Shown here piece by piece: positions 1 to 64,000 of a DNA stretch of 64,000 nt (the stretch's first letter is position 1; every line of letters starts with the position of its first letter). The translations under genes were made by a program, and so were the position numbers. This DNA is from Blastococcus litoris (lineage in GTDB: Bacteria > Actinomycetota > Actinomycetes > Mycobacteriales > Geodermatophilaceae), in NCBI RefSeq assembly GCF_003075095.1, contig NZ_QCZF01000007.1, positions 1 through 64,000 of the forward strand, written 5' to 3'. The notes beneath the pieces are model-generated. The model did not search any database, was not told where the DNA came from, and saw nothing but the letters and a program-made list of their open reading frames with translations.

Positions 1-859
1 GGGACGCGCCCGGCGGGGGTGCGGGGACGCGCCCGGCCGCGATGGCCGCCAGCTGCGGTCGGGCATCGGCCGCGGTGAGCCGGCGGGCGGGGTCCTTGGT
101 GAGCAGCCCGAGCAGCACCGGCTCGAGCGGCCCGGCCCGCAGCACCGGCGCGGGGTGCTCGGAGACGACCGACATGAGCGTGGCCATCGCCTCCCCGCGG
201 TCGAACGGCGGCCGACCCTCCACCGCCGCGTAGAGGGTGGCGCCGAGCGACCACAGGTCGACCGGCGGTCGCGGCTCGTCGCCGTTGGCCCGCTCGGGGG
301 CCATGTAGGACGGCGAGCCGATGAGCGCGCCCTGCGTGGTGAGGCTGGAGTCGCCGGTCGTCGTGGCGATGCCGAAGTCGGTGAGGCATGCGCTGCCGTC
401 GGGGGAGACGAGCACGTTCGCCGGCTTGACGTCGCGGTGCACCACGCCGATGGCGTGCGCGGCGTCCAGGGCGTCGAGCAGGTCGAGGCCGATGCGGGCC
501 ACGGCGGCCGGCGGCAGCGGGCCCTGCTGCTCGATGACGTCCTGCAGGCTGCGGGCGTCGACGTGCTTCATCACCAGCCACGGCTTGCCGTCCTCCTCGA
601 CGACGTCGTAGACCGTGGCCACGTGCGGGTGGTCCAGGCGGGCGGCGGCCCGGGCCTCGCGCATCGTGCGCTCGCGCAGGACGGCGCGCTCCTCGTCGGT
701 GACGTGGACGGAGAAGGTCACCTCCTTGAGGGCGACCTGCCGTTCGAGCACCGTGTCGGTGGCCTGCCAGACGGTGCCCATGCCGCCACGCCCGAGGACC
801 TCGCCGAGCGCGTAGCGCCCCGCGACCACCCGCGTCTGGGGTCCGGTGTCAGCGTTCAC
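1..859 (-). CDS. Serine/threonine protein kinase, N-terminal part (cut by window edge)
   Basis: This is a Hanks-type kinase expected to phosphorylate Ser/Thr on target proteins. The GTG start at 859 gives a glycine loop GRGGMG at about residues 23-28, the ATP lysine in VALKE (K45), the catalytic loop HRDVKPAN (D143), DFG at 161-163 and the activation-segment end GSPSYMAPE. The kinase fold is complete and the sequence then becomes Pro/Ala-rich (VPAPPPG-like) as it leaves the window, as in the juxtamembrane linker of PknB/PknD-type receptors. No transmembrane segment is visible yet. It starts 27 bp after the stop of a small gene and probably shares its transcript. The kinase call is firm; whether it is a receptor kinase is unknown. 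Confidence 0.93.
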   Translation of the reverse strand, partial: MNADTGPQTRVVAGRYALGEVLGRGGMGTVWQATDTVLERQVALKEVTFSVHVTDEERAVLRERTMREARAAARLDHPHVATVYDVVEEDGKPWLVMKHVDARSLQDVIEQQGPLPPAAVARIGLDLLDALDAAHAIGVVHRDVKPANVLVSPDGSACLTDFGIATTTGDSSLTTQGALIGSPSYMAPERANGDEPRPPVDLWSLGATLYAAVEGRPPFDRGEAMATLMSVVSEHPAPVLRAGPLEPVLLGLLTKDPARRLTAADARPQLAAIAAGRVPAPPPGAS

Positions 860-886
860 GATCGGCTCGATACCCGGCCGGAGCCG

Positions 887-1060
887 TCAGGACTCGTCGC
901 CCTCCGGCTCGCTCTGCGCCTCGAGGTCCGCCTCCACCTCGGCGGTCTCCTGCTCGACGACGATGTCGCGGGGCTGCGGGTCCTCGGGTCCGGCGGTGGT
1001 CACGTCGGCGAGCCTGCCGCAGATCGCGCAGATGTGCCGGGTGGGTGCACGTACGGGCAT
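887..1060 (-). CDS. Small hypothetical protein with one CxxC
   Basis: A 57-residue acidic protein. It starts MPVRAPTRHICAICG, which has a single CxxC near the N-terminus, and the C-terminal half is rich in Glu/Asp. A longer reading frame exists to 1141 but would overlap the preceding gene, so the ATG at 1060 is preferred. It lies 7 bp after the upstream gene and 27 bp before the kinase, so the three look co-transcribed. One CxxC is too little to call a zinc ribbon. No family recognised. Confidence 0.55.
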   Translation of the reverse strand: MPVRAPTRHICAICGRLADVTTAGPEDPQPRDIVVEQETAEVEADLEAQSEPEGDES

Positions 1061-1067
1061 CGACGAG

Positions 1068-1907
1068 CTACTTCCAGGCGGGGTTGCGGGCCCACTCCTC
1101 GCTGGACAGCTCGTGGAAGACGTCGAGCGCGGCCTGGGCATCGCCGACGGGTGTGCGGTGCAGGAGTGCGAGGCCGGGTCCGTCAGGCCTGCGCGCCATG
1201 CCGCGGGCGGCGAGCACCAGTCCCCAGACGCCGAGGTTCATCGGCAGGTACCACTCCCCGAGGCCGGGGGGACCCGCGCCATCGCGGAACGGATCCAGCT
1301 CCATGGCGCCCATGGTCGTCCCGTGCACCCACTGGGAGGAGACCATGTACCCCCAGTACAGCCGCTCCAGGTCGAGCCCGCGGAGCACGGTGACGACGTC
1401 GGGCGGGCGAGGGAGCCGATCTGCCTGATCTCCTCGCCCGTAGGCGTCCCGTGCGCGGGAGAGCCGGTCCCACCGTTCCTGCGTGAGCGAGCTCCAGCGG
1501 CCGGCGGGCAGACCCCATCCGCGGAGCCGGTCGGTGAGGCCCTCAGCCCAGCGGGCGTCGGATTCGAGCATCTGCAGGTGCCGGGTCTCGGCCTCCTCCC
1601 GTACGGCCAGGTGGCCCGGGGCGGTGGGGCCGACCAGGAGCCAGTGGGTCATCAGCCCTGTCTCGAAGGCGCTGCGGCCCGCCGCGAAGGCCGGCGGCAG
1701 GACGCGGGGGTTCGTGCCGGCCATGGTCACGAGGCCGTCCACGTGGTCGGCGAGCACCCACATCCGTCGCAAGGCATCCGCCTCGTACCGGGTCGCGACC
1801 GCCTGCCGCCACTCGTCGAGGGAGCTGCGCAACCAGAGGAGACCGTGGGCGACGTCCTGGACCGCGACCGTGAACCTCGTCAGTTCGTCGGGTGGTCCTC
1901 CGGTCAC
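1068..1907 (-). CDS. Hypothetical protein, DUF5677-like
   Basis: A 279-residue soluble, helix-rich protein with many Trp and Arg. The GTG start at 1907 overlaps the TGA of the upstream acyl-CoA synthetase by four bases (GTGA), which fixes the start and indicates translational coupling. The core (EADALRRMWVLADHVDGL, then FETGLMTHWLL) loosely resembles DUF5677-type helical proteins, but the match is only by eye. No catalytic motif is evident. Its position after a ligase in the same operon does not by itself reveal a role. Confidence 0.75.
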   Translation of the reverse strand: MTGGPPDELTRFTVAVQDVAHGLLWLRSSLDEWRQAVATRYEADALRRMWVLADHVDGLVTMAGTNPRVLPPAFAAGRSAFETGLMTHWLLVGPTAPGHLAVREEAETRHLQMLESDARWAEGLTDRLRGWGLPAGRWSSLTQERWDRLSRARDAYGRGDQADRLPRPPDVVTVLRGLDLERLYWGYMVSSQWVHGTTMGAMELDPFRDGAGPPGLGEWYLPMNLGVWGLVLAARGMARRPDGPGLALLHRTPVGDAQAALDVFHELSSEEWARNPAWK

Positions 1908-3550
1908 CCGCGGAGCTCGCGGCGGAGGATCTTGCCGGTGACGGTCTTCGGCAGCTCGTCGACCAGGACGACGCTGCGCGGGTACTTGTAGGCGGCCATG
2001 CGCTCCTTGCAGTGCGCGATGAGCTCCTCCTCGGTCACCGAGGCGCCGGGCTTGAGGCTCACGAACGCCTTCACCGTCTCGCCGCGCTTTTCGTCGGGCA
2101 CGCCCACGACCGCCGACTCGCGGACGGCGGGGTGCTCGGCCAGGACGTCCTCGACCTCGCGCGGCCAGACCTTGTAGCCCGACGCGTTGATCATGTCCTT
2201 CTTGCGGTCGACGATGAACACCCAGCCCTCGGGGTTCATGAAGCCCACGTCGCCGCTCTTCAGCGCCCCGCCGGGCAGGTTGGCCGCCGTCTCCTCGGGC
2301 TTGCCCCAGTAGCCGGCCACCACCTGCGGGCCGTCCGCGACGATCTCGCCGATCTCGCCCAGCGGCAGGTCCTTCCCGTCGTCGTCCTGGATGCGGACGA
2401 TCGTGTTCGGGGCGGGCACCCCGACCGACAGCGCCCCGGACGTCGGGTCCACCGGGGACGGCGACCCGAACGGCGTGACGGTCATGGGCGACGTCGTCTC
2501 GGTGAGGCCGTAGGCGTTGTGCACCTGCTTGCCCGTGGCCTCCAGGAACCCCTTCTCGGCGGTGGGGGAGATGGCCGCCCCGCCGGAGTAGATCGACGTG
2601 AACGAGGCGAAGTGGTCCTTGGTGAAGCCCGGCGCGTTCAGCAGCGCGCTGAACGCGGTGATCGCGCCGATGGTGAACGCCGGCCGGTGCTCGGCGAACG
2701 CGTCGAGCACCACCTGGGGCTCGAAGCGGTAGGCGAGCACCAGCGGCGCCGGGACCAGCATGCTGACCGCGATGTGCCCGATCAGCCCCGTGATGTGGAA
2801 CAGCGGGGCGATGCCGAAGATCGCCCCGTCCCGCCCGGCGTGCACCCAGTCGCGGTAGACCTGGGCGGTGAAGACGACGTTCCGGTGGGTGTTCATCGCG
2901 CCCTTGGGCACGCCCGTCGTCCCCGACGTGTAGGTCAGGAACGCGACGTCGTCCGGGCCGAGGTCGACCGACGGCGGCGCCTGCCCGCGGTGCTCGGCGA
3001 CGAACTCGGAGAAGTCCGTCGTCCCCTCGTGCCGCTGTCGCTGCATCCCGGCGAACAGCCGCTCGTCGTCCCTGCTCTGGAACTCCAGCTCGCTGGTGGT
3101 GAGGACCAGCTTCACGTCGGTGTCGGGCACGACCTCCCGCGCGATCTGGTCGTACAGCGCCTCGAGAGAGACCAGGACCGTCGCGCCGGAGTCCTTGAGC
3201 AGGTAGGAGAGCTCGCGCTGCCGGCTCATCGGGTTGATCGACACCATGACGCCGCCGGCCTTCCAGGCGGCGACCATCGCGATGACGAACTGCGGCACGT
3301 TCTGCAGGTAGACCGCCAGCCGGTCGCCCGGCGAGAACCCGTGGGCGAGCAGGCCGGCGGCCAGCCCGTCGCTGAGCTCGTCGAGCTCCTGCCGGGTGAT
3401 GACGCCGTCGAAGTAGCGCAGCGCATCGGCGGAAGGGTCCTTCGCCACGCCCGCCCGGAACATGTCGAGGGCGTCGTCGAACTCGATGTCGTAGTCGGCC
3501 GGCTGGTCGCCGTAGCGGGCGAGCCAGGGGCGCTCGTCGTAGGCGCTCAC
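1904..3550 (-). CDS. Acyl-CoA synthetase (AMP-forming ligase)
   Basis: A 548-residue adenylate-forming enzyme that would activate a carboxylic or fatty acid with ATP and load it on CoA. The phosphate loop TYTSGTTGVPKG lies at about residues 206-217, the YGLTET motif at 347-352, and the C-terminal catalytic lysine in TGKILRREL (about K540). Length is normal for the ANL superfamily. It lies 9 bp after a cyclase-family gene and overlaps the next gene by four bases, so the three form an operon. Long-chain or medium-chain fatty acid specificity is plausible but cannot be read from the motifs. Confidence 0.93.
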   Translation of the reverse strand: MSAYDERPWLARYGDQPADYDIEFDDALDMFRAGVAKDPSADALRYFDGVITRQELDELSDGLAAGLLAHGFSPGDRLAVYLQNVPQFVIAMVAAWKAGGVMVSINPMSRQRELSYLLKDSGATVLVSLEALYDQIAREVVPDTDVKLVLTTSELEFQSRDDERLFAGMQRQRHEGTTDFSEFVAEHRGQAPPSVDLGPDDVAFLTYTSGTTGVPKGAMNTHRNVVFTAQVYRDWVHAGRDGAIFGIAPLFHITGLIGHIAVSMLVPAPLVLAYRFEPQVVLDAFAEHRPAFTIGAITAFSALLNAPGFTKDHFASFTSIYSGGAAISPTAEKGFLEATGKQVHNAYGLTETTSPMTVTPFGSPSPVDPTSGALSVGVPAPNTIVRIQDDDGKDLPLGEIGEIVADGPQVVAGYWGKPEETAANLPGGALKSGDVGFMNPEGWVFIVDRKKDMINASGYKVWPREVEDVLAEHPAVRESAVVGVPDEKRGETVKAFVSLKPGASVTEEELIAHCKERMAAYKYPRSVVLVDELPKTVTGKILRRELRG

Positions 3551-3559
3551 CGGGATCGC

Positions 3560-4528
3560 CTACTTGATGACGACGGGGTTGACCGGGGTACCGGCGGCCT
3601 TGGCGACCTTCAGCGGGGCGGCGACGTAGAGGAAGTCGTACCGGCCGTCCTGGGCGCAGTCGGCCGCCAGCTTCTCCAGGTCGGCGATCTCGGTCAGCGT
3701 GACGCCGAGGTTGCGCATCAGGGCGCTGTGCAGCACGAGGGCGACGCCGTTGTTGGGGTCCATGGTCACCTCGTTGGCGATCGTGTCGGTGACCAGGTTG
3801 GGGATCTCCATGTCCTGGAACCACTGCACGAGCTCGGGGCTGTAGACCAGGCCGGGCTCGTTGAAGCCCTCGTAGAACGCCTCGCCCTGCTCGTGGAACA
3901 GCGCCAGGAAGTTGGTCCGGATGATCAGGATGTCCCGCTTCCGGATCTCGACGCCCTGGGCCTGCGCGCACTCCAGCAGGTCCTCGTGCGTGAACGTCTC
4001 GCCCTTGTCGAGGGTGTTCCTGCCCCGGAACCGCGCCATGTCCAGCAGCACGCCCCGGCCGACGACGCCCCGCTCGGCGATGGGCTGCACGCTGGCCTTC
4101 TCCAGCCCGCCGATCGTCGTCCGCGCGTCGAAGCCGTTCCAGATCTTGCCGTCGTACCAGAGGTGGCCCAGCGCGTCGTACTGCGTGGACCCCTGCAGGT
4201 AGGCGTCGATCTTGTCGTCGGCGTAGTGCAGCCCGCCCGGGTACTCCGGGCCCTTGCCGCCCTCGTCCCAGTCGCCCTCGTCGAGCACCTGGGTGCGCAC
4301 CGCCGGGGTGCGGCCCGGCCACACCGGGTCGCCCTTGGGGTCGCCGATGAGCCGCTGCAGCGTGAAGACCTTGCCGTCGCTGACCAGCCGCACCGCGGCG
4401 AGCACCTGCTCGGCGCCCAGGTAGTTCAGCGCGCCGACCTCGTCGTCGTCGCCCCACTTCCCCCAGTTGGTCGGGGCGTCCTTGAGCAGGTCGCCGAGGG
4501 CCGGAGGGGTGGTCGCTGCGTCGGTCAC
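3560..4528 (-). CDS. Cyclase family protein (kynurenine formamidase-like fold)
   Basis: A 322-residue protein of the metal-dependent cyclase/formamidase family (PF04199 type), which includes hydrolases of amide and ester bonds. The middle holds TQYDALGHLWYDG, in the place of the usual H-x-G-T-H-x-D metal motif but diverged from it, as in the longer members of the family. The GTG start at 4528 has a good ribosome site (GGAGG, spacing 6); a longer frame to 4696 runs over the divergent promoter and is rejected. It is first in an operon with the acyl-CoA synthetase. Substrate unknown. Confidence 0.8.
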   Translation of the reverse strand: MTDAATTPPALGDLLKDAPTNWGKWGDDDEVGALNYLGAEQVLAAVRLVSDGKVFTLQRLIGDPKGDPVWPGRTPAVRTQVLDEGDWDEGGKGPEYPGGLHYADDKIDAYLQGSTQYDALGHLWYDGKIWNGFDARTTIGGLEKASVQPIAERGVVGRGVLLDMARFRGRNTLDKGETFTHEDLLECAQAQGVEIRKRDILIIRTNFLALFHEQGEAFYEGFNEPGLVYSPELVQWFQDMEIPNLVTDTIANEVTMDPNNGVALVLHSALMRNLGVTLTEIADLEKLAADCAQDGRYDFLYVAAPLKVAKAAGTPVNPVVIK

Positions 4529-4579
4529 GGAGGCCTCCAGGGGCTGAGAGGGGGAGTGGCAACCCGGAGTGTTCGCCGG

Positions 4580-4619
4580 TGTGGTGCCGACCACAACCGC
4601 GTGCAACATTCGGTGCAAC
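4580..4619. promoter_or_regulatory. Candidate operators between divergent genes
   Basis: In the 133-bp divergent intergenic region there is a perfect inverted repeat TGTGGT-gccg-ACCACA at 4580-4595, then two direct copies of GTGCAAC at 4601-4607 and 4613-4619, 12 bp apart. These would suit binding by a dimeric regulator controlling the cyclase/ligase operon or the alcohol dehydrogenase. No regulator gene is adjacent. Confidence 0.4.
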
Positions 4620-4661
4620 CGATCCCCGTCCGCCCGCCGCCCGACCGCCGAGAGGGACGCC

Positions 4662-5945
4662 ATGACCACGCCTGCCAACCCCGAGTCCGTCTTCACCTAC
4701 GGCGCGCCCCAGCTGAAGTTCGGCAGCGGCGCGTCGGACGAGATCGGCTACGACCTCAGCAAGTACGGCGTCCAGCGGGTGCTCGTCGTCACCGACGCCG
4801 GGCTCTCGGCCACGGGTCTCCCGCAACGGGTGGCCGACCAGATGGCGCAGTTCGGCATCGAGGCGCGGGTCTACGACGGCGTCCATGTCGAGCCGACCGA
4901 CCAGAGCCTGATCGCGGCGATCGACGAGGCTCGCTCGACCGGGCCGTGGGACGCCTTCGTCGCGGTCGGCGGTGGCTCGAGCATCGACACGGCCAAGGCG
5001 ATCAACCTGCTCACCACCAACCCGGGCGAGCTCATGGACTACGTGAACGTGCCGGTCGGCAAGGGCGAGGCGCCGTCGCAGCCGCTCAAGCCGCTGGTCG
5101 CCGTCCCCACCACGACCGGCACCGGGTCGGAGAGCACGACGATCTGCGTGATGGACGTGATCTCGGCCCGGGTGAAGACCGGGATCAGCCACGCCCGGTT
5201 GCGGCCGACGCTGGCGGTGATCGACCCGGCGCTGACCCTCACCCAGCCGCCCGGGGTGACGGCGGCGTCGGGCATGGACATCCTGTGCCACGCGCTGGAG
5301 AGCTACACGGCCCGCTGGTACACGACCTACGAGCACAAGACGCCCGAGCAGCGGGTGCCCTACTGCGGCTCCAACCCGATCTCGGACATGTGGTCGGAGA
5401 AGGCGCTCTCCCTGCTGGCCGGCTCCTTCCGCCGGGCGGTGCGGCACGGGGACGAGGAGCAGGCGCGCGCGGACATGGCGATGGCGGCCACGTTCGCCGG
5501 CATGGGGTTCGGCAACGCCGGCGTGCACATCCCGCACGCGAACGCCTACCCGATCGCCGGGCAGGTGAAGGACTTCCACCCCAAGGACTACCCGGCCGAC
5601 GAGCCGATGGTGCCGCACGGGATGTCGGTCGCGCTGACCGCGCCCGAGGCCTTCCGGTTCACGTTCGACTCCGCGCCGGACCGGCACGTGCGGGCCGCGC
5701 AGCTGCTGGCGCCGAACGCCGGCATCCCGACCGCACCGGAGGAGTTCCTGCCCATGGTGCTGGCCGACCTGATGCGCGACATCGACATCCCGAACGGCGT
5801 CGGCGCGGTCGGGTTCGGGGAGGACGACATCCCCGACCTCGTCGAGGGCACGATGAAGCAGCAGCGGCTGCTGGCCACGTGCCCGAAGGAGGTCACCGAG
5901 GACGACATCGCCGGCATCTTCCGCCGCTCGATGTCCCTGTGGTGA
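4662..5945 (+). CDS. Iron-containing alcohol dehydrogenase, hydroxyacid-oxoacid transhydrogenase-like
   Basis: A 427-residue group III (iron) alcohol dehydrogenase. NAD-binding GGGSSIDTAKA lies at about residues 103-113, with metal-site segments ASGMDILCHALESY and the His-rich stretch AGVHIPHANAYPIAG followed by VPHGMSVAL. The last segments and the long C-terminal helical domain match ADHFE1/HOT enzymes, which move a hydride between 4-hydroxybutyrate and 2-oxoglutarate. ATG 4662 is used because upstream codons lie in the divergent promoter. It stands alone as a transcription unit. The transhydrogenase role is by family only. Confidence 0.88.
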   Translation: MTTPANPESVFTYGAPQLKFGSGASDEIGYDLSKYGVQRVLVVTDAGLSATGLPQRVADQMAQFGIEARVYDGVHVEPTDQSLIAAIDEARSTGPWDAFVAVGGGSSIDTAKAINLLTTNPGELMDYVNVPVGKGEAPSQPLKPLVAVPTTTGTGSESTTICVMDVISARVKTGISHARLRPTLAVIDPALTLTQPPGVTAASGMDILCHALESYTARWYTTYEHKTPEQRVPYCGSNPISDMWSEKALSLLAGSFRRAVRHGDEEQARADMAMAATFAGMGFGNAGVHIPHANAYPIAGQVKDFHPKDYPADEPMVPHGMSVALTAPEAFRFTFDSAPDRHVRAAQLLAPNAGIPTAPEEFLPMVLADLMRDIDIPNGVGAVGFGEDDIPDLVEGTMKQQRLLATCPKEVTEDDIAGIFRRSMSLW

Positions 5946-6011
5946 GAACCGCCGACCTCACCGTCGGGTCGCCGGCCACGTGCTGCACGCCGGGGACGGC
6001 GACTCGGAGGC

Positions 6012-6029
6012 GAGGACGGCGAGGTCCTC
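6012..6029. terminator. Weak hairpin between convergent genes
   Basis: A 6-bp stem (GAGGAC/GTCCTC) with a 6-nt loop sits in the 89-bp gap between the convergent dehydrogenase and thioesterase genes. There is no T tract, so the assignment is tentative. Confidence 0.3.
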
Positions 6030-6034
6030 CGTGA

Positions 6035-6451
6035 TCAGCCGGCGCGGACGACGCTCTTGGTGACCGAGGCGGCGGCGACCACCTGGCCGTCGACGGTGGC
6101 GTCGGCGCGCATGAAGGCGATCGTGCGCCCGCGCCGGAGCACCGTCCCGGTGATGTCCACCCGCTTGTCCGGCGAGACGGGGCGCAGCAGCGACACGGTG
6201 ATGTCGTGGGTGACGGCGTGCTCGTCGTCCTCGAGGTGGCGGATGAGCGCGAGGAAGCAGGCGACGTCCATCAGCGTGTAGATGACGCCGGCGTGGAGCA
6301 GCCCGCCCGGGTTGAGCGTGGGCCCGGCGACCGGGAACCAGATGCCCGCCGACGGGTCGTCGGGGTCCTGCAGCTCCATCCCGAGGAAGCGGTGGAGCGG
6401 GATGCCGAGGACCGCGCTCACGCGGGAGTCGAACATGCTGTCGGAGGGCAT
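6035..6451 (-). CDS. Hotdog-fold thioesterase (PaaI-like)
   Basis: A 138-residue single-hotdog protein likely to hydrolyse acyl- or aryl-CoA thioesters. The typical central block is present: NPGGLLHAGVIYTLMDVACF, where the first part starts the long hotdog helix, followed by the strand VTHDITVSLLRPV. ATG 6451 (MPSDSMFDS) is preferred; an internal ATG at 6436 is possible. It is transcribed away from a second hotdog gene 73 bp away, so the two probably share a bidirectional promoter. Substrate not readable. Confidence 0.85.
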   Translation of the reverse strand: MPSDSMFDSRVSAVLGIPLHRFLGMELQDPDDPSAGIWFPVAGPTLNPGGLLHAGVIYTLMDVACFLALIRHLEDDEHAVTHDITVSLLRPVSPDKRVDITGTVLRRGRTIAFMRADATVDGQVVAAASVTKSVVRAG

Positions 6452-6524
6452 CGAGCCGCCTCTCGTCGGGGAGGGCGAGCCTCGCACGCCGGATTCCGTC
6501 GGGGGTCGGGGCCATCCTCCGGCC

Positions 6525-6980
6525 ATGGACGAGACGAACAGCCGCACCGGTGCCTTCTGGGACGTGCTGGCCGGGCGGCTGCCCGCCCCGCCGGCCGCCG
6601 AGACCCTGGGGTGGGCGCTGTCCCGCGTGGACCCCGAGCGCGGCGAGATCGAGGTGACGTTCGAGGCCGGCCGGGCGTTCACCAACCCGGTGGGGGTCGT
6701 CCAGGGCGGCTTCCTCGCGGCGATGCTCGACGACACGCTCGGCCCGGCACTGGTCGCGACCCTTCCGGCGGGGGAGTTCGCGCCCACGCTGGAGCTGAAG
6801 GTCAGCTTCTTCCGGCCGGCCAGACCCGGTCGGCTGACCGGCCGCGGCCGGGTGCTGCACCGGGGCGGCACGATCGCCTTCCTGAGCGGCGAGCTCAGCG
6901 ACGAGACCGGGGACGTCGTGGCTGCGGCGACCGCGACCGCCCGCGTGGTCCGCACGGGAGGCGATCGATCGGTTCAGTGA
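6525..6980 (+). CDS. Hotdog-fold thioesterase (PaaI-like), divergent partner
   Basis: A 151-residue hotdog thioesterase with the block NPVGVVQGGFLAAMLDDTLG and the strand PTLELKVSFFRPARPG. It resembles the neighbouring protein on the other strand in layout (NPGG/NPVG, SLLRPV/SFFRPA), though identity is low, so an old duplication or independent recruitment are both possible. The gene ends at a clear hairpin shared with the convergent proline-rich protein gene. Confidence 0.87.
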   Translation: MDETNSRTGAFWDVLAGRLPAPPAAETLGWALSRVDPERGEIEVTFEAGRAFTNPVGVVQGGFLAAMLDDTLGPALVATLPAGEFAPTLELKVSFFRPARPGRLTGRGRVLHRGGTIAFLSGELSDETGDVVAAATATARVVRTGGDRSVQ

Positions 6981-7000
6981 CTGGAACGAGTGGTTCCAGT
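6980..7000. terminator. Bidirectional terminator hairpin
   Basis: A perfect 8-bp stem ACTGGAAC/GTTCCAGT with loop GAGTG starts at the stop codon of the thioesterase and ends 9 bp before the stop of the convergent gene. It can serve both strands. Confidence 0.6.
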
Positions 7001-7008
7001 CCCTGTAC

Positions 7009-8091
7009 TCACTCGGCCGGCGGAAGGTTCCAGCGGATGCCGGCCGTCCAGTCCGCCGGCCGGTAGACCAGCGTGCCGGTCGTGGCGGGCACGTCGAGGA
7101 CCACGGTGCCGGCAGCTGGGGTGTCCGGGCCGGGGCGGCCGTCCGGCCAGCCGTTCTCGAGGCACCCGGCCGATGCGGCGGTGTCCACGTCGGCGGTGAC
7201 GACGTCGTCCGCGCCGACGAAGCGGAAGTCCGCGGCGCTCGGTGACGGCGCTTCGGCCTCGGCGGCCGGAGTCGGGTCGGCGACCTCGACGTGCAGGCCG
7301 AGCAGGTGGCCGTTCTCGGCGGCGACGGTCCCGGCCGCGCAGGCGATGTCGGCCTCGACGCTGACCAGGGTGATCGTGAAGTCGACGGTGCCGTCGGCGG
7401 CCGTGTGCTCGTACCGCTCACCGAGGGCGAGGGTGGTGTCCGCCGGAGGAGGCGGCGGGGGCGGCGGCTCCTCGGTCGGCGTCGTGGGTGGCGTCGTCGG
7501 TGGTGGCGTCGTCGGTGCCGGACGGGTCGGTGTCTGCGGAGCAGGCGGTGCAACGGGCGGCGTGGACGGCGAAGCGGGTGCGGTCGGTGCCGGGTCCGTG
7601 ACCGCGGGGGCGGCCGGAGGTGGCGGCGCCGGCGGTCCGAGCACCGGCGGCTCGACCGGAGCCGGCGGCGGGGCAGGGAGCCGCTCGACGGGGTTGTCCA
7701 GCTCGTCGAGTGAGTCGTAGCGGTTGGCGGGGATCCGTGCGTCGTCGGCGTCGTCGTCCGACGAGGGCACGTAGTCGTCGCCCGCTTCCTCCGCGCGCGC
7801 CGCCTCGAGCGCGGAGTAGCGCTCGTCGTAGTCCTCGAGGACGACCCCGATGTCGGGGACCTGCAGCGGCCCGCCCGTGGGCGCGGACTCGTCGACCGGG
7901 AACCAGACGTCGTCGAGCGTCGACAGCACGTCGTCCTGGCTCGTGGCGGGCAGCTCTCCGCGCTGTGCGGTGGGATAGGGGACCGGGTAGACGGCCGAGA
8001 CGACTGCCGCGACGGCGAGCGTGCCGCACGTCGTCCCGAGCACGTAGACCGAGCGGCCGGCCGCCGGCCGATGGCCCGTGTGCTTCCGCAT
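7009..8091 (-). CDS. Proline-rich membrane-anchored protein with DUF4352-like domain
   Basis: A 360-residue envelope protein. ATG 8091 gives a basic N-terminus (MRKHTGHRPAAGR) and one hydrophobic segment (about 16-36) that could be a signal anchor. An acidic stretch follows, then about 100 residues of Pro/Ala/Thr repeats (PPAPPPP, TTPPPTTPPTTPT), and then a C-terminal beta-rich domain of about 120 residues resembling the extracellular DUF4352/telokin-like fold, with two cysteines that may form a disulfide. The Pro/Thr linker probably spans the cell wall. Function unknown. It is divergent from the small coiled-coil gene. Confidence 0.8.
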   Translation of the reverse strand: MRKHTGHRPAAGRSVYVLGTTCGTLAVAAVVSAVYPVPYPTAQRGELPATSQDDVLSTLDDVWFPVDESAPTGGPLQVPDIGVVLEDYDERYSALEAARAEEAGDDYVPSSDDDADDARIPANRYDSLDELDNPVERLPAPPPAPVEPPVLGPPAPPPPAAPAVTDPAPTAPASPSTPPVAPPAPQTPTRPAPTTPPPTTPPTTPTEEPPPPPPPPADTTLALGERYEHTAADGTVDFTITLVSVEADIACAAGTVAAENGHLLGLHVEVADPTPAAEAEAPSPSAADFRFVGADDVVTADVDTAASAGCLENGWPDGRPGPDTPAAGTVVLDVPATTGTLVYRPADWTAGIRWNLPPAE

Positions 8092-8490
8092 GCAGCTCCC
8101 CCGCGGCTCGGAACGACGTCCCCTCCAGCGTGTCCCGTCCAACGAGGGACGTCCACGGACGTGACCACTGTTCGCACCGTGTCGGCCGGCCGTGCACCGG
8201 GCAGCGGCGCGTGCGGCCCACCTGTGACGTTACCGCTACCCACGGTGAGACGAACGGGAGGAGCCTTCCACGCGGGAGCGCCACTCTCGGCGGCCCCGGC
8301 GCAGAACCCGCCAGGTGCCCGCGGGCGAGACGCGCGTGCCATGGCACTCGTGTAGCGCGCCCCTTGCGGTTCCGTGTCGAAAGCCCGAACCCCTGGTCGG
8401 TGACCGCGGATCGGGCACCCCTCGGGGGGTGCGCTCCCGCGATCGACGTGCGGTGGTGCAGCGGAAGACACGGGATGAGAGGAGAAGGCC
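8092..8490. other. Divergent intergenic region, 399 bp
   Basis: No supported gene. It holds the upstream element at 8364-8378 (listed separately) and a GC-rich hairpin GCACCCC/GGGGTGC near 8416-8431 between that element and the coiled-coil gene. Confidence 0.5.
8364..8378 (+). promoter_or_regulatory. Recurrent upstream element, copy 1
   Basis: TTGCGG-TTC-CGTGTC, 127 bp before the start of the small coiled-coil gene. The same 15-bp pattern TTGCGG-N3-CGTGWC occurs at nearly the same distance before two lipoprotein genes and, degraded, before a third. A transcription signal or a conserved 5' leader is inferred. Confidence 0.5.
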
Positions 8491-8712
8491 ATGCCCGCGT
8501 TCCCCCGTCGGCGGCTGAACGCCATCGACTCGGAGCTCCGCGCTCTCTGCGAGGTGGTCAGAGGTGCTCTGGGCGAGCTCGACGAGGTGAGGCGTCGTCA
8601 GTCGGAGCTCTCCGACATGGAAGCCGCCCTCGCCGTCGCGATCGACGTGCGCCGGCGGCGGATCGACGAACTGCTCGATGAGCGGTCCGAGGTCGCGGTC
8701 GCCGCGCAGTGA
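8491..8712 (+). CDS. Small coiled-coil protein
   Basis: A 73-residue, charged, all-helical protein with long Leu/Val heptad-like spacing across most of its length (VVRGALGELDEVRRRQSELSD region). No signal peptide or membrane segment. The ribosome site GAGGAG before ATG 8491 is strong. It shares its type of upstream element with nearby lipoprotein genes, suggesting common control. No family recognised. Confidence 0.7.
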   Translation: MPAFPRRRLNAIDSELRALCEVVRGALGELDEVRRRQSELSDMEAALAVAIDVRRRRIDELLDERSEVAVAAQ

Positions 8713-8872
8713 AGGCGGTCGGGCGCAGCCGCGCGACCGCGACCCGTCGCTCCCACCGGCCGGCGGCCCCGTCGGCTCGGGTGCCCCGGCGTGGGATCCC
8801 CTCACCGCCGGGGGCTGAACGCTCCGAGGGACGACCACGCGGAGGGACGCCCCGGGGGATGTGTCGGCGGCC

Positions 8873-8887
8873 TTGCGGATCCGTGTC
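8873..8887 (+). promoter_or_regulatory. Recurrent upstream element, copy 2
   Basis: TTGCGG-ATC-CGTGTC, 117 bp before the lipoprotein start at 8990. The flanks GTGTCGGCGGCC upstream and AGAAG downstream also resemble copies 1 and 3. Confidence 0.55.
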
Positions 8888-8989
8888 AGAAGCGCCGCGA
8901 CGGGCGTCCGGGCGATGACCCCGGGCAGCCAGACCGCGTCCGACACAGCGGCGCTGCGCGAGGCGCGCCGTGGATCCAGAGGAGTGGAC

Positions 8990-9598
8990 ATGAGCACGAG
9001 CACACGCCGGACCGCCTGGAGCGAGCGAGGCGCCGGACGCACCACCGGACTGCTGCTCGCGGCAGCCCTCGGCATGGGTGGTCTGGCGGCCTGCGGTGAC
9101 TCCGCCGGCCCGGAGGCGGGCGAGGTCACCACGCAGGACCTGCAGCAGATCGAGGACGACCTCGGTGCCCTGGAGGACCGGGTCGGGATCCTGGAGGACG
9201 GCATGGCGGACCCCGGAGCCCCCGTGGATCCGGCGGTCGAGGACGAGGCGGGCGTGTTCGAGGACGCCGAGGCGCTCGTCGGCCAGGAGGTGACGGTCAG
9301 CGCAGCGGTCTCGGACGTCATGACCACCACCGACGTGGGGAGCGCATTCCGCATCGGGGACGACTCGGGCGAACCGATCGCCGTCCTCTCGGCGAGCCCC
9401 CAGGAGCTCGACGTCGACGACGCCGTGCGGGTGAGCGGGACTGTGGTGGAGGTCCGGCGCGACTCGTTCGAGCAGGAGTTCGGGATCGCAGCCGACGAGC
9501 TGTTCGACGACGCGGATGCGTTCTTCTCCGACTTCGAGGGCGAGGTGGCGATCACCGCCGATCGCGTGGAGGTGCTCCAGGAGCAGGCCGAGGGCTGA
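8990..9598 (+). CDS. Small lipoprotein, family member A
   Basis: A 202-residue secreted lipoprotein. The N-terminus has a twin-arginine-free signal peptide with lipobox GLAAC, so lipid attachment and display on the outer face of the membrane are expected. A predicted coiled coil follows (QQIEDDLGALEDRVGILED), then an acidic linker and a small beta-rich domain starting GQEVTVSAAVSDV and ending ITADRVEVLQE. It is a clear paralog of the lipoprotein at 19336 over its whole length and a more distant relative of those at 11281 and 17611. Function unknown; the beta domain has an OB-like strand pattern, which is only a guess. Confidence 0.85.
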   Translation: MSTSTRRTAWSERGAGRTTGLLLAAALGMGGLAACGDSAGPEAGEVTTQDLQQIEDDLGALEDRVGILEDGMADPGAPVDPAVEDEAGVFEDAEALVGQEVTVSAAVSDVMTTTDVGSAFRIGDDSGEPIAVLSASPQELDVDDAVRVSGTVVEVRRDSFEQEFGIAADELFDDADAFFSDFEGEVAITADRVEVLQEQAEG

Positions 9599-9606
9599 CG
9601 ACCTCC

Positions 9607-9665
9607 GCGGCGAGGCGCTGCGTGGCCGCTCCGGGTCTCCCCGGTAGGTCCGAGCGCCTCGCCGC
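9607..9665. terminator. Long-stem terminator between convergent genes
   Basis: A perfect 13-bp stem GCGGCGAGGCGCT/AGCGCCTCGCCGC at 9607-9619 and 9653-9665. The 33-nt loop contains a second small hairpin (CCGGG/CCCGG). It lies between the lipoprotein and the convergent permease gene. Confidence 0.6.
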
Positions 9666-9678
9666 GCGCGACGGCCGT

Positions 9679-10854
9679 TCAGCGCCCGGCCGGCTCCGGG
9701 ACGGGGGACTCGCCCCCAAAGGGCGACAGGGGATGGAGCCGGACGTACTCGGACACCTGGTAGCCGACCGCCGTGACGGGCACCGCGAGGAGCGCTCCCG
9801 CGAGCCCCCACAGCAACGTGCCGGAGGTGACGGCGACGAGGATGACCACGGGGTGGAGCCGCAGTGCTCGCCCGACGATGAGCGGTTGCAGGACGTTGCC
9901 CTCGACCTGCTGCACGACCAGGACGACGACGAGCACGACGATCGCGTCGGTGGTCCCGTTCGTCACCAGGGTGACGAGGACGGCGACGGCACCGCTCACC
10001 GTGGCGCCGAACAACGGGACGAACGCGCCGACGAAGGTCAGCAGCGTCAGCGAGACCCACAACGGCACGCCGAGGACGAGCAGGGCGGCGCCGATGCCCA
10101 CGGCGTCGATGAGGGCCACGACGACGACCCCGCGCACGTAGCGCGCCACCGTGGTCCACGCGCAGCGCGCGGCGCCGTCCACCTGCGCACGTCGACGCTC
10201 GGCCACCCTCTCCAGCAGCCAGGCCCACATGGCAGCGCCGTCCTTGAGCAGGAAGAACACCAGGAAGGCCAGGAGCACGACGGCGCCCAGGAGCTCGAAG
10301 GCCATGCGCGCGGCAGCCATGGGCTCGGGAGTCAGCCGGTAGACCTGGTCCACGACCGCGTTCCGCATCCGGGTGACCTGCTCGGGATCGAGGTGGAGCG
10401 GCCCCTCGACCAGCCACACGCGGATCCGGTCGATGCCGGCGGCCAGTGGGCGGGTCAGGTCCCGGAGCTTCTCCGCAGCCCGGAACCCCACGAGGAAGCC
10501 GATGCCGGTCAGGATGCCGCCCAGCAGGAGCACCGACAGCAGTGCTGCCGCTGACGGGGGCAGGGTGGTGCGCAGCCGGCGAGCGATCGGGTCCAGGAGC
10601 GCGGCCAGCAGCAACGCCACCGCGATGGTGACGGTGACGAGCGGGATGCGGAGCGCCAGCCACAGCACCAGCCACGCGCTCGCCGCGGCGCCGAGCACTG
10701 CTGCGCTGACCGACAGCGTGCGCACGGCCCAGGCAGGGACCGCCGACGCGGGATGGTGGCCCCGGTCGCCGACCGGCGACGCGGTGGACGACCGGTCCAC
10801 CCCGAGTTGCGGCGGGCCGGGCCGGGCCGGCGCACGGCCCCGGAACCGCGTCAC
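9679..10854 (-). CDS. AI-2E family transporter
   Basis: A 391-residue polytopic membrane protein of the AI-2E/PerM family (PF01594). About eight hydrophobic segments are visible, in the family order: a pair near residues 45-90, one at about 100-125, a long cytoplasmic or periplasmic helix region, then a C-terminal bundle with the family-typical FVGAFVPLFGATVSG and VVLVVQQVEGNVLQPLIVG. The GTG start at 10854 has GGAGGAGGG upstream. Members export small molecules or exchange sodium and protons; the substrate here is unknown. Confidence 0.9.
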   Translation of the reverse strand: MTRFRGRAPARPGPPQLGVDRSSTASPVGDRGHHPASAVPAWAVRTLSVSAAVLGAAASAWLVLWLALRIPLVTVTIAVALLLAALLDPIARRLRTTLPPSAAALLSVLLLGGILTGIGFLVGFRAAEKLRDLTRPLAAGIDRIRVWLVEGPLHLDPEQVTRMRNAVVDQVYRLTPEPMAAARMAFELLGAVVLLAFLVFFLLKDGAAMWAWLLERVAERRRAQVDGAARCAWTTVARYVRGVVVVALIDAVGIGAALLVLGVPLWVSLTLLTFVGAFVPLFGATVSGAVAVLVTLVTNGTTDAIVVLVVVLVVQQVEGNVLQPLIVGRALRLHPVVILVAVTSGTLLWGLAGALLAVPVTAVGYQVSEYVRLHPLSPFGGESPVPEPAGR

Positions 10855-11280
10855 GGTCCCTCCTCCGTCGGCTCGGCCGACGTCCGTCCGCGGCGGTCCC
10901 CTCCGGTGGGCGGCACTCCGGGCACGCCCTCCTGCGCCCGACAGCGCGGTGGCCCGTCCGGCGGTCGACGGATCGGGTCCTCGCTTCGAAGGGGAGTGGG
11001 CATCCCGTCGTCTCCTGGTGTCCGCCTCGACGGCAGTGCCGCCCGGCGGGCACGTCCGACGCGCCGCCGTGCGCTGTGTGCCCGGGTCCCGGCTCGAGTT
11101 CTTCCGCCTCCGCTCAACGACACCGACCCGTCACATCCGCGGTCAGCGGCCTTGCGGACACGTGACGAAGCCGGCGGATGCGGGAGAGCAGCCCGGACGG
11201 GGGCAGCCCTCCGGCAGCTCGTCCACCACCCCACGGCGCCCGGCTCCGAGGCGCCGACGTCGATCTGGAGGAGATCCGTC
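10855..11280. other. Divergent intergenic region, 426 bp
   Basis: No supported gene. It serves the permease (leftward) and the lipoprotein at 11281 (rightward) and contains copy 3 of the upstream element at 11152-11166. No other structure stands out. Confidence 0.5.
11152..11166 (+). promoter_or_regulatory. Recurrent upstream element, copy 3
   Basis: TTGCGG-ACA-CGTGAC, 129 bp before the lipoprotein start at 11281, preceded by GGTCAGCGGCC and followed by GAAG, as in the other copies. Confidence 0.55.
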
Positions 11281-11814
11281 ATGACCACCGTCCGTTCCCG
11301 CACCGCCCGCGTGCTCGCCACCTCCGTCGTCGCCGTCTCGGCCGCGCTGGGCGTGGCGGCCTGCGGCGACGAGGCCGACCGTGGCGTCACGCTCGAGGAC
11401 ATCAACGAGGAAGGGGTCGAGGACCAGGGCGACCTCGACGACCTCCAGGACGACGCGTCGGAGCAGGACATCGCCGACGCACCGAACGAGGACGACAGCG
11501 GCGCCTTCTTCGACGACCCCGACTCCTTCGCCAACGAGCCCGTCACCGTCCGGGGCGAGATCGTCGAGGTCCTCAGCCCTCATGCGTTCGTGATCGGCCA
11601 GGGCGACATGGCCACGCTCGTGACCCGACCGACGCCGGACGGCGTCACCCTGCTGCCCGGGTACACCGCCCAGGTCACCGGCGACGTCGGCACGTTCGTC
11701 CTGCTGGAGGTCGAGGACGACCTCGGCGTCGATCTGGTCGACGAAGGTGTCGCGATCTTCGAGGACGGTCCCTACATCGCCGCCGTCGACGTCAACCTCC
11801 TCGACGAGGAGTGA
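11281..11814 (+). CDS. Small lipoprotein, family member B
   Basis: A 177-residue secreted lipoprotein with signal peptide and lipobox GVAAC near residue 24, a very acidic linker rich in Asp/Glu, then a beta-rich domain (EPVTVRGEIVEVLSPHAFVIG ... PGYTAQVTGDVGTF). The segment VxGExxEVLSPxxF is shared with the lipoprotein at 17611 (VLGEVAEVLSPRVFSL), so the two belong together, with the members at 8990 and 19336 more distant. ATG 11281 follows GGAGGA. Function unknown. Confidence 0.83.
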   Translation: MTTVRSRTARVLATSVVAVSAALGVAACGDEADRGVTLEDINEEGVEDQGDLDDLQDDASEQDIADAPNEDDSGAFFDDPDSFANEPVTVRGEIVEVLSPHAFVIGQGDMATLVTRPTPDGVTLLPGYTAQVTGDVGTFVLLEVEDDLGVDLVDEGVAIFEDGPYIAAVDVNLLDEE

Positions 11815-11835
11815 TGCCGGGCGCCAGGAGCGGCG

Positions 11836-11851
11836 ACCGGGGTGTCCCGGT
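11836..11851. terminator. Short hairpin between convergent genes
   Basis: ACCGGG-gtgt-CCCGGT in the 42-bp gap between the lipoprotein and the STAS gene. The stem is 6 bp, without a T tract. Confidence 0.35.
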
Positions 11852-11856
11852 GTCGG

Positions 11857-12204
11857 TCACCCCGCCGAGGGTGCGGGCCGAGGTCCGCTCGCCTGGCCGT
11901 CAGGGACGAGCAGGGTGAGGCGGCCGCCGTCCGCCTCCACCGCGGCACGGATCGCCTCCACCGAGCTCAGCCCGTCCTCGTCGACCGACCCGATCCCGCG
12001 CAGGTCGAGGACGACGCCGGGGCGGCCGGCGCCGCGGAGGGCGTCGACGGTTCCTCTCAGCTGATGGGCGCTGGCGCCGGTCAGGTCCCCCTCCGCCCGG
12101 ATGGTTCCCACCCGCGTGTCGACGACCTGGCTGAAGGCTGCTGCCGCCTCCGGCCCCGGAGCCGGACGCGTGCGGCTCTCCTCGTCGTCCTCCGGCTGCT
12201 CCAC
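11857..12204 (-). CDS. STAS-domain protein (anti-sigma factor antagonist-like)
   Basis: A 115-residue protein in which nearly the whole length is a STAS fold (strand GTIRAEGDLTGAS, then PGVVLDLRGIGSVDEDGLSSVEAI, then RLTLLVP). In SpoIIAA-type antagonists a Ser or Thr in the D-S-S/A-G-L loop is phosphorylated; here the loop reads SVDEDGLSS, with Asp-Glu-Asp at the usual phospho-site region, so it may not be switched by phosphorylation. GTG 12204 is preceded by GGAGG. No anti-sigma kinase is adjacent. Confidence 0.8.
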   Translation of the reverse strand: MEQPEDDEESRTRPAPGPEAAAAFSQVVDTRVGTIRAEGDLTGASAHQLRGTVDALRGAGRPGVVLDLRGIGSVDEDGLSSVEAIRAAVEADGGRLTLLVPDGQASGPRPAPSAG

Positions 12205-12422
12205 GGCTGTCCTCCGTCATGGTCGGCCCCGCGCACCCGCTGGGGTGGGGCGGCTCGCCCGTGCCCGCCGGCCCGGCGGTGCCGGACCCTGCTCCACCGT
12301 GGCAGCGGCTCGTCCGCGTGGGCAGTGCCGCGGGTGAATCCGTCATGCAGTTGTCGGTCGGGCGCGCGGCGGCTCGGGGGGACGGAGCGGAGAAGATGAC
12401 GCAGATGTGACGCAGTGCCTGG

Positions 12423-13046
12423 TCAGCGCGGTGGCGACGTCCTGTCGCCGGCGGGGGAGCTGCTGCTGGGGGTCTCGCTGGGCGGCGGTTCCTGCGGCGC
12501 CACGGAGGCGAAGTCGTCGCGATCGACCGGTCCCGCCGACAGACCCGCGTCGGTGGGGACCTCGACCGGCACCCCCTCCACCGTGAACCGGACCCGGTCG
12601 ACCGCCGGCAGGTCGGTGAGAGTCCAGACGACCTGGGCGACGGCGAGCAGCTGGTTACCCCCGGTGATCCCGGTGAATCCCCGCGTGACCGACACGGTGA
12701 CGCTCCCGGTGGGCAGCACCTCCTCGACGCCGACGAGCTCCGGGGGCAGTGCCGTCCTGATGCCGCCGGCCGCCTCGGCGCGGGTGGGACCCTCCGCGAC
12801 CTGCTCGAGCGCCGTGGCCGGCGTGGCGGCGTGGATCCGTCGCTGCACCGGGGCCAGGGCCGCGCCGCGCACGAGGAACACCGTCAGGTGCGGGCCCGAC
12901 ACCTGGTCCCCGGTGCCCGGCCGCGTGGCCGCCGGCGCCTCGGTGGGCACCGGCTCCGGCACGTCCTGCGCCGCGACCCCGCACCCGGCGAGCAGGGACG
13001 CGACGACGAGGGCCGCCAGGGCGATCAGCATCCGGGCCCGGCTCAT
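12423..13046 (-). CDS. GerMN-domain lipoprotein of two-component operon
   Basis: A 207-residue lipoprotein: signal peptide MSRARMLIALAALVVASLLAGC with its lipobox cysteine at about 22, then a GerMN-like domain (VTVSVTRGFTG, VVWTLTDLPAVDRVRFTVEG) and a Pro/Ser-rich tail. ATG 13046 overlaps the TGA of the histidine kinase by four bases, so it is coupled to it. The order regulator-kinase-GerMN lipoprotein recalls mtrA-mtrB-lpqB, but this protein is far shorter than LpqB, so orthology is not claimed. A role in sensing or modulating the kinase outside the membrane is likely. Confidence 0.82.
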   Translation of the reverse strand: MSRARMLIALAALVVASLLAGCGVAAQDVPEPVPTEAPAATRPGTGDQVSGPHLTVFLVRGAALAPVQRRIHAATPATALEQVAEGPTRAEAAGGIRTALPPELVGVEEVLPTGSVTVSVTRGFTGITGGNQLLAVAQVVWTLTDLPAVDRVRFTVEGVPVEVPTDAGLSAGPVDRDDFASVAPQEPPPSETPSSSSPAGDRTSPPR

Positions 13047-14515
13047 CGGATCGGGCCGGCGGGGAGTTCCACGACGAAGCGGGCTCCTCCGGACGGGTTG
13101 TCGGTCACCGTGACCGTGCCCCCCATGGCCCGGACGTGACGAGCGACGAGCGCCAGACCGAGCCCCGCGCCCTCGGTCCGGGTCCGGATGCTGCCGCTTC
13201 CCCGGGCGAAGCGGTCGAACACCCGCGACCGCTCCCCCTCGGGGATGCCTGGACCGTCGTCGTCCACGAGGACGCAGGCGGACGTGTCGCTGCAGGTCAC
13301 GGTGATGCCGGTCAGACCGTCGCCGTGCTTGTCGGCGTTGTCCATGAGGTTGCCGAGGACCCGTTCCAACCGGCGCTTGTCGGCGTGGATGACCGCGTCC
13401 TCGGCCCCCGTGTCCACCCGCAGGCGGGCGGTCTGCCGGCCGGCGAGACGACGCCGGAGCAGCGCCTCCTCCACGAGGGCGGCGAGGCGGACCTCCTCGA
13501 GGACGAGGTCGGCGTTACCGGCGTCGGATCGCGAGATCTCGAGCAGGTCGGCTACCAGGCGCTCGAAACCGAGGACCTCCGAACGGAGCACCGACAACCC
13601 CTCCTGCGCCTCGTCCGGGAGTTCCTCCGCGGCGCTCTCCACCAGGTCGAGGGCGCCCAGCATCGCGGTCAGCGGGGTCCGGAGCTCGTGGCTGACGTCG
13701 GCGGCGAACCGGGCGTCGGTCCGGACCCGCGTCTCCAGGGCCGCTGCCGTGTGGTTGAAGGACGAGGCGATGGGGACGAGGGAGGGGTCGCCGCGCGGAT
13801 CGATGCGGGTCGTCAGGTCGCCGCCGGCGATGGCCTCCGCAGCTGACGCGATGCGGTTCAGGGGGCGCAGCGCCGGTCCGGTGACCCACCAGCCCACGAT
13901 GAGCAGGAGGGGGATCAGGCCGGCGACCGAGATGGACAGCACCGCGGCCAGCACACGGTAGGTCCGGTCCAGCTCCTCGAGCGGGAAGATCTCGAAGTAG
14001 GCCTCATCCAGTCCTGCCAGCGGGATGCCGACGGCCATCATGGTGCCCTCGGACGTCTGGATCCGCTGCCGTGCCGCCGTACCGTCCAGCACCCGTTCGG
14101 CCAGGCTCCCGGGCACGTCGTCGCGTCCGATGAGCAGGGACGTGGTCACCCACTCGCCGTCGTCGACGTACAGGGAGACCGAGCCGCTCTCGCGCGGGAG
14201 CTGTGCGAGCACCTGCGGCACGGTGAGCCCTTCCGTGCCGAGGGCGCGCTGCACCTGACGGGCGTTGTCCGTGGCCTGGACGAGGGTGGCCCTCTCCCGC
14301 TGCACGAGCAGGTACTGGGAGACCGCCACCCAGACGGCGACGACGAGGATCGCGCAGAGCACCGTGGTGACCGCCGTGAAGGCCAGGGTGGCGCGCCCGC
14401 GCAGCGTCCGCAGGGGACCGACCGGCCCTCGTCCCTCCTCGACGGCGGGCCTGGCCACGGCCTCCTCGGCGTCGGCCGGGAGGGTCGGGCCAGGGCGGTC
14501 CTGAGTCGCGGTCAC
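13043..14515 (-). CDS. Sensor histidine kinase
   Basis: A 490-residue membrane histidine kinase. TM1 is at about 43-66, an extracytoplasmic sensor of about 120 residues follows, and TM2 is near 195-220. Next come HAMP (GPALRPLNRIASAAEAI), HisKA with the phosphoacceptor in DVSHELRTPLTAML, and HATPase with NLMDNADKHG, DDDGPGIP and GAGLGLALV. The GTG at 14515 overlaps the regulator stop by four bases, which fixes the start; the longer upstream frame lies inside the regulator gene. All catalytic motifs are intact. The signal is unknown, but the lipoprotein partner suggests an envelope stimulus. Confidence 0.92.
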   Translation of the reverse strand: MTATQDRPGPTLPADAEEAVARPAVEEGRGPVGPLRTLRGRATLAFTAVTTVLCAILVVAVWVAVSQYLLVQRERATLVQATDNARQVQRALGTEGLTVPQVLAQLPRESGSVSLYVDDGEWVTTSLLIGRDDVPGSLAERVLDGTAARQRIQTSEGTMMAVGIPLAGLDEAYFEIFPLEELDRTYRVLAAVLSISVAGLIPLLLIVGWWVTGPALRPLNRIASAAEAIAGGDLTTRIDPRGDPSLVPIASSFNHTAAALETRVRTDARFAADVSHELRTPLTAMLGALDLVESAAEELPDEAQEGLSVLRSEVLGFERLVADLLEISRSDAGNADLVLEEVRLAALVEEALLRRRLAGRQTARLRVDTGAEDAVIHADKRRLERVLGNLMDNADKHGDGLTGITVTCSDTSACVLVDDDGPGIPEGERSRVFDRFARGSGSIRTRTEGAGLGLALVARHVRAMGGTVTVTDNPSGGARFVVELPAGPIR

Positions 14516-15207
14516 GCCGGGATTCGGTAGCCCATGCCCCGCACGGTGGTGACCAGGGTGGGCTGGCCCGGGTCCTGCTCGACCTTCTTGCGCAGCCTGC
14601 GGACGTGCACGTCGACCAGGCGTGAGTCGCCGAAGTAGTCGTAGCCCCAGACGCGTTCCAGGAGCTCCTCCCGGCTCAGCACGCGGCCGGGCTCCTCGGC
14701 CAGCTCGCACAGGAGCCGGAACTCGGTGCGGGTCAGGTTCACGACCTGCCCATTGCGGGTGACGGTGCCGTCCTGAGGGGCGATCTCGAGCTCGCCGACC
14801 GCGATCCGCACCCGCGGTTCAGGGGCCCGTGTCCGCCGCGCCAGCGCCCGGATCCGTGCGGACAGCTCCTTGGCGACGAACGGCTTGGAGACGTAGTCGT
14901 CGGCTCCAGCCTCCAGCCCGGCGACGACGTCGTGGCTGTCGCCACGGGCCGTGACCATGATGATCGGCACGTTCGACGTCCGGCGGATCTCCCGGCACAC
15001 CTCGAAGCCGTCCTTGCCGGGGAGCATCAGGTCCAGGAGGACGACGTCGAAGTCGCGTTCCCCCACCTGCTCCAGCCCGGCCTCGCCGCTCTCCGCCTCG
15101 GCGACCTCGAGCCCCTCCCGCTGCAGGGTCATCTGCAGGATCCGCCGGATCCGGGGGTCGTCTTCGATGATGAGCACGGAACGAGCCACGTCGTTGAGTC
15201 TGCCCAT
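14512..15207 (-). CDS. OmpR/PhoB-family response regulator
   Basis: A 231-residue regulator. The receiver domain has acidic residues in VLIIEDD, phospho-acceptor D59 in LLDLMLPGKDG and conserved lysine K108 in YVSKPF. The C-terminal winged helix is of OmpR type (TRTEFRLLCELAEEPGRVLS, VDVHVRRLRKKVE, TVRGMGYRI). ATG 15207 has GGGAGG upstream; the longer frame to 15297 is low-complexity Arg and is not used. It is first in the regulator-kinase-lipoprotein operon. Confidence 0.93.
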   Translation of the reverse strand: MGRLNDVARSVLIIEDDPRIRRILQMTLQREGLEVAEAESGEAGLEQVGERDFDVVLLDLMLPGKDGFEVCREIRRTSNVPIIMVTARGDSHDVVAGLEAGADDYVSKPFVAKELSARIRALARRTRAPEPRVRIAVGELEIAPQDGTVTRNGQVVNLTRTEFRLLCELAEEPGRVLSREELLERVWGYDYFGDSRLVDVHVRRLRKKVEQDPGQPTLVTTVRGMGYRIPA

Positions 15208-15377
15208 GTCGCCCTCCCGGCACCACCGCCGGCGGCGACGCCTCCGCTCCGCCGCCGGCCGCCGGTGCCCTCGCGCCCGAGGATGACCGGCAGCCACCGC
15301 GCCTGCCCTCGTCGGGTGGACCTTGTCGCGGAGCTGTCACGTCCCGCTCGTCGCCCGGGCTCGCGTGTGACGGTCGT

Positions 15378-15387
15378 GTGACGTCAC
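15378..15387. promoter_or_regulatory. Palindrome upstream of the two-component operon
   Basis: GTGACGTCAC is a perfect 10-bp palindrome about 170 bp upstream of the regulator start. Two further GTGAC-type half sites lie nearby (TGTGAC near 15366 and GTGACAG on the minus strand near 15335). It could be an operator, possibly autoregulatory. Confidence 0.35.
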
Positions 15388-15991
15388 GGGCGCGCCGGCC
15401 GGCCGGCGATCCCGGGTGCCGCATCCGCTCGGACCAGCGGGCGATCTGGGCGGCCACGTCGGCGGAGCGGGTGAGCGGCAGCATGTGCCCGGCGCCCGAG
15501 AACTCGACGACCTCCCCGTCGGGCAGCGCGTCGAGCAGTTCGCTCGCCGGCACCTCGGGGTCCGCGCCGCCGTGGAGCACGAGGGTGGGCACCTCCAGGG
15601 AGCGGGCCAGTTCCGTGCCGTCGTGGCTGAGGCTGGCCAGCGTGGTGGCGGCCAGAGCCGGTGCCCGGGTCCTCAGCACGCTCTCCCGCACCCGCGCGAC
15701 GACGGCCGGCGGAGCGGTGGGGCCGACCCCGATCCGCCGCACCAACCGATCGGACACCCACCGGACCGACCGGAGCCGCCGGCCCAGGCGGGCGGTAGCA
15801 CGGAGGACGCCGAACCACGCGCGCCGGAACGGAGCCTCGAGAGCCGTGGGCAACCACCGCGCCGGCAGCCCGGGAGCCGTGACCCCCGAGCCCCCGGAGC
15901 CGGCGAAGACGACGCCCGCGGTGCGGTCGTGCACCGAGGTCACCCGGCACGCGGCGAGGACGATGCCAGGGCAGCGACCTTGGCCCCTGCC
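15384..15991 (-). pseudogene. Remnant of an alpha/beta hydrolase
   Basis: The C-terminal half of an alpha/beta hydrolase is recognisable. It has a cap region, then TLVLHGGADPEVP, which carries the catalytic acid, and EFSGAGHMLPLTRSADVA, which carries the catalytic histidine. The N-terminal half is missing: no oxyanion HG segment, and where the nucleophile elbow G-x-S-x-G should be, the frame reads GQGRCPGIVLAA. The frame also has no stop at the natural end; it runs on to 14819 inside the response regulator gene. Loss of both ends points to a decayed gene. A short product from GTG 15943 is possible but would lack the nucleophile. Confidence 0.6.
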
Positions 15992-16154
15992 AGGGACGGT
16001 TCCGATGCGACGACCTCGTCCAGCCGGACGGCAGGCGGCCGGTCGTCGTGGACGGGACGGGCCGTGAGGTGTGGTCGCTCGACCCTTCCCGGTTCCGGGG
16101 TCCGGTCGAAGGCGTGCGCCGTCCCGGGACGGCCGCCGGGGGGACGCGGGATCG

Positions 16155-16499
16155 TCATGCTCGTCCCGAGTCGCTGCCGTGTCCTGACGGGCGGCCGACC
16201 GCGGGGGTGAGCCCCGACGCCGGTGGAACGCCGGCCGGCGGCTCCCGGTGGATCTCGTATCCCGGCGAGGCGGGGAGCTCGTCGTCGACGACCAGGGGCA
16301 GAGGAGAGGGCGGCGCGGCGGGGCCCACGGCCTGCGCACGCAGGAGCTCGCGGAGTTCCGGCCGCAGGTGGATGGCGACCGGCGGTGCAGCCTCCGCCCT
16401 GAACGCCTCGGCGAGGAGGTCGCCGCGCAGGTCCGCGCCGGTGCGACGTGCTCCGTGCACGGCATGGGCCGGCGGGATCCGCTGGATGGTCGAGGTCAT
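16155..16499 (-). CDS. Hypothetical protein
   Basis: A 114-residue soluble protein starting MTSTIQRIPPAHAVHGARR. The start at 16499 is supported by GAGGAG at proper spacing; the frame stays open far upstream but without coding character. The middle (PVAIHLRPELRELLRAQAV) looks helical, the rest is Pro/Ala/Gly-rich. No family recognised. Confidence 0.5.
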   Translation of the reverse strand: MTSTIQRIPPAHAVHGARRTGADLRGDLLAEAFRAEAAPPVAIHLRPELRELLRAQAVGPAAPPSPLPLVVDDELPASPGYEIHREPPAGVPPASGLTPAVGRPSGHGSDSGRA

Positions 16500-16803
16500 C
16501 GTCACTCCTCGGTGGTGGCGCCGGTGGGACGTGCCGCGTGGGTGCCCGCCGGGCGCGCGGCTGAGCGCGTCGTGACCGCCTCGTCGCGAACCTGTCATGT
16601 TCCCGTCGCAGAGCCGGCCCGCCGACGGGCCGGCGGAGGACGAGCGGGCGCGCACCGGCAGGGGAGGGACGGCGGCCGGACGACCGGGCCGAGCCGAGCC
16701 GTCGGTCCCGTGTCGGTTCTGTGACACCCGAGGCGACGTCGTTTTCCGGTCAGGGCCACGGGCATGCCGACGGCATCCCGCACCTGAGAGAGGAGCACGA
16801 CCG
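16500..16803. other. Intergenic region, 304 bp
   Basis: No supported gene. A degraded copy of the recurrent upstream element (TGTCGG-TTC-TGTGAC) lies at 16711-16725 and is itself part of an inverted repeat GTGTC/GACAC (16710-16727). Confidence 0.4.
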
Positions 16804-17060
16804 GTGTCGGCAGGACACGTCGTCGAGGACCTGCCGACCTCCACGGGCCAGCCACCGATGCAGCAGAGCAACGAGGCCGGCGAAGGGCTGTGCAGCGTCC
16901 ACGTGCACATCGAGCCACCTGGCTGGATGCGCCACGACCCGGTCGACGGGAAGCGGTACGGCACAGTCGGTCGACGTCGTGTTCGACAGCGTGTCGTCCG
17001 AACCCGGTCGCGAGCCGAGCCCCGACGCCCACCCGCGTGGACCGGAGACGCCCTGTGCCG
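16804..17060 (+). pseudogene. Possible small frameshifted gene
   Basis: A GTG at 16804 with ribosome site GAGGAG (spacing 8) opens a frame with strong G/C third positions (MQQSNEAGEGLCSVHVHIEP, GWMRHDPVDGKRYG). Near 16966-16972 this signal jumps to the +1 frame, which continues SVDVVFDSVSSEPGREPSPD. This looks like a short gene with a one-base frameshift, or a sequencing error. No homology recognised. Low certainty. Confidence 0.3.
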
Positions 17061-17099
17061 GCCGAACCCCATCGTCTCGACCATCACGGAGGACTTCAC

Positions 17100-17558
17100 G
17101 TGGAAACCATGGAACGCGACCTCGCACTCCGGTCCCGGGGCAGTCGCGATGTGCTCGCGGCACACCTCCGGGCGCGCAAGGCCGGCGATCTCGAACGGGA
17201 TCTCCGGGAGAACTACTCACCCGAGGTCGTGGTCCTGACCGCCCGCGAGGTGTTCAGGGGGCACGACGGGGTCCGCAGGTCCGCGCACCGGTTGTGGGCG
17301 GCGATCGGTTCGGGGGGCTCGTACACCTACAGCCACGTCCTGGCCGACGACCGCATGGGCCTGCTCGAGTGGCGCGGCAGCGACGACCAGGCGCTCGTCC
17401 GGTGCGGCGTGGACTCGTACCTGATCGAGGACGGGTGGATCACCGCGCAGACCATCCACTACCGCGTCGAGGACCTCTCCCTGTCCACGACGGGTTCGAC
17501 CGCGACGAACGACGACGAGCTCCCCTCGCTGACGGACGCCCGGCCCGCCGACCGGTGA
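17100..17558 (+). CDS. SnoaL-like (NTF2 superfamily) protein
   Basis: A 152-residue protein with an NTF2/SnoaL-type cone fold: N-terminal helix VLAAHLRARKAGDLERDL, then YSPEVVVLTAREVFRGHDGVR, and strands MGLLEWRGSD and DSYLIEDGWITAQTIHYRV. Such proteins are small ligand-binding or isomerase-like folds; here the most likely type is a DUF4440/SnoaL stress-associated protein. GTG 17100 has GGAGG at spacing 8. The lipoprotein gene follows after 52 bp and may share its transcript. Confidence 0.8.
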   Translation: METMERDLALRSRGSRDVLAAHLRARKAGDLERDLRENYSPEVVVLTAREVFRGHDGVRRSAHRLWAAIGSGGSYTYSHVLADDRMGLLEWRGSDDQALVRCGVDSYLIEDGWITAQTIHYRVEDLSLSTTGSTATNDDELPSLTDARPADR

Positions 17559-17610
17559 GGCGTCCGGCGGTACGGGAAGGCATCACGACACCGACGACAG
17601 GAGACCGGAC

Positions 17611-18123
17611 ATGCGCGCACACCGATCGGGACGGCTGGCCGGCCCACTGCTCTCCGCGGGCCTGGCGCTGTCCGGCGTGGCGCTCGCGGGCTGCGGGGAC
17701 GACCTGGACGACCAGGCGACCGCGCCGGAGCTCGAGGCCGCAGTGCCCGACATCCGCGGCGAGGACGACGTCACCGACGTCTACACCGGGCTCCTCGACG
17801 AACGCTTCGTCGAGGACCTGCCCGCCTACGAGGACCAGGAGGTCACCGTGCTGGGGGAGGTGGCGGAGGTCCTCTCGCCGCGCGTCTTCAGCCTCACCTC
17901 GATCGACGAGTCGGACGTCGACCAGGTGCTGGTCGTGACCACCGCCGCCGCCGACGCCCGGCCGGAGCCGGGCGCCGAGCTGGTGGTGGCCGCTACGCCG
18001 GAGACCGACCTCGACGCCCAGGCCGTCGTCACGGAGCTGGACCTCGACGTCGACGCGGACGAGCTCGGGGAGTGGGAGGACGAGGCATACCTGGTGGCCA
18101 CGATCGTCGAGCCGGCCATGTGA
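17611..18123 (+). CDS. Small lipoprotein, family member C
   Basis: A 170-residue lipoprotein with signal peptide and lipobox ALAGC at about residue 28. The mature protein is extremely acidic and contains DQEVTVLGEVAEVLSPRVFSL, closely matching the lipoprotein at 11281. A second beta segment (GAELVVAATPETD) follows. ATG 17611 has AGGAGA upstream. It lies downstream of the SnoaL-like gene rather than behind its own upstream element. Function unknown. Confidence 0.83.
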   Translation: MRAHRSGRLAGPLLSAGLALSGVALAGCGDDLDDQATAPELEAAVPDIRGEDDVTDVYTGLLDERFVEDLPAYEDQEVTVLGEVAEVLSPRVFSLTSIDESDVDQVLVVTTAAADARPEPGAELVVAATPETDLDAQAVVTELDLDVDADELGEWEDEAYLVATIVEPAM

Positions 18124-18183
18124 CGTCCGGGAAGGGCCCGCGCCGGCGCCCCGGGTCCCGGCGTACGGGCGCCGCGGCGACGA

Positions 18184-19128
18184 TCAGGGGTGCGCGTCCT
18201 CCGAACCGTGCTCGGCGGAGGTATGACGTGGCCTCGGGTGGAGGGTCGCGTTGAGCTCTCCGCCCAGCATGAGCGCGAGACTGAGCAGGTACGCCCACGT
18301 CATGACGATCACGCCGCCGCCGAATGCGCCCGTCACGGGATTCCCCGCCGCCGCGATCCGCAGGTAGAAGTGGAAGCCGGTCGTGGCCAGCAGCCACAGC
18401 ACCGTGGTGAGGACGGCGCCCGGGAGCGTCTCCCGCCAGGGGGTGCGCCCGTTCGGGGCGAAGTGGAACAAGGCGGCCGCCCAGACGACCAGACCAGCGA
18501 CGAGCACCGGGTAGCGCAGGACGTCCCACGTGAACGCGAAGGCGCCGCCGAGACCGACGACGTCCGCCAGGGCCCGTCCCCGGCCGAGGAACGGCCCGAC
18601 GACGAGGACGGTGAGCGACAGGGCGGCGACCACCGTCGTGCAGGCGCCCATGCCCAGGCCGAGTAGCCGGCGCCGGATCCAACTGCGCCGCTCGACGGTG
18701 TCGTAGGCGATGTTCAGCGCGTTGATGACCACGGCGAAGGCCCCGGAGAGACTGACCAGCGCGCCTGCGACGGCGACGGTGAACAGCTCACCGCGTGCCT
18801 GGTCGAACAAGCCCTCGACCGACTCCACGACGCCCGACGCCGCATCGGTGAAGACGACGTCGAGACTCGAGACCACGTTCTCCTGCACCCGCTGGGCGAC
18901 GTCGGCGCCGACCAGGACATCGAGCAGGCTGAGGATGCTGACCGCCACCAGCAGCGCCGGGAAGAGCGCGAGGATCGCGAAGAAGGCCGCTTCTGCGGCG
19001 AGGCCGAGCAGCCGGTCCCGGTTGATCTCCGCGGCGTAGGCCTCGAGGAACCGCCAGCACGCGCGGGCCGTCGTCCGCCAGCCGTCCGGCTCCTGGCCCC
19101 TCCTCACCAGGCGCCGGGTACCCGGCAC
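18184..19128 (-). CDS. YihY/BrkB family membrane protein
   Basis: A 314-residue inner-membrane protein of the YihY (BrkB, former RNase BN) family. The family opening RLLGLAAEAAFFAILALFPALL is present, followed by about six hydrophobic segments and the late block GGVIVMTWAYLLSLALMLGGELNA. No ATG lies nearby; GTG 19128 or GTG 19107 are the candidates, so the first residues are uncertain. Family roles are poorly defined (transport or envelope maintenance). It is divergent from the lipoprotein at 19336. Confidence 0.88.
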   Translation of the reverse strand: MPGTRRLVRRGQEPDGWRTTARACWRFLEAYAAEINRDRLLGLAAEAAFFAILALFPALLVAVSILSLLDVLVGADVAQRVQENVVSSLDVVFTDAASGVVESVEGLFDQARGELFTVAVAGALVSLSGAFAVVINALNIAYDTVERRSWIRRRLLGLGMGACTTVVAALSLTVLVVGPFLGRGRALADVVGLGGAFAFTWDVLRYPVLVAGLVVWAAALFHFAPNGRTPWRETLPGAVLTTVLWLLATTGFHFYLRIAAAGNPVTGAFGGGVIVMTWAYLLSLALMLGGELNATLHPRPRHTSAEHGSEDAHP

Positions 19129-19213
19129 CCGGTCGGCGAAGACGGGACTGCCGTTGCAGTTGCGTGACGTCCGGGGCAGCCGAGGGCCTCCGGGGGCCCG
19201 TGTTGCGCGGATC

Positions 19214-19230
19214 TTGCGGCTTGCCGTCAG
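19214..19230 (+). promoter_or_regulatory. Recurrent upstream element, copy 4 (degraded)
   Basis: TTGCGG-CTT followed by GCCGTCAG instead of CGTGTCAG, 122 bp before the lipoprotein start at 19336. Preceding GTGTTGCGCGG matches the flank of copy 1. Similarity to copy 2 continues downstream, through a CCCGGGCA block to TCCGACA. Confidence 0.45.
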
Positions 19231-19335
19231 CCGGGTGACCTCCCGACTGCCCTGCGACGACCCGGGCACGGCCAGGACGGTCCGACATCCCGGAGGCCGG
19301 TCCACCGGCCGGCCCGTACCGCAGAGGAGCACGAC

Positions 19336-19899
19336 ATGGCTCACCAGAACCCGTCGACGTCGCAGAGGATGGCGCGGACCGGACGGGCGACAGCACTGGT
19401 CGCCGCCGCCGCGTCGGGTCTGATCGGGCTGAGCGCCTGCGGCTCCGACGACGACGGTGTGGACGCCGTCTCGACCGATCAGATCCAGGAGATCGAGGAC
19501 GACCTGACGGCCCTGGAGGACCGCGTCGGCGTGCTCGAGGGGCAGTCCGGCGCCTCCGTGGAGGAGCTGATGGCGGACCCCCAGGCATACCTCGGACAGG
19601 AGGTGACGGTGACCGACGAGGTGTCCCGTCTCTGGACCACGGCCGATACGGGCGCCGCGTTCCAGATCGGGGGGAACCTGGCCGTGCTGTCCGACACGGA
19701 GCGGACTGCCGTGGACGCCAACGACGACGTGCGGGTGACCGGCACCGTGACCTACGTGCGTGCCGACACCTTCGAGGAGGACTTCGGCATCACCGCCGAC
19801 CAGCTGCTGGCCGACCCCGACGGCTTCCTGACCGACGTCGAGGGGAGTCTGGCGCTGGCCGCCGATCGCATCGAGGTCCTCGAGCCGTCGGACGAGTGA
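19336..19899 (+). CDS. Small lipoprotein, family member D
   Basis: A 187-residue lipoprotein, the close paralog of the one at 8990. Signal peptide with lipobox GLSAC at about 37, then coiled coil QEIEDDLTALEDRVGVLEG, then the beta domain GQEVTVTDEVSRLW ... DDVRVTGTVTYVRADTF and a conserved end GITADQLLADPDGF plus LAADRIEVLE. The whole order and even the upstream DNA resemble 8990, so the pair arose by duplication including regulatory sequence. ATG 19336 follows AGAGGAG. Confidence 0.86.
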   Translation: MAHQNPSTSQRMARTGRATALVAAAASGLIGLSACGSDDDGVDAVSTDQIQEIEDDLTALEDRVGVLEGQSGASVEELMADPQAYLGQEVTVTDEVSRLWTTADTGAAFQIGGNLAVLSDTERTAVDANDDVRVTGTVTYVRADTFEEDFGITADQLLADPDGFLTDVEGSLALAADRIEVLEPSDE

Positions 19900-20199
19900 G
19901 ACGGTCGGCCGTCGTCGGCCCCGGAGCACCCGGTCGCCAGGGATGCCGTGGGTACCCGGACGGCTGCACCCCTCTGACCGCGGGTTCCACCGCCCGACGC
20001 GTCCTGTGCGCACACGTGGCCACCGCCCTCGTCCGAGGGCCGGTCTTCCGACGGCCTCGTGCCGGTGTCGGACCGTGGCGTCGCATGTCATTTCCATGAC
20101 GGACCGCCGGCCGGTCGTTTCCGGCCCGGGGCGCCGGGCAGCGGACGTGCGGCTCGGCAGTCGAGCGAGGGAGGGCGACGTGACCAGGAAGCAGCGCCG
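19900..20199. other. Intergenic region, 300 bp
   Basis: No supported gene. A weak relative of the upstream element (TGTCGG-AC-CGTGGC) occurs at 20066-20079, about 130 bp before the CBS protein start. A frame from ATG 20097 has coding-like composition up to about 20230, which could mean the CBS gene once began there and was frameshifted. Confidence 0.35.
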
Positions 20200-20874
20200 A
20201 TGCCCTGTGCTCTCCGCCGCAGGCGGCCGCCGGTGCATCGCGGCGGGGTCGACGAGCGCGTCGTGGAGCAGGCGGCGGACGCGGTGGCGTCGTCCCTCGA
20301 CCGGTCGCCCGTGAGACACGACGAGGGCCGCGGGCCACGATCATCCGGCGATGCCGGGCGCGTCGGCACGGTCGTCGACGGACCGCGCCTGCTCGGCGCC
20401 ACCGCCGCCGACGTGATGATCCGCGCGCCGAAGGTCCTGCCGGGCGATGCCCGGGTCGCCGACGTCCGTCACCAGTTCGCGGACGACCACGTCCTGATGG
20501 TCCTGCTCGGGGCAGAGGGCCGCCTCCTCGGCACGCTGGTGCGCGAGGACGTGCCTGGGGCGGCATCACCGGCGGCGCCGGCTCTGCCGCTGGCCACGCT
20601 GACCGGCCGGACCGTGGGCATCGCCGAGCCCGCCGTCGCCGTGTACCGCGGGCTCCGGGAGCGTGACCAGCGGCGCCTCGCGGTCGTCGACAGCTCGGGG
20701 GTCCTGCTGGGGTTGGTGTGCCTGAACCGCCGTCGAACCGGCTTCTGCAGCGACGCCGGCGTCGCTGCGCGATCCCACGGGCCGCTGTCCGGTGGCCCGC
20801 ACCGAGCCGTGGCCCGTGGGCACGGCGACGTGGTGGGGCGGGTGGGGCTCGAACCCACGACCCAGGGATTATGA
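20200..20874 (+). CDS. CBS-domain protein
   Basis: A 224-residue protein whose middle holds a CBS pair: ATAADVMIRAPKVLPGDARV ... VLMVLLGAEGRLLGTLVRED, then TVGIAEPAVAVYRGLRERDQ ... RRLAVVDSSGVLLGLVCL. CBS pairs bind adenine nucleotides and regulate partner activity. ATG 20200 (GGAAG upstream) is preferred; GTG 20233 or 20311 are possible. The last dozen codons are antisense to the tRNA-Met-derived attachment repeat, where the stop codon lies, so the tail is unlikely to matter. It is the last chromosomal gene before the integrated element. Confidence 0.75.
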   Translation: MPCALRRRRPPVHRGGVDERVVEQAADAVASSLDRSPVRHDEGRGPRSSGDAGRVGTVVDGPRLLGATAADVMIRAPKVLPGDARVADVRHQFADDHVLMVLLGAEGRLLGTLVREDVPGAASPAAPALPLATLTGRTVGIAEPAVAVYRGLRERDQRRLAVVDSSGVLLGLVCLNRRRTGFCSDAGVAARSHGPLSGGPHRAVARGHGDVVGRVGLEPTTQGL

Positions 20875-20875
20875 G
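20832..20875. repeat. attL, 44-bp direct repeat (tRNA-Met 3' fragment)
   Basis: Identical over 44 bp to the 3' part of the tRNA-Met gene (TPsiC arm through the anticodon loop). The bases differ on both sides (T before and G after here, C before and T after in the right copy). It has no D arm or 5' acceptor strand and is not a functional tRNA. Confidence 0.93.
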
Positions 20876-21211
20876 GTATCTCAGGGCCCTTCGCCGACCT
20901 GCATGATCATCGGTGATTTGCGTTCTGAGCTGCGGTTTCATGGTTGGCGGCCGATGGCCGTCGATGGTCCGAAACGGCCCTTTTGTGGGCACCGTGTGGG
21001 CACGGTGTGGGCACGGCGGGTACGCATACCAGGCAGAGGTACCCGGCTCACGCATCCCGGCTGGAGCGGTCGGGTCGCTCCGGCGGTGTGCTGCCTGCGG
21101 GGCTTGGCGCCCGTCGGGGATACGCCTACACTGAGCCTTGCCTGTCGCGCTGAGCTTCAGGAAGTGAGCCCGGCTCCTCTCCGGACGGTGAGCGGCCGGG
21201 CTTCGCGCTGT
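20876..21211. other. Left end of the element, noncoding, 336 bp
   Basis: It holds the arm-type repeats and, at 21167-21202, a hairpin (AGCCCGG/CCGGGCT with an inner CTC/GAG) that probably terminates the leftward DUF3800-like gene. No gene supported. Confidence 0.5.
20984..21014. repeat. Left arm-type integrase sites
   Basis: Three tandem copies of TGTGGGCAC at 20984, 20995 and 21006, with an exact 11-bp period (one helical turn). The same 9-mer is repeated beside the right end of the element, as expected for arm-type binding sites of a tyrosine integrase. Confidence 0.7.
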
Positions 21212-21745
21212 CTACAGCGCCGACACGTCCTCGGCGGCGGTGATGTCCGCGATGCGCGCTCGCCAGGCACCTCCGGCGGAATGGCTCCAGGCCAAGGCGT
21301 CGGCGACCCACAGAAGCGGGTCGCCGTGCGGCGGCAGGTGCACGTAGCGAAACGGTTGGGGTCGGGCGAGGCGGCGGAGTTCCTCGACGAGCACCTGACG
21401 GTCGCGCTGATCGCGCCCTTGGCGCGACTCGATGATCAGTCGCTGCACCCCGCGGTCGAGAAGCGGGTCGACCATGCGACGGAAGCTTTCGGCGCGGACG
21501 TCGGTATCGCGGCCCTTGCCGTAGAAGGCCAGCGCCGACAGTTGGCTGCTGCCTACAACTGCGTCGAGAATCTGCCGGCGGCGGCTGTCGCGCTCGGTCA
21601 CAAAGTGCCACCGCCGCTGCCCGGGCATGCAGAACGACCGAACGAGCCGGCGTAGCGCGTCTACGTCTCCGTCCGCGACGACCGCGACGCACACGTGGTA
21701 GTTGGACCCACGGGCCGACTCATCGACGAATGCCTGGGCGGTCAA
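21212..21745 (-). CDS. DUF3800-like protein
   Basis: A 177-residue protein starting MTAQAFVDESARGSNYHVCVAVV. The acidic F/Y-V/I-D-E-S start followed by a strand is typical of DUF3800 proteins, which have an RNase H-like fold and are common on mobile elements and near defence genes. Later acidic and His positions (RLIIESRQGRDQRD, WVADALAWS) fit that fold. ATG 21745 overlaps the stop of a doubtful upstream frame. Nuclease activity is unproven. Confidence 0.7.
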   Translation of the reverse strand: MTAQAFVDESARGSNYHVCVAVVADGDVDALRRLVRSFCMPGQRRWHFVTERDSRRRQILDAVVGSSQLSALAFYGKGRDTDVRAESFRRMVDPLLDRGVQRLIIESRQGRDQRDRQVLVEELRRLARPQPFRYVHLPPHGDPLLWVADALAWSHSAGGAWRARIADITAAEDVSAL

Positions 21746-22110
21746 CCGGCTGCCAGGCGGGCCCGCTCGACTTCACCTCTGTGATGCCAGGCGCCAGGCT
21801 GGATCGGCTCCCTCAGCTGCTGCACGAGCAGCATTCTGGACGACCGGCGAAAGACCGGGGCCCGGGCATGCGCGAGGAATCCGGCTCCCACGTCGGCAGC
21901 ACGCCCGCGGTATCGGCGACGCGCGTCCCACCCGATCAGCGTGCCAGCTGCCTCGGTCGCGGGAAGGGCGCTTCGCGTCCCTTCGGGATCGGCCTGCGGC
22001 CGACCCTTCCCTCGACCCGCGGCAGCCGGACCGGGCGGGTTGTGGGAAGCGCAGGGGAGTGTGGACGGCGGGCGTCGGTCAGTGGGTGGTCCCGTGGGCC
22101 GGAAGCTCAC
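21742..22110 (-). CDS. Doubtful hypothetical protein
   Basis: A 122-residue Arg/Ala/Pro-rich frame from GTG 22110 whose stop overlaps the DUF3800-like start in an ATGA, which argues for a real gene. Against it are its composition, lack of a good ribosome site and lack of any recognisable domain. The C-terminal half (FLAHARAPVFRRSSRMLLVQQLREPI) looks more protein-like than the N-terminal half, so a decayed gene is also possible. Confidence 0.28.
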   Translation of the reverse strand: MSFRPTGPPTDRRPPSTLPCASHNPPGPAAAGRGKGRPQADPEGTRSALPATEAAGTLIGWDARRRYRGRAADVGAGFLAHARAPVFRRSSRMLLVQQLREPIQPGAWHHRGEVERARLAAG

Positions 22111-22200
22111 TCCAAGGGGACCGTCGTCCCGACGGGTGATCGTCGTCCTGGACAGAAGGGCCCCAGACTGATGAGCTGTCGCGTACGGCCAGCTGGCCGA

Positions 22201-22620
22201 TCAGGTTAGCGCCGCTGCCGGTAGTGCCTCAAGGTGGCGCCGGAGCCACCAATACCACCCGTCAGACAGCCGCACGCAGTAGTCCGGTGCACCGCCGGCC
22301 TGGATGCGTAGGCCATCAGGATCGTCGTCCATGACGTAGAGCTGAACGTCTTCTGGAAGCGAGGCCCGGTGTGCCAGCTCGCATCGCAGCCACTTCCACA
22401 TCAGCTGTTCAAGGCTGACCAGCTGGCCTCGGTGCTCGATCGCGATGGACCAACTGTGCCGGTCGGCGATGAAGGTGCGGAAGGCGTCGCCGTCCTTCAT
22501 GTCGGGACGCTCGTTGCGAGCTGCGGCGGTCACGGCGATTAGGAGGTTAAGCAGTGCACCCTCGCGGCGACCGCGCGTCCAAAGCACATCCGCGTCCTCA
22601 AGTCGGTCCGCAATGCTCAT
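22201..22620 (-). CDS. Hypothetical protein
   Basis: A 139-residue helical protein beginning MSIADRLEDADVLWTRGRRE. The ATG at 22620 has AAGGA at proper spacing; the longer frame to 22671 is less likely. The pattern of a helical first half (GALLNLLIAVTAAARNE) and the phrase LMWKWLRCELAHRASLPEDV, then LSDGWYWWLRRHLEA, suggests a HEPN-like or DUF-type helical bundle, but no R-x4-6-H signature is certain. Unknown function; element cargo. Confidence 0.65.
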   Translation of the reverse strand: MSIADRLEDADVLWTRGRREGALLNLLIAVTAAARNERPDMKDGDAFRTFIADRHSWSIAIEHRGQLVSLEQLMWKWLRCELAHRASLPEDVQLYVMDDDPDGLRIQAGGAPDYCVRLSDGWYWWLRRHLEALPAAALT

Positions 22621-22715
22621 GGTCGTCCTTCTGTCGTTGACCTCCGCGGCCGCCTGACGCTGCCTGGCCATGATGCCCGTGCGCGGATCGGCCAGCGGGA
22701 GCCGACCACTAGCGT

Positions 22716-23315
22716 GTGACCGTGTCCGGCTTCGAGTTGCTCGCGGCCCTCGTCGGCTCTTTAGCGTGGCCTGTCGTTGTTCTCGTTGTGGCGGTGCTCT
22801 TTCGACGCCAGCTCGCCGCTCTGCTTACCCGGCCCTTCACGAGCCTCAAAGCCGGACCGGTGGAGCTGGTGTGGGACCGCGAGATCGCCGAGGTCGAAGC
22901 GGAACTCGGCGAGCCTGGCCTGCCGGAAATTCCACGACTCGACGGTGCTCGGCCGAGCGAGCAGCTGGCCGAGGTTGCCCGTATCGCGCCGGCCGCGGCC
23001 GTAGTGCAGGCATTCGCCCGCGTGGAGGCGCAGTTGCGGCAGCTGCTCCTCGACGCCGATCTTGACCCCGGCCGAGGTAGCGCGATGCAGCTTGCCCGCC
23101 GCGCGCAGGAGGCAGGCCTGGTACAGCCGGAGACGGTCAGGGCTATCGAGGGCATCGCGGTGCTGCGCAACCTCGCGGCACACGGGCACGAGGCCGAACT
23201 GGACGAGCCCCGGGCCCTGGACTACCTCGCGTTGACCGACGCCGTGATCTACGCCTTGACGCAAGAGGGCCGCAAGAGACCCGGTGGTGATGCCGGACCC
23301 GCCGCTTCCCGGTAG
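22716..23315 (+). CDS. Membrane-anchored DUF4145-like protein
   Basis: A 199-residue protein with one N-terminal transmembrane helix (LLAALVGSLAWPVVVLVVAVLF) and a cytoplasmic helical domain. The domain order AAAVVQAFARVEAQLRQLL ... GLVQPETVRAIEGIAVLRNLAAHG matches DUF4145-type (HEPN-related) folds, where the last His is characteristic. Such domains are frequent in defence and restriction loci, but no partner is evident. GTG 22716 or GTG 22722 could be the start. Confidence 0.7.
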   Translation: MTVSGFELLAALVGSLAWPVVVLVVAVLFRRQLAALLTRPFTSLKAGPVELVWDREIAEVEAELGEPGLPEIPRLDGARPSEQLAEVARIAPAAAVVQAFARVEAQLRQLLLDADLDPGRGSAMQLARRAQEAGLVQPETVRAIEGIAVLRNLAAHGHEAELDEPRALDYLALTDAVIYALTQEGRKRPGGDAGPAASR

Positions 23316-23428
23316 TCGAGGAGGCGGCCTTGGCCGGCGACGCGTCACGCGACGGCGTCTCACTACCAAGATCACTCCCGGTCGAGTCAGACTAGGGAGG
23401 TGATCAAGGGGGAGCAGGGAAGCCGACT

Positions 23429-24326
23429 GTGAAGGCTTCGGACCTCGAGCGGGAACAGGTCCTCGACTACTTCGCGGCTCAGATGGCCGACGACCCGGTG
23501 GTGCACCTGGAGAAGGTCGCGGTCGAGCGGGTTGGCTCGGTGCTGCACGACATCTGGGACGTGCACTGCAAGGGCAGCCACTGGTGGGCAATCAGCAACT
23601 CGCTGAACTACTACTCGCAGGACGACTTCAAAAGCCGGGACGTCGCGCTGACCTTCCACGTCGGGCTCATGGTGCGCATCGCCCGCCAGCCGCGAGGAGG
23701 TCCCAATCACCGAGGAGGCCGCGGGACTGCTTCCGCGAGCCTGGCGCCTGTGGGAACAGGCAATCGAGTCCCTCGACAGCGGCCGCGAAGCCGAGGACTT
23801 TCAAGCCCTCGGGGTGCGACTACGCGAGGCGATGGTCACCTACGCCGACGAGGTTGCCGATGACGCACTGGTGCCAGAAGGCGACGTCGGCCCCAAGGCA
23901 GCTGACGTGGTGGGCTGGACCAACCTGCTGGTCGCGCACCTGGCCGAGGGACCTTCCAGCAAGCAACTGCGGTCCTATGCCATCAAGCTGACGCGCGAGA
24001 CGTGGGACTACGTCAACTGGCTGACGCACGCGAAGAACGCGATCGCCTACGACGCGCACATCGGTGTCGCGGCCGTGAGCCACTTCCTGTCGATGATGAC
24101 CGCGGTATGTCTGCGCGCTGGGACCGGCGCGAGGAACAGGTGCGAGAGCTGCGGCTCCTACCGGATGGTGACCGGTTCCTGCATGCGCTGCGGCTGGCAG
24201 GATCTGAACTACGTAGCGCCGGATTCCCGGCAGCTGACTGAGATGGAGCTTGCCGTACGACTGGCGAAGCCTTGCGTGCCCAGTTCGGACATCTCCACGT
24301 TCATGTCACCGGACGACTACCGCTAG
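23429..24326 (+). pseudogene. Frameshifted zinc-ribbon protein of the element
   Basis: GTG 23429 opens a good frame (MKASDLEREQVLDYFAAQMA ... DVALTFHVGLMVRIA). At the run GCCCGCC, 23681-23687, coding character moves by one base into the frame that continues ASREEVPITEEAAGLLPRAW and ends at 24326. Together they give about 298 residues, ending in a zinc ribbon (CESCGSYRMVTGSCMRCGW). The second frame has no ATG/GTG/TTG near its beginning, so a one-base insertion or sequence error is likelier than two genes. The unshifted first frame stops at 23863. Function unknown. Confidence 0.65.
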
Positions 24327-24426
24327 ACCATCCCTCAGCGGGAACGGTCAGGGTCGATTGCGTGTCCCCGCCCCGGCAGACACGGGTGAAGCCGCCTCCC
24401 GCAGCTGGGGGGTGAGGACACAGGGT

Positions 24427-25515
24427 TCAGCGGCCTAGCAGACGGACGCCGACGTAGGCGACAGCGCCGACGAGGAGCCAGGACAGCAGCCCGAGGAGCA
24501 GGGCCCGTCCGCCGGTGCGGCGGAGGGTCGGCAGGTGAATGCCGGTGCCGAGGCCGACGAGGGCGGCGGCGAGCAGCACGCCCTGGACGGTCTTGGCTGC
24601 GTCCAGCACAGGTGCGGGCAGCAGGCCGGTGCTGGCCAGCGCGATCGCGCCGAGGAAGCCGGCGACGAACAGCGGAAGCAGCGGCGGGCGCCGCCGGTCG
24701 GCCGTGGCGCGGGCCGTCCCGCTGGTCGAGGCCCTGACAGCGGCGCGACGGCGAGCCAGGCTCATCCCGGCGACCAGCGGAGCGAGCAGCACGACACGGC
24801 TGAGCTTGACCACCACGGCGGTGGTGAGCGCGCCGGGGACCCGGTTGGCGGTGGCGACGGTCTGCCCGACGTCGTGCACGCTGGCGCCGACCCAGCTGCC
24901 GAACGCCACCGGGTCCAGGCCCAGCGGGTCGCGCAGCAGCGGCAGCAGCAGGATCGCCAGGCTCCCGCACAGCGTGACCAGGGCGACCGCAACGGCGGTG
25001 TCGTCGTCGTCGCCGCCCGCGGTCTCCTCCATCGCGGCGACCGCCGAGGCCCCGCAGATCGAGAAGCCGGTGGCGATCAGCAGCGAGCGGGCCGGGGGGA
25101 CGCCGAGCAGATGGCCCAGCAGCCGGGTGCCGGCGAACGTCACGGTGACGGTGACCACGACGACGACCGCGCCCCCGACCCCCAGGTGCAGCAGCTGCGT
25201 CAGACCCAGCTGCAGCCCAAGCAGTACGACCGCGATCCGGAGCAGGCGGTGCGAGGCGACGTGCGTGCCGACGTGCAGTACCGGACGGTGCAGGCCCAGG
25301 TTCGCCACGAGGGCGCCGAGCGCGACGGCCACCGTGGAGGGGTTCACTGCGGGCAGCAGCTGGGACACGCCGAACGCGACCCCGGTCGCCGCCGCAACCA
25401 TCAGCAGCCCCGGCAGCGGGGACGAGGCGCCGGGCGGCGGCACCGGCGGGCAGCTGGGCCGGCAGCGGCTCGGCGAGCGCGAGCCGTGGCGGACGGCGTG
25501 GAGCAGCGTGTTCAT
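24427..25515 (-). CDS. YeiH-type putative sulfate exporter family protein
   Basis: A 362-residue polytopic membrane protein with about ten hydrophobic segments (PF03601, former UPF0324). Family blocks seen: FSICGASAVAAMEETAG, GSWVGASVHDVGQTVATA and LLAAALVGLGTGIHLPTLRRTGG. ATG 25515 follows GGAGGTG at proper spacing. It is divergent from a LysR-type regulator, the usual arrangement for this family (as yeiE/yeiH). Export of sulfate or sulfonate-derived anions is proposed for the family but little proven. Confidence 0.9.
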   Translation of the reverse strand: MNTLLHAVRHGSRSPSRCRPSCPPVPPPGASSPLPGLLMVAAATGVAFGVSQLLPAVNPSTVAVALGALVANLGLHRPVLHVGTHVASHRLLRIAVVLLGLQLGLTQLLHLGVGGAVVVVVTVTVTFAGTRLLGHLLGVPPARSLLIATGFSICGASAVAAMEETAGGDDDDTAVAVALVTLCGSLAILLLPLLRDPLGLDPVAFGSWVGASVHDVGQTVATANRVPGALTTAVVVKLSRVVLLAPLVAGMSLARRRAAVRASTSGTARATADRRRPPLLPLFVAGFLGAIALASTGLLPAPVLDAAKTVQGVLLAAALVGLGTGIHLPTLRRTGGRALLLGLLSWLLVGAVAYVGVRLLGR

Positions 25516-25589
25516 GGCACCTCCTACAGGTGGTCGGACTCCACGATCACGCGGGAGCGAGACGGCCGGTAGCCCCGACGCCCTGATGC

Positions 25590-25612
25590 ACCCATCAACG
25601 ATGCCGATGGGT
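25590..25612. promoter_or_regulatory. LysR-type operator
   Basis: Inverted repeat ACCCATC-N9-GATGGGT in the 114-bp divergent region, 18 bp before the lysR start. It contains the ATC-N9-GAT core usual for LysR regulators and probably controls both genes. Confidence 0.6.
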
Positions 25613-25629
25613 TGCCATAGCATTAGCCG

Positions 25630-26610
25630 ATGCGGCTGCGGCATGTTCCGGATCTCGACTCGCTGCAGTTGCTGCTCGAGGTCGCCGACGGCGGCAGCCT
25701 CGGACAGGGCGCCGCACGACACGGAATCAGCCAGCCTGCGGTGAGCGCCCGGGTGAAGGCGATGGAGCGCCTGGTCGGCTTTCCGCTGCTGACCCGAAGC
25801 GCCCGCGGGTCGAGCCTGACCCCGGCCGGCGCGCTTCTGGCCGACTGGGCTCGCACGGTGCTGCAGGCCGCGCAGGTCCTCGATACCGGCATCGACACCC
25901 TGCGCGCCGACCGGACAGGGCGGCTTCGCGTCGCGGCCAGCCAGACAGTCGCCGAGCATCTGCTCCCCGGCTGGCTGGTCCGCCTGGCCGCCGACCACCC
26001 CGACACCGCGGTGAGCCTGGACGCCGGCAACAGCGCGCAGGTCGCCGCCGCCGTTCTGGCTCAGCGGGCCGACCTGGGCTTCGTCGAGGGCCCCGACCTG
26101 CCCGCCGGCCTGACCGGACGGGTCGTCGCCCGGGACCGGCTGGTCGTCGTGGTCTCCCGCGCCCACCCGTGGGCCCGGCGTCGCAAGCCTGTCGAGGCTG
26201 CCGAGCTCGCCGCCACCCGCCTGGTCCAGCGCGAAGCCGCCTCCGGCACCCGCACCTCACTCGAGCTCGCCCTCGCCGCGTTCGCACCCCTAGCCGTACC
26301 GCTGCTAGAGCTGTCGACCAGCAGCAGCGTGCGGTCCGCGGTCGCCGCCGGCGCCGGCCCGGCCGTGCTCAGCGATCTGGCTGTCCGCGATGACGTCGCC
26401 GCCGGCCGGCTCGTCCAGGTCCCTGTCCGTGGCGTCGACCTCACCCGCCAGCTCCGGGCCATCTGGCCATACGGCCAGCGCTTGGCCACAGCCAGCATCG
26501 ACCTCCTCGCCCTGATCGCACCGCCGGGCCGCCCGAACGCGTCGATCCCACCCCGAGCAGCGCCCCGGGATGGACCGGGCGGCACTGGAGCAGGTAATCA
26601 TCAACGCTGA
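25630..26610 (+). CDS. LysR-family transcriptional regulator
   Basis: A 326-residue regulator. The N-terminal winged HTH is typical (LDSLQLLLEVADGGSLGQGA, then ISQPAVSARVKAMERLVGFPLLTR, with GSSLTPAG in the wing). The effector domain follows (GRLRVAASQTVAEHLLPGWL, DLGFVEGPDL, RDRLVVVVSRAHPWA). It stands divergent to the exporter gene with a shared operator, so it most likely controls that gene in response to an anion or metabolite. The last 30 residues are low-complexity. Confidence 0.92.
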   Translation: MRLRHVPDLDSLQLLLEVADGGSLGQGAARHGISQPAVSARVKAMERLVGFPLLTRSARGSSLTPAGALLADWARTVLQAAQVLDTGIDTLRADRTGRLRVAASQTVAEHLLPGWLVRLAADHPDTAVSLDAGNSAQVAAAVLAQRADLGFVEGPDLPAGLTGRVVARDRLVVVVSRAHPWARRRKPVEAAELAATRLVQREAASGTRTSLELALAAFAPLAVPLLELSTSSSVRSAVAAGAGPAVLSDLAVRDDVAAGRLVQVPVRGVDLTRQLRAIWPYGQRLATASIDLLALIAPPGRPNASIPPRAAPRDGPGGTGAGNHQR

Positions 26611-26980
26611 GGCAGTGGAAACACGCGCCGCGGAAGCATGCACCGCCTCGACGCTCAACCTTGAAGCCGCACGAGAGGTAGCGCGGCTCAACCGGATGGC
26701 ACCGGCCCCCGCCTCGGAGATGCTGGACGCCGCCCGTCTGCTCCTGCCGCCCGAGTCGCAACAAGCGTCATCCCTTACCGACCGCATGTGGCCGGCCTGG
26801 CTCACACCCTCGAGACCCGGCCCGTCCAAGCAGGCATCCCGAAACCCGACCGGCCTGCAGGGCCCCTCGAGTCAGCAACCGCCGCCCCGAACGCGGTCTC
26901 GCAGCGGGAACGTCGACCGGGAACGTCGCACAGCTTGGAATGAGTCCCCGGGGCGGCATCCCGTAAGACCCGCCCGGTGA
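26570..26980 (+). CDS. Doubtful small hypothetical protein
   Basis: A frame from ATG 26570, overlapping the end of lysR, whose first 65 residues (LEQVIINAEAVETRAAEACT ... LDAARLLLPPESQQ) look helical with coding-like codons. The rest is Pro/Arg/Ser-rich and noncoding in character. It may be a short gene with a lost stop. Confidence 0.25.
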   Translation: MDRAALEQVIINAEAVETRAAEACTASTLNLEAAREVARLNRMAPAPASEMLDAARLLLPPESQQASSLTDRMWPAWLTPSRPGPSKQASRNPTGLQGPSSQQPPPRTRSRSGNVDRERRTAWNESPGRHPVRPAR

Positions 26981-27360
26981 CCTGTCCCGCAGCTGTGGGA
27001 CAACCGGGACAGCCTCATCAGACTCCTCATGGCCGAGAGAGCTGCGTCGCCCGTCCGCTGCGGCACCCAACACCCCACCGCCTGTGCGGAAGAACGGAGG
27101 GCCCGTGAGTGCCACCGGCACAGCGGGACGTCATCGTCGCGAGGAACCGGCGAGTCGTCATCCTGTTTATGATCATCGACGGCTGTTAAAGGCGTTTGAA
27201 CAGATGTCTGCGATTGCGCGTAACCATTAGCTATCAACGTTTATAGCCAACAGTCAGGCCTTTACTGCAGAACGGCACGCATGCTACCAATGAGGTAGTC
27301 CGGGCCCCGCTTCGCGGGGCCCATCGTCGCTTCTTGGGGTGACATGTTGGTCATTGTCGA
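26981..27360. other. AT-rich region upstream of the relaxase, 380 bp
   Basis: No gene supported. About 27160-27290 is markedly AT-richer than anything else in the window. It is followed by a strong hairpin at 27302-27322 right before the relaxase. A promoter region and, given the relaxase, an origin of transfer are the natural candidates for this stretch. Confidence 0.45.
27302..27322. terminator. Strong hairpin before the relaxase gene
   Basis: Perfect 9-bp stem GGGCCCCGC/GCGGGGCCC with loop TTC, followed by a moderately T-rich stretch (ATCGTCGCTTCTT). It could be a terminator that isolates the relaxase from upstream transcription, or part of oriT. Confidence 0.55.
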
Positions 27361-30150
27361 ATGGCGTTGGAAATGCATGGTGGAATGAAGATCTACGCCG
27401 GTCCGCCAGCGGCCGCCCGGCAGTACCTCGAGGCCGACCGCGGCCGCGCTGATGACTACTACCTGGCCGAGGGCACCGGCCTGGCCCGCCGCTTCACGGC
27501 CACCGCCGGGCGGGTGGAGGAGCGTGCGCCGTTGACGGGGGAGACCTACGAGAGCTGGGTGGCCGGCCGGGACCCGGACACCGGCGACCCACGGGGGCGG
27601 CTACGGACCGACGAGCGGGCGGTGCGGTTCGTCGAGGTGGTGGTCAACGGCCCGAAGTCCTGGTCACTGGCCGCGGCTCTGCATGAGGACGTCGCCGCCG
27701 CCTACGACGCCGCCCAGGACCGCGCCGCGGCCGAGATCATCCGCTGGATCCCCGCCCACGCGACCACCCGGATTGGCCCGCGCGGCGGGCAGGTGCAGGT
27801 GCCGCTCGAGGTGCTGGAGGCGGTGACGGTGCGGCACTACACCTCCCGCGCCGGAGACCCGCACCGGCATCTGCACCTGCAACTCAACGCCCGGGTGTTC
27901 GCCGCCGACCAATGGCGCGGGCTGCACACCGTCGGCGTCCGCGACTTCCTCGCCGCCATCAACGGCATCGGGCACGCCGCGGTCGCTTGCGACCCGCAGT
28001 TCCGCGCCGCACTGGCCGCCCACGGCTACACCCTGGCTGCGACTGGAGAAATACTGGAGCTCGCCGAGCACATCGGTCCGTTCAGCGCCCGGGCGGCGCA
28101 GATCGGGCGCAATCTCGATCGCTACGAACGCGACTGGACCGCCGCGCACCCCGGCGAATCCCCGGGCCCGGCGCTGCGGCGAGCGTGGGACGCCCGCGCA
28201 TGGGCCGACGGCCGCCCCGACAAGGTCACCCCGCGTTCGGGGGCCGACCTCACCGCGCGGTGGCGGGACGAACTGGCCGCCCTCGGCTACCGCGACCCCG
28301 ACCGACCGGTCCAGCTGAGCCCCACCCCGATCGGCGTCCTGGACCGCGACCGCGCCGCCGACCAGATGCTCACCCGGCTGGCCGCCGGCCGCTCGGCGTG
28401 GAACGCCGCCGATCTGCGCGGCGAGGCCGAACAGCTCATCGCCGCTGCGGGGATTGTCGCTGACACCGCGGTGCGTGGGGAGTTGGCCGAGGATCTCACC
28501 GCCCGCGCCCTGGCCCGCTGCCGTCCGCTGCTGGCGCGCGATGGGGTGCCCGAGCACGTCCGGGCCTGGACGTCTCCGGCGGTGCTCGAGGTCGAGGCCG
28601 ACCTGGCCGCCCGCCTCGCCGCCCGCGGCACCCACCACGGTGCACATGCCGACCTCCGAACGGACCGGGTGGCCGGCCTGGAACTGCTGGACCCCGGGCA
28701 GGCCGCGGCCGCGGCCGCGCTCGCCGGGAACCGGCCGCTGGTGGTGGTGGAGGGCGCGGCCGGCGTGGGCAAGACCACCACCCTGACTGCGGCCGGTCGA
28801 CTGCTGGAGGAGCAGGGGCGGCGGCTGGTGGTGGTCACCCCGACCTTGAAGGCGGCCGGGGTCGCCGCCGCGGAGATCGGCGCCACCGCCGGGTCGGCGG
28901 CCTGGCTGGCCTTCCAGCACGGCTGGCGCTGGACCGACGACGGCGCCTGGACCCGGCTCACCCTTGGCCAAGCCGACCCGGTCAGCGGCGTCCCCTACGC
29001 CGGTCCGGGGTTCGCAGCCCGCCTCGCTCTGGGGGACCTGCTTGTCATCGACGAGGCCGGGATGCTCGACCAGGACACCGCCCGCGCCCTGCTGGTCGTC
29101 GCCGACGAGCACGACGTCGGGGTAGCGCTGCTCGGTGATCGTCACCAGCTCGCCGCCGTCGGCCGCGGCGGGGTACTGGACCTCGCCGTGCGCCGGGTCG
29201 ACCCGGCCGCGCACATGACCCTCGAGAGGGTGCACCGCTTCACCCGCACCGACCAGGCCGGGCAGACGGTGCCCGACACTGAGTACGCCGACCTCACCCT
29301 GGCCATGCGCGACGGCGCGGATCTTGGCGGGGTGTTCGACGCGCTGGCCGCCCGCGGCCAGGTCCGCCTGCACGCCGACGCCGCTGCGCTGCGGGAAGCA
29401 CTGGCCACCCTGGCCGCACAGCTTCACCGCCGGGGCGAGCAGACAGCGATCGTGGTGGACACCCGCGAGCAGGCCGCCGAGCTGGGTGCCGCGATCCGGG
29501 AGAGGCGAGTCGCCGACGGGCTCGTCGATGACGTCCGGGTCGCGGTCACCGGGGCGGGGCAGCGGATCGGCGCCGGGGACCGGATCGCCACCCGCCGCAA
29601 CGACCGAGCACTGGGCGTGGCCAACCGGGACATCTGGACCGTCACCGCCGTCGGCTCCTCCGGGGCGCTGGCCGTCGTACCGGCCGACGTCACCCCGACC
29701 CGCGCGATCCCGGCCGATGTCACCCCGGGTGTCACCCCGGCGGGAGTGGGGGAGCGGGTACTGCCCGCCGGCTACGTCACCGCCCACGTCGAGTTGGCCT
29801 ACGCCAGCACCGCGCACGGAGTGCAGGGCGACACCGTCACTTCGGCGCACGTGGTGATCGGCGAGCACACCGGCGCCGCGTCGGCCTACGTCGGCATGAC
29901 GCGCGGCCGCACCGCGAACACCGCGCATCTGGTGGCCGCCGACCTGGGCGAGGCGTGGCAGCAGTGGATAGCGGTGTTCGGTCGCGACCGCGCCGACCTG
30001 GGCCCCGGCCACGCCGCGCAGCTCGCCGCCACCGAAGCCGCCCGCTACGCCCAGCCCCGCCCGCTCGACCCCGGCGTACCGCGGCCGGAGTCCGAGCGCC
30101 GCGGCCCCTCTCTCACCCGGGGCGGCGCAGCACCCGGCATCGGGCGGTGA
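27361..30150 (+). CDS. MobF-family relaxase-helicase (TrwC/TraA type)
   Basis: A 929-residue conjugative relaxase. The N-terminal domain has the catalytic tyrosine pair in DDYYLAEGTG (about 33-34) and a metal site H159, H170, H172 in the segment ending DPHRHLHLQ. The 11 and 2 residue spacing equals that of TrwC (H150, H161, H163). The C-terminal part is a RecD-like helicase with Walker A GAAGVGKT (465-472), Walker B LVIDEAG (561-567) and late motif YASTAHGVQGDTV. It would nick oriT and unwind the element for transfer, using a transfer channel from elsewhere. Start is uncertain: ATG 27361, 27373 or 27385. Confidence 0.93.
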   Translation: MALEMHGGMKIYAGPPAAARQYLEADRGRADDYYLAEGTGLARRFTATAGRVEERAPLTGETYESWVAGRDPDTGDPRGRLRTDERAVRFVEVVVNGPKSWSLAAALHEDVAAAYDAAQDRAAAEIIRWIPAHATTRIGPRGGQVQVPLEVLEAVTVRHYTSRAGDPHRHLHLQLNARVFAADQWRGLHTVGVRDFLAAINGIGHAAVACDPQFRAALAAHGYTLAATGEILELAEHIGPFSARAAQIGRNLDRYERDWTAAHPGESPGPALRRAWDARAWADGRPDKVTPRSGADLTARWRDELAALGYRDPDRPVQLSPTPIGVLDRDRAADQMLTRLAAGRSAWNAADLRGEAEQLIAAAGIVADTAVRGELAEDLTARALARCRPLLARDGVPEHVRAWTSPAVLEVEADLAARLAARGTHHGAHADLRTDRVAGLELLDPGQAAAAAALAGNRPLVVVEGAAGVGKTTTLTAAGRLLEEQGRRLVVVTPTLKAAGVAAAEIGATAGSAAWLAFQHGWRWTDDGAWTRLTLGQADPVSGVPYAGPGFAARLALGDLLVIDEAGMLDQDTARALLVVADEHDVGVALLGDRHQLAAVGRGGVLDLAVRRVDPAAHMTLERVHRFTRTDQAGQTVPDTEYADLTLAMRDGADLGGVFDALAARGQVRLHADAAALREALATLAAQLHRRGEQTAIVVDTREQAAELGAAIRERRVADGLVDDVRVAVTGAGQRIGAGDRIATRRNDRALGVANRDIWTVTAVGSSGALAVVPADVTPTRAIPADVTPGVTPAGVGERVLPAGYVTAHVELAYASTAHGVQGDTVTSAHVVIGEHTGAASAYVGMTRGRTANTAHLVAADLGEAWQQWIAVFGRDRADLGPGHAAQLAATEAARYAQPRPLDPGVPRPESERRGPSLTRGGAAPGIGR

Positions 30151-30285
30151 GCCGCGCCTCAGAGAACTGCAGGCCAACTGGAGAATCCCGGCAGGATCTT
30201 GCGGTCGGCTGTCACTAATGGGCTTCGTTTGGCGCCTTCTACAGGTGACGGGGCCCAGCCCATCCGACCACGACCGGAGCCGACC

Positions 30286-30498
30286 ATGACCGACCATCCC
30301 GCCGGCCGCGAACCCGAGCTGCTCACCATCACCGAAGCGGCCGACCTCCTTCGCGCGCCGGTCGCCACCCTGCGGTACTGGCGCCACCTCGGCACCGGCC
30401 CACGCAGCTTCCGCCTTGGCCGCCGCGTCCTGTACCGCACCGACGACCTCCACGCCTGGATCGCGCAACAGCACGCCCAGGCCCTCGACCGTCGATGA
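30286..30498 (+). CDS. Helix-turn-helix excisionase-like protein
   Basis: A 70-residue MerR-type/AlpA-like HTH protein: ELLTITEAADLLRAPVATLRYWRHLGTG then FRLGRRVLYRTDDLHAWIAQ. Small proteins of this kind beside a tyrosine integrase act as excisionases or recombination directionality factors. ATG 30286 has GGAG upstream. It lies 85 bp before the integrase. Confidence 0.87.
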   Translation: MTDHPAGREPELLTITEAADLLRAPVATLRYWRHLGTGPRSFRLGRRVLYRTDDLHAWIAQQHAQALDRR

Positions 30499-30567
30499 GC
30501 GAGCGTCGTCCACAGGCGTGCCGGCCTCCCCAGAGACTCGAGACGGCGTTGACCCGGGGAGCCGTCG

Positions 30568-30577
30568 TGGGCACGGT
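30568..30577. repeat. Extra copy of the arm-type motif before the integrase
   Basis: TGGGCACGG, part of the 11-bp arm repeat, occurs just before the integrase start (30584). It could let the integrase repress its own gene, but it is only one incomplete copy. Confidence 0.3.
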
Positions 30578-30583
30578 CATCTG

Positions 30584-31681
30584 ATGGCCGGCAGCATCAC
30601 CGTGGACGTGCTCAGCGACGGCAGCAAGCGGTACCGGTCGCGGTACCGCGATGCTCGCGGGCGGCAGCACGAGAAGCGATTCGTGCGCAAGGTCGACGCC
30701 CAACGATGGCTCGACGAGCAGACGTCGGCGATCGTCACGCAGACCTGGACGGCGCCGGAGCGTGGGCGGGTCACCGTCGATGTCTGGGCAGAGCAGTGGC
30801 TCGCCGCCCAGACCGGGCTGAAGCCCAGCACGCTCTACCGCTACCGATCGCTGCTGCGCGTCCAGATCCTGCCGCGCTGGGGTCGGCACCGGCTGGCCGA
30901 CGTCACCCATGCCGAGGTCGCCGCGTGGGTGGCCCAACTCGTCGCCGGCGGCCTCGCGCCGGCGACGGTGCGGCAGGCGCACCGGGTCCTCGCACTCGTC
31001 CTGACCCTCGCCGTCCGCGACGGGCGCATCCCGCGCAACCCGGCATCCGGCGTGCCGCTGCCCAGGGCCCGACGCGCCGATCCCCGGTTCCTCACCCGCA
31101 TGGAGGTGGAGCGACTGGCGGACGCAGCGGGGGAGTACGGCGACGTCGTCCGCTTGCTGGCGTACACCGGCCTACGGTTCGGCGAGATGGCCGCCCTACG
31201 GGTCCGCCGGATCGATTTCCTCCGCAAGCGGCTCACCGTCGCCGAAAGCGCCACGGAGGTCGGCGGCACCGTCGAGTACGGAGCGTCCAAGACGCACCAG
31301 CAGCGCACCGTGCCGATCCCGAGCATCCTCGTAGAGCCCCTCTCCCGCCGCTGTCAGGGCAAGGGCCCGGACGACCTCGTCCTGACCTCGCCGGGCGGCG
31401 CGGTGCTGCGCTCGGGCAACTTTCGGCGGCGGTTCTTCGACCCGGCGGCCACGGCCGCCGGGCTCGAGGACCTCAGCCCGCACGACCTCCGGCACACCGC
31501 CGCCAGCCTGCTGGTGGCCAGCGGCGCGAACGTCAAGGCGGTCCAGCGGATGCTCGGTCACGCCTCCGCAGCGATGACGCTCGACGTCTACTCCGGGCTC
31601 TTTGATGACGACCTCGGCGCGCTTGCCGATCGCATGGACGCGGCCCACCAGGCGTCAGTCACGAGACGTCACGGTGCGTAG
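30584..31681 (+). CDS. Tyrosine recombinase (site-specific integrase)
   Basis: A 365-residue phage-type integrase. The arm-binding and core-binding N-terminal domains (KRYRSRYRDARGRQHEKRFV; TVDVWAEQWLAAQTGL) precede the catalytic domain. The catalytic residues visible are R198 in TGLRFGEMAALR, H300 and R303 in HDLRH, the later LGHASAAMT histidine, and nucleophile Y336 in DVYSGL. All are intact. ATG 30584 is used because the upstream frame overlaps the excisionase. It sits next to attR and tRNA-Met, as is usual. Confidence 0.95.
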   Translation: MAGSITVDVLSDGSKRYRSRYRDARGRQHEKRFVRKVDAQRWLDEQTSAIVTQTWTAPERGRVTVDVWAEQWLAAQTGLKPSTLYRYRSLLRVQILPRWGRHRLADVTHAEVAAWVAQLVAGGLAPATVRQAHRVLALVLTLAVRDGRIPRNPASGVPLPRARRADPRFLTRMEVERLADAAGEYGDVVRLLAYTGLRFGEMAALRVRRIDFLRKRLTVAESATEVGGTVEYGASKTHQQRTVPIPSILVEPLSRRCQGKGPDDLVLTSPGGAVLRSGNFRRRFFDPAATAAGLEDLSPHDLRHTAASLLVASGANVKAVQRMLGHASAAMTLDVYSGLFDDDLGALADRMDAAHQASVTRRHGA

Positions 31682-31701
31682 TGTGGGCACCGTGTGGGCA
31701 C
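31682..31701. repeat. Right arm-type integrase sites
   Basis: Two tandem TGTGGGCAC copies at 31682 and 31693, again 11 bp apart, directly after the integrase stop and about 60 bp inside attR. Confidence 0.7.
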
Positions 31702-31759
31702 GGGACCCGGTCGTCAAGATCGACGATCAAGAATCGACCCCCTGACCTGCACTTATATC

Positions 31760-31803
31760 GGTGGGGCGGGTGGGGCTCGAACCCACGACCCAGGGATTAT
31801 GAG
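31760..31803. repeat. attR, 44-bp direct repeat
   Basis: Identical to 20832-20875. It restores the 3' part of the tRNA-Met gene, so integration left the tRNA intact. The crossover probably falls at or near the anticodon loop, where the repeat ends. Confidence 0.93.
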
Positions 31804-31835
31804 TCCCATGCTCTGACCGGCTGAGCTACCGCCCC
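31762..31835 (-). tRNA. tRNA-Met (CAT)
   Basis: The 74-nt cloverleaf folds well: acceptor GGGGCGG/CCGCCCC with discriminator A, D arm GCTC/GAGC, anticodon loop CTCATAA giving CAT, T arm GTGGG-TTCGAGC-CCCAC. The anticodon stem has one T-T mismatch at its outer pair. CCA is not encoded. Loop context suggests elongator Met, not initiator or lysidine-Ile. It is the integration target of the element. Confidence 0.92.
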
Positions 31836-32004
31836 GACGCCCGCCAGCCTGCCAGATCCGGGCGCCGGCGCCGGTCCGGGAGGGGGGTGCGCACCCCTGA
31901 CCTGGGCCTCGTTATCCGCCGTGACTTTCACTCCAGCCCCACGTACCGTCATCCGCGGTCCGGACGAGCTGCCGCCCTCGAACCCAGAGGGCATCGGCCG
32001 GACC

Positions 32005-32143
32005 CCGCCGAACCGCGTCGGGCCGATGTCCGTGCGGACCGGGGAACCACCGCAGTACTGGGGTGAATCACGCCCGCGCGTCTCGGGGACGCGGGTGAGT
32101 AGGGCACTTCCGGCCCGAACCCGTCAGCTAACTCGGTAGGCGG
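32005..32143 (+). ncRNA. ydaO-type cyclic di-AMP riboswitch
   Basis: The 5' leader of the M23 peptidase gene has the conserved ydaO/yuaA blocks in order: CCGCCGAACC, GGGGAACCACCG, GGGGTGAATC, GTAGGGCACTTCC, CCCGAACCCGTCAGCTAAC and TCGGTAGGCGG. The first and last blocks pair as P1 (CCGCC/GGCGG). In actinobacteria this riboswitch usually lies before cell-wall hydrolase genes, such as rpf or NlpC/M23 proteins, and turns expression down when c-di-AMP is high. The peptidase starts 27 nt after its end. Sub-stem limits are approximate. Confidence 0.9.
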
Positions 32144-32169
32144 ACGCGGAGAACAGGAGACGCGTCGCC

Positions 32170-33399
32170 TTGGCGACCCTGCACCACACCGAGATCGACC
32201 CTGCCCAGACCAAGCCCCGACGCCGCGCCCGGCGGACCGGCCTCGTCGCCGGAGCCCTCGCGGCCGCGTTGCTGACCACCGCTACCGCTACCGCTACCGC
32301 TCAGGCGGCGCCGGGCGACCGCGCCGCGGAGGCGCAGAGCGAGCACGATGCCGTCGCCGCCCAGGTCGCCGCCATCTCCGCCCGGGTGACCGAGGCCGAG
32401 CAGGCCCTGCAGCGGATGAGCATCGAGGCCGAGGCGGCGAGCGGCGAGGCCCTGGCCGCGCAGGCCGCTCTCGCGGCGGCGCAGCAGGAGGCGACCGCCG
32501 CCGCCACCCAGCTCGCCGAGGCGCGCGGCGCAGTCGACGACGCGGAGGAGGAGGTCGCCGACGTCGGCCGGGAGGCCTACATGGGCGGCGACGACACGTT
32601 CGGCGACGTCGCCATCCTGCTCGACGCCGACAGCCCCACCGAGGTCCTCCAGCAGGCCGCCACCCTCCAGCACCTGGGCGAGAAGCGGACCGAGGTGCTC
32701 GAGGAGATGGAGCGGGTCGAGGCCGCCGAGGCCCGCGCCGACCGGGCCGCCCGGAGCGCCGTCGCCGAGCGCGACCGGCTCGCGCGCACCGCCGCGGAGA
32801 AGTCCGCGGCCGTCGCCGAGCAGCTGGCCGCGGCGCAGGGCACGTTCGACGCCGTCAGCGCCGAGAAGGCCGCGCTCGACGCGCAGCTGCGCGAGGCGGA
32901 GATCCGCCTCCTGGCCCTGCAGGGCGCCCGGGACGCCGAGGCCACCTGGGCGGCCCGGCAGGCGGGGGCCGCCGCCAGCACGCTGACCGCCGCAGCCGGC
33001 GCCATCGCCCCGACCACGGGACGGGTCACCTCCTGCTACGGCAGCCGGTGGGGCACCCTGCACGCCGGCGTCGACATCGCCGCCCCGATCGGCACGCCGG
33101 TCGTCACCCCGGCCGACGGCATCGTGCTGCAGGCCGGCCCCGCCAGCGGCTTCGGCCTGGCGGTCGCGGTCCAGCACGGCGACGGGACGATCACCCTGTA
33201 CGGGCACGTCAACCAGATGTTCGTGTCCGCCGGGCAGGTCGTCACGGCCGGCCAGCAGATCGCCGAGGTCGGCAACCGTGGCCAGTCCACCGGGCCGCAC
33301 CTGCACTTCGAGGTGCACACCGGCGGCCTCTACGCGAACCGGGTGAACCCGGTGCCGTGGCTGACCGCCCGTGGCATCTCTCTCGGCGGGGGTTGCTGA
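32170..33399 (+). CDS. M23 family metallopeptidase with coiled coil
   Basis: A 409-residue secreted peptidoglycan hydrolase or its activator. A signal peptide (LVAGALAAALLTTATATATAQAA) is followed by about 200 residues of Ala/Glu-rich coiled coil of the EnvC/RipA type, and a LytM/M23 domain with HAGVDIAAPIGTPV and GPHLHFEVH, which hold the zinc ligands. The start is TTG 32170, supported by AGGAGA, because no ATG fits. Control by the upstream c-di-AMP riboswitch is very likely. Confidence 0.93.
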   Translation: MATLHHTEIDPAQTKPRRRARRTGLVAGALAAALLTTATATATAQAAPGDRAAEAQSEHDAVAAQVAAISARVTEAEQALQRMSIEAEAASGEALAAQAALAAAQQEATAAATQLAEARGAVDDAEEEVADVGREAYMGGDDTFGDVAILLDADSPTEVLQQAATLQHLGEKRTEVLEEMERVEAAEARADRAARSAVAERDRLARTAAEKSAAVAEQLAAAQGTFDAVSAEKAALDAQLREAEIRLLALQGARDAEATWAARQAGAAASTLTAAAGAIAPTTGRVTSCYGSRWGTLHAGVDIAAPIGTPVVTPADGIVLQAGPASGFGLAVAVQHGDGTITLYGHVNQMFVSAGQVVTAGQQIAEVGNRGQSTGPHLHFEVHTGGLYANRVNPVPWLTARGISLGGGC

Positions 33400-33431
33400 C
33401 CCCGGGCGTCCGCCCGGGTGAGGATGGACGG

Positions 33432-34106
33432 GTGAGGACGGCGGCCGACAGCACCTGGGTGGGTGCCGCCGTCCTCGGCCTGCTGGTGCTCGCCGGGCTG
33501 CTGCTCGCCGTCACCGTCGAGCTCCCGGACGTCGGCACCGTCCGGACCTGGATCGACGGCGCCGGGCCGTGGACCTGGGCCGGGATCGTCCTCGGCGTCG
33601 CCGTCGTGCTGCTGGCCCCGGTCCCGCGGTCGGCCGTCTCGGTCCTGCTCGGGGTGGTCGCCGGCTTCCAGGCGGGCCTGGCGGTGGCCCTCGCGGGCGG
33701 GCTGCTCGGCGGGCTCGCCGCCTTCGGCCTCGCCCGGCTGCTGGGCCGCCCCGCCGTCGCGCGCCTGGCCGGGAAGCGCATGGAGCGCGTCGACCGCCTC
33801 ATGCTCGACCGGGGCGGCTTCTGGACGCTCCTCGCCGGACGGCTCATCCCGGTGATGCCGTTCGTGGTCCTCAGCTACGGCGCCGGCCTGACCGCCGTCC
33901 GGCTCGGCCCCTACGGCCTGTCGACCGCGCTCGGGCTCGTCCCCAGCACCCTGGTGCAGGTCGGGGTCGGCGCGTCGGCCGGCGTCCTGGCGCACTGGGC
34001 CACGACCGTCACCGTCATACCTGTCGCCGTCGTGCTGCTCGTGCTCGCGGGGCTCGGGCTCCTCGCGTGGCGCAGGCGCCCGGCGCCCGAGCGGGAGCCG
34101 GTCTAG
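33432..34106 (+). CDS. TVP38/TMEM64 (SNARE-associated) family membrane protein
   Basis: A 224-residue membrane protein with about five helices. Family features: LAPVPRSAVSVLLGVVAGFQ, GGLLGGLAAFGLARLLGR, and FWTLLAGRLIPVMPFVVLSYGAGLT. Such DedA/TVP38 proteins act in lipid scrambling or transport. GTG 33432 is the best start. It ends tail-to-tail with the next gene, sharing the four bases CTAG. Confidence 0.87.
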   Translation: MRTAADSTWVGAAVLGLLVLAGLLLAVTVELPDVGTVRTWIDGAGPWTWAGIVLGVAVVLLAPVPRSAVSVLLGVVAGFQAGLAVALAGGLLGGLAAFGLARLLGRPAVARLAGKRMERVDRLMLDRGGFWTLLAGRLIPVMPFVVLSYGAGLTAVRLGPYGLSTALGLVPSTLVQVGVGASAGVLAHWATTVTVIPVAVVLLVLAGLGLLAWRRRPAPEREPV

Positions 34107-34978
34107 CCCTTTCGGAACAGCCGCCCGAGCACGCCGCCGGCACCGCCGACGGTGCGTGCGGCGAGCTGGAGGATCGGGCCGCCGGGGATGCCCGGCACCG
34201 CCTGCACGATCGGGGCGAGCTGCAGCAGCCCGCCGACGTCGTGCACCTTGAGCTTCCGGCGGGCGACGGCCGGTACGGGGTTGATCCGCCCCGAGGCGGC
34301 CTCGAGCAGCAGGTCGGCCGGACCCTCGACGGCGGGGCCTTCGATCCGCCCGGCGGGGGCCTGGTGGACCGTCCACCCGCCGCCGGAGGAGACGAACGTC
34401 CAGCCGCCGTCCGGGGTGGCCAGCGTGACCTCGCCGTCGATCTCCATCGAGGCGGCCAGCCCGCCGGTGACGTCGGTCAGCGCGGCCAGGCCGGACTGCA
34501 GGACGTCGGGCGGCGGGGGAGCGGCGCCGCAGGACACCAGGTCGAGGCCGTGGACGGCGAGCTCGTACGCCTGCCCCAGGACGACGCTCAGCAGCGGGAT
34601 GCGGCCGACGACCGAGACGGTGAGCGCGGTGTCGAGGTCCTCGGGCTCCTCGGCCAGGTAGCGCGCGCTCGCCTCGCGGTTGCGCCGTAGCGCGGCCAGC
34701 ACCTCCTCGCGGGAGGCGTCGCGGTGAGCCGCGGTCACGCGGGCGTTGGTGGCGTCCACGTCCGGGGGAGTGCCCGCCCCGCCCGCGCGTGCCGAGGCGA
34801 TGAGGTCGGCCATGGCGGCGTGGTCGTCCCAGCAGCCCAGGTGCACGCAGATCTCCTGCGCGCGCCAGCCGCTCAGCCGCGAGGGCCGGTCGAGGTCGAC
34901 CGCCTCCGCCTGCTCGATGAACACGTCCCACGCCCGCAGCACGCGGCCGGCGACCTCGTCGCGCCCGGCGTCCGCCAT
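34103..34978 (-). CDS. Maleylpyruvate isomerase-family (mycothiol-dependent) protein
   Basis: A 291-residue protein of the mycothiol-dependent maleylpyruvate isomerase/DinB-like N-terminal family: DEVAGRVLRAWDVFIEQAEAV, LSGWRAQEICVHLGCWDDH (the Trp-x-x-x-x-x-x-x-His block of the metal site), later LLSVVLGQAYELAVHGLDL. The C-terminal half resembles an SCP2-like lipid-binding domain. It points to an actinobacterium that makes mycothiol. Substrate unknown. Confidence 0.85.
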   Translation of the reverse strand: MADAGRDEVAGRVLRAWDVFIEQAEAVDLDRPSRLSGWRAQEICVHLGCWDDHAAMADLIASARAGGAGTPPDVDATNARVTAAHRDASREEVLAALRRNREASARYLAEEPEDLDTALTVSVVGRIPLLSVVLGQAYELAVHGLDLVSCGAAPPPPDVLQSGLAALTDVTGGLAASMEIDGEVTLATPDGGWTFVSSGGGWTVHQAPAGRIEGPAVEGPADLLLEAASGRINPVPAVARRKLKVHDVGGLLQLAPIVQAVPGIPGGPILQLAARTVGGAGGVLGRLFRKG

Positions 34979-35122
34979 GCCCTGGTGTCGTCCCACGGGA
35001 ACGGCCCTACCCCCGTCCGCGAGCAGCCAGCCATGGAGGACCGGAACTCGTGGCGTGGCACGCGCCACGTCCGTGCGGCAACGTCCCTCCCCCCGAGGGG
35101 TGAGGGGCGGGTCAAGGACGGT

Positions 35123-36286
35123 GTGGACCGGGCCGATCGCAGATCCGTGACCGAACGACCGCCTGGCGACCGCCGGGCCGCCACCGCGACAGTCGTCGCC
35201 AGGCCGGGCATCGTGCGCCGGCTGGCCGCTGCGCTGCGCGCCGGGCTCTACCGGCCGCTCGCCGAGGACGAGGACCGGGTCGCGTACTGGGTCCGCCACG
35301 TCCGCAACGGTGTGCTGCTCACCGAGGTGGCCGCGTGGTCGGTCGTCGGCTACACGTTCCTCACCGAGACGCCCGGCCGGCACCACCCGGTGCTCCTGGT
35401 GCTCGCCGGCGTGGTCATCGTCGCCACCCCGGCCGTCATGCTGCTGCCCCTGGCGGCGATGATGCGCGACTCCCGCGGCCCCTCGTTGTTCTACGCCTGG
35501 AGCATGCTCGTCACGGTCGTGGTGATCATCGGGACGCGCCTCGACGGCGGGGCGTCGAGCCCCCTCGACGGCCTGCTGTTCCTCACCCTGACCTACATGG
35601 CGGTCGCCTACTCGCCCCACGGCGTCATGACGATGGGCAGCCTGATGACCGGCAGCTACTTCCTCTTCGTCATGCTGCCCGACGTCACCACCTCGGGCCT
35701 GTTCTTCCTCAGCATCCTCGGCTCGATCACGATGATCTGCGCCATGGCCTCGGCCAACTCGTGGGCTGCCTACGACCGCCAGGTCATGCTGATCCGCACG
35801 CAGGAGACGCTGGCCGCGACCGACCCGCTGACCGGCATCCCCAACCGCCGGGCGTTCCTCGAGCGGGTCACCAACGCCGTGCACGACGCCGCCTGGGGGC
35901 ACCAGACCGTCGTCTGCCTCGTGGACCTCGACGGGTTCAAGGCGGTGAACGACGCCGGCGGGCACGCCGCCGGCGACGCCATGCTCACGGCCGTGGGCGC
36001 CGCGCTGGGCGCTGCGGTCCGCGAGACCGACACCGTCGCGCGGCTCGGCGGCGACGAGTTCGCCGTCCTGGCCGACACCTCCGTGAGCTCCACGGGCGAG
36101 ATGCTGGCCGAGCGCCTCCGTGCCGCCGTCGCGCAGGTGGGCGCCGCCCAGGGCGTCACCGCCAGCGTCGGTGTCGCCGAGGTCGAGCCCGGTGACGACG
36201 TCGAGGACCTCATGCACCGCGCCGATGCGGCGATGTACCGCTCCAAGAGCGGTGGCGGCGACCGCGTCACGATGCTCGCGTACTGA
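35123..36286 (+). CDS. Diguanylate cyclase (GGDEF) with membrane sensor
   Basis: A protein of about 387 residues. Six hydrophobic segments (VLLTEVAAWSVVGYTF to FFLSILGSITMICAMA) form an N-terminal membrane domain, followed by a short coiled linker and a GGDEF domain with TDPLTGIPNRRAF, CLVDLDGFKAVND and the active loop RLGGDEFAVL. It should make c-di-GMP. No I-site RxxD is clear five residues before GGDEF: the sequence is RETDTVARLGGDEF, where RETD is the inhibitory motif candidate. Start uncertain (GTG 35123 with AAGGA, or GTG 35147). Confidence 0.92.
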   Translation: MDRADRRSVTERPPGDRRAATATVVARPGIVRRLAAALRAGLYRPLAEDEDRVAYWVRHVRNGVLLTEVAAWSVVGYTFLTETPGRHHPVLLVLAGVVIVATPAVMLLPLAAMMRDSRGPSLFYAWSMLVTVVVIIGTRLDGGASSPLDGLLFLTLTYMAVAYSPHGVMTMGSLMTGSYFLFVMLPDVTTSGLFFLSILGSITMICAMASANSWAAYDRQVMLIRTQETLAATDPLTGIPNRRAFLERVTNAVHDAAWGHQTVVCLVDLDGFKAVNDAGGHAAGDAMLTAVGAALGAAVRETDTVARLGGDEFAVLADTSVSSTGEMLAERLRAAVAQVGAAQGVTASVGVAEVEPGDDVEDLMHRADAAMYRSKSGGGDRVTMLAY

Positions 36287-36675
36287 CCTCGCCGCCCGGG
36301 TACCGCGAGTCGCAGGTACCGCTCGGCACCACCGTCGACTACCGTCCGTCACGAGCAGTGCGATCTGGATCACGCCCGCGGATCGGCCGCCCGGACGGTC
36401 CCCGGTGAGCCGCCGCGAGCCCCTCCGGAACGCGCCCGAGCCGCTGGACGACACGGCGATGGTCGTGGTATTGGCGTTTGACCAGGGACAAGACGCACCA
36501 GCGGTGACCATCCGTCACTTTCGTCCCAACAGCCACGACTGGGCTGGCGCGATGACCCCTTCGTCGTGCAGACTGGTCCCGGAAGCCCTGCTTCGTCACT
36601 GCCGAATACAGCGCGTCACCGAATCGACTGGTCCGTAGGGGAAGACGAGACCAATCGAGTCGATGGAGGTGCGTC
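36287..36675. other. Intergenic region, 389 bp
   Basis: No gene supported. GGTACC occurs twice near 36300-36322. A relatively AT-rich patch near 36460-36500 may contain promoter elements for the DUF3145 gene. No stronger structure seen. Confidence 0.4.
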
Positions 36676-37176
36676 GTGCAGCGACGGTCTACCCAGGGTG
36701 TCGTCTTCGTGCACGCGTGCCCGAAGGCGCTCTGCCAGCATGTCGAGTGGGCGCTGGAACGCGTCGTCGGCGCGCCGGTCTCCCTGTCGTGGGCTGAGCA
36801 GCCCGCGGCGCACGGATCGTTCCGTGCCGAGGTCGCCTGGACCGGTGCGCCCGGTACCGGCGCGCGCCTCGTCGCTGCGCTGCGCGCGTGGCCGATGCTC
36901 CGCTTCGAGGTCACCGAGGAAGCCAGCCACGGCAACGACGGCGAGCGCATGTCCTACGTGCCCGGGCACGGCGTCTTCCGTGCGCCGACCAGCGCCAACG
37001 GCGACATCATGATCAGCGAGCAGCAGCTGCGGCACCTCGCGGCCACGGCGACGTCGGCCGAGGCGTTCCGCCACGGCGTCGACGAGCTGCTCGGCGCCGC
37101 GTGGGACTCCGACCTCGAGGTCTACCGCCACGCCGGCGACGGCAGCCCCGTGACCTGGCTGCACCAGGTCGTCTGA
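36676..37176 (+). CDS. DUF3145 family protein
   Basis: A 166-residue protein conserved across actinobacteria. Family hallmarks: STQGVVFVHACPKALCQHVEWAL at the N-terminus, SWAEQPAAHGSFRAEVAW in the middle, and the C-terminal WDSDLEVYRHAGDG. GTG 36676 follows GGAGGT. It lies next to the fatty acid synthesis cluster here, as is often the case in actinobacteria. Function unknown. Confidence 0.93.
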   Translation: MQRRSTQGVVFVHACPKALCQHVEWALERVVGAPVSLSWAEQPAAHGSFRAEVAWTGAPGTGARLVAALRAWPMLRFEVTEEASHGNDGERMSYVPGHGVFRAPTSANGDIMISEQQLRHLAATATSAEAFRHGVDELLGAAWDSDLEVYRHAGDGSPVTWLHQVV

Positions 37177-37236
37177 CGTCACGATTGCGCTACGAGACCC
37201 GGCCCTGGTCCCGGAAGTCGTCGTAGCCTGAGAGCC

Positions 37237-37279
37237 AGGTCGTCCGGGCGCCGTCGGGGAAGCGGCGTCCGGACGACCT
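37237..37279 (+). terminator. Strong terminator after the DUF3145 gene
   Basis: Perfect 11-bp stem AGGTCGTCCGG/CCGGACGACCT, with further inner pairing (CGCCG/CGGCG), followed by TCTCTCTCGTTCT. A third copy of the arm GGTCGTCC lies at 37293-37300 and could pair with the same complement. Confidence 0.8.
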
Positions 37280-37308
37280 TCTCTCTCGTTCTGGTCGTCC
37301 TCCCTCAC

Positions 37309-37380
37309 CGTTCCGGGTCCTTCCTCACGGTCGACGGTGAGGAAGGACCCGGAACGATCAGGAGACCTGATCGTTCCGGG
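37309..37380 (-). terminator. Two competing hairpins after accD
   Basis: Stem 1: a perfect 20-bp pairing of 37309-37328 with 37337-37356 (CGTTCCGGGTCC arms). Stem 2: a perfect 15-bp pairing of 37348-37362 with 37366-37380. The middle strand, with CCCGGAACG, is shared, so only one stem can form at a time. On the minus strand stem 2 comes first, 3 bases after the accD stop. Confidence 0.75.
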
Positions 37381-37382
37381 GT

Positions 37383-38795
37383 TCAGAGCGGGATGTTGCC
37401 GTGCGCGCCGCGTCCGGGCGGGGCGGCGGCCAGCGCGGCCACCAGCCGGCGCTTGGTCTGCGAGGGCTCGACCACCTCGTCGACCACGCCGATCTGCAGC
37501 GCCCGGTTCACGCCGCCGGCGATCCGCTCGTGCTCCTCGGCCAGCTGCGCGTGCAGCGCCTCGCGCTCGGCGGGCGGGACGGCGGCCAACTTCTTGCGGT
37601 GCAGGATGCCGACGGCGGCCTTCGCGCCCATGACGGCGACCTCGGCACCCGGCCACGCGAACACCGTGGTGGCGCCCAAGGAGCGGGCGTTCATCGCGAT
37701 GTACGCACCGCCGAAGGACTTGCGGGTCACCAGGGTCACCCGCGGCACCACCGCCTCGGCGAAGGCGTGCAGCAGCTTGGCCCCGCGCCGCACGACGCCG
37801 TCCCACTCCTGGCCGACGCCGGGCAGGTAGCCGGGGACGTCGACCAGCACGACCAGCGGGACCCCGAAGGCGTCGCACATCCGCACGAACCGCGCCGCCT
37901 TCTCCGCCGATGCGGAGTCCAGGCAGCCACCCAGGCGCAGCGGGTTGTTCGCGATGACGCCGACGGTGCGCCCGGCCAGCCGGCCCAGCGTGGTGACGAC
38001 GTTGGGCGCGAACCTCGGGTGCAGCTCCAGCCCCGGCCCGTCCAGGACCCCGGCGATCAGCGGCTTCACGTCGTAGGCGCGCTGCTTCTGCTCGGGCAGG
38101 TACGTGCTGAGGTCGACGTCCTCCTCGTCCTCGGCCGGCGCGAACGTGCCCTGCGCGGCCAGCAGGTCGACGGCCATCCGGGCGGTCTCGAGCGCGGCGG
38201 GCTCGGAGTCGGTGACCACGTGGACGACGCCGCTGCGGCGACCGTGGGTGTCGGGACCGCCCAGCTGCTCCTGGTCGACGACCTCGCCGGTGACCGAGCG
38301 GACGACGTCCGGGCCCGTGACGAAGACGCGGCCGGCCGGCCCCATGATCACCAGGTCGGTGAGCGCCGGCCCGTAGGCGGCGCCACCGGCGGCCGGGCCG
38401 AGGACGACGGAGACCTGCGGGATCCGGCCGGACGCGCGCACCATCGCGGCGAACACCTCGCCCACGGCGTGCAGCGCGGTGACGCCCTCGGCCAGCCGTG
38501 CGCCGCCCGAGTGCCAGATGCCCACCGACGGCACCCGCTCGCGCAGCGCCGTGTCGATCGCGTCGACGATGTGCCGGCACCCGTCGACGCCCATCGCGCC
38601 GCCCATCACCGTGGCATCGGTGCAGAAGGCGACGACCGGGCTGCCGGCCACCGTGCCCCGCGCGGCGAGCACGCCGGAGGTGTCGCGGGCGGCGAGCAGC
38701 TGCATGGAGCCGTCGTCGAAGAACCGCTGGAGGCGGTCCTCGGGGTCACGCGGGTCGGGGGAGGGGAGGACGGGGGCGGCCTGCACTGTGGTCAT
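37383..38795 (-). CDS. accD: Acyl-CoA carboxylase beta subunit (carboxyltransferase)
   Basis: A 470-residue carboxyltransferase of the acyl-CoA carboxylase complex that moves CO2 from carboxybiotin to acetyl- or propionyl-CoA. The N-terminal crotonase half has GIWHSGGARLAEGV and VSVVLGPAAGGAAYGPAL; the C-terminal half has GRTVGVIANNPLRLGGCLD, DVPGYLPGVGQEWDGVVRRGAKLL and KSFGGAYIAMN. ATG 38795 with GAGGAG is preferred over GTG 38801. Its place after fabF matches mycobacterial kasA-kasB-accD6, so acetyl-CoA carboxylase use for malonyl-CoA supply is likely. Confidence 0.92.
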   Translation of the reverse strand: MTTVQAAPVLPSPDPRDPEDRLQRFFDDGSMQLLAARDTSGVLAARGTVAGSPVVAFCTDATVMGGAMGVDGCRHIVDAIDTALRERVPSVGIWHSGGARLAEGVTALHAVGEVFAAMVRASGRIPQVSVVLGPAAGGAAYGPALTDLVIMGPAGRVFVTGPDVVRSVTGEVVDQEQLGGPDTHGRRSGVVHVVTDSEPAALETARMAVDLLAAQGTFAPAEDEEDVDLSTYLPEQKQRAYDVKPLIAGVLDGPGLELHPRFAPNVVTTLGRLAGRTVGVIANNPLRLGGCLDSASAEKAARFVRMCDAFGVPLVVLVDVPGYLPGVGQEWDGVVRRGAKLLHAFAEAVVPRVTLVTRKSFGGAYIAMNARSLGATTVFAWPGAEVAVMGAKAAVGILHRKKLAAVPPAEREALHAQLAEEHERIAGGVNRALQIGVVDEVVEPSQTKRRLVAALAAAPPGRGAHGNIPL

Positions 38796-38821
38796 GGGCA
38801 CTCCTCGCTGCGGGGACGCGC

Positions 38822-40063
38822 TCAGGCGGTGGTGAAGACCAGCGCGATGTTGTGGCCGCCGAAGCCGAACGAGTCGTTGACCGCGGCGGTGAGGGTGGTG
38901 CGCCGGGGCTCGTGGCGCACGATGTCGAGGGCCTGGACGGCCGCGTCGTCGTCCGGGTCGTCGAGGTTCGCGGTGGCCGGGACGATCTGCTCCCGGAGCG
39001 CGAGGATCGTGAACACCGACTCCAGCGCCCCGGCCGCGCCCAGCAGGTGGCCGGTCTGGCTCTTGGTGGCGCTGACCAGCACGTGCTCGCCGATCGAGCT
39101 GCGGATGGCGGCCGCCTCGGCGGTGTCGCCGACCGGCGTCGAGGTCGCGTGCGCGTTCACGTGTCCGATGTCGGCGGGGGTGAGGCCGGCGTCGCGGATC
39201 GCGGCGCCGATCGCCCGGCCGGCGCCCTCGCCCTCGGGGTGCGGGGCGACCAGGTCGTAGCCGTCGGCGGTCGCGCCCGCACCGGCCAGGCGGGCGTGCA
39301 CCCGGGCGCCGCGGGCCTTCGCCGCGTCGGCGCGCTCGAGCACGATCGCGGCCGCGCCCTCGCCGAGCACGAAGCCGTCGCGGGCCTTGTCGAACGGCCG
39401 CGAGGCGCGCTCGGGCTCGTCGTTGCGGGTCGACATCGCGCGCATGGCCGCGAAGCCGGCCATCGGCAGCGGGTGCACGCAGGCCTCGGTGCCGCCGACG
39501 AGCACGACGTCGGCGCGGTCGAAGCGCAGCAGGTCCAGGCCCCAGCGGATGGCCTCGGCACCGGAGGCGCAGGCGCTGACCGGCGCGTGCACGCCGCCCT
39601 TCGCGCCGACCGCGAGGCCGACGGCGGCGGCCGGTCCGTTGGGCATGAGCATCGGGATGGTGAACGGGGAGACCCGCTTGGGACCCTTCTCCTCCAGGAC
39701 GTCGTCCTGGCCGAGCAGGGTGAGCGCGCCGCCGATGCCGGTGCCGAACACGACGGCGACCCGCTCGGGGGCGACGCCCGCGTCGGCCGCGCCGGAGTCG
39801 CGCCAGGCCTCCTCGGCGGCGATGACGGCGACCTGCTGGCTGCGGTCGAGGCGGCGGGCGCGGACCCGGTCGAGCTGCTCGGCCGGGTCGGCGGCGAGCC
39901 GGGCGACGAGCTGGGCCGGGTAGTCCTTGACCCAGTCGTCGGTGATGCGGCTGACCCCCGACCGCCCCGCGAGCAGGGCGTCCCAGGTGCTGGCGACGTC
40001 GCCGCCGAGCGGCGTGGTGGCGCCCAGCCCGGTGACGACGACGTCGGTGGCGGACGTGCTCAT
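38822..40063 (-). CDS. fabF: Beta-ketoacyl-ACP synthase II
   Basis: A 413-residue condensing enzyme of type II fatty acid synthesis. The nucleophile is C165 in PVSACASGAEA. The two histidines lie in NAHATSTPVGD and TKSQTGHLLGAAG, and the C-terminal NDSFGFGGHN is typical. It elongates acyl-ACP with malonyl-ACP. It follows acpP by about 46 bp in the same operon. Confidence 0.95.
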   Translation of the reverse strand: MSTSATDVVVTGLGATTPLGGDVASTWDALLAGRSGVSRITDDWVKDYPAQLVARLAADPAEQLDRVRARRLDRSQQVAVIAAEEAWRDSGAADAGVAPERVAVVFGTGIGGALTLLGQDDVLEEKGPKRVSPFTIPMLMPNGPAAAVGLAVGAKGGVHAPVSACASGAEAIRWGLDLLRFDRADVVLVGGTEACVHPLPMAGFAAMRAMSTRNDEPERASRPFDKARDGFVLGEGAAAIVLERADAAKARGARVHARLAGAGATADGYDLVAPHPEGEGAGRAIGAAIRDAGLTPADIGHVNAHATSTPVGDTAEAAAIRSSIGEHVLVSATKSQTGHLLGAAGALESVFTILALREQIVPATANLDDPDDDAAVQALDIVRHEPRRTTLTAAVNDSFGFGGHNIALVFTTA

Positions 40064-40109
40064 GACGATTCCTCCTGGAATGGTGGCCGGACGGCCGGGG
40101 GGTGCTGCG

Positions 40110-40355
40110 TCAGCCCTGGTTCTTCTCGATGTAGCTGATCGCGTCGCCGACGGTCTTGATGTTGCCCAGCTCGTCGTCGGGGATCGCGACGCCGAACTTG
40201 TCCTCGACGGCGGTGGCGATCTCGACCATCGACAGCGAGTCGACGTCGAGGTCGTCGGTGAAGGACTTCTCGGGGGTGGCGTCGGCGGGGGTCACACCGG
40301 CGACCTCCTCCAGGATTTCGGCGAGACCGGCCTGGATGTCTGCGGTGCTGGGCAC
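40110..40355 (-). CDS. acpP: Acyl carrier protein
   Basis: An 81-residue acidic four-helix carrier. The phosphopantetheine serine is S40 in the motif DVDSLSMVE. Length and acidity are normal. It lies between fabH and fabF, as in Streptomyces. Confidence 0.96.
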   Translation of the reverse strand: MPSTADIQAGLAEILEEVAGVTPADATPEKSFTDDLDVDSLSMVEIATAVEDKFGVAIPDDELGNIKTVGDAISYIEKNQG

Positions 40356-40440
40356 GCGGGGTCCTCTCTCTCGGATGGTGACGCCGGGCCGAGCGGCCCG
40401 CCGTCGTCGTCCGGGACGCGTGTCCCGGCAGTCGGTGGGG

Positions 40441-41406
40441 TCAGGGCAGGACGAGCACCTGGCCGGCGAAGGTCAGCCCGGCGCCGTAGCCGAGCACGAG
40501 CGCCAGGTCGCCGGACCTGGCCTCGCCGGACTCGATCAGCGCGGTCAGCGCCAGCGGGATCGAGGCCGCCGAGGTGTTGCCGGACTGGACGATGTCGCGG
40601 GCGACGACGGTGCTCTCGGGGAAGCCGAGCCGCTTGGTCATCGACTCGACGATCCGCAGGTTGGCCTGGTGGGGGGCGAAGACGTCGATGTCGGCCGGGC
40701 CGACGCCCGCCTTCTCCATCGCCTCGACCAGCGTCGCGGTGAGCTTCGTCGTCGCCCACCGGTACACGGCCTGCCCGGCCATGGTCATCGTCGAGCGGCC
40801 GGCGGCGATCTCGATGGCGCTGTACTGGTCGCCGTCGCTGCCCCAGGCCACCGGGCCGATGCCGGGCTCGTCGGAGGCGCCGACGACGGCGGCGCCCGCG
40901 CCGTCGGCGAAGATCACCGCGGTGGAGCGGTCGGTCTGGTCGGTGACGTCGGTGAGCCGCTCGACGCCGACGACCAGCGCGTTCCGGGCGGAGCCGGCGC
41001 GGATGCTGTCGGCGACCACGCCGAGCGCGTAGCAGAACCCGGCGCACCCGGCGTTGAGGTCGAACGCGCCGGGGCGGCCGGTGCCCAGCCGGTGGGCGAC
41101 CTGCGGGCCGATGCCCGGGATGGGGGCGCGCAGGCTCGCGCTGGCCACGATCACCAGGTCGATCTCGTCGGGGGACAGGCCGCTGGCGGCGATCGCCTTG
41201 CCGCCGGCCGCGACCGCCATCTCGACGAGCGTCTCGTCGTCGGAGGCCCAGCGGCGCTCGGCGATGCCGACGCGCGTCTGGATCCACTCGTCGTTGGTGT
41301 CCATGACCTGGGCGAGCTCGTCGTTGGTCACCCGCCGGCGGGGCCGGTAGGCGCCCAGCCCGAGGATGCGCGCGCCCGGCGCGCCGGAGGCCAGCTGGAT
41401 GTTCAT
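40441..41406 (-). CDS. fabH: Beta-ketoacyl-ACP synthase III
   Basis: A 321-residue initiating condensing enzyme, joining acyl-CoA to malonyl-ACP. Nucleophile C121 lies in LNAGCAGFCYAL; the His and Asn of the triad are in FAPHQANLRI and SGNTSAASIPLAL. ATG 41406 overlaps the fabD stop by four bases (ATGA), fixing the start. Branched-chain or acetyl priming cannot be told from the sequence alone. Confidence 0.95.
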   Translation of the reverse strand: MNIQLASGAPGARILGLGAYRPRRRVTNDELAQVMDTNDEWIQTRVGIAERRWASDDETLVEMAVAAGGKAIAASGLSPDEIDLVIVASASLRAPIPGIGPQVAHRLGTGRPGAFDLNAGCAGFCYALGVVADSIRAGSARNALVVGVERLTDVTDQTDRSTAVIFADGAGAAVVGASDEPGIGPVAWGSDGDQYSAIEIAAGRSTMTMAGQAVYRWATTKLTATLVEAMEKAGVGPADIDVFAPHQANLRIVESMTKRLGFPESTVVARDIVQSGNTSAASIPLALTALIESGEARSGDLALVLGYGAGLTFAGQVLVLP

Positions 41407-42605
41407 TCGGAGACCTCCGGGTAGAGACGCGCGATCGGGTCGCCGGCGTCCACGAGGTCGCCCTCGTGGACGAGCCACTCGGCCAGTACCCCGTCGTAGC
41501 CGGCCGAGACGTGGACCTCTTCCCGGCGGCTGCGGATGAGGCCGAGCGGGGTGCCGGCGGGCAGGTGGGTGCCCTCGGCCACCTCGGCCGGGGAGACGGT
41601 GCCGCGGACGGGGGAGACGACGACCCGCCAGTCGGGCAGGTGCTCGGCCTCGGCGCGGCCGCGCTCGGCGTCGATCAGCTCGCGGGCGCGGTCGAGGTCG
41701 GCCGGGCCGGTCAGCGCGAGGATCTCGATGCCGGCCCCCTTCCACTCCCGCTTCGCGAGGCCGGCGAGCGCGCCGGCGGGCGGCAGCTCGATGACCGCGG
41801 TGACGCCGAGCTCGCGCATCGTGGCCAGGCACGAGTCGAAGCGCACCGGGCTGGTCACCTGGCTGACCAGGCGGGAGAGCGCCTCGGCGCCGGAGCCCAC
41901 GGCGGACCCGTCGGCGTTGGAGAGCAGCAGCCGGCTGGGCTCGGCCGGCCGCAGGCCGCCGACGAGGCCCTCGAGCTCGGTGCGCGCGGAGGCCATGTAG
42001 CCGGTGTGGAAGGCGCCGGCCACCGACAGCGGCATGATCCGCGCCTTCGCGGGCGGGTCCGCCTTGAGGTCGGCCAGCCCGTCGAGGGAGCCCGCGGCCA
42101 CGATCTGGCCGGCACCGTTCATGTTCGCCGGGCTCAGGCCGTGCTTCTCGATCGCCGCCAGCACCTCGTCGGGGTCACCGCCGAGGACGGCGGACATGCC
42201 GGTCGGCGTCTGGGCGCAGGCAGCGGCCATGGCCCGGCCGCGGACCGCGGTCAGCGCGATCGCCGCCTCGACGGAGAGGACGCCGGCCAGGGCGGCCGCG
42301 GTGAGCTCGCCGACGCTGTGCCCGGTGATGACGACGTCGCGGCCGGCGTGCGGGCTGTGGTTCACCGGTCCCGGCAGGCCGCCGAGCTCGCGGGCGACGA
42401 ACAGGCTCATCGCCACGACCAGCGGCTGGGTGACCGCGGTGTCCTTGATCGCCTCGGCGTCGCCCGTCGTCCCGAGCGTCAGGAGGTCGGCGTCGGCGAT
42501 GGCCCCGGCCCACCGGAAGAACGATTCCGCGCCGGGGAGGTCGAGCCAGTCGGTGAGCATTCCGGGTTTCTGCGCACCCTGTCCGGGGGCGAGGACGGCC
42601 AGCAC
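41403..42605 (-). CDS. fabD: Malonyl-CoA:ACP transacylase with C-terminal biotinyl/lipoyl-like domain
   Basis: A 400-residue protein. Residues 1-320 are a normal FabD: APGQGAQKPGM, nucleophile S97 in VITGHSVGELTAAAL, and the His in AGAFHTGYM. It loads malonyl groups on ACP. The last 75 residues are an extra domain like a biotinyl/lipoyl swinging domain (VVSPVRGTVSPAEV, EEVHVSAGYDGVLAEWLVHEGDLVDAGDPIARL). The usual modified lysine is missing from the EEVHV turn, so it is probably not biotinylated or lipoylated. The GTG 42605 start is the likely one, but its ribosome site (GGAGG) is unusually close. Confidence 0.93.
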   Translation of the reverse strand: MLAVLAPGQGAQKPGMLTDWLDLPGAESFFRWAGAIADADLLTLGTTGDAEAIKDTAVTQPLVVAMSLFVARELGGLPGPVNHSPHAGRDVVITGHSVGELTAAALAGVLSVEAAIALTAVRGRAMAAACAQTPTGMSAVLGGDPDEVLAAIEKHGLSPANMNGAGQIVAAGSLDGLADLKADPPAKARIMPLSVAGAFHTGYMASARTELEGLVGGLRPAEPSRLLLSNADGSAVGSGAEALSRLVSQVTSPVRFDSCLATMRELGVTAVIELPPAGALAGLAKREWKGAGIEILALTGPADLDRARELIDAERGRAEAEHLPDWRVVVSPVRGTVSPAEVAEGTHLPAGTPLGLIRSRREEVHVSAGYDGVLAEWLVHEGDLVDAGDPIARLYPEVSE

Positions 42606-42670
42606 GCCTCCACCGTGCCAGTGATCATCTCGGCGCGGGCCTCGGTTCGGCACGAAAGCACACCGCTGAT

Positions 42671-42691
42671 CTTTGGAGGAATCCTCCAAAG
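42671..42691. promoter_or_regulatory. Probable FasR operator upstream of fabD
   Basis: Perfect inverted repeat CTTTGGAGGA-A-TCCTCCAAAG, 66 bp before the fabD start and 54 bp after the fasR stop. FasR of Streptomyces binds the fabD promoter to activate the operon, and this palindrome is the only strong site here. It could form a stem in RNA, but a 1-nt centre suits DNA binding better. Confidence 0.65.
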
Positions 42692-42744
42692 ACCGCACCC
42701 CGTCACGGCTCCTGGACGTGTCCGGCTGGTGAACTCACACCTAT

Positions 42745-43914
42745 TCAGTGCCAGAGCGAGCGCTCGCGGTCCAGCTGCGCGAGGGCCAGTGCCACCTGGA
42801 GGGTCCAGCTGCCCCGGGGGTCGGTGACCGAGACGCCGGTGAGCTCCGCGGCCCGCTTCAGCCGGTACCTGACGGTGTTCGGGTGCACGAAGATCGCCCG
42901 GGCGCTGGCCTCCAGGTTGCCGCCGCTGCTGAGCACCGCGCGGACCGTCTCGAGCACCTCCCCGCCCGCGGCGCGCAGGGGTGCGGCGACGCGCTCGTCC
43001 AGCGCGGCGCGGGCCAGCGGGTCGCCGTCCAGCGCGCGCTCGGCGAGCAGCGCGTCGGCCGTCACCGGGCGCGGCGCCTCGGGCCAGGCGGCCGCGGCCC
43101 GCAGGCCGGCGAGCGCGGCCGCCGCCGACTCGCCGGCGCGCCCGAGCCCGTCCACGACCGGCCCGGCGACCACGGGTCCCTCGCCGAACTCGTCGCTGAT
43201 CCGCTCGGCGACCTCGTCCAGGTCGTCGGTCCGGCCGAGGACGACGACCAGCTGCTCGGCGTGCACCCCGACGAGCACCTCGCTGCCCATCGACCTCGCG
43301 GCCCGGCGCACGGCGGCGTGCGGGTCGTCCACCCCGGTCGGCGTCGCGCCGACCACCACGACGACCGGCGTGCTGGTCGCCCAGCCCAGGGCCGCGGCCC
43401 GGCCCGACAGCTCCTCCGACCGCTCGCCCCGGACGAGGGCGTCGACGACCAGCGCCTCCAGCCGGGCGTCCCAGGCGCCGCGGTTCTCCGCGAAGCTGGC
43501 GTAGACGTGCGCCGTCGCGAACGCCACCTCGCGGCTGAACTGCAGGACCGCCATGTGCAGCGCGTCCTCGTCACCGGGCTCGGCCATCGTGGCGACGTGG
43601 TCCTCGAGCACGTCGACGGTCACCTGGATCAGGTCGACCGTCTGCTTGAGGGCAACCACCCGGACCAGCTCGCGGGGTGCTGCGCCGAAGACCTCGCCGG
43701 TGAGCCGCGGCGGGCGGCCGGGGTTGCGGCACCACTCGACGAGGGAGGCGATGCCGGCCTGCGCCACGAGCGTGACCCAGGACCTGCGGTCGGCGGGCAT
43801 GGCCCGGAACCAGGGGAGCTGCTCGTCCATGCGGGCGACGGCGCGGGTCGCGAGCGCACCCGAGGAGCGCTCCAGCCGCCGGATCGTGGCCTCGGACGGC
43901 GGGCGGTTGCTCAC
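42745..43914 (-). CDS. fasR: PucR-type transcriptional regulator of fatty acid synthesis
   Basis: A 389-residue regulator. The N-terminal and middle parts hold a GGDEF-like regulatory domain without the GGDEF motif, and the C-terminus has the PucR/CdaR HTH (NLEASARAIFVHPNTVRYRLKRAAELTGVSV, then GSWTLQVALALAQLD). The position directly before fabD-fabH-acpP-fabF is that of Streptomyces fasR, an activator of that operon. GTG 43914 with AGGAG is preferred over GTG 43926. Confidence 0.88.
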   Translation of the reverse strand: MSNRPPSEATIRRLERSSGALATRAVARMDEQLPWFRAMPADRRSWVTLVAQAGIASLVEWCRNPGRPPRLTGEVFGAAPRELVRVVALKQTVDLIQVTVDVLEDHVATMAEPGDEDALHMAVLQFSREVAFATAHVYASFAENRGAWDARLEALVVDALVRGERSEELSGRAAALGWATSTPVVVVVGATPTGVDDPHAAVRRAARSMGSEVLVGVHAEQLVVVLGRTDDLDEVAERISDEFGEGPVVAGPVVDGLGRAGESAAAALAGLRAAAAWPEAPRPVTADALLAERALDGDPLARAALDERVAAPLRAAGGEVLETVRAVLSSGGNLEASARAIFVHPNTVRYRLKRAAELTGVSVTDPRGSWTLQVALALAQLDRERSLWH

Positions 43915-43970
43915 CCGGCTCCTCACCCGGCCAGCGTGTCACGGGAGGCGGCGTCAGGGAGAGTGGGCGC

Positions 43971-44666
43971 GTGGAGGTTCCCCCGGACGGCGCCGTGGCG
44001 GTCACCCGTACGCGGTCGTCCGCTCCCACGGGGATCACCGTGGGTTGCGTCGTGGTCTGCCTCGTCGTGCTGGCGTTGCTGGGCGCTGCCGTGCGCAGCG
44101 GGTACGAGCCGCTCCTGCGGCTGGACGCGACGGTCAGCGAGGCCCTGTACGCCGGCGACGACCGGGCCGGCGCCCTCGACGGCCTGCTCGAGGTGCTGAC
44201 GGCACCGGGGCTGTCCTGGGTGCGCTTGCTCGTCTTCGTCCCGGTGCTGGTCTGGCTGCTCCGGCAGCGGCTCTGGCGGACGAGCGCCTGGGTGGTGACC
44301 GCCGTCGTGCTCGTCGCCCCGCTGACCGCGCTGCTCAAGGACTACTTCGGCCGGGTGCGCCCGCCGTTCGAGCACGGCGGGGCCCGGTACGACTCGCTGA
44401 GCTTCCCGAGCGGCCACTCCTCGGGGATCGTGGCGCTCGTCGCCGTCGCGCTGGTGCTCGCCTGGCCGTTGCTGAGCCCGCGCGCCCGGTGGTGGTCGCT
44501 GGCCGGCGGCGTCGCGCTGGTGCTGCTCGTCGGGCTCACCCGCATGTGGCTGGGCGTGCACTACCTGTCCGACGTCGTCGGCGGCTGGTCGTTCGGGCTG
44601 GCCTGGGTGCTCGGCACGGCCCTGCTCTTCGGCGCCTTCCCCGGTGGTCGGGCGGCGCTCCGGTGA
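43971..44666 (+). CDS. PAP2 family membrane phosphatase
   Basis: A 231-residue protein with about six membrane segments and all three PAP2 motifs: KDYFGRVRPP, SFPSGHSSG and TRMWLGVHYLSDVVGG. It would hydrolyse a lipid phosphate (undecaprenyl pyrophosphate or phosphatidic acid) on the outer membrane face. GTG 43971 is used. It overlaps the next gene by four bases (GTGA). Confidence 0.92.
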   Translation: MEVPPDGAVAVTRTRSSAPTGITVGCVVVCLVVLALLGAAVRSGYEPLLRLDATVSEALYAGDDRAGALDGLLEVLTAPGLSWVRLLVFVPVLVWLLRQRLWRTSAWVVTAVVLVAPLTALLKDYFGRVRPPFEHGGARYDSLSFPSGHSSGIVALVAVALVLAWPLLSPRARWWSLAGGVALVLLVGLTRMWLGVHYLSDVVGGWSFGLAWVLGTALLFGAFPGGRAALR

Positions 44667-45208
44667 CCGGTTTCGAGCAGCGGGTCGTCCTCGCTCCCGA
44701 CGACGGCTCGCTCGGTCCGCTGCTGCGCGTGGCCGACGACCGGCTCGACCCGCTCGCCGGCTACGGCCGCCACGAGCACCGGGCGGTCGACGTCGTGGCC
44801 CTCGTCCTCGCCGGGTCGCTGCACCACCGGTGGGGCGACGGCGCCCAGATGGCCGCGGGCGACGTCGCCGTGCTGCGCGCGGGGGCCGGCCTGGCGCACG
44901 ACGAGGTGGCCGGACCGGACGGCGCGCGGGTGCTGCAGTGCTACCTGCGCAGCGCCGATCCGGCCGCCGGGCCCGGCCACGAGGTGCACCGCGCCGCCTC
45001 CGGCTGGGTGGACCTCCACCGGCCCGACGCCCGCCTGTGGGTGGCCTGGCCCGGACCGGGGGAGGACGTCGACGTGCCGCCCGGCCTGCTGGTCCGGCGG
45101 GGCCGCGACGAGGTGCTGGTGGAGCAGCAGCCCGGTCGCCGGGTCGAGGGTCCTGGAGCGGTCCTGGTGTGGCAGCTGGAGACGGCGAGGCCCGCCTGGG
45201 CTGTGTGA
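44663..45208 (+). CDS. Pirin-like cupin protein
   Basis: A 181-residue cupin resembling the N-terminal half of pirins: YGRHEHRAVDVVALVLAGSLHHRWGDG, then AGDVAVLRAGAGLAHDE. Pirins bind iron and some are quercetinases. The E-H-x-H-type metal ligands are partly visible (HEHR, SLHHRW, HDE). GTG 44663 is fixed by the GTGA overlap with the PAP2 gene. Confidence 0.82.
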   Translation: MTGFEQRVVLAPDDGSLGPLLRVADDRLDPLAGYGRHEHRAVDVVALVLAGSLHHRWGDGAQMAAGDVAVLRAGAGLAHDEVAGPDGARVLQCYLRSADPAAGPGHEVHRAASGWVDLHRPDARLWVAWPGPGEDVDVPPGLLVRRGRDEVLVEQQPGRRVEGPGAVLVWQLETARPAWAV

Positions 45209-45219
45209 GAGTGGGGCGC

Positions 45220-46425
45220 ATGCCGAGCTCCGCCGCCGATCTGCTGTCCGCCGCGTACACCGACGCCGACCGCACCATCGACCTGCGTCGCCGGCTGCAC
45301 CGGTGCCCGGAGATCGGGCTGCACCTGCCGCGCACCCAGGAGCTCGTCCTCGAGGCGCTCGCCGACCTCCCGGTCGAGATCACGACGGGGACGTCGACGA
45401 GCTCGGTGGTGGCGGTCCTGCGCGGTGCCCGGCCGGGGCCGACGTACCTGCTGCGCGGCGACATGGACGCGCTGCCCGTGCAGGAGGACACCGGGCTGCC
45501 CTTCGCCTCCGAGCACCCCGGCGCCATGCACGCCTGCGGGCACGACACGCACGTCGCGATGCTGCTCGGCGCCGCCCGCCTGCTGGCCGAGCGCCGCGAC
45601 GAGCTCACCGGGCAGGTGGTCTTCATGGTCCAGCCGGGGGAGGAGGGCTTCCACGGCGCCCGCTACATGCTCGAGGAGGGGCTGCTCGACGTCGTCCCCG
45701 AGGCGCCGGTCAGCGGCGCGTTCGCCCTGCACATCTCCTCGACGCTGGAGAGCGGGAGCGTCAACGTGCGGCCGGGCCCGATGATGGCCGCCGCCGACCA
45801 GTGGCGGATGACGGTCAAGGGCCGCGGCGGCCACGCCTCGGAGCCGGCGGCCGCCGCCGACCCGATCCCGGTGGCCGCCGAGATCGTGCTGGCGCTCCAG
45901 TCGATGGTGACCCGCCGGGTGGACGTCTTCGACCCGGCCGTGGTCACCGTCGCGCACATCGCGGCCGGGTCGACGAACAACGTCATCCCGGACAGCGCCT
46001 TCCTCGAGGGCACCATCCGCACGCTGTCGCCCGAGCGGCGGGCCGACGTCGTCGCCTCGGTCCGGCGGGTGGCCACGCACATCGGCGCCGCGCACGACCT
46101 CGAGGTCGAGTTCGAGCACGAGGAGGGCTACCCGGTCACGGTCAACGACCCGCAGGCCGCCGCGGCCGTCCTCGACGAGGCGCGGGACCTGCTCGGCGAC
46201 CGCGCGAGCACGCTGTCGCCGGCCCCGCTGATGGGGGCCGAGGACTTCTCCTACGTGCTGCAGCGGGTGCCCGGCGCCATGGCGTGGCTGGGGGCGTGCC
46301 CGCCCGGGCTGGACCCGGCGACCGCGCCGGCCAACCACTCCAACCTGGTGGTGTTCGACGAGGAGCCGCTCCCGGCCGGGGTGGCGCTCTACGCGCGGAT
46401 GGCCCTGCGGGCCCTGGCCGGCTAG
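45220..46425 (+). CDS. M20 family amidohydrolase/peptidase
   Basis: A 401-residue dinuclear-metal amidohydrolase of the M20D type (hippurate hydrolase/aminoacylase-like). Metal motifs: MHACGHDTHVAMLLG, the catalytic Glu in QPGEEGFHGARYM, and AHIAAGSTNNVIPDSAFLEGTIRT. It is 11 bp after the pirin gene and may be co-transcribed. It ends against the stop of the LacI gene. Confidence 0.93.
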   Translation: MPSSAADLLSAAYTDADRTIDLRRRLHRCPEIGLHLPRTQELVLEALADLPVEITTGTSTSSVVAVLRGARPGPTYLLRGDMDALPVQEDTGLPFASEHPGAMHACGHDTHVAMLLGAARLLAERRDELTGQVVFMVQPGEEGFHGARYMLEEGLLDVVPEAPVSGAFALHISSTLESGSVNVRPGPMMAAADQWRMTVKGRGGHASEPAAAADPIPVAAEIVLALQSMVTRRVDVFDPAVVTVAHIAAGSTNNVIPDSAFLEGTIRTLSPERRADVVASVRRVATHIGAAHDLEVEFEHEEGYPVTVNDPQAAAAVLDEARDLLGDRASTLSPAPLMGAEDFSYVLQRVPGAMAWLGACPPGLDPATAPANHSNLVVFDEEPLPAGVALYARMALRALAG

Positions 46426-47450
46426 GCGGAGCCGCGCACGACCAGCCGGGTGTCGCAGACCCGGGCCTGGACGTCGTCGTCGCCCTCCTCGATGCGGCGC
46501 AGGAGCAGGTCGACCATGAGCGAGGTCATGTCCTCGAGCGGCTGGGCGACGGTGGTCAGCGGCGGATCGCACGCCTGCGCGATCGCCGCGTCGTCGAAGC
46601 CGACGACCGCGACGTCGTCGGGGACCTGCCGCCCGGCCGTGCGCAGCGCGCGCAGGGCGCCGGCCGCCATGACGTCGGAAGCCGCGAAGACGGCGTCGAT
46701 GTCGGGGCACCGCTCCAGCAGCGCGGTCATGGCCCGCACCCCGCCCGCCTCGGTGAAGTCGCCGGCCTCGACGAGGTCCTGGTCGAGCCGGTGGCCCGCC
46801 TCCTGGACCGCGGCGCGGAAGCCCGCGTAGCGGTCCTGGCCGGCGACCATGTCCATCGGCCCGGTGATGGTGGCGATGCGGGACCGGCCCTGCGTGATCA
46901 GGTGCCGGGTGGCCGCCGTGGCGCCGCCGAGGTTGTCGGCGTCGACGTAGCAGACCGGCCGGCCGTCCAGCGGGCGCCCGGAGAGCACCAGCGGGACGTG
47001 CGACCCGGCCAGGATCTCGGGCAGGGCGTCGTCGCTGTGCAGGGACATCAGGATCACGCCGTCGACGTGGCCCTGTCGCACGTAGCGGCCGATCTTCTCC
47101 TGCTCCCGCCGGTCGCGGGCGGCCAGCAGCACCAGGTTGAGGTCGGTGTCGGCGAGCCGGGCGGAGAGCCCGCGCACGATGCTGGCGAAGAACGGGTCGG
47201 AGAAGACCTGGGTGTTGGACTCCGAGAGCACCAGCGCGATGGTGTCGGTCCGCCGGGTGACCAGGCTGCGGGCCATCCGGTTGGGGACGTATCGCAGGGT
47301 GTCGACGGCGGCCTGCACGGCCTGCCGCGCCTCCGGGCTGACCCGCGGCGAGTCGTTGATGACCCGGGAGACGGTGGCCCGCGAGACCCCCGCGAGCACC
47401 GCGACCTCGTCGAGCGTCGCCGTCCCGGGGCGGGCGCCGGTGGCACTCAT
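46422..47450 (-). CDS. LacI-family transcriptional regulator (CebR-like)
   Basis: A 342-residue repressor. The N-terminal HTH is typical: TLDEVAVLAGVSRATVSRVINDS, with the hinge RYVPNRMARSL. The periplasmic-binding-like sensor domain follows (TDTIALVLSESNTQVFSDPF, GFDDAAIAQACDPPLTTVAQP). It faces a sugar ABC operon with a beta-glucosidase, like cebR of Streptomyces, so a beta-glucoside or cellobiose is the likely inducer. Two LacI-type operators lie between it and the operon. Confidence 0.92.
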   Translation of the reverse strand: MSATGARPGTATLDEVAVLAGVSRATVSRVINDSPRVSPEARQAVQAAVDTLRYVPNRMARSLVTRRTDTIALVLSESNTQVFSDPFFASIVRGLSARLADTDLNLVLLAARDRREQEKIGRYVRQGHVDGVILMSLHSDDALPEILAGSHVPLVLSGRPLDGRPVCYVDADNLGGATAATRHLITQGRSRIATITGPMDMVAGQDRYAGFRAAVQEAGHRLDQDLVEAGDFTEAGGVRAMTALLERCPDIDAVFAASDVMAAGALRALRTAGRQVPDDVAVVGFDDAAIAQACDPPLTTVAQPLEDMTSLMVDLLLRRIEEGDDDVQARVCDTRLVVRGSA

Positions 47451-47502
47451 GCGGACTCCTCTCCTGGGACGCGGGGGTGCGTGCCGAGGTCACGGTAACG
47501 GC

Positions 47503-47518
47503 GTGGAAGCGTTTTCAC
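47503..47518. promoter_or_regulatory. LacI-type operator 1
   Basis: GTGGAAGCGTTTTCAC, an imperfect 16-bp palindrome, 53 bp before the regulator gene and upstream of the operon promoter. It resembles operator 2. Confidence 0.6.
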
Positions 47519-47526
47519 GAGACCCC

Positions 47527-47553
47527 TTGACAGCCGAGTGTGACCGCTACCAC
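47527..47553 (+). promoter_or_regulatory. Promoter of the sugar transport operon
   Basis: TTGACA at 47527-47532, then TACCAC at 47548-47553 (spacing 15), or CCACTC one or two bases on for a 17-bp spacing. It lies between the two LacI operators. TTGACA is a consensus -35 box, rare in such GC-rich DNA. Confidence 0.5.
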
Positions 47554-47570
47554 TCTGTGCCGCATCACCC

Positions 47571-47586
47571 GTGAGAGCGTTCTCAC
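47571..47586. promoter_or_regulatory. LacI-type operator 2
   Basis: GTGAGAGCGTTCTCAC, a 16-bp palindrome with one central irregularity, 57 bp before the binding-protein start. It matches the T-G-x-G-A-G-C-G core of CebR/MalR-type sites and lies where a repressor would block transcription. Confidence 0.7.
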
Positions 47587-47642
47587 ACCAAGCCTCGGCA
47601 GGCGATCGACGCGGTGGTCGGCCGATGACCAGGAGGTCTCTG

Positions 47643-48959
47643 ATGTCTGTGTCCGCGAGGGGCAGAGCAGCCTCGGCGGCGCTCGCCGTCCTGCTGCTGA
47701 CCGCCGCGTGCGGTGGGTCCGACGACGACGCCGGAGGCGGATCCGACGACCAGATCACGCTCACCGTCGGGTTGTTCGGCACGTTCGACTTCGACAACGC
47801 CGGGCTCTACGACGAGTACATGGAGCTCCACCCGAACATCACGATCGAGCAGACCGCCGTGGCCCAGTCCGCGGCGTACTACCAGGCGCTGCAGACCCGC
47901 CTGGCGGCCGGCTCGGGCCTCGCCGACATCCAGGGGCTGGAGATCGGGTTCATCGCCGACGTCGTCCGCAACCACGCCGACGCCTTCGTCGACTGGAGCC
48001 AGGAGGACGACGCCGACGAGCTCGAGGGCAACTTCTACGACTGGAAGTGGGGCCAGGCCAGCTCCGAGGACGGCAAGGTCGTCGGCCTCGGGACCGACTC
48101 GGGCCCGCAGGCGATGTGCTACCGCAAGGACCTCTTCGAGCAGGCGGGCCTGCCCACCGACCGCGAGCAGGTCGGCGACCTCTGGCCGGACTGGGAGAGC
48201 TACCTCGACGCCGGCCGGCAGTACGCGGCCGCTCCCGGCAAGCAGGCCGACAGCGCCTGGGTCGACAGCCCGGCCAGCGTCTTCTCCTCCTCGGTCTACC
48301 AGGGCGAGCTCGCCTACAACGACGAGGACGGCAACCCGATCCCCGGCGAGAGCGACGGCGTGGAGTCGGCGTGGAGCTACGCCAGCCAGGCGGCCGCCGA
48401 GGGGCTGACCGCCAACCTCACCCAGTTCGGTGACGAGTGGAACGCCGCCTTCTCCAACGGCGCGTTCGCGACCATCGCCTGCCCCGCCTGGATGCTCGGC
48501 TACATCAACTCGCAGATGGGTGACGAAGGCGCCGGCCTCTGGGACATCGCGCCCCTGCCCGGCGCGGACGAGTCCGCCAGCAACTGGGGCGGCTCGTGGC
48601 TCGGCGTCCCCGCCAACGGCGAGCACGTCGAGGAGGCCAAGGAGCTCGCGGAGTGGCTGACCGCTCCGGAGCAGCAGGTGAAGCTCTTCACCCGCACCGC
48701 GCACTTCCCCTCCAGCCCCCAGGCGGCCGAGGACCCGGAGGTCGTCGACGCGGTGAACGAGTACTTCAGCGGCGCTCCGACCGGCCAGATCTTCGGCGAG
48801 GCGGCGGCGAGCATCCGGCGGACGCCGATCGGCCCCTACGACACCCAGATCCAGGAGGCCTTCACCACGGCACTGACCGACATCGCGACGTCCGGGACGG
48901 ACCCGGACGAGGCGTTCGACAACGCGCTCCAGACGGCGCAGCAGGCAGTCGGCGGCTGA
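47643..48959 (+). CDS. Sugar ABC transporter substrate-binding lipoprotein
   Basis: A 438-residue lipoprotein (family 1 extracellular solute-binding). Signal peptide with lipobox LTAAC at about 22; acidic linker; then ITLTVGLFGTFDFDNAGLYD and the usual two-lobe pattern, with YYQALQTRLAAGSGLADI and the Trp-rich GGSWLGVPANG near the sugar site. ATG 47643 has AGGAGG at spacing 6; the longer N-terminal frame is not used. It is first in the operon. CebE-like for oligosaccharides, judging by the linked beta-glucosidase. Confidence 0.92.
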   Translation: MSVSARGRAASAALAVLLLTAACGGSDDDAGGGSDDQITLTVGLFGTFDFDNAGLYDEYMELHPNITIEQTAVAQSAAYYQALQTRLAAGSGLADIQGLEIGFIADVVRNHADAFVDWSQEDDADELEGNFYDWKWGQASSEDGKVVGLGTDSGPQAMCYRKDLFEQAGLPTDREQVGDLWPDWESYLDAGRQYAAAPGKQADSAWVDSPASVFSSSVYQGELAYNDEDGNPIPGESDGVESAWSYASQAAAEGLTANLTQFGDEWNAAFSNGAFATIACPAWMLGYINSQMGDEGAGLWDIAPLPGADESASNWGGSWLGVPANGEHVEEAKELAEWLTAPEQQVKLFTRTAHFPSSPQAAEDPEVVDAVNEYFSGAPTGQIFGEAAASIRRTPIGPYDTQIQEAFTTALTDIATSGTDPDEAFDNALQTAQQAVGG

Positions 48960-48989
48960 GCCCCGAGCCCGGCAGCCGATGACGGACGC

Positions 48990-49022
48990 GGTGCCCGGGA
49001 GCGACTCCCGCTCCCGGGCACC
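48990..49022 (+). terminator. Intra-operon hairpin after the binding-protein gene
   Basis: Perfect 13-bp stem GGTGCCCGGGAGC/GCTCCCGGGCACC with a 7-nt loop, in the 115-bp gap before the first permease. Such hairpins often cause partial termination or protect the upstream mRNA, giving more binding protein than permease. Confidence 0.65.
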
Positions 49023-49074
49023 TGCACCGTCCGGCCTTCTCCCCGCCCGCCCCCACAGAACCGCCGAGGCCCGC

Positions 49075-50052
49075 ATGACCATCGCCAGCGAGACCCCGCG
49101 GACAGCGGCGGTCGCCGCGCCGCCGCCCGAGCCCGCGGCCCCCGCCCGCCGCCGGCGGAGGCGGCTGTCCCAGAACCGCTGGGGCTACGCCTACGTGGCC
49201 CCGTTCTTCCTCGTCTTCGGGGCGTTCAGCCTCTACCCCTTCGTCTACACCGCCTGGGTGTCCCTGCACCGGACGAGCCTGTCCGACATCGGCGGAGGCG
49301 AGTTCGTCGGCCTGGAGAACTACCGGAACCTGCTGCAGAGCGAGTTCTTCTGGAACGCCGCCCGCAACACCCTGACGATCGGGATCATCTCGACGGTCCC
49401 GCAGCTGTGCATGGCCCTGGGCCTGGCACACCTGCTGAACTACAAGCTCCGCGGCCGGACCTTCTTCCGGACCGTGATGCTGATGCCCTACGCCACCAGC
49501 ATCGCCGCCGCGACCCTCGTGTTCGCCCAGCTCTTCGGCCGCGACTACGGGCTGATCAACACCGCCCTCGAGGCGGTGGGCCTGGACCGCATCGACTGGG
49601 AGAGCGGCACCTGGAGCAGCCAGATCGCCATCGCGGTGATCGTCACCTGGCGGTGGACGGGCTACAACGCGCTGATCTACCTCGCCGCCATGCAGTCGAT
49701 CCCCAACGAGCTGTACGAGGCCGCGGAGATGGACGGCGCCAGCCGGTGGAAGCAGTTCCTGCACGTGACGATCCCGTCGCTGCGGCCCACCATCCTCTTC
49801 ACGATCATCGTCTCGACGATCGGCGCGGTGCAGCTGTTCGGCGAGCCGCTGCTGTTCGCCGGCGACGGGATGACCAGCGGGGGCTCGCGCGGCCAGTACC
49901 AGACCCTCGGGCTGCTGATGTACCAGCAGGGCTGGCGGAACTTCCACATCGGTCAGGCGGCCACGACCGCCTGGACCATGTTCATGATCATCCTGGTGAT
50001 CGTGGGGATCTACGCCCTGGTCGGGCGTCTCCGCGCCCGGGCCGAACGGTAG
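49075..50052 (+). CDS. Sugar ABC transporter permease 1
   Basis: A 325-residue MalF/CebF-type permease with six membrane segments. The coupling loop is EAAEMDGASRWKQFLHVTIPSL, with the EAA motif. The N-terminus is Ala/Pro/Arg-rich and cytoplasmic. ATG 49075 follows GAGG. It would form the channel with the next gene product. Confidence 0.94.
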   Translation: MTIASETPRTAAVAAPPPEPAAPARRRRRRLSQNRWGYAYVAPFFLVFGAFSLYPFVYTAWVSLHRTSLSDIGGGEFVGLENYRNLLQSEFFWNAARNTLTIGIISTVPQLCMALGLAHLLNYKLRGRTFFRTVMLMPYATSIAAATLVFAQLFGRDYGLINTALEAVGLDRIDWESGTWSSQIAIAVIVTWRWTGYNALIYLAAMQSIPNELYEAAEMDGASRWKQFLHVTIPSLRPTILFTIIVSTIGAVQLFGEPLLFAGDGMTSGGSRGQYQTLGLLMYQQGWRNFHIGQAATTAWTMFMIILVIVGIYALVGRLRARAER

Positions 50053-50061
50053 GGGCCGGAC

Positions 50062-50955
50062 ATGGCAACCATCGCGCTCCCGGGGAGCACCGACGTCACC
50101 CAGCCGGCCACCGGCCGGCGGGCAGGCAAGAGCCGGCGGGCCGGCCGGGCCGGTCCGGTCACCTACGCGCTGCTGACGCTGTCGGCGCTGGTGTCGATCT
50201 TCCCGCTGTACTGGACGCTCGTCGCGGGCTCCCACTCCAACGCCGAGATCGCGGCGACGCCGCCCCCGTTCCTGCCGAACGCCAGCCTGTTCGAGAACTT
50301 CGGGCGGGCGCTGGACCAGGCGCCCATCGGGCTGGCGATCGTCAACTCGGTGATCGTGTCCGGCGCCATCACCGTCGGCACGGTGCTCTTCTGCACCCTC
50401 GCCGGTTTCGCCTTCGCGAAGCTGCAGTTCCGCGGCCGCGGTCTGCTGCTGGCGCTCGTCGTCGGCACGATGATGGTGCCGACCCAGCTGGCGGTCATCC
50501 CGCTGTTCATGATGATCGCCGAGCTGCAGTGGGTGAACCAGCTGCAGGCCGTGGTGCTGCCGACGCTGGTCAGCGCCTTCGGCGTGTTCTTCATGCGCCA
50601 GTACCTGGTCAACGCGCTGCCCACCGAGCTCCTGGAAGCCGGTCGCGTGGACGGCGCGTCGACCTTCCGGATCTTCTGGTCGATCGTGCTGCCGGTGGCC
50701 CGGCCGGCCATGGCGGTGCTGGCGATGCTCACGTTCCTCACCGCCTGGAACGAGTTCTTCTGGCCGATCATCGCGCTGACCCAGCAGAACCCCACCGTGC
50801 AGGTCGCCCTGGCCGGGCTGGGCTCGGGCTACGTGCCCCAGCGCGGCGTGATCATGGCCGGCACCCTGCTCGGCACGCTCCCCGTCCTGATCGTCTTCGC
50901 CGTCCTCGGCAAGCAGATCGTCGGCGGCATCATGCAGGGCGCGGTCAAGGGATGA
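50062..50955 (+). CDS. Sugar ABC transporter permease 2
   Basis: A 297-residue MalG/CebG-type permease. Six membrane segments and the EAA-type loop EAGRVDGASTFRIFWSIVLP are present. It begins 9 bp after permease 1 and is clearly co-transcribed. Confidence 0.94.
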   Translation: MATIALPGSTDVTQPATGRRAGKSRRAGRAGPVTYALLTLSALVSIFPLYWTLVAGSHSNAEIAATPPPFLPNASLFENFGRALDQAPIGLAIVNSVIVSGAITVGTVLFCTLAGFAFAKLQFRGRGLLLALVVGTMMVPTQLAVIPLFMMIAELQWVNQLQAVVLPTLVSAFGVFFMRQYLVNALPTELLEAGRVDGASTFRIFWSIVLPVARPAMAVLAMLTFLTAWNEFFWPIIALTQQNPTVQVALAGLGSGYVPQRGVIMAGTLLGTLPVLIVFAVLGKQIVGGIMQGAVKG

Positions 50956-51013
50956 CCGCCTCCTCCGCCGGCTCCATCCCGTTCGCGCCCGTGCCCGGAG
51001 AGGGGCCCCACCC

Positions 51014-52111
<1,098 letters not shown>

Positions 52112-52181
52112 GCGCGGACCCCTTCCTCCTCCTCCGCCGGCGCCGCCGGCGTTCCTCCCCATGCCAAGGAGCACTGCGCCC

Positions 52182-53585
52182 ATGACCTCGACCGACGTCC
52201 GACCGGAGCTCGCCGCCGGGCTGACCTTCCCGCCCGGCTTCACCTTCGGCGCGGCGACCGCCGCGTACCAGATCGAGGGTGCGGTGGACGCCGACGGCCG
52301 CGGCCCCTCCATCTGGGACACCTTCAGCCACACCCCCGGTCGCACCTTCGAGGGGCACACCGGCGACGTCGCGGTCGAGCACTACACCCGCTACCCGCAG
52401 GACGTCGCGCTGATGGCCGAGCTCGGGCTGTCGGCGTACCGCTTCTCGGTCGCCTGGTCGCGGGTGCTGCCCGAGGGAGCCGGCCGGGTCGAGCAGCGGG
52501 GGCTGGACTTCTACCGCCGCCTGGTCGACGAGCTGCTGGGCGCCGGCATCGACCCGTGGCTGACCCTCTACCACTGGGACCTGCCGCAGGCGCTGCAGGA
52601 CCGTGGCGGCTGGACCGCCCGGGACACCGCCGCGCGGTTCGCGGACTACGCCGGCGTCGTGCACGACGCGCTGGGCGACCGCGTGCGCCACTGGTCGACG
52701 CTGAACGAGCCGATGTGCAGCGCGCTGCTCGGGCACATGTCGGGTCAGCACGCACCGGGGGAGCGGAACCCCGTCGCCGCCGCGCGAGCCACCCACCACC
52801 TGCTGCTCGGCCACGGTCTGGCGACGCAGGTGCTGCGCGAGCGGGGGGCCGACCACCTCGGCGTCACCCTCAACTTCACGCCGATGACCCCGGCCACCGA
52901 CCGGCCCGAGGACGTCGACGCCGCCCGCCGGCTCGACGGCCAGCAGAACCGGATGTTCCTCGAGCCGATCGTGCACGGCGCCTACCCGGCCGACGTCGTC
53001 GCCGACCTGGAGGCAGCGGGTGCGCCGCTGCCCGTCGAGGACGGCGACCTCGAGGTCATCTCCGCGCCGCTGGACTGGCTCGGGGTCAACTACTACTTCG
53101 AGTCGACGGTGCGGGTGGGCGTGCGGTCGCCCGACCGGCCGACCTCCTTCATCGGCGCCGAGGACGTGGTGGAGCTCGACCCGGAGGGGCCGACCACCAC
53201 CATGGGCTGGGGCATCAGCCCGGACGCGTTCACCCGGCTGCTGCTGTGGCTGGGGGAGGAGGCGCCGGGCCTGCCGCTGGTGGTCACCGAGAACGGCTCG
53301 GCCTGGCCCGACGAGCCGGCGGAGGACGGCGCCGTCCACGACCCGGAGCGCAGCGACTACCTGGTGCGGCACCTCGCGGCGGTCACCGATGCCGTCGCGA
53401 AGGGAGCCGACGTGCGCGGGTACTTCGCCTGGTCGTTGCTGGACAACTACGAGTGGGCCCGCGGCTACGCCCAGCGGTTCGGGCTGGTGCACGTCGACTA
53501 CGGGACGCAGCGCCGCACCGTGAAGGACAGCGGGCGCGCGTACGCCGACATCCTCCGGCGCCACCGGCAGGCGCAGGAGGGCTGA
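52182..53585 (+). CDS. GH1 family beta-glucosidase
   Basis: A 467-residue retaining beta-glucosidase of glycoside hydrolase family 1. Acid/base E176 in STLNEPM, nucleophile E370 in VVTENGSAW, and the substrate-binding start GFTFGAATAAYQIEGAVDADGRG. No signal peptide, so it acts in the cytoplasm on sugars brought in by the operon. ATG 52182 with AAGGAG is preferred over ATG 52161. It is the last gene of the operon. Confidence 0.95.
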   Translation: MTSTDVRPELAAGLTFPPGFTFGAATAAYQIEGAVDADGRGPSIWDTFSHTPGRTFEGHTGDVAVEHYTRYPQDVALMAELGLSAYRFSVAWSRVLPEGAGRVEQRGLDFYRRLVDELLGAGIDPWLTLYHWDLPQALQDRGGWTARDTAARFADYAGVVHDALGDRVRHWSTLNEPMCSALLGHMSGQHAPGERNPVAAARATHHLLLGHGLATQVLRERGADHLGVTLNFTPMTPATDRPEDVDAARRLDGQQNRMFLEPIVHGAYPADVVADLEAAGAPLPVEDGDLEVISAPLDWLGVNYYFESTVRVGVRSPDRPTSFIGAEDVVELDPEGPTTTMGWGISPDAFTRLLLWLGEEAPGLPLVVTENGSAWPDEPAEDGAVHDPERSDYLVRHLAAVTDAVAKGADVRGYFAWSLLDNYEWARGYAQRFGLVHVDYGTQRRTVKDSGRAYADILRRHRQAQEG

Positions 53586-53590
53586 GAAGA

Positions 53591-53625
53591 GGGCCGGCGG
53601 CGCAGGGGGCCTCCGCCGCCGGTCC
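53591..53625 (+). terminator. Terminator of the sugar operon
   Basis: 12-bp stem GGGCCGGCGGCG/CGCCGCCGGTCC (one G-U pair), starting 6 bp after the stop and followed by TCCCTCTCTCC. Confidence 0.75.
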
Positions 53626-53721
53626 TCCCTCTCTCCAGGGGATTCGCACCGCGCATCCAGCGGATCCACAGGCCGGGCTGCGGAACTACGGGCACCCATC
53701 ACCGAGCCCGCGGAGCTGCCC

Positions 53722-54222
53722 ATGCCCGAGACGGTCTTCGGACTCCCGACCCACGCGATCCTGGTCCACGCCACGGTGGTGTTCCTGCCCCTGGCGGCCC
53801 TCGCCGTCCTGCTGCACGCGTTCTGGCCGGCCGCCCGGCGGCGGCTCGGCATCGGAACGCCGCTCCTCGCAGGAGCGGCGCTCGTGCTCGTACCCCTGTC
53901 GACGGAGAGCGGTGAGGGTCTCGAGGAGATGGTCGGCGAGAACGCACTCGTCGAGCGGCATGCAGCGCTCGCCGACGGCATGCTTCCGTGGGCGATCGGG
54001 CTGTTCGCGGTCGCCGTCGGCCTCTGGCTGCTCGACCGCCGGCGGATGGGTCCCGGCCGGTCCGGCCCGCCGCGCTGGCTCCCCGCCGTCGCGGCGGTGC
54101 TCGCCGTCGTCGCTGCCGCCGGGACGGTCCAGCAGATCGTCCGGGTGGGTCACGCCGGGGCCCAGGCCACCTGGGACGACGTCGTGCACGCGAGCCCCGC
54201 GGGCGGTGGCGACGACGACTGA
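53722..54222 (+). CDS. DUF2231-like membrane protein
   Basis: A 166-residue protein with four membrane segments (LVHATVVFLPLAALAVLLHAF, LLAGAALVLVPLST, MLPWAIGLFAVAVGLWLL, LPAVAAVLAVVAAAGTVQQI). The opening GLPTHAILVHATVVFLP with two His and the later HAG/HA match DUF2231, which may bind heme or metal through conserved histidines. ATG 53722 is likely. Function unknown. Confidence 0.85.
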   Translation: MPETVFGLPTHAILVHATVVFLPLAALAVLLHAFWPAARRRLGIGTPLLAGAALVLVPLSTESGEGLEEMVGENALVERHAALADGMLPWAIGLFAVAVGLWLLDRRRMGPGRSGPPRWLPAVAAVLAVVAAAGTVQQIVRVGHAGAQATWDDVVHASPAGGGDDD

Positions 54223-54225
54223 CGG

Positions 54226-54265
54226 GAGGGCCCGGGACCGCGGATCCCCGCGGTCCCGGGCCCTC
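54226..54265. terminator. Bidirectional terminator between DUF2231 and aceE
   Basis: Perfect 18-bp stem (54226-54243 with 54248-54265, arms GAGGGCCCGGGACCGCGG) and the four-base loop ATCC. It is the longest ordinary terminator stem in the window and lies 3 bp after one gene and 6 bp before the stop of the other. Confidence 0.85.
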
Positions 54266-54271
54266 ACCAAC

Positions 54272-57079
54272 TCAGGTCGCCGGGCTGGGGTCGCTCCGCT
54301 CGTCGGTCGGGGCGGCCTGGACGTCGCGGACCTGGTACTTCTCGACCGCCTCGCGGACGACCGAGCGGTCGATCCGGCCCCAGTCGGCGAGCGAGGCCAG
54401 CGTCCGCACCACGATCGACTCGGCGTCGACGTGGAAGTGCCGGCGCAGCGCCGGGCGGGTGTCGGAGAGACCGAACCCGTCGGTGCCCAGCGACTGCATG
54501 CCGTGCGGCGCGTACGGCGCGATCAGGTCGGGGACCGAGCGCATCCAGTCCGACACCGCGACGACCGGGCCCTCCGCCTCCTGCAGCCGCGAGGTGACGT
54601 AGGGGACCTGCGGCTCCTCCTCCGGGTGCAGGAGGTTGTGCTCGGCCACCGCGTCGGCCTGCCGGCGCAGCTCGCCCCACGAGGTCACCGACCAGACGTC
54701 GGCCGAGACGTTCCAGTCGTCCGCGAGCAGCTGCTGCGCCCGCAGCGCCCACGGGACGGCGACGCCGGAGGCGAGGATCTGCGCCTTCTGCGCGCCGTCG
54801 GCCTGCGGGCCCTCGGCGTAGCGGTACATGCCGGCGAGCAGGCCCTGCACGTCCAGGTCCTCCGGCTCGGCCGGCTGGACGAACGGCTCGTTGTAGACCG
54901 TCAGGTAGTACATGACGTCCGGCGAGCGGTGCCCGCCCAGAGGTGAGCCGGGGTCGTCGCCGTACATGCGGACGAGGGCGTCGCGGGTGATGTGGGCGAC
55001 CTCGAAGGAGAACGCCGGGTCGTAGGACACCACCGCGGGGTTGGTGTGCGCGAGCAGCAGCGAGTGCCCGTCCTCGTGCTGGAGGCCCTCGCCGTTGAGC
55101 GTCGTCCGCCCGGCGGTGGCGCCCAGGATGAAGCCGCGGGTCATCTGGTCGGCGGCCGCCCAGAACCCGTCACCGGTCCGCTGGAACCCGAACATCGAGT
55201 AGAAGATGTAGATCGGGATCATCGGCTCGCCGTGCGTGGCGTACGAGGAGCCGACGGCGGTGAACGACGCGGTGGAGCCCGCCTCGTTGATGCCCTCGTG
55301 CAGGATCACGCCCTGCTCGGACTCCTTGTAGGCCAGCATCAGCTCGCGGTCGACCGAGGTGTAGCGCTGGCCGGCCGGGTTGTAGATCTTGTGGCTGGAG
55401 AAGAGGCTGTCCAGCCCGAAGGTGCGGGCCTCGTCCGGGATGATCGGCACGAAGCGCGGGCCGAGCTCCTTGTCCTTGAGCAGCTCCTTGAGCAGGCGGA
55501 CGAACGCCATCGTCGTCGCCACCTCCTGCTTCCCCGAGCCGCGCCGCAGGACCTCCAGGGCCTTGTCGTCGGGAGCCTTGAGCGTCTTGGCCTCCGACCG
55601 TCGGCGGGGGACCGCCCCGCCCAGCTGCCGACGCCGCTCGAGCATGTACTCCAGCTCGTCGGAGCCCGGCTGCGGCTTGTAGTAGGGCGGCAGGGTCTTG
55701 TCCAGCGCCGAGTCGGGGATGTCCAGGTAGAGCCGGTCGCGGAAGAGCTTGAGGTCCTCGGCGGTCAGCTTCTTCATCTGGTGCGTGGAGTTGCGGCCCT
55801 CGAAGTGGCTGCCCAGCGTCCAGCCCTTGATGGTCTTGGCGAGGATGACCGTCGGCTGGCCCTTGTGCTCCTGCGCCGCCTTGAACGCCGCGTAGACCTT
55901 GCGGTAGTCGTGCCCGCCGCGGGAGAGGTTCCAGATCTCCTTGTCGCTCATGCCCTCGACCAGCTTGCGGGTGCGCGGGTCGCGGCCGAAGAAGTGCTCG
56001 CGGACGAAGGCGCCGTCCTCGGCCTTGTAGGTCTGGTAGTCGCCGTCCGGCGTCTGGTTCATCAGGTTGACCAGCGCGCCGTCGCGGTCGGCCGAGAGCA
56101 GCGTGTCCCACTCGCGGCCCCAGATCACCTTGATGACGTTCCAGCCGGCGCCGCGGAAGAACGACTCCAGCTCCTGGATGACCTTGCCGTTGCCGCGCAC
56201 CGGGCCGTCGAGCCGCTGCAGGTTGCAGTTGACGACGAAGGTCAGGTTGTCCAGCTCCTCGCGCGCCGCGAGGCCGATCGCGCCCAGCGACTCGGGCTCG
56301 TCCATCTCGCCGTCGCCGAGGAAGGCCCAGACGTGCTGGTCCGAGGTGTCCTTGACCCCGCGGTCGTGCAGGTAGCGGTTGAACCGCGCCTGGTAGATGG
56401 CGTTGAGCGGGCCGAGACCCATCGAGACGGTGGGGAACTCCCAGAAGTCCGGCATGAGCCGCGGGTGCGGGTAGGACGACAGGCCGCCGCCGGGGTGGCT
56501 GACCTCCTGGCGGAAGCCGTCGAGCTGCTGCTCGCTCAGCCGGCCCTCGAGGAACGCGCGGGCGTAGATGCCGGGGGAGGCGTGGCCCTGGAACCAGATC
56601 TGGTCGCCGCCGCCGGGGTGGTCCTTGCCGCGGAAGAAGTGGTTGAAGCCGACCTCGTAGAGGGAGGCGGAGGAGGCGTAGGAGGAGATGTGCCCGCCGA
56701 CGGCGATCCCGGGCCGCTGGGCGCGGTGCACCATGATCGCGGCGTTCCACCGGATGTAGGCGCGGATGCGGCGCTCGACGTGCTCGTCGCCGGGGAACCA
56801 CGGCTCGCGCGTGGGCGGGATCGTGTTGATGTAGTCGGTGCTCCGCAGCGCGGGGACGCCCACCTGCTGCTCGCGGCTGCGCTCGAGCAGCCGCAGCATC
56901 ACGTAGCGGGCTCGTTCACGGCCGGCGTTGTCGACGACGGCGTCGAGGGAGTCCAGCCACTCCTGGGTCTCGTCGGGATCGGTGTCGGGGAGTTGGCTCG
57001 GCAGCCCGTCGGTGATGACCGCGCGGGGCGTGCCGGCGTCGCGGGCGGGGTCGCCGTCCGACTGCTGCGGTGCGCTCAT
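54272..57079 (-). CDS. aceE: Pyruvate dehydrogenase E1 component (homodimeric type)
   Basis: A 935-residue thiamin-diphosphate enzyme that decarboxylates pyruvate and acetylates the E2 lipoyl domain. N-terminal region with [18 protein letters not shown], the diphosphate-binding segment [20 protein letters not shown] ... [19 protein letters not shown], and the later blocks [21 protein letters not shown] and [16 protein letters not shown]. Length is right for the AceE type. ATG 57079 is used. It is monocistronic, with a terminator right behind it. Confidence 0.96.
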
Positions 57080-57494
57080 GTGTCCATCGTCTCGCGTCGG
57101 GCCCATGATCGTCACGCCTACCCGCGGGTTGTGTGCCGAGTCGCGCTCGCGCGGGGGGTGCGCCCGCCGCGCGCGGCTTGCGTCAGGGCCGCCATGCCCT
57201 ACGCTTCCGCCAGCGGTGGCTCGCTGGAGCGGCTCCGCACAGCGTGACCGGACGTCCCGGCCACGGGGACGTCGGGGAACGAGAGGGGTGACATGACCAG
57301 GCTGCGGGGAAGCCGCCCGCCGGTCGTGTCCGTCGCGTGCGTCCTGCGCGCCGACGCAGCCCGCGGCGCCTCCGGTCTCCCGGACGACGCGGACCGGTGA
57401 CCGTGTCGCGTCCGCGCGCGTTCGGCGCCCGCACAGGGCACCATCCACCCCACCACCGGTCAGCAGCAGGCCACTCCATGGAGGATCAGCAGGG
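57080..57494. other. Divergent region between aceE and DUF3052 gene, 415 bp
   Basis: It should hold both promoters. A possible small leader ORF lies at 57293-57400 (listed separately). No other structure is clear. Confidence 0.4.
57293..57400 (+). CDS. Possible 35-residue leader peptide
   Basis: ATG 57293 with ribosome site GAGAGGGG (spacing 4-5) opens a 35-codon frame, [20 protein letters not shown] and on, ending at TGA 57398. It lies in the 5' region of the DUF3052 gene. Arg-rich short ORFs with one Cys could act as leaders, but nothing proves translation. Confidence 0.3.
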
Positions 57495-57914
57495 ATGAGC
57501 GTCGACAGCACCGGCATGGCGGCCCGGCTGGGCATCAAGCCGGGCATGGTCGTGCAGGAGCTCGGTTGGGACGAGGACGCCGACGAGGACCTGCGCGACG
57601 CCATCATCGAGGTGTCGGGCGGCGAGATGGTCGACGAGGACACCGACGAGGTGGCCGACGTCGTCGTCCTCTGGTGGCGCGAGGACGACGGTGACCTCTT
57701 CGACGCGCTGACCGACGCGATCACGTCCCTCGCCGACGAGGGCGTGGTGTGGCTGCTGGTCCCGAAGTCGGGCCGGCCCGGGCACGTCGAGCCCGGCGAC
57801 GTCACCGAGGTCGCCCCCACCGCGGGCCTGTCGCAGACGAGCAGCATCTCGGCGGCCAAGGACTGGTCGGGCATCCGGCTGGTCACCCCGAAGGCGGCCC
57901 GCTCCCGCCGCTGA
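57495..57914 (+). CDS. DUF3052 family protein
   Basis: A 139-residue acidic protein found across actinobacteria. Family blocks: [29 protein letters not shown], then [15 protein letters not shown] and the C-terminal [21 protein letters not shown]. It is usually found beside aceE and ahpE, as here. Function unknown. ATG 57495 follows GGAGG. Confidence 0.93.
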
Positions 57915-57962
57915 CGCCACCCTCGCGCGGGGCCGCGAGGGGACGTCAGGCACGATCGGGCC

Positions 57963-58424
57963 ATGACCCTCTCCGTCGGCGACGTCGCGCCCGAGTTCAG
58001 CCTCCCCGACCAGGACAAGCAGGTCGTGTCCCTCGCCGACCTGCGCGGGACGCCCGTCCTCGTCGTCTTCTACCCCTTCGCCTTCTCCGGGCTGTGCACC
58101 GGCGAGCTCTGCCAGCTGCGCGACGAGCTGGCGGTCTACACCGACGCCGGCGTGCGGGTCCTCGCCGTCAGCACCGACCCGGTCTTCAGCCTCAAGGCCT
58201 TCCGCGAGGCGGAGGGGTTCGACTTCCCGCTGCTGTCGGACTTCTGGCCGCACGGTGCCACCGCCCAGGCGTACGGCGCGTTCAACGACAAGGCGGGCAT
58301 GGCCCTGCGCGCCACCTTCCTGGTCGACGCCGAGGGGAAGATCGCCTTCGCCGAGGTCAACTCGCCCGGTGACGTCCGCGAGCAGTCGGGCTGGAAGGAC
58401 GCCGTCGGTAAGCTCGCCGCCTGA
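57963..58424 (+). CDS. AhpE-like 1-Cys peroxiredoxin
   Basis: A 153-residue thiol peroxidase. The peroxidatic cysteine is C45 in [15 protein letters not shown], with the family Thr/Pro before it; C50 is a second cysteine in the same helix. The rest ([29 protein letters not shown]) fits AhpE. It reduces hydroperoxides in the cytoplasm, recycled by mycothiol/mycoredoxin in this class. It is 48 bp after DUF3052 and probably co-transcribed. Confidence 0.93.
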
Positions 58425-58430
58425 CCTGCC

Positions 58431-58453
58431 GCCCGGGGTCGACCACTCCGGGC
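58431..58453 (+). terminator. Hairpin between ahpE-like gene and tRNA-Val
   Basis: 6-bp stem GCCCGG/CCGGGC with an 11-nt loop, 7 bp after the peroxiredoxin stop. No T tract. Confidence 0.35.
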
Positions 58454-58458
58454 GCGCG

Positions 58459-58533
58459 GGGCGCGTAGCTCAGCGGGAGAGCTCTCGCCTTACAAGCGAG
58501 CGGTCGCAGGTTCGATCCCTGCCGCGCCCACCA
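58459..58533 (+). tRNA. tRNA-Val (TAC)
   Basis: Acceptor GGGCGCG/CGCGCCC, D arm GCTC/GAGC, anticodon loop CTTACAA (TAC), T arm GCAGG-TTCGATC-CCTGC, discriminator A. The 3' CCA is encoded (58531-58533), unlike the tRNA-Met of this window. Confidence 0.95.
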
Positions 58534-58589
58534 CGGAAAGCCGCCGCGAGCGCTTCCGCCCCCACCCCTGCGGGGTATGCCCACGGGCG

Positions 58590-59681
58590 ATGACCGACAC
58601 CGAGGCCCGTCCGAGGCCGTCCCCCGACGAACCGCCTGCCCGCCCGCAGCGCGGTGCCACGGGCACCACGCGCCGGCACGCGGTGCTCCGGTGGTGCCGG
58701 CACCAGGGGCTGCTCCTGCTCACCTTCCTCCTCGCGGCGGCCCCGATCGTCTACGTGGGCTTCCGCGAGTTCGACATCGACGACCCCGCGACCGGCGGCG
58801 ACGACGGCGACTCCGCCGCCTACGCGCGGATGGCCCTCACCGGTGACCTCGACGGCATCGAGAAGCCCTTCCGCTACCGCGTCGTCGTGCCGTTCCTGGC
58901 CCACGTGTGGCTGCACCTGGGGGAGCGCCCGGAGGCCGGCGACGTGCAGGCCACCTTCGCCGTCCTGAACATGATCGGCCTGGCCCTCGCCGCATGGGCG
59001 ATGTGCAACTTCCTCCGCCGGTTCGGCTTCTCGGCGCAGGAGGGGTTCACCGGCGCCCTGCTCTTCCTCGCCACCTGGCCGGTCCTGCGCTTCGGCGGGG
59101 TGGTGCTCACCGACGCGTGGAGCCACGCCGTCCTCGCGGGCGCCGCCTACGCCATCGTGGCGCGCAAGCACCGGCTGCTGCTCGTGGTCGCGACCGTCGG
59201 CATGTTCGTGCGGGAGACGACGGTGATCGCCGTGTTGCTGGTCCTGGTCGTCGCGGCACCCCGGGCGACGCGCCTGCGCCAGCTCGCCTGCTTCGTGCCG
59301 GGGGTGCTCGGCTACCTGCTGTTCCGGTTCGTGCTGGCGCCGACCACGGACGGCTACGCCTACAACCTGGACCGGATGGAGCGGCAGCTCGTCGACGTCT
59401 CGAGCGCCTCGGGGCTGCCGAGCACCCTGCGCGAACTGGCGCTGACCTTCGGCGCCACCGGCCTGCTGCTCGTGGTGGGGCTGGTCCGCAACCGCCGGCT
59501 CGGGGCGCTGCCGCGCAACCTGTACTGGCTGATCCCGGTGGCGTTCGTCATCCCGTTCCTGATCGCCAGCAACCTGGCGCGGGTCTGGTTCCTCGCCTTC
59601 CCGGCGGCGATCCCGCTCGCGCTGCTGGGACTGCGCGCCGTCCTGGGCGAGGAGCGGGCACCCGCCGACCGGCCGACCTGA
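58590..59681 (+). CDS. Polytopic membrane protein, possibly GT-C-like
   Basis: A 363-residue protein with a cytoplasmic N-terminus (about 35 residues) and 8-9 membrane segments. The first outer loop carries an acidic patch (FREFDIDDPATGGDDGDSAAYARMAL), the place where GT-C glycosyltransferases have their catalytic Asp, and the phrase FRYRVVVPFLAHVW. The rest matches a conserved actinobacterial membrane protein of unknown function. A glycosyltransferase role is a guess. Confidence 0.75.
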   Translation: MTDTEARPRPSPDEPPARPQRGATGTTRRHAVLRWCRHQGLLLLTFLLAAAPIVYVGFREFDIDDPATGGDDGDSAAYARMALTGDLDGIEKPFRYRVVVPFLAHVWLHLGERPEAGDVQATFAVLNMIGLALAAWAMCNFLRRFGFSAQEGFTGALLFLATWPVLRFGGVVLTDAWSHAVLAGAAYAIVARKHRLLLVVATVGMFVRETTVIAVLLVLVVAAPRATRLRQLACFVPGVLGYLLFRFVLAPTTDGYAYNLDRMERQLVDVSSASGLPSTLRELALTFGATGLLLVVGLVRNRRLGALPRNLYWLIPVAFVIPFLIASNLARVWFLAFPAAIPLALLGLRAVLGEERAPADRPT

Positions 59682-59693
59682 CGGGGGAGGCGG

Positions 59694-59882
59694 CTACTCG
59701 CGGACGACCCACACCTCGGCCGGGCCCTGCGCGGTCTCCTGGACCTGGGGCGGCTCGAAGCGCTGGTAGACGCCGAACCACCGGGGTCCGTCGTACACGA
59801 GGACGGACGAGGCGAGCTGGTCGGCGGGCACCTCGTCGACCTCACCGTGCCGGGGGCCACCCCAGTGCGAGATCAGCGGCAT
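59694..59882 (-). CDS. Small hypothetical protein
   Basis: A 62-residue protein: MPLISHWGGPRHGEVDEVPA ... VLVYDGPRWFGVYQRFEPPQ. Strand-rich and without Cys. The GGPRHGE phrase is reminiscent of small proteins of actinobacterial genomes and phages. ATG 59882 is the only good start. Function unknown. Confidence 0.55.
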   Translation of the reverse strand: MPLISHWGGPRHGEVDEVPADQLASSVLVYDGPRWFGVYQRFEPPQVQETAQGPAEVWVVRE

Positions 59883-59926
59883 GCATCCCACGGTAGCCGT
59901 GGCCGCCGATGCCCCCGGCGGAGGGC

Positions 59927-60736
59927 TCAGGCGGCGGTGCCGTGCGCCGCGACCGGGTCCGCGGCGGAGGGCTGCGCGGGCCTCGGGAAGGCCGGGCGCA
60001 GGAAGAGCGGGGCCTTGAACGGCTTCCAGGTGCCCTCGCGCTGCGCCAGCCGGTCGGTGACCGCCCACAGCGAGGCGGGGTGGTGACCGAGGCCCAGGTG
60101 GCTGGCCATCACGGCGATGTTCTCGCAGCGCTCGCCGGGGGTGTCCAGGCACGTGCTCCAGTGCACGATGCCGTCGTAGTGCGAGTAGATCGACGTCGCC
60201 GGCACCGCCAGCGGCGTGTTCTCCGACTCCAGCGGCAACGTGCGGTGCTCGACGTGCAGGTGCGAGAAGCGGTCGAAGACCTTCGTCGCCCGGCTCTGGC
60301 TGTGCCGCGCGAGCCGGAACGGGCTGCCGAGGGTGATCACCTGGCGTACCGACTCGGGGGAGCGGCGGGCCAGGTCGCGGGCGAAGATGCCGCCCAGGCT
60401 CCAGCCGATCAGCGAGACCGGGCGCTGGTGCTTGTCGGCGAGGTGGTCGAGCAGGTCGCGGGTGCCCTTCACGCAGGCCGCCGTCGGGCCGATGTTGCGG
60501 CCCAGGCCCCAGCCGTGCGCGTCGTAGCCGAGCCGGCGGAGCACCGCGCGCAGCGCACGGGTGGAGATGTCGTCGGCCAGCAGTCCGGGCAGCACCAGCA
60601 CGGGGTGGCCGTCGCCGCGGGGGAGGCGCGACATCAGCGGCTTCGCGGCCAGGTACAGGCCGAAGTCGCCCACCGCGCGCCCCGGTTCCGTCAGGTACAG
60701 CGGGAGTGCGGGTCCGTCGTCCTGCCGTGCTGACAC
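59927..60736 (-). CDS. Alpha/beta hydrolase (lipase-like)
   Basis: A 269-residue hydrolase. The oxyanion region is PVLVLPGLLADDISTR, the nucleophile S113 is in LIGWSLGGIFARDLA, and the acid and His are in VPATSIYSHYDGIVHW and the following region (VMASHLGLGHHPA). No signal peptide. GTG 60736 with AGGAGG (spacing 6) is chosen; the longer frame enters the divergent promoter. It resembles triacylglycerol lipase/esterase families. Substrate unknown. Confidence 0.85.
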   Translation of the reverse strand: MSARQDDGPALPLYLTEPGRAVGDFGLYLAAKPLMSRLPRGDGHPVLVLPGLLADDISTRALRAVLRRLGYDAHGWGLGRNIGPTAACVKGTRDLLDHLADKHQRPVSLIGWSLGGIFARDLARRSPESVRQVITLGSPFRLARHSQSRATKVFDRFSHLHVEHRTLPLESENTPLAVPATSIYSHYDGIVHWSTCLDTPGERCENIAVMASHLGLGHHPASLWAVTDRLAQREGTWKPFKAPLFLRPAFPRPAQPSAADPVAAHGTAA

Positions 60737-60761
60737 GTCGTCCTCCTGCTGCCGACCATCG

Positions 60762-60781
60762 TTGGTACCGACGTGTACCAA
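60762..60781. promoter_or_regulatory. Candidate TetR-type operator
   Basis: Inverted repeat TTGGTAC-N6-GTACCAA, 26 bp before the leftward hydrolase start and within the divergent region shared with the rightward hydrolase. The pattern suits a TetR-family dimer. No regulator gene is adjacent. Confidence 0.5.
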
Positions 60782-60968
60782 TGTGGGACCTGGCTCACAC
60801 CTCGTCCACCACATACGCAGGCAGATGTTGCTCAAATGTGTCCTGAGTCATATCAGCCGTTCACGTTCCGGGTTTAGGGGCGTTGGCACGTCACATCCAG
60901 ACGACGGACCTGTGACGGTGGCGTGTGGCGCGGGCCGACCATGGACGACGACGCGAAGGGGTTACGAC

Positions 60969-61886
60969 GTGACCGAGACGGGACGGGCGACCGGGGGTGC
61001 GAGCCGCACGATCGACCTCGATGGGCCGGTGCACTACGTGGACTTCGGCGGGTCGGCGGAGGGCCCCACGGTCGTGCTCGTCCACGGCCTCGGGGGATCG
61101 CACCTCAACTGGGATCTCTTCGCCCCGCTGATGACCCCGCACGCCCGCGTCCTGGCGGTCGACCTCCCCGGCTTCGGTCTGAGCGAGCCGGGACACCGGC
61201 TGGCGACGGTGCGCAACAACGTCACCGTCCTCGACCGGTTCCTCCGCGAGGTGGCCGGCACGCCGGTGGTCCTGGTGGGCAACTCGATGGGCGGCATGAT
61301 CTCGATCCTGCAGGCCTCCCGGTCGCCGGAGACGGTGTCGGGACTCGTCCTCGTCGACCCTGCGGTGCCCGGCCCCCGCAGGAAGCTCGACGCGCGGGTG
61401 GCGGCCAACTTCGCCGCGTTCGCGGTACCGGGGGTGGGGGAGCGGTTCCTGGCCGCGCGGCGCCGTCGGTACGGCGCGCGTGCCACCGTGCTCGACACGC
61501 TGGCGATGTGCGGTCTGCGGGAGGAGGACCTCCCTCCGGATCTGCTCGACCGTTCGGTCGCGCTGGTCGACCAGCGGCAGGACGTCGCGGGGATGGACCG
61601 CGCCTTCCTCACCGCGGCGCGCTCGCTGCTCCTGCTCCTGGTCGACCCGCGGATGATGGGCCGGGCGATGGCTGCCGTCGACGTGCCCGTCCTCCTGCTG
61701 CACGGCGACCAGGACCGGCTGGTGCCCGTGGGGGCCGCACGGCAGGCCGCCCAGCGGCACCCGGAGTGGACCTACCTGGAGCTGCCGGGCGTCGGTCACG
61801 TGCCCCAGCTGCAGGTGCCCGACAGGGTCGCCCAGGTCGTGGTCGACTGGCTGCGCGAGAACGCCCTCGTGCCCCCGGCGGCCTGA
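60969..61886 (+). CDS. Alpha/beta hydrolase
   Basis: A 305-residue hydrolase with all parts of the triad: oxyanion LVHGLGGSHLNW, nucleophile S106 in LVGNSMGGMISIL, acid in LLLHGDQDRLVP, and His in LPGVGHVPQLQ. The cap region is of medium length. GTG 60969 with GAAGGGG is used. It meets the epimerase gene tail-to-tail. Substrate unknown. Confidence 0.92.
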   Translation: MTETGRATGGASRTIDLDGPVHYVDFGGSAEGPTVVLVHGLGGSHLNWDLFAPLMTPHARVLAVDLPGFGLSEPGHRLATVRNNVTVLDRFLREVAGTPVVLVGNSMGGMISILQASRSPETVSGLVLVDPAVPGPRRKLDARVAANFAAFAVPGVGERFLAARRRRYGARATVLDTLAMCGLREEDLPPDLLDRSVALVDQRQDVAGMDRAFLTAARSLLLLLVDPRMMGRAMAAVDVPVLLLHGDQDRLVPVGAARQAAQRHPEWTYLELPGVGHVPQLQVPDRVAQVVVDWLRENALVPPAA

Positions 61887-62966
61887 TCAGCCTCCGGGCC
61901 GCTCGCGCAGGGTGTCCCGCAGTGCCTCGAGGCCGGTGTAGCGCGGGCGCCAGCCGAGCTGGTCGTGCGCCTTGGTGGTGTCCATGATCGCCGGCCGGCT
62001 GGCGGCCTCCACCCACTCGGCCACCGGCGGCAGGAAGGGCAGCCGCGAGAACGCGCGGGCGGCGGCCTGCGCGGGCTGGGGCGGCACCGCGATGGGCAGC
62101 GCACCGAACTCGCGGGCCACGTCGGCCGCGGTCAGCACGCCGTCCCCGGCGATGTTGTAGGCGCCCGGCGGACCGGCCCCGACGATGCACTGCACCAGCG
62201 CCCGGCCGACGTCCTCCTCGTGGATGAACTGCATCGGCAGCGCCGGCACGAACACGGGCACGGGGACCGGGAGGCGGCGGGGGCGGCCGAACAGCCGGCG
62301 GCCGAGGGGAGCCAGCGGCCCGGGCAGGACGTCCTTGCCGCCGATGACGTTGGGGCCGAGGACGACGGGCGGCCGCAGCAGGAACAGCGCCAGCTCCGGG
62401 TGCTGCGCCGCCTCCTGCTCGAGCAGCTCTTCGAGCTCGGCCTTCTCCTGGGCGTAGAAGAGCCGCGCCGCCGGCCGCGTCGGCCAGTCCTCGCCTATCG
62501 TCTCCGGGTTGTCCGGGTGGAAGCCGTACGCCGCCACGGAGGAGGCGTAGACGAAGCGCCGCGCGCCGGCGGCGGCCGCCGCGCGGAAGACGTTGAGCGT
62601 GCCGTCGACGTTGATCGAGCGGGTCGTCTCGCGCGAGGCGTTCCCGGTGATCAGGAACGCCAGGTGCACGACGACGTCGACGCCGTCGAAGGCGGCCCGC
62701 AGCGCCTCCGCGTCGCGGACGTCGCCCTGCCGGTACTCCATCTTCGTCCAGCCGCGCTCGGCCGGGTCGAAGGGGCGCCGGGCGATCCCGATGACGCGCG
62801 CGACCCTGTCGTCGTCCTGGAGCAGCGGCACGAGGCCGGAGCCGAAGGTCCCGGTCGGGCCGGTGACGGCGACGGTGAGACCGCCGTCGCTGCCGCCGTC
62901 CGGCTCCGCCGCCCCGCGGGGCCCTTCGCCGAGGGCGCCCGCTCCGCGTCGCTTCCCAGGGCTCAC
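61887..62966 (-). CDS. NAD-dependent epimerase/dehydratase
   Basis: A 359-residue extended short-chain dehydrogenase. The NAD site TGPTGTFGSGLVP follows a 30-residue Gly-rich start; SSVAAYG holds a serine of the active site, but the usual YxxxK reads YAQEKAELE, which fits (Y, K). C-terminal GAYNIAGDGVLTAADVAREFG is typical of the family. The GTG 62966 overlaps the upstream stop (GTGA). Context with WS/DGAT suggests lipid or glycolipid work. Confidence 0.88.
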   Translation of the reverse strand: MSPGKRRGAGALGEGPRGAAEPDGGSDGGLTVAVTGPTGTFGSGLVPLLQDDDRVARVIGIARRPFDPAERGWTKMEYRQGDVRDAEALRAAFDGVDVVVHLAFLITGNASRETTRSINVDGTLNVFRAAAAAGARRFVYASSVAAYGFHPDNPETIGEDWPTRPAARLFYAQEKAELEELLEQEAAQHPELALFLLRPPVVLGPNVIGGKDVLPGPLAPLGRRLFGRPRRLPVPVPVFVPALPMQFIHEEDVGRALVQCIVGAGPPGAYNIAGDGVLTAADVAREFGALPIAVPPQPAQAAARAFSRLPFLPPVAEWVEAASRPAIMDTTKAHDQLGWRPRYTGLEALRDTLRERPGG

Positions 62967-64000
62967 CGGGCGGCTGCCGCGGTGGTCTTCTTGGCCGGCC
63001 GGGACGCCTTCGCGGGCGCCTTCTTCGCTGCTGACTTCGCCGGGGTCCCAGCGGCCGGCTCGGCCGGGGTCTCGGCCACGGCGTCGGCGGCGGCCTCGGC
63101 CTGGACCTCCTGCTCGGTCTTCTTCTTCGCCAGCGCCAGCAGCTGCTCGATGCCGCGCCGGATGCCACCGGAGAGGACGTCGACGTCCGGGTAGCCGTCG
63201 AAGTCGGCATTGATCCCGAACGTCATCGTGTTCAGGTAGGAGAAGATGCCGATCGAGCACCGGGTGCCGCCCGCGATGGGCACGTAGGCGGTCGCACTGG
63301 TCATCCGCTTGCCGAGCACGTAGAGCGGCACCCGGGGGCCCGGCACGTTGGTGGTGACGGCCTGGCACCACATCTGCCCGGCCTGCAGCGTCGCCCGGAC
63401 GCCCATCGACAGCAGCGTGGGTGCGATGAAGTTGCCCATCGAGATGATCGAGTTGGCGTCCACCGCCTGCATCGCGCGCTTGTACTCGTCCATCTGGCCC
63501 CGGATCGAGGCCAGCCGGTCGAGCGGGTCCTTGAGCCCGACCGGCAGGTCGACGAACACCGCGGACACCTGGTTGTTCAGGCTGCCCTTCTGGTCCTCGC
63601 GGCGGACCGACACCGGCACCATCGAACGGACGACGAGCTTCTCCGACGACAGCTCGCCGCGGCCCTGGAGCAGGTCGCGGAAGCCGCCGGTGATCGCGGT
63701 GAGGACGACGTCGTTCACGGTGCCGCCGAACGCCGTCCGCACCGCCTTGAACTCCTCGAACTTCCCCTCGGTCCACGCCCAGCGGCGGTGCGGCCCGATC
63801 GGGCCGTTGAGCGACCGCGCGGTGGGGGTGACCGCCTGCTTGGCCAGCGAGGGGACGGTCTTCGCCAGCGTGCGGCCGGAGTCGGCCAGGCTCTTCGCCG
63901 CCCGGACCGGGCTGCCGATGGTCGGCGCGTTGGCCAGCTGCTGCAGCGGGCTGGTCAGGCTGTCGCTCACCGAGCTCGCCATCACCTCGAGGCTCGAGGG
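62963..64000 (-). CDS. Wax ester synthase/diacylglycerol acyltransferase, C-terminal part
   Basis: The C-terminal half of a WS/DGAT enzyme (esterifying acyl-CoA to diacylglycerol or fatty alcohol); the N-terminal HHxxxDG part is beyond the window. The visible blocks are GGTVNDVVLTAITGGFRDLL, VRSMVPVSVR, NNQVSAVFVDLPVG, and NVPGPRVPLYVLGKRM. The last about 60 residues are a Lys/Ala/Pro tail (AAKKAPAKASRPAKKT), like histone H1. The reading frame is open to the window edge. Confidence 0.92.
   Translation of the reverse strand, partial: PSSLEVMASSVSDSLTSPLQQLANAPTIGSPVRAAKSLADSGRTLAKTVPSLAKQAVTPTARSLNGPIGPHRRWAWTEGKFEEFKAVRTAFGGTVNDVVLTAITGGFRDLLQGRGELSSEKLVVRSMVPVSVRREDQKGSLNNQVSAVFVDLPVGLKDPLDRLASIRGQMDEYKRAMQAVDANSIISMGNFIAPTLLSMGVRATLQAGQMWCQAVTTNVPGPRVPLYVLGKRMTSATAYVPIAGGTRCSIGIFSYLNTMTFGINADFDGYPDVDVLSGGIRRGIEQLLALAKKKTEQEVQAEAAADAVAETPAEPAAGTPAKSAAKKAPAKASRPAKKTTAAAAR

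Follow-up and report, generated by a model that had tools for sequence, protein, structure and literature searches.

What is the 15-bp element, TTGCGG-N3-CGTGWC, that recurs ahead of lipoprotein and other genes in Blastococcus litoris? The window, the whole 64,000-nucleotide stretch of B. litoris DNA analysed here, contains exact copies of TTGCGGNNNCGTGWC at 8364, 8873 and 11152, all on the plus strand, and the distances to the gene starts downstream (8491, 8990 and 11281) are 127, 117 and 129 bp, respectively, as a first-pass annotation of this DNA had reported. Base composition predicts ~0.027 exact copies in the window (P for three or more, ~3e-6). The degraded copy that had been described 122 bp before 19336 was located at 19214 (TTGCGGCTTGCCGTC, three mismatches), with a GGGCA box 50 nt downstream. 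A match at 19154 (one mismatch) was discarded as the copy preceding 19336, as it lacks the box and falls within a called gene.

Taken alone, the 15-mer had to be rejected as a genome-wide motif. A genome scan allowing up to one mismatch returned 26 matches compared to 52 for the reversed control and hence no enrichment. Twenty-two of these 26 matches lack the box; 16 of the 22 are within called genes and nine of the 22 also have a loose match to a ribosome-binding site plus start. The other four carry the box and each is intergenic. The 15-mer is one half of a longer composite element, and a motif scan limited to this visible half would have thrown the finding out. A pattern equally common inside genes and far from starts, which the annotation had named as evidence against its proposal, was indeed found for the 15-mer alone but not for the composite. 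The putative operators and boxes of the window, with the genes around them, are:

8364..8381, plus: element 1 operator, TTGCGGT-N4-TGTCGAA
8413..8417, plus: element 1 GGGCA box, -10-like, offset +49
8491..8712, plus: small ORF of 73 aa without a Pfam family; G033, G026 and G001 have homologues
8873..8890, plus: element 2 operator, TTGCGGA-N4-TGTCAGA
8904..8907, plus: element 2 GCGT, a GNNT-type -35-like box
8923..8927, plus: element 2 GGGCA box, offset +50
8990..9598, plus: lipoprotein gene (lipobox LAAC, by eye)
9679..10854, minus: AI-2E family transporter gene (PF01594), divergent from element 3
11079..11083, minus: GGGCA box of the divergent element, offset +50
11116..11133, minus: divergent operator, TGACGGG-N4-TGTCGTT, 279 bp before the AI-2E gene
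11152..11169, plus: element 3 operator, TTGCGGA-N4-TGACGAA
11201..11205, plus: element 3 GGGCA box, offset +49
11281..11814, plus: lipoprotein gene; a G033 relative, 75% identical, has the same element
16155..16499, minus: small protein gene, no Pfam family
16543..16547, minus: GGGCA box of the 16597 element
16580..16597, minus: operator, TGACAGG-N4-CGACGAG, 98 bp before 16499
16711..16728, plus: operator, TGTCGGT-N4-TGACACC, 389 bp from the next called gene, 17100
16760..16764, plus: GGGCA box of the 16711 element, offset +49
17100..17558, plus: SnoaL-like gene (PF12680, 26.1 bits, just under the cut-off of 27)
17611..18123, plus: lipoprotein gene; relatives with the element in G001 (57%) and G066 (51%)
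19214..19231, plus: degenerate operator, TTGCGGC-N4-CGTCAGC, before 19336
19264..19268, plus: GGGCA box of the 19214 element, offset +50
19336..19899, plus: lipoprotein gene, paralogue of 8990 (52% identity)
20086..20103, plus: operator, TGTCATT-N4-TGACGGA
20136..20140, plus: GGGCA box of the 20086 element, offset +50
20200..20874, plus: CBS-domain gene, start uncertain (ATG 20200 by eye, 20233 by the gene caller)

The weaker relative proposed at 16711 gained support from its box at +49, while that proposed at 20066 was right about a site nearby but 20 bp off in position, the better site being 20086, before the CBS-domain gene. Gene calls came from a home-made codon-usage script, and the starts downstream of 20086 and of G001 9150 were picked by eye, contrary to the gene caller. 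Relatives of the target genes have the element as well: a homologue of the small ORF in G070, missed by the gene caller, has a site ~117 bp upstream; the G026 relative of 17100..17558 (67% identity) has one 93 bp upstream; and the relatives of 16155..16499 that carry it are in G033 and Geodermatophilus chilensis (both 48% identity). The 8990-type lipoprotein family is found in 9 of the 61 genomes searched, with its own genome counted. Our list of distances covers 39 sites and omits 16711 (389 bp), two G070 sites, one of them 374 bp from the next called gene, and matches without a GGGMA box.

In the upstream half of the element, TNNC half-sites form a direct repeat whose period is 11 bp (TKDC-N7-TGWC). 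An offset of 11 scored 7.6 in a repeat period test, with 1.6 for the runner-up among 15 offsets, and the T and C are present in half-site 1 of 40/40 sites and half-site 2 of 35/40 (partly by selection). The GAAG noted as a shared downstream flank is shared because it is the tail of the second half-site; the proposed upstream flank, GTGTNGCG, shows no conservation across 18 sites. By its sequence, the 15-mer looks like a tandem operator of the response-regulator type, and the earlier suggestion of an operator would apply to it and not to the GGGCA half. The available portions of the MtrA literature describe an operator formed by a direct repeat of short half-sites 5-6 bp apart, G/T-T-G/A-A-C-C-N5-G-T-G/T-A-C-N (PMC5650626), and 7-bp half-sites in which T1 and C4 are the sole bases conserved in all found (PMC13189361). 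In the register that we infer, the half-sites here have the same T and C as the MtrA operator of Streptomyces, Mycobacterium and Corynebacterium. By contrast, the first half-site here is often TTGC, the sites follow an MtrA paralogue and not MtrA, and they stand at a near-fixed distance from GGGCA, a pairing that does not appear in the available portions of PMC5650626 and PMC13189361.

Counted from the start of the operator, the GGGCA box begins at 48-51 nt and is preceded by a weak GNNT, and the sequence between operator and box is little conserved in an 18-site alignment. GGGnA is found at +48..51 in 38/40 sites (partly by selection), and the -35-like GNNT is weak, with G at -19 in 15/22 and T at -16 in 14/22 sites. 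Some members of the 40-site and 22-site sets were picked with the box included in the score, and so box counts in these sets are not independent. Less biased evidence comes from a window matrix ranking, an operator-only test and the G. chilensis loci. When a weight matrix was trained on 14 sites that lie outside the window, two of them in C5 of this genome, its six best matches in the window were 8873, 8364, 11152, 11133 (minus), 20086 and 19214. Among non-training matches to the operator only (A ≥ 12; window plus 15 loci), 9/32 have GGGMA at +48..51, compared to a background of ~0.9% per 4-offset window elsewhere; at A ≥ 14, 15/20 lack the box. G. chilensis, which is outside the training set, has three sites, and 41 other regulator loci gave two matches, both in genes.

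This downstream half resembles the SigB-group promoters of Streptomyces coelicolor. In the available portions of PMC8346170, their -10 has a near-invariant GGG and an A at position 5, GGGCA itself occurs in rrnEp2, SCO2026p, SCO5332p and SCO6014p, and GNNT is the -35 of the osmotic-stress group; the -10 and a similar spacing are shared with the element, and its weak GNNT, looked for ~18-21 nt ahead of the -10, may correspond to this -35. The sites here differ in having been found via an upstream tandem operator and in that their fourth -10 base is usually C. Only one SigBFG-family sigma factor of the genome scores over the cut-off (C2:361490, 298 bits vs 234), and it is on another contig than the window. 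The annotation's alternative-sigma promoter fits the separate downstream box, GNNT-N15-GGGCA, which the annotation had not noted, but not the 15-mer itself. Its remark that the pattern is not a recognised actinobacterial box is correct in part: the half-sites are in agreement with those published for MtrA, and the -10 box with that of published SigB-group promoters.

In the 4.63-Mb genome, the composite profile gave at least nine matches at E ≤ 0.005, those listed all falling in two ~12-kb clusters, C7:8-20 kb and C5:358-370 kb; eight of the nine were training sites and C5:358246 was not. Two further matches, C6:248335 and C3:419132, were rejected as they are within called genes. In each genome the profile searches scored no more than the best 92-150 among thousands of first-look candidates, so weak sites may be missed. 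The family scan found sites at E ≤ 0.01, a cut chosen after the list was seen (the search's own cut was 0.02), in at least 9 of 36 Geodermatophilaceae genomes, and six of the nine site genomes had given training sites; three matches (L141, L142 and L143, in G031, G025 and G061) lie within called genes and were excluded. The element recurs ahead of unrelated genes in other Geodermatophilaceae. One such site, in G016 (outside training), lies 65 bp upstream of a CsbD gene (PF05532 above its cut-off); CsbD is a sigma-B target. Presence throughout the order was rejected, as two weak matches were listed among 55 non-family genomes and the matrix placed no intergenic site at either. In Kineococcus xinjiangensis (L162), two lipoproteins, the regulator, the kinase, a Germane-domain lipoprotein and AI-2E form a single run, with TGAC-N7-TGAC 126 bp before the first lipoprotein; it was not counted because its GGGCA sits at ~+61.

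Which protein might read the operator? The window's site cluster encloses a two-component system, with sites on either side of the regulator gene:

11857..12204, minus: STAS-domain gene, anti-anti-sigma-like (PF01740 over cut-off)
12423..13031, minus: lipoprotein gene with a Germane (GerMN) domain, LpqB-like in position
13043..14458, minus: sensor histidine kinase gene, MtrB-like (231 bits, under the equivalog cut-off of 450)
14512..15207, minus: OmpR-family response regulator gene, MtrA paralogue, proposed binder of the tandem operator
15322..15339, minus: tandem repeat with a poor box (CGGTCAT), sequence TGACAGC-N4-CGACAAG; distance to the regulator start, 132 bp

The order of OmpR-family regulator, HAMP kinase and GerMN-domain lipoprotein, the last of which we take to be LpqB-like, is that of MtrAB-LpqB, but the window set is a separate paralogous copy. 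Its regulator scores 278 bits against the NCBIfam MtrA equivalog (cut-off 300) and is 50% identical to G033 MtrA; the canonical MtrA of this genome is at C8:16119 (380 bits). The paralogue is found at E ≤ 1e-80 in 9/36 family genomes. Eight of the nine listed site genomes (E ≤ 0.01) have the regulator and eight of the nine regulator genomes have sites (n = 36; hypergeometric P = 2.6e-6, phylogeny ignored), the exceptions being G016, with sites and no regulator match at E ≤ 1e-80, and G062, with the regulator and no listed site. At the E cut of 0.02 there are at least 12 site genomes and P is 1.3e-4 (phylogeny ignored). Within the genus (16 genomes), the three that carry the regulator are also the three that carry the 8990-type lipoprotein. 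The regulator gene itself is preceded by the tandem repeat, at 118-132 bp, in 3/10 loci examined, all close relatives, and the box was poor in both loci scored. The 15-mer is probably a docking site for the MtrA-like regulator encoded nearby.

The operator could instead be read by canonical MtrA, which would make the element a specialised offshoot of the ordinary MtrA regulon, linked to promoters of the sigma-B type. As we presume to place them, the recognition helix of the paralogue and those of G033 and G036 MtrA are nearly identical, and the half-sites match the MtrA ones in the available portions of the published work. However, canonical MtrA is present in 34/36 family genomes and therefore does not track sites that occur, at E ≤ 0.01, in at least 9/36, whereas the paralogue accompanies them in 8/9 and its gene is encircled by them in the window cluster. 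We consider reading by canonical MtrA unlikely.

Our computations yield a composite element of near-fixed spacing that sits before genes, is conserved across genera and co-occurs with the paralogue's gene. We are moderately confident that this MtrA-like two-component system acts on sigma-B-type promoters from the near-fixed upstream position. As to binder, sigma factor, activation, transcription start and signal, we infer a scheme in which the two TNNC half-sites would most likely be bound by a dimer of the regulator (14512-15207), paired with the kinase (13043-14458). Given a start ~8 nt after the -10 box, the bound regulator would lie at about -64 to -47 and contact RNA polymerase carrying a sigma-B-group factor, which would read the weak GNNT (-35) ~31 nt and the GGGCA (-10) ~50 nt from where the operator starts. 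The output would be a local stress or envelope regulon made up of secreted lipoproteins, membrane proteins (AI-2E and FUSC-like), and CBS and other small proteins; the element appears to govern a set of genes for lipoproteins and membrane proteins in this family of soil actinobacteria. More tentatively, a paralogous MtrAB-LpqB-like system may be wired onto the general stress sigma factor, making every target promoter a two-input gate. Target promoters would then need both phosphorylated regulator and free sigma-B, the latter released by partner switching in which the STAS gene (11857-12204) may take part, and the many secreted lipoproteins would feed back on the envelope sensor. To our knowledge, few bacterial promoters couple a two-component regulator to a general-stress sigma factor through a single conserved rule of spacing. 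The arrangement offers a testable regulon, in hardy soil actinobacteria, whose lipoproteins are largely unnamed, and it suggests a function that could be tested for the MtrA-MtrB-LpqB-like paralogue.

A repressor acting on the tandem repeat at these promoters would be in keeping with the available portions of PMC5650626, where some targets are repressed by MtrA. The operator, however, is upstream of the promoter at a near-fixed spacing and not over it, and the -35 is weak. Both features are usual for activation, and we regard repression as quite improbable.

Very improbable, in our estimate, is that the 15-mer is itself a promoter, with TTGCGG serving as a sigma-A -35, or CGTGWC as the -35 or -10 of an ECF promoter. 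TTGCGG is similar to TTGACA, and weak T-centred columns follow GTGWC at +32..36 (T at +34 in 9/18). In the 18-site alignment, one row of which was 19154, later dropped in favour of 19214, no AT-rich -10 lies 16-18 nt from TTGCGG, columns +22..+29, where a TANNNT-like sigma-A box would fall ~17 nt after TTGCGG, hold at most 0.27 bits, and the strongest downstream columns are GGGMA at ~+50; on these columns both the sigma-A and the ECF reading were rejected. Moreover, half of the 40 sites begin TG rather than TT, and therefore the -35 reading fails and the repeat reading holds. Of the conserved 5' leader that had been offered as another option, a structured form was dropped, as the sites gave no Rfam match at the gathering threshold and RNAalifold returned no consensus structure for the same 18 sites. 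That the shared upstream DNA is a relic of lipoprotein gene duplication with no selected function is hardly credible: the 8990, 19336 and C5 lipoproteins are paralogues, but it is two short boxes at near-fixed spacing that are conserved while the sequence between them is little conserved, the element precedes the unrelated AI-2E, CBS, FUSC-like, CsbD and small ORF genes in either orientation, and relatives from other genera have kept it.

The minus-strand sites 11133 and 16597 and the tandem repeat at 15339 are additions to the first-pass annotation.

The first-pass annotation had described a 15-bp element, TTGCGG-N3-CGTGWC, repeated at constant distance before several window genes, and three near-identical copies were confirmed as exact TTGCGGNNNCGTGWC matches at 8364, 8873 and 11152, at the claimed distances from the starts. 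Three exact 15-mer matches in 64 kb compare with ~0.027 expected (P(≥3) ~3e-6). The whole genome (4.63 Mb) holds four against ~1.9 expected, three of them these window copies, and with up to one mismatch the 15-mer matched 26 times and the reversed control pattern 52 times. The 15-mer by itself therefore carries no genome-wide signal, and on this point the scan went against the first-pass proposal.

The element is larger than that description. A search of 61 genomes for relatives of the genes at 8491-11814 found the small ORF at 8491 in four, the 8990 lipoprotein in nine and the 11281 lipoprotein in eight, B. litoris itself counted each time; the DNA upstream of these homologues was then read. 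Alignment of 18 sites on the 15-mer revealed a poorly conserved spacer followed by GGG(C/A/G)A at ~+50, and realignment of 22 sites on this box placed G at -19 in 15/22 and T at -16 in 14/22, giving GNNT-N15-GGGCA. The box was present at +48 to +52 in four of the 26 own-genome 15-mer matches (8364, 8873, 11152 and, on another contig, C5:364314), all four being intergenic and upstream of a start. Among the 22 boxless matches, 16 lie inside called genes and nine have a loose RBS-plus-start match downstream. When non-training matches were selected on the operator only, GGGMA was located at +48 to +51 in 9/32, versus ~0.9% per four-offset window elsewhere, and the box in 5/20 with an operator score of at least 14.

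The operator itself is a direct repeat. Comparison of the first seven columns of 40 sites with later columns favored an 11-bp offset (score 7.6; runner-up 1.6 among offsets 5-19), and T at position 1 with C at position 4 occurs in 40/40 first and 35/40 second half-sites, a pattern that matrix selection favors. Because half of the 40 sites start with TG (TGAC or TGTC) instead of TT, TTGCGG is one half-site variant. These tandem half-sites agree with those of MtrA, described in two published studies as direct repeats 5-6 bp apart with T1 and C4 conserved (PMC5650626, PMC13189361). The element is real and conserved and, as read from sequence, is a putative MtrA-type tandem operator joined at near-fixed spacing to a predicted sigma-B-type promoter.

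A genome profile of this composite element, using sequence only and built from 21 sites, scored the best 150 of 24,780 first-look candidates and may thus overlook weak genome sites. Among those 150, nine matched at E≤0.005, all in C7:8-20 kb (the window) or C5:358-370 kb; eight belonged to the 21 profile sites, while C5:358246, 208 bp upstream of a FUSC-like gene whose Pfam scores stay under the cut-off, did not. A weight matrix from 14 training sites, none in the window, ranked 8873, 8364, 11152, 11133(-), 20086 and 19214 highest there. As the sixth scores 15.8 and the best matches of 20 shuffled windows reach 10.7-18.2, the sites at 19214 and 16597(-) are supported by their position and by relatives, not by score alone. 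Window genes downstream of sites encode lipoproteins (8990, 11281, 19336, and 17611, included by its relatives), the small ORF, AI-2E, a CBS protein and the 16499 small protein; those on C5 are two lipoproteins and the FUSC-like gene. The site-to-start distance has a median of 119 bp across 39 listed sites, 32 of which lie at 90-160 bp.

Sites at E≤0.01 were present in 9/36 family genomes (G000, G001, G016, G022, G026, G029, G033, G066 and G070), of which G016, G066 and G070 had supplied no training sites; a cut of 0.02 gave 12/36, the three added matches lying inside called genes. In G016 a CsbD gene (PF05532, 65.6 bits against a cut-off of 40) follows one site at 65 bp; the second site, with a poor box, stands 67 bp upstream of another response-regulator gene. 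Once the matrix was fixed, a scan of Geodermatophilus chilensis (L159), which had contributed nothing to the training set, yielded three sites.

Sites found in G. chilensis with the fixed matrix
Site 1: 119 bp before the relative of 8990 (75% identity)
Site 2: 176 bp before a membrane-like protein with no Pfam family
Site 3: 112 bp before the relative of the 16499 protein

The 41 other regulator-bearing loci gave two matches, both in-gene, at a higher threshold that all three G. chilensis sites would pass; L160, being the G026 contig itself, is no independent locus. Among 55 non-family genomes there were two weak profile matches, at neither of which the weight matrix found an intergenic site.

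Several further loci were observed. In the G016 assembly (L148) the reading frame of the response-regulator gene behind the TTGCGGTTCCGTGACGGT site seems to be interrupted. GTGGCAA stands at +49 of a conserved relative, TGACAKTCTCCTGACAGA, which occurs at L099:718, 66 bp upstream of a PPDK_N/PEP-utiliser gene, and at L105:15939, where the locus ends before any callable gene. Outside the family, Kineococcus xinjiangensis (L162, 8679-14106) keeps the run lipoprotein, second lipoprotein, regulator, kinase, Germane-domain lipoprotein and AI-2E, with a TGAC-N7-TGAC repeat 126 bp upstream of the first lipoprotein and the box at +50 absent.

The likely binder of the tandem operator, judged from gene content and co-occurrence, is the OmpR-family regulator at 14512-15207(-), which is clustered with a HAMP kinase and a Germane-domain lipoprotein in the same gene order as mtrA-mtrB-lpqB. 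Regulator and kinase are paralogues, not MtrAB, because they score 278 bits against MtrA (cut-off 300) and 231 against MtrB (cut-off 450). The true MtrA of B. litoris lies at C8:16119 (380 bits), and MtrA was found in 34/36 family genomes. The paralogue (E≤1e-80) occurs in 9/36, including eight of the nine with sites at E≤0.01 (hypergeometric P 2.6e-6, or 1.3e-4 at the 0.02 cut, both ignoring phylogeny, with six of the nine site genomes having supplied training sites). Counter-examples are G016, with sites and no paralogue at E≤1e-80, and G062, with the paralogue and no sites. Within the genus of 16, the paralogue shares its distribution with the 8990 lipoprotein family, both occurring in the same three genomes, and the paralogue's recognition helix is nearly that of MtrA from two relatives. 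Three close relatives (the window, G033 and G. chilensis) have a tandem repeat 118-132 bp upstream of the regulator start, with differing sequences and a poor box where scored; it was not found in the other seven of the ten loci examined. By eye, several of the genomes represented by L114-L121 carry a GGCAGACT-type stretch a few bases upstream of the regulator start VxRSVLIIED, which suggests a leaderless promoter.

The GGGCA-box promoters would probably be served by a SigB-family factor; the GGGCA box resembles the -10 (GGGnA) of the SigB-group promoters of Streptomyces coelicolor, and the weak GNNT ahead of it may correspond to the -35 (GNNT) of their osmotic-stress group (PMC8346170). One SigBFG-family sigma exceeds the cut-off in the genome (C2:361490, 298 bits), the gene preceding it has a GTTT-N17-GGGTA match upstream, and the window cluster contains a STAS-domain gene (11857-12204).

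Both operator and promoter are of known kinds; what looks new is their pairing, together with the paralogue and the regulon. Among the open-licence PMC papers listed on MtrA with SigB or sigma B dependence, on response regulators with GGGTA promoters, and on sigma factors or MtrA in Geodermatophilaceae, no title or abstract opening reported this combination.

Elsewhere in the window, a c-di-AMP riboswitch (ydaO/yuaA, RF00379, 63 bits) occupies 31996-32158(+), directly upstream of the called gene at 32170. The tRNA gene at 31762-31835(-) adjoins the ends of a phage-type integrase gene (PF00589) and a small helix-turn-helix gene (PF12728), and this stretch (30286-31835) may represent one end of an integrated element.
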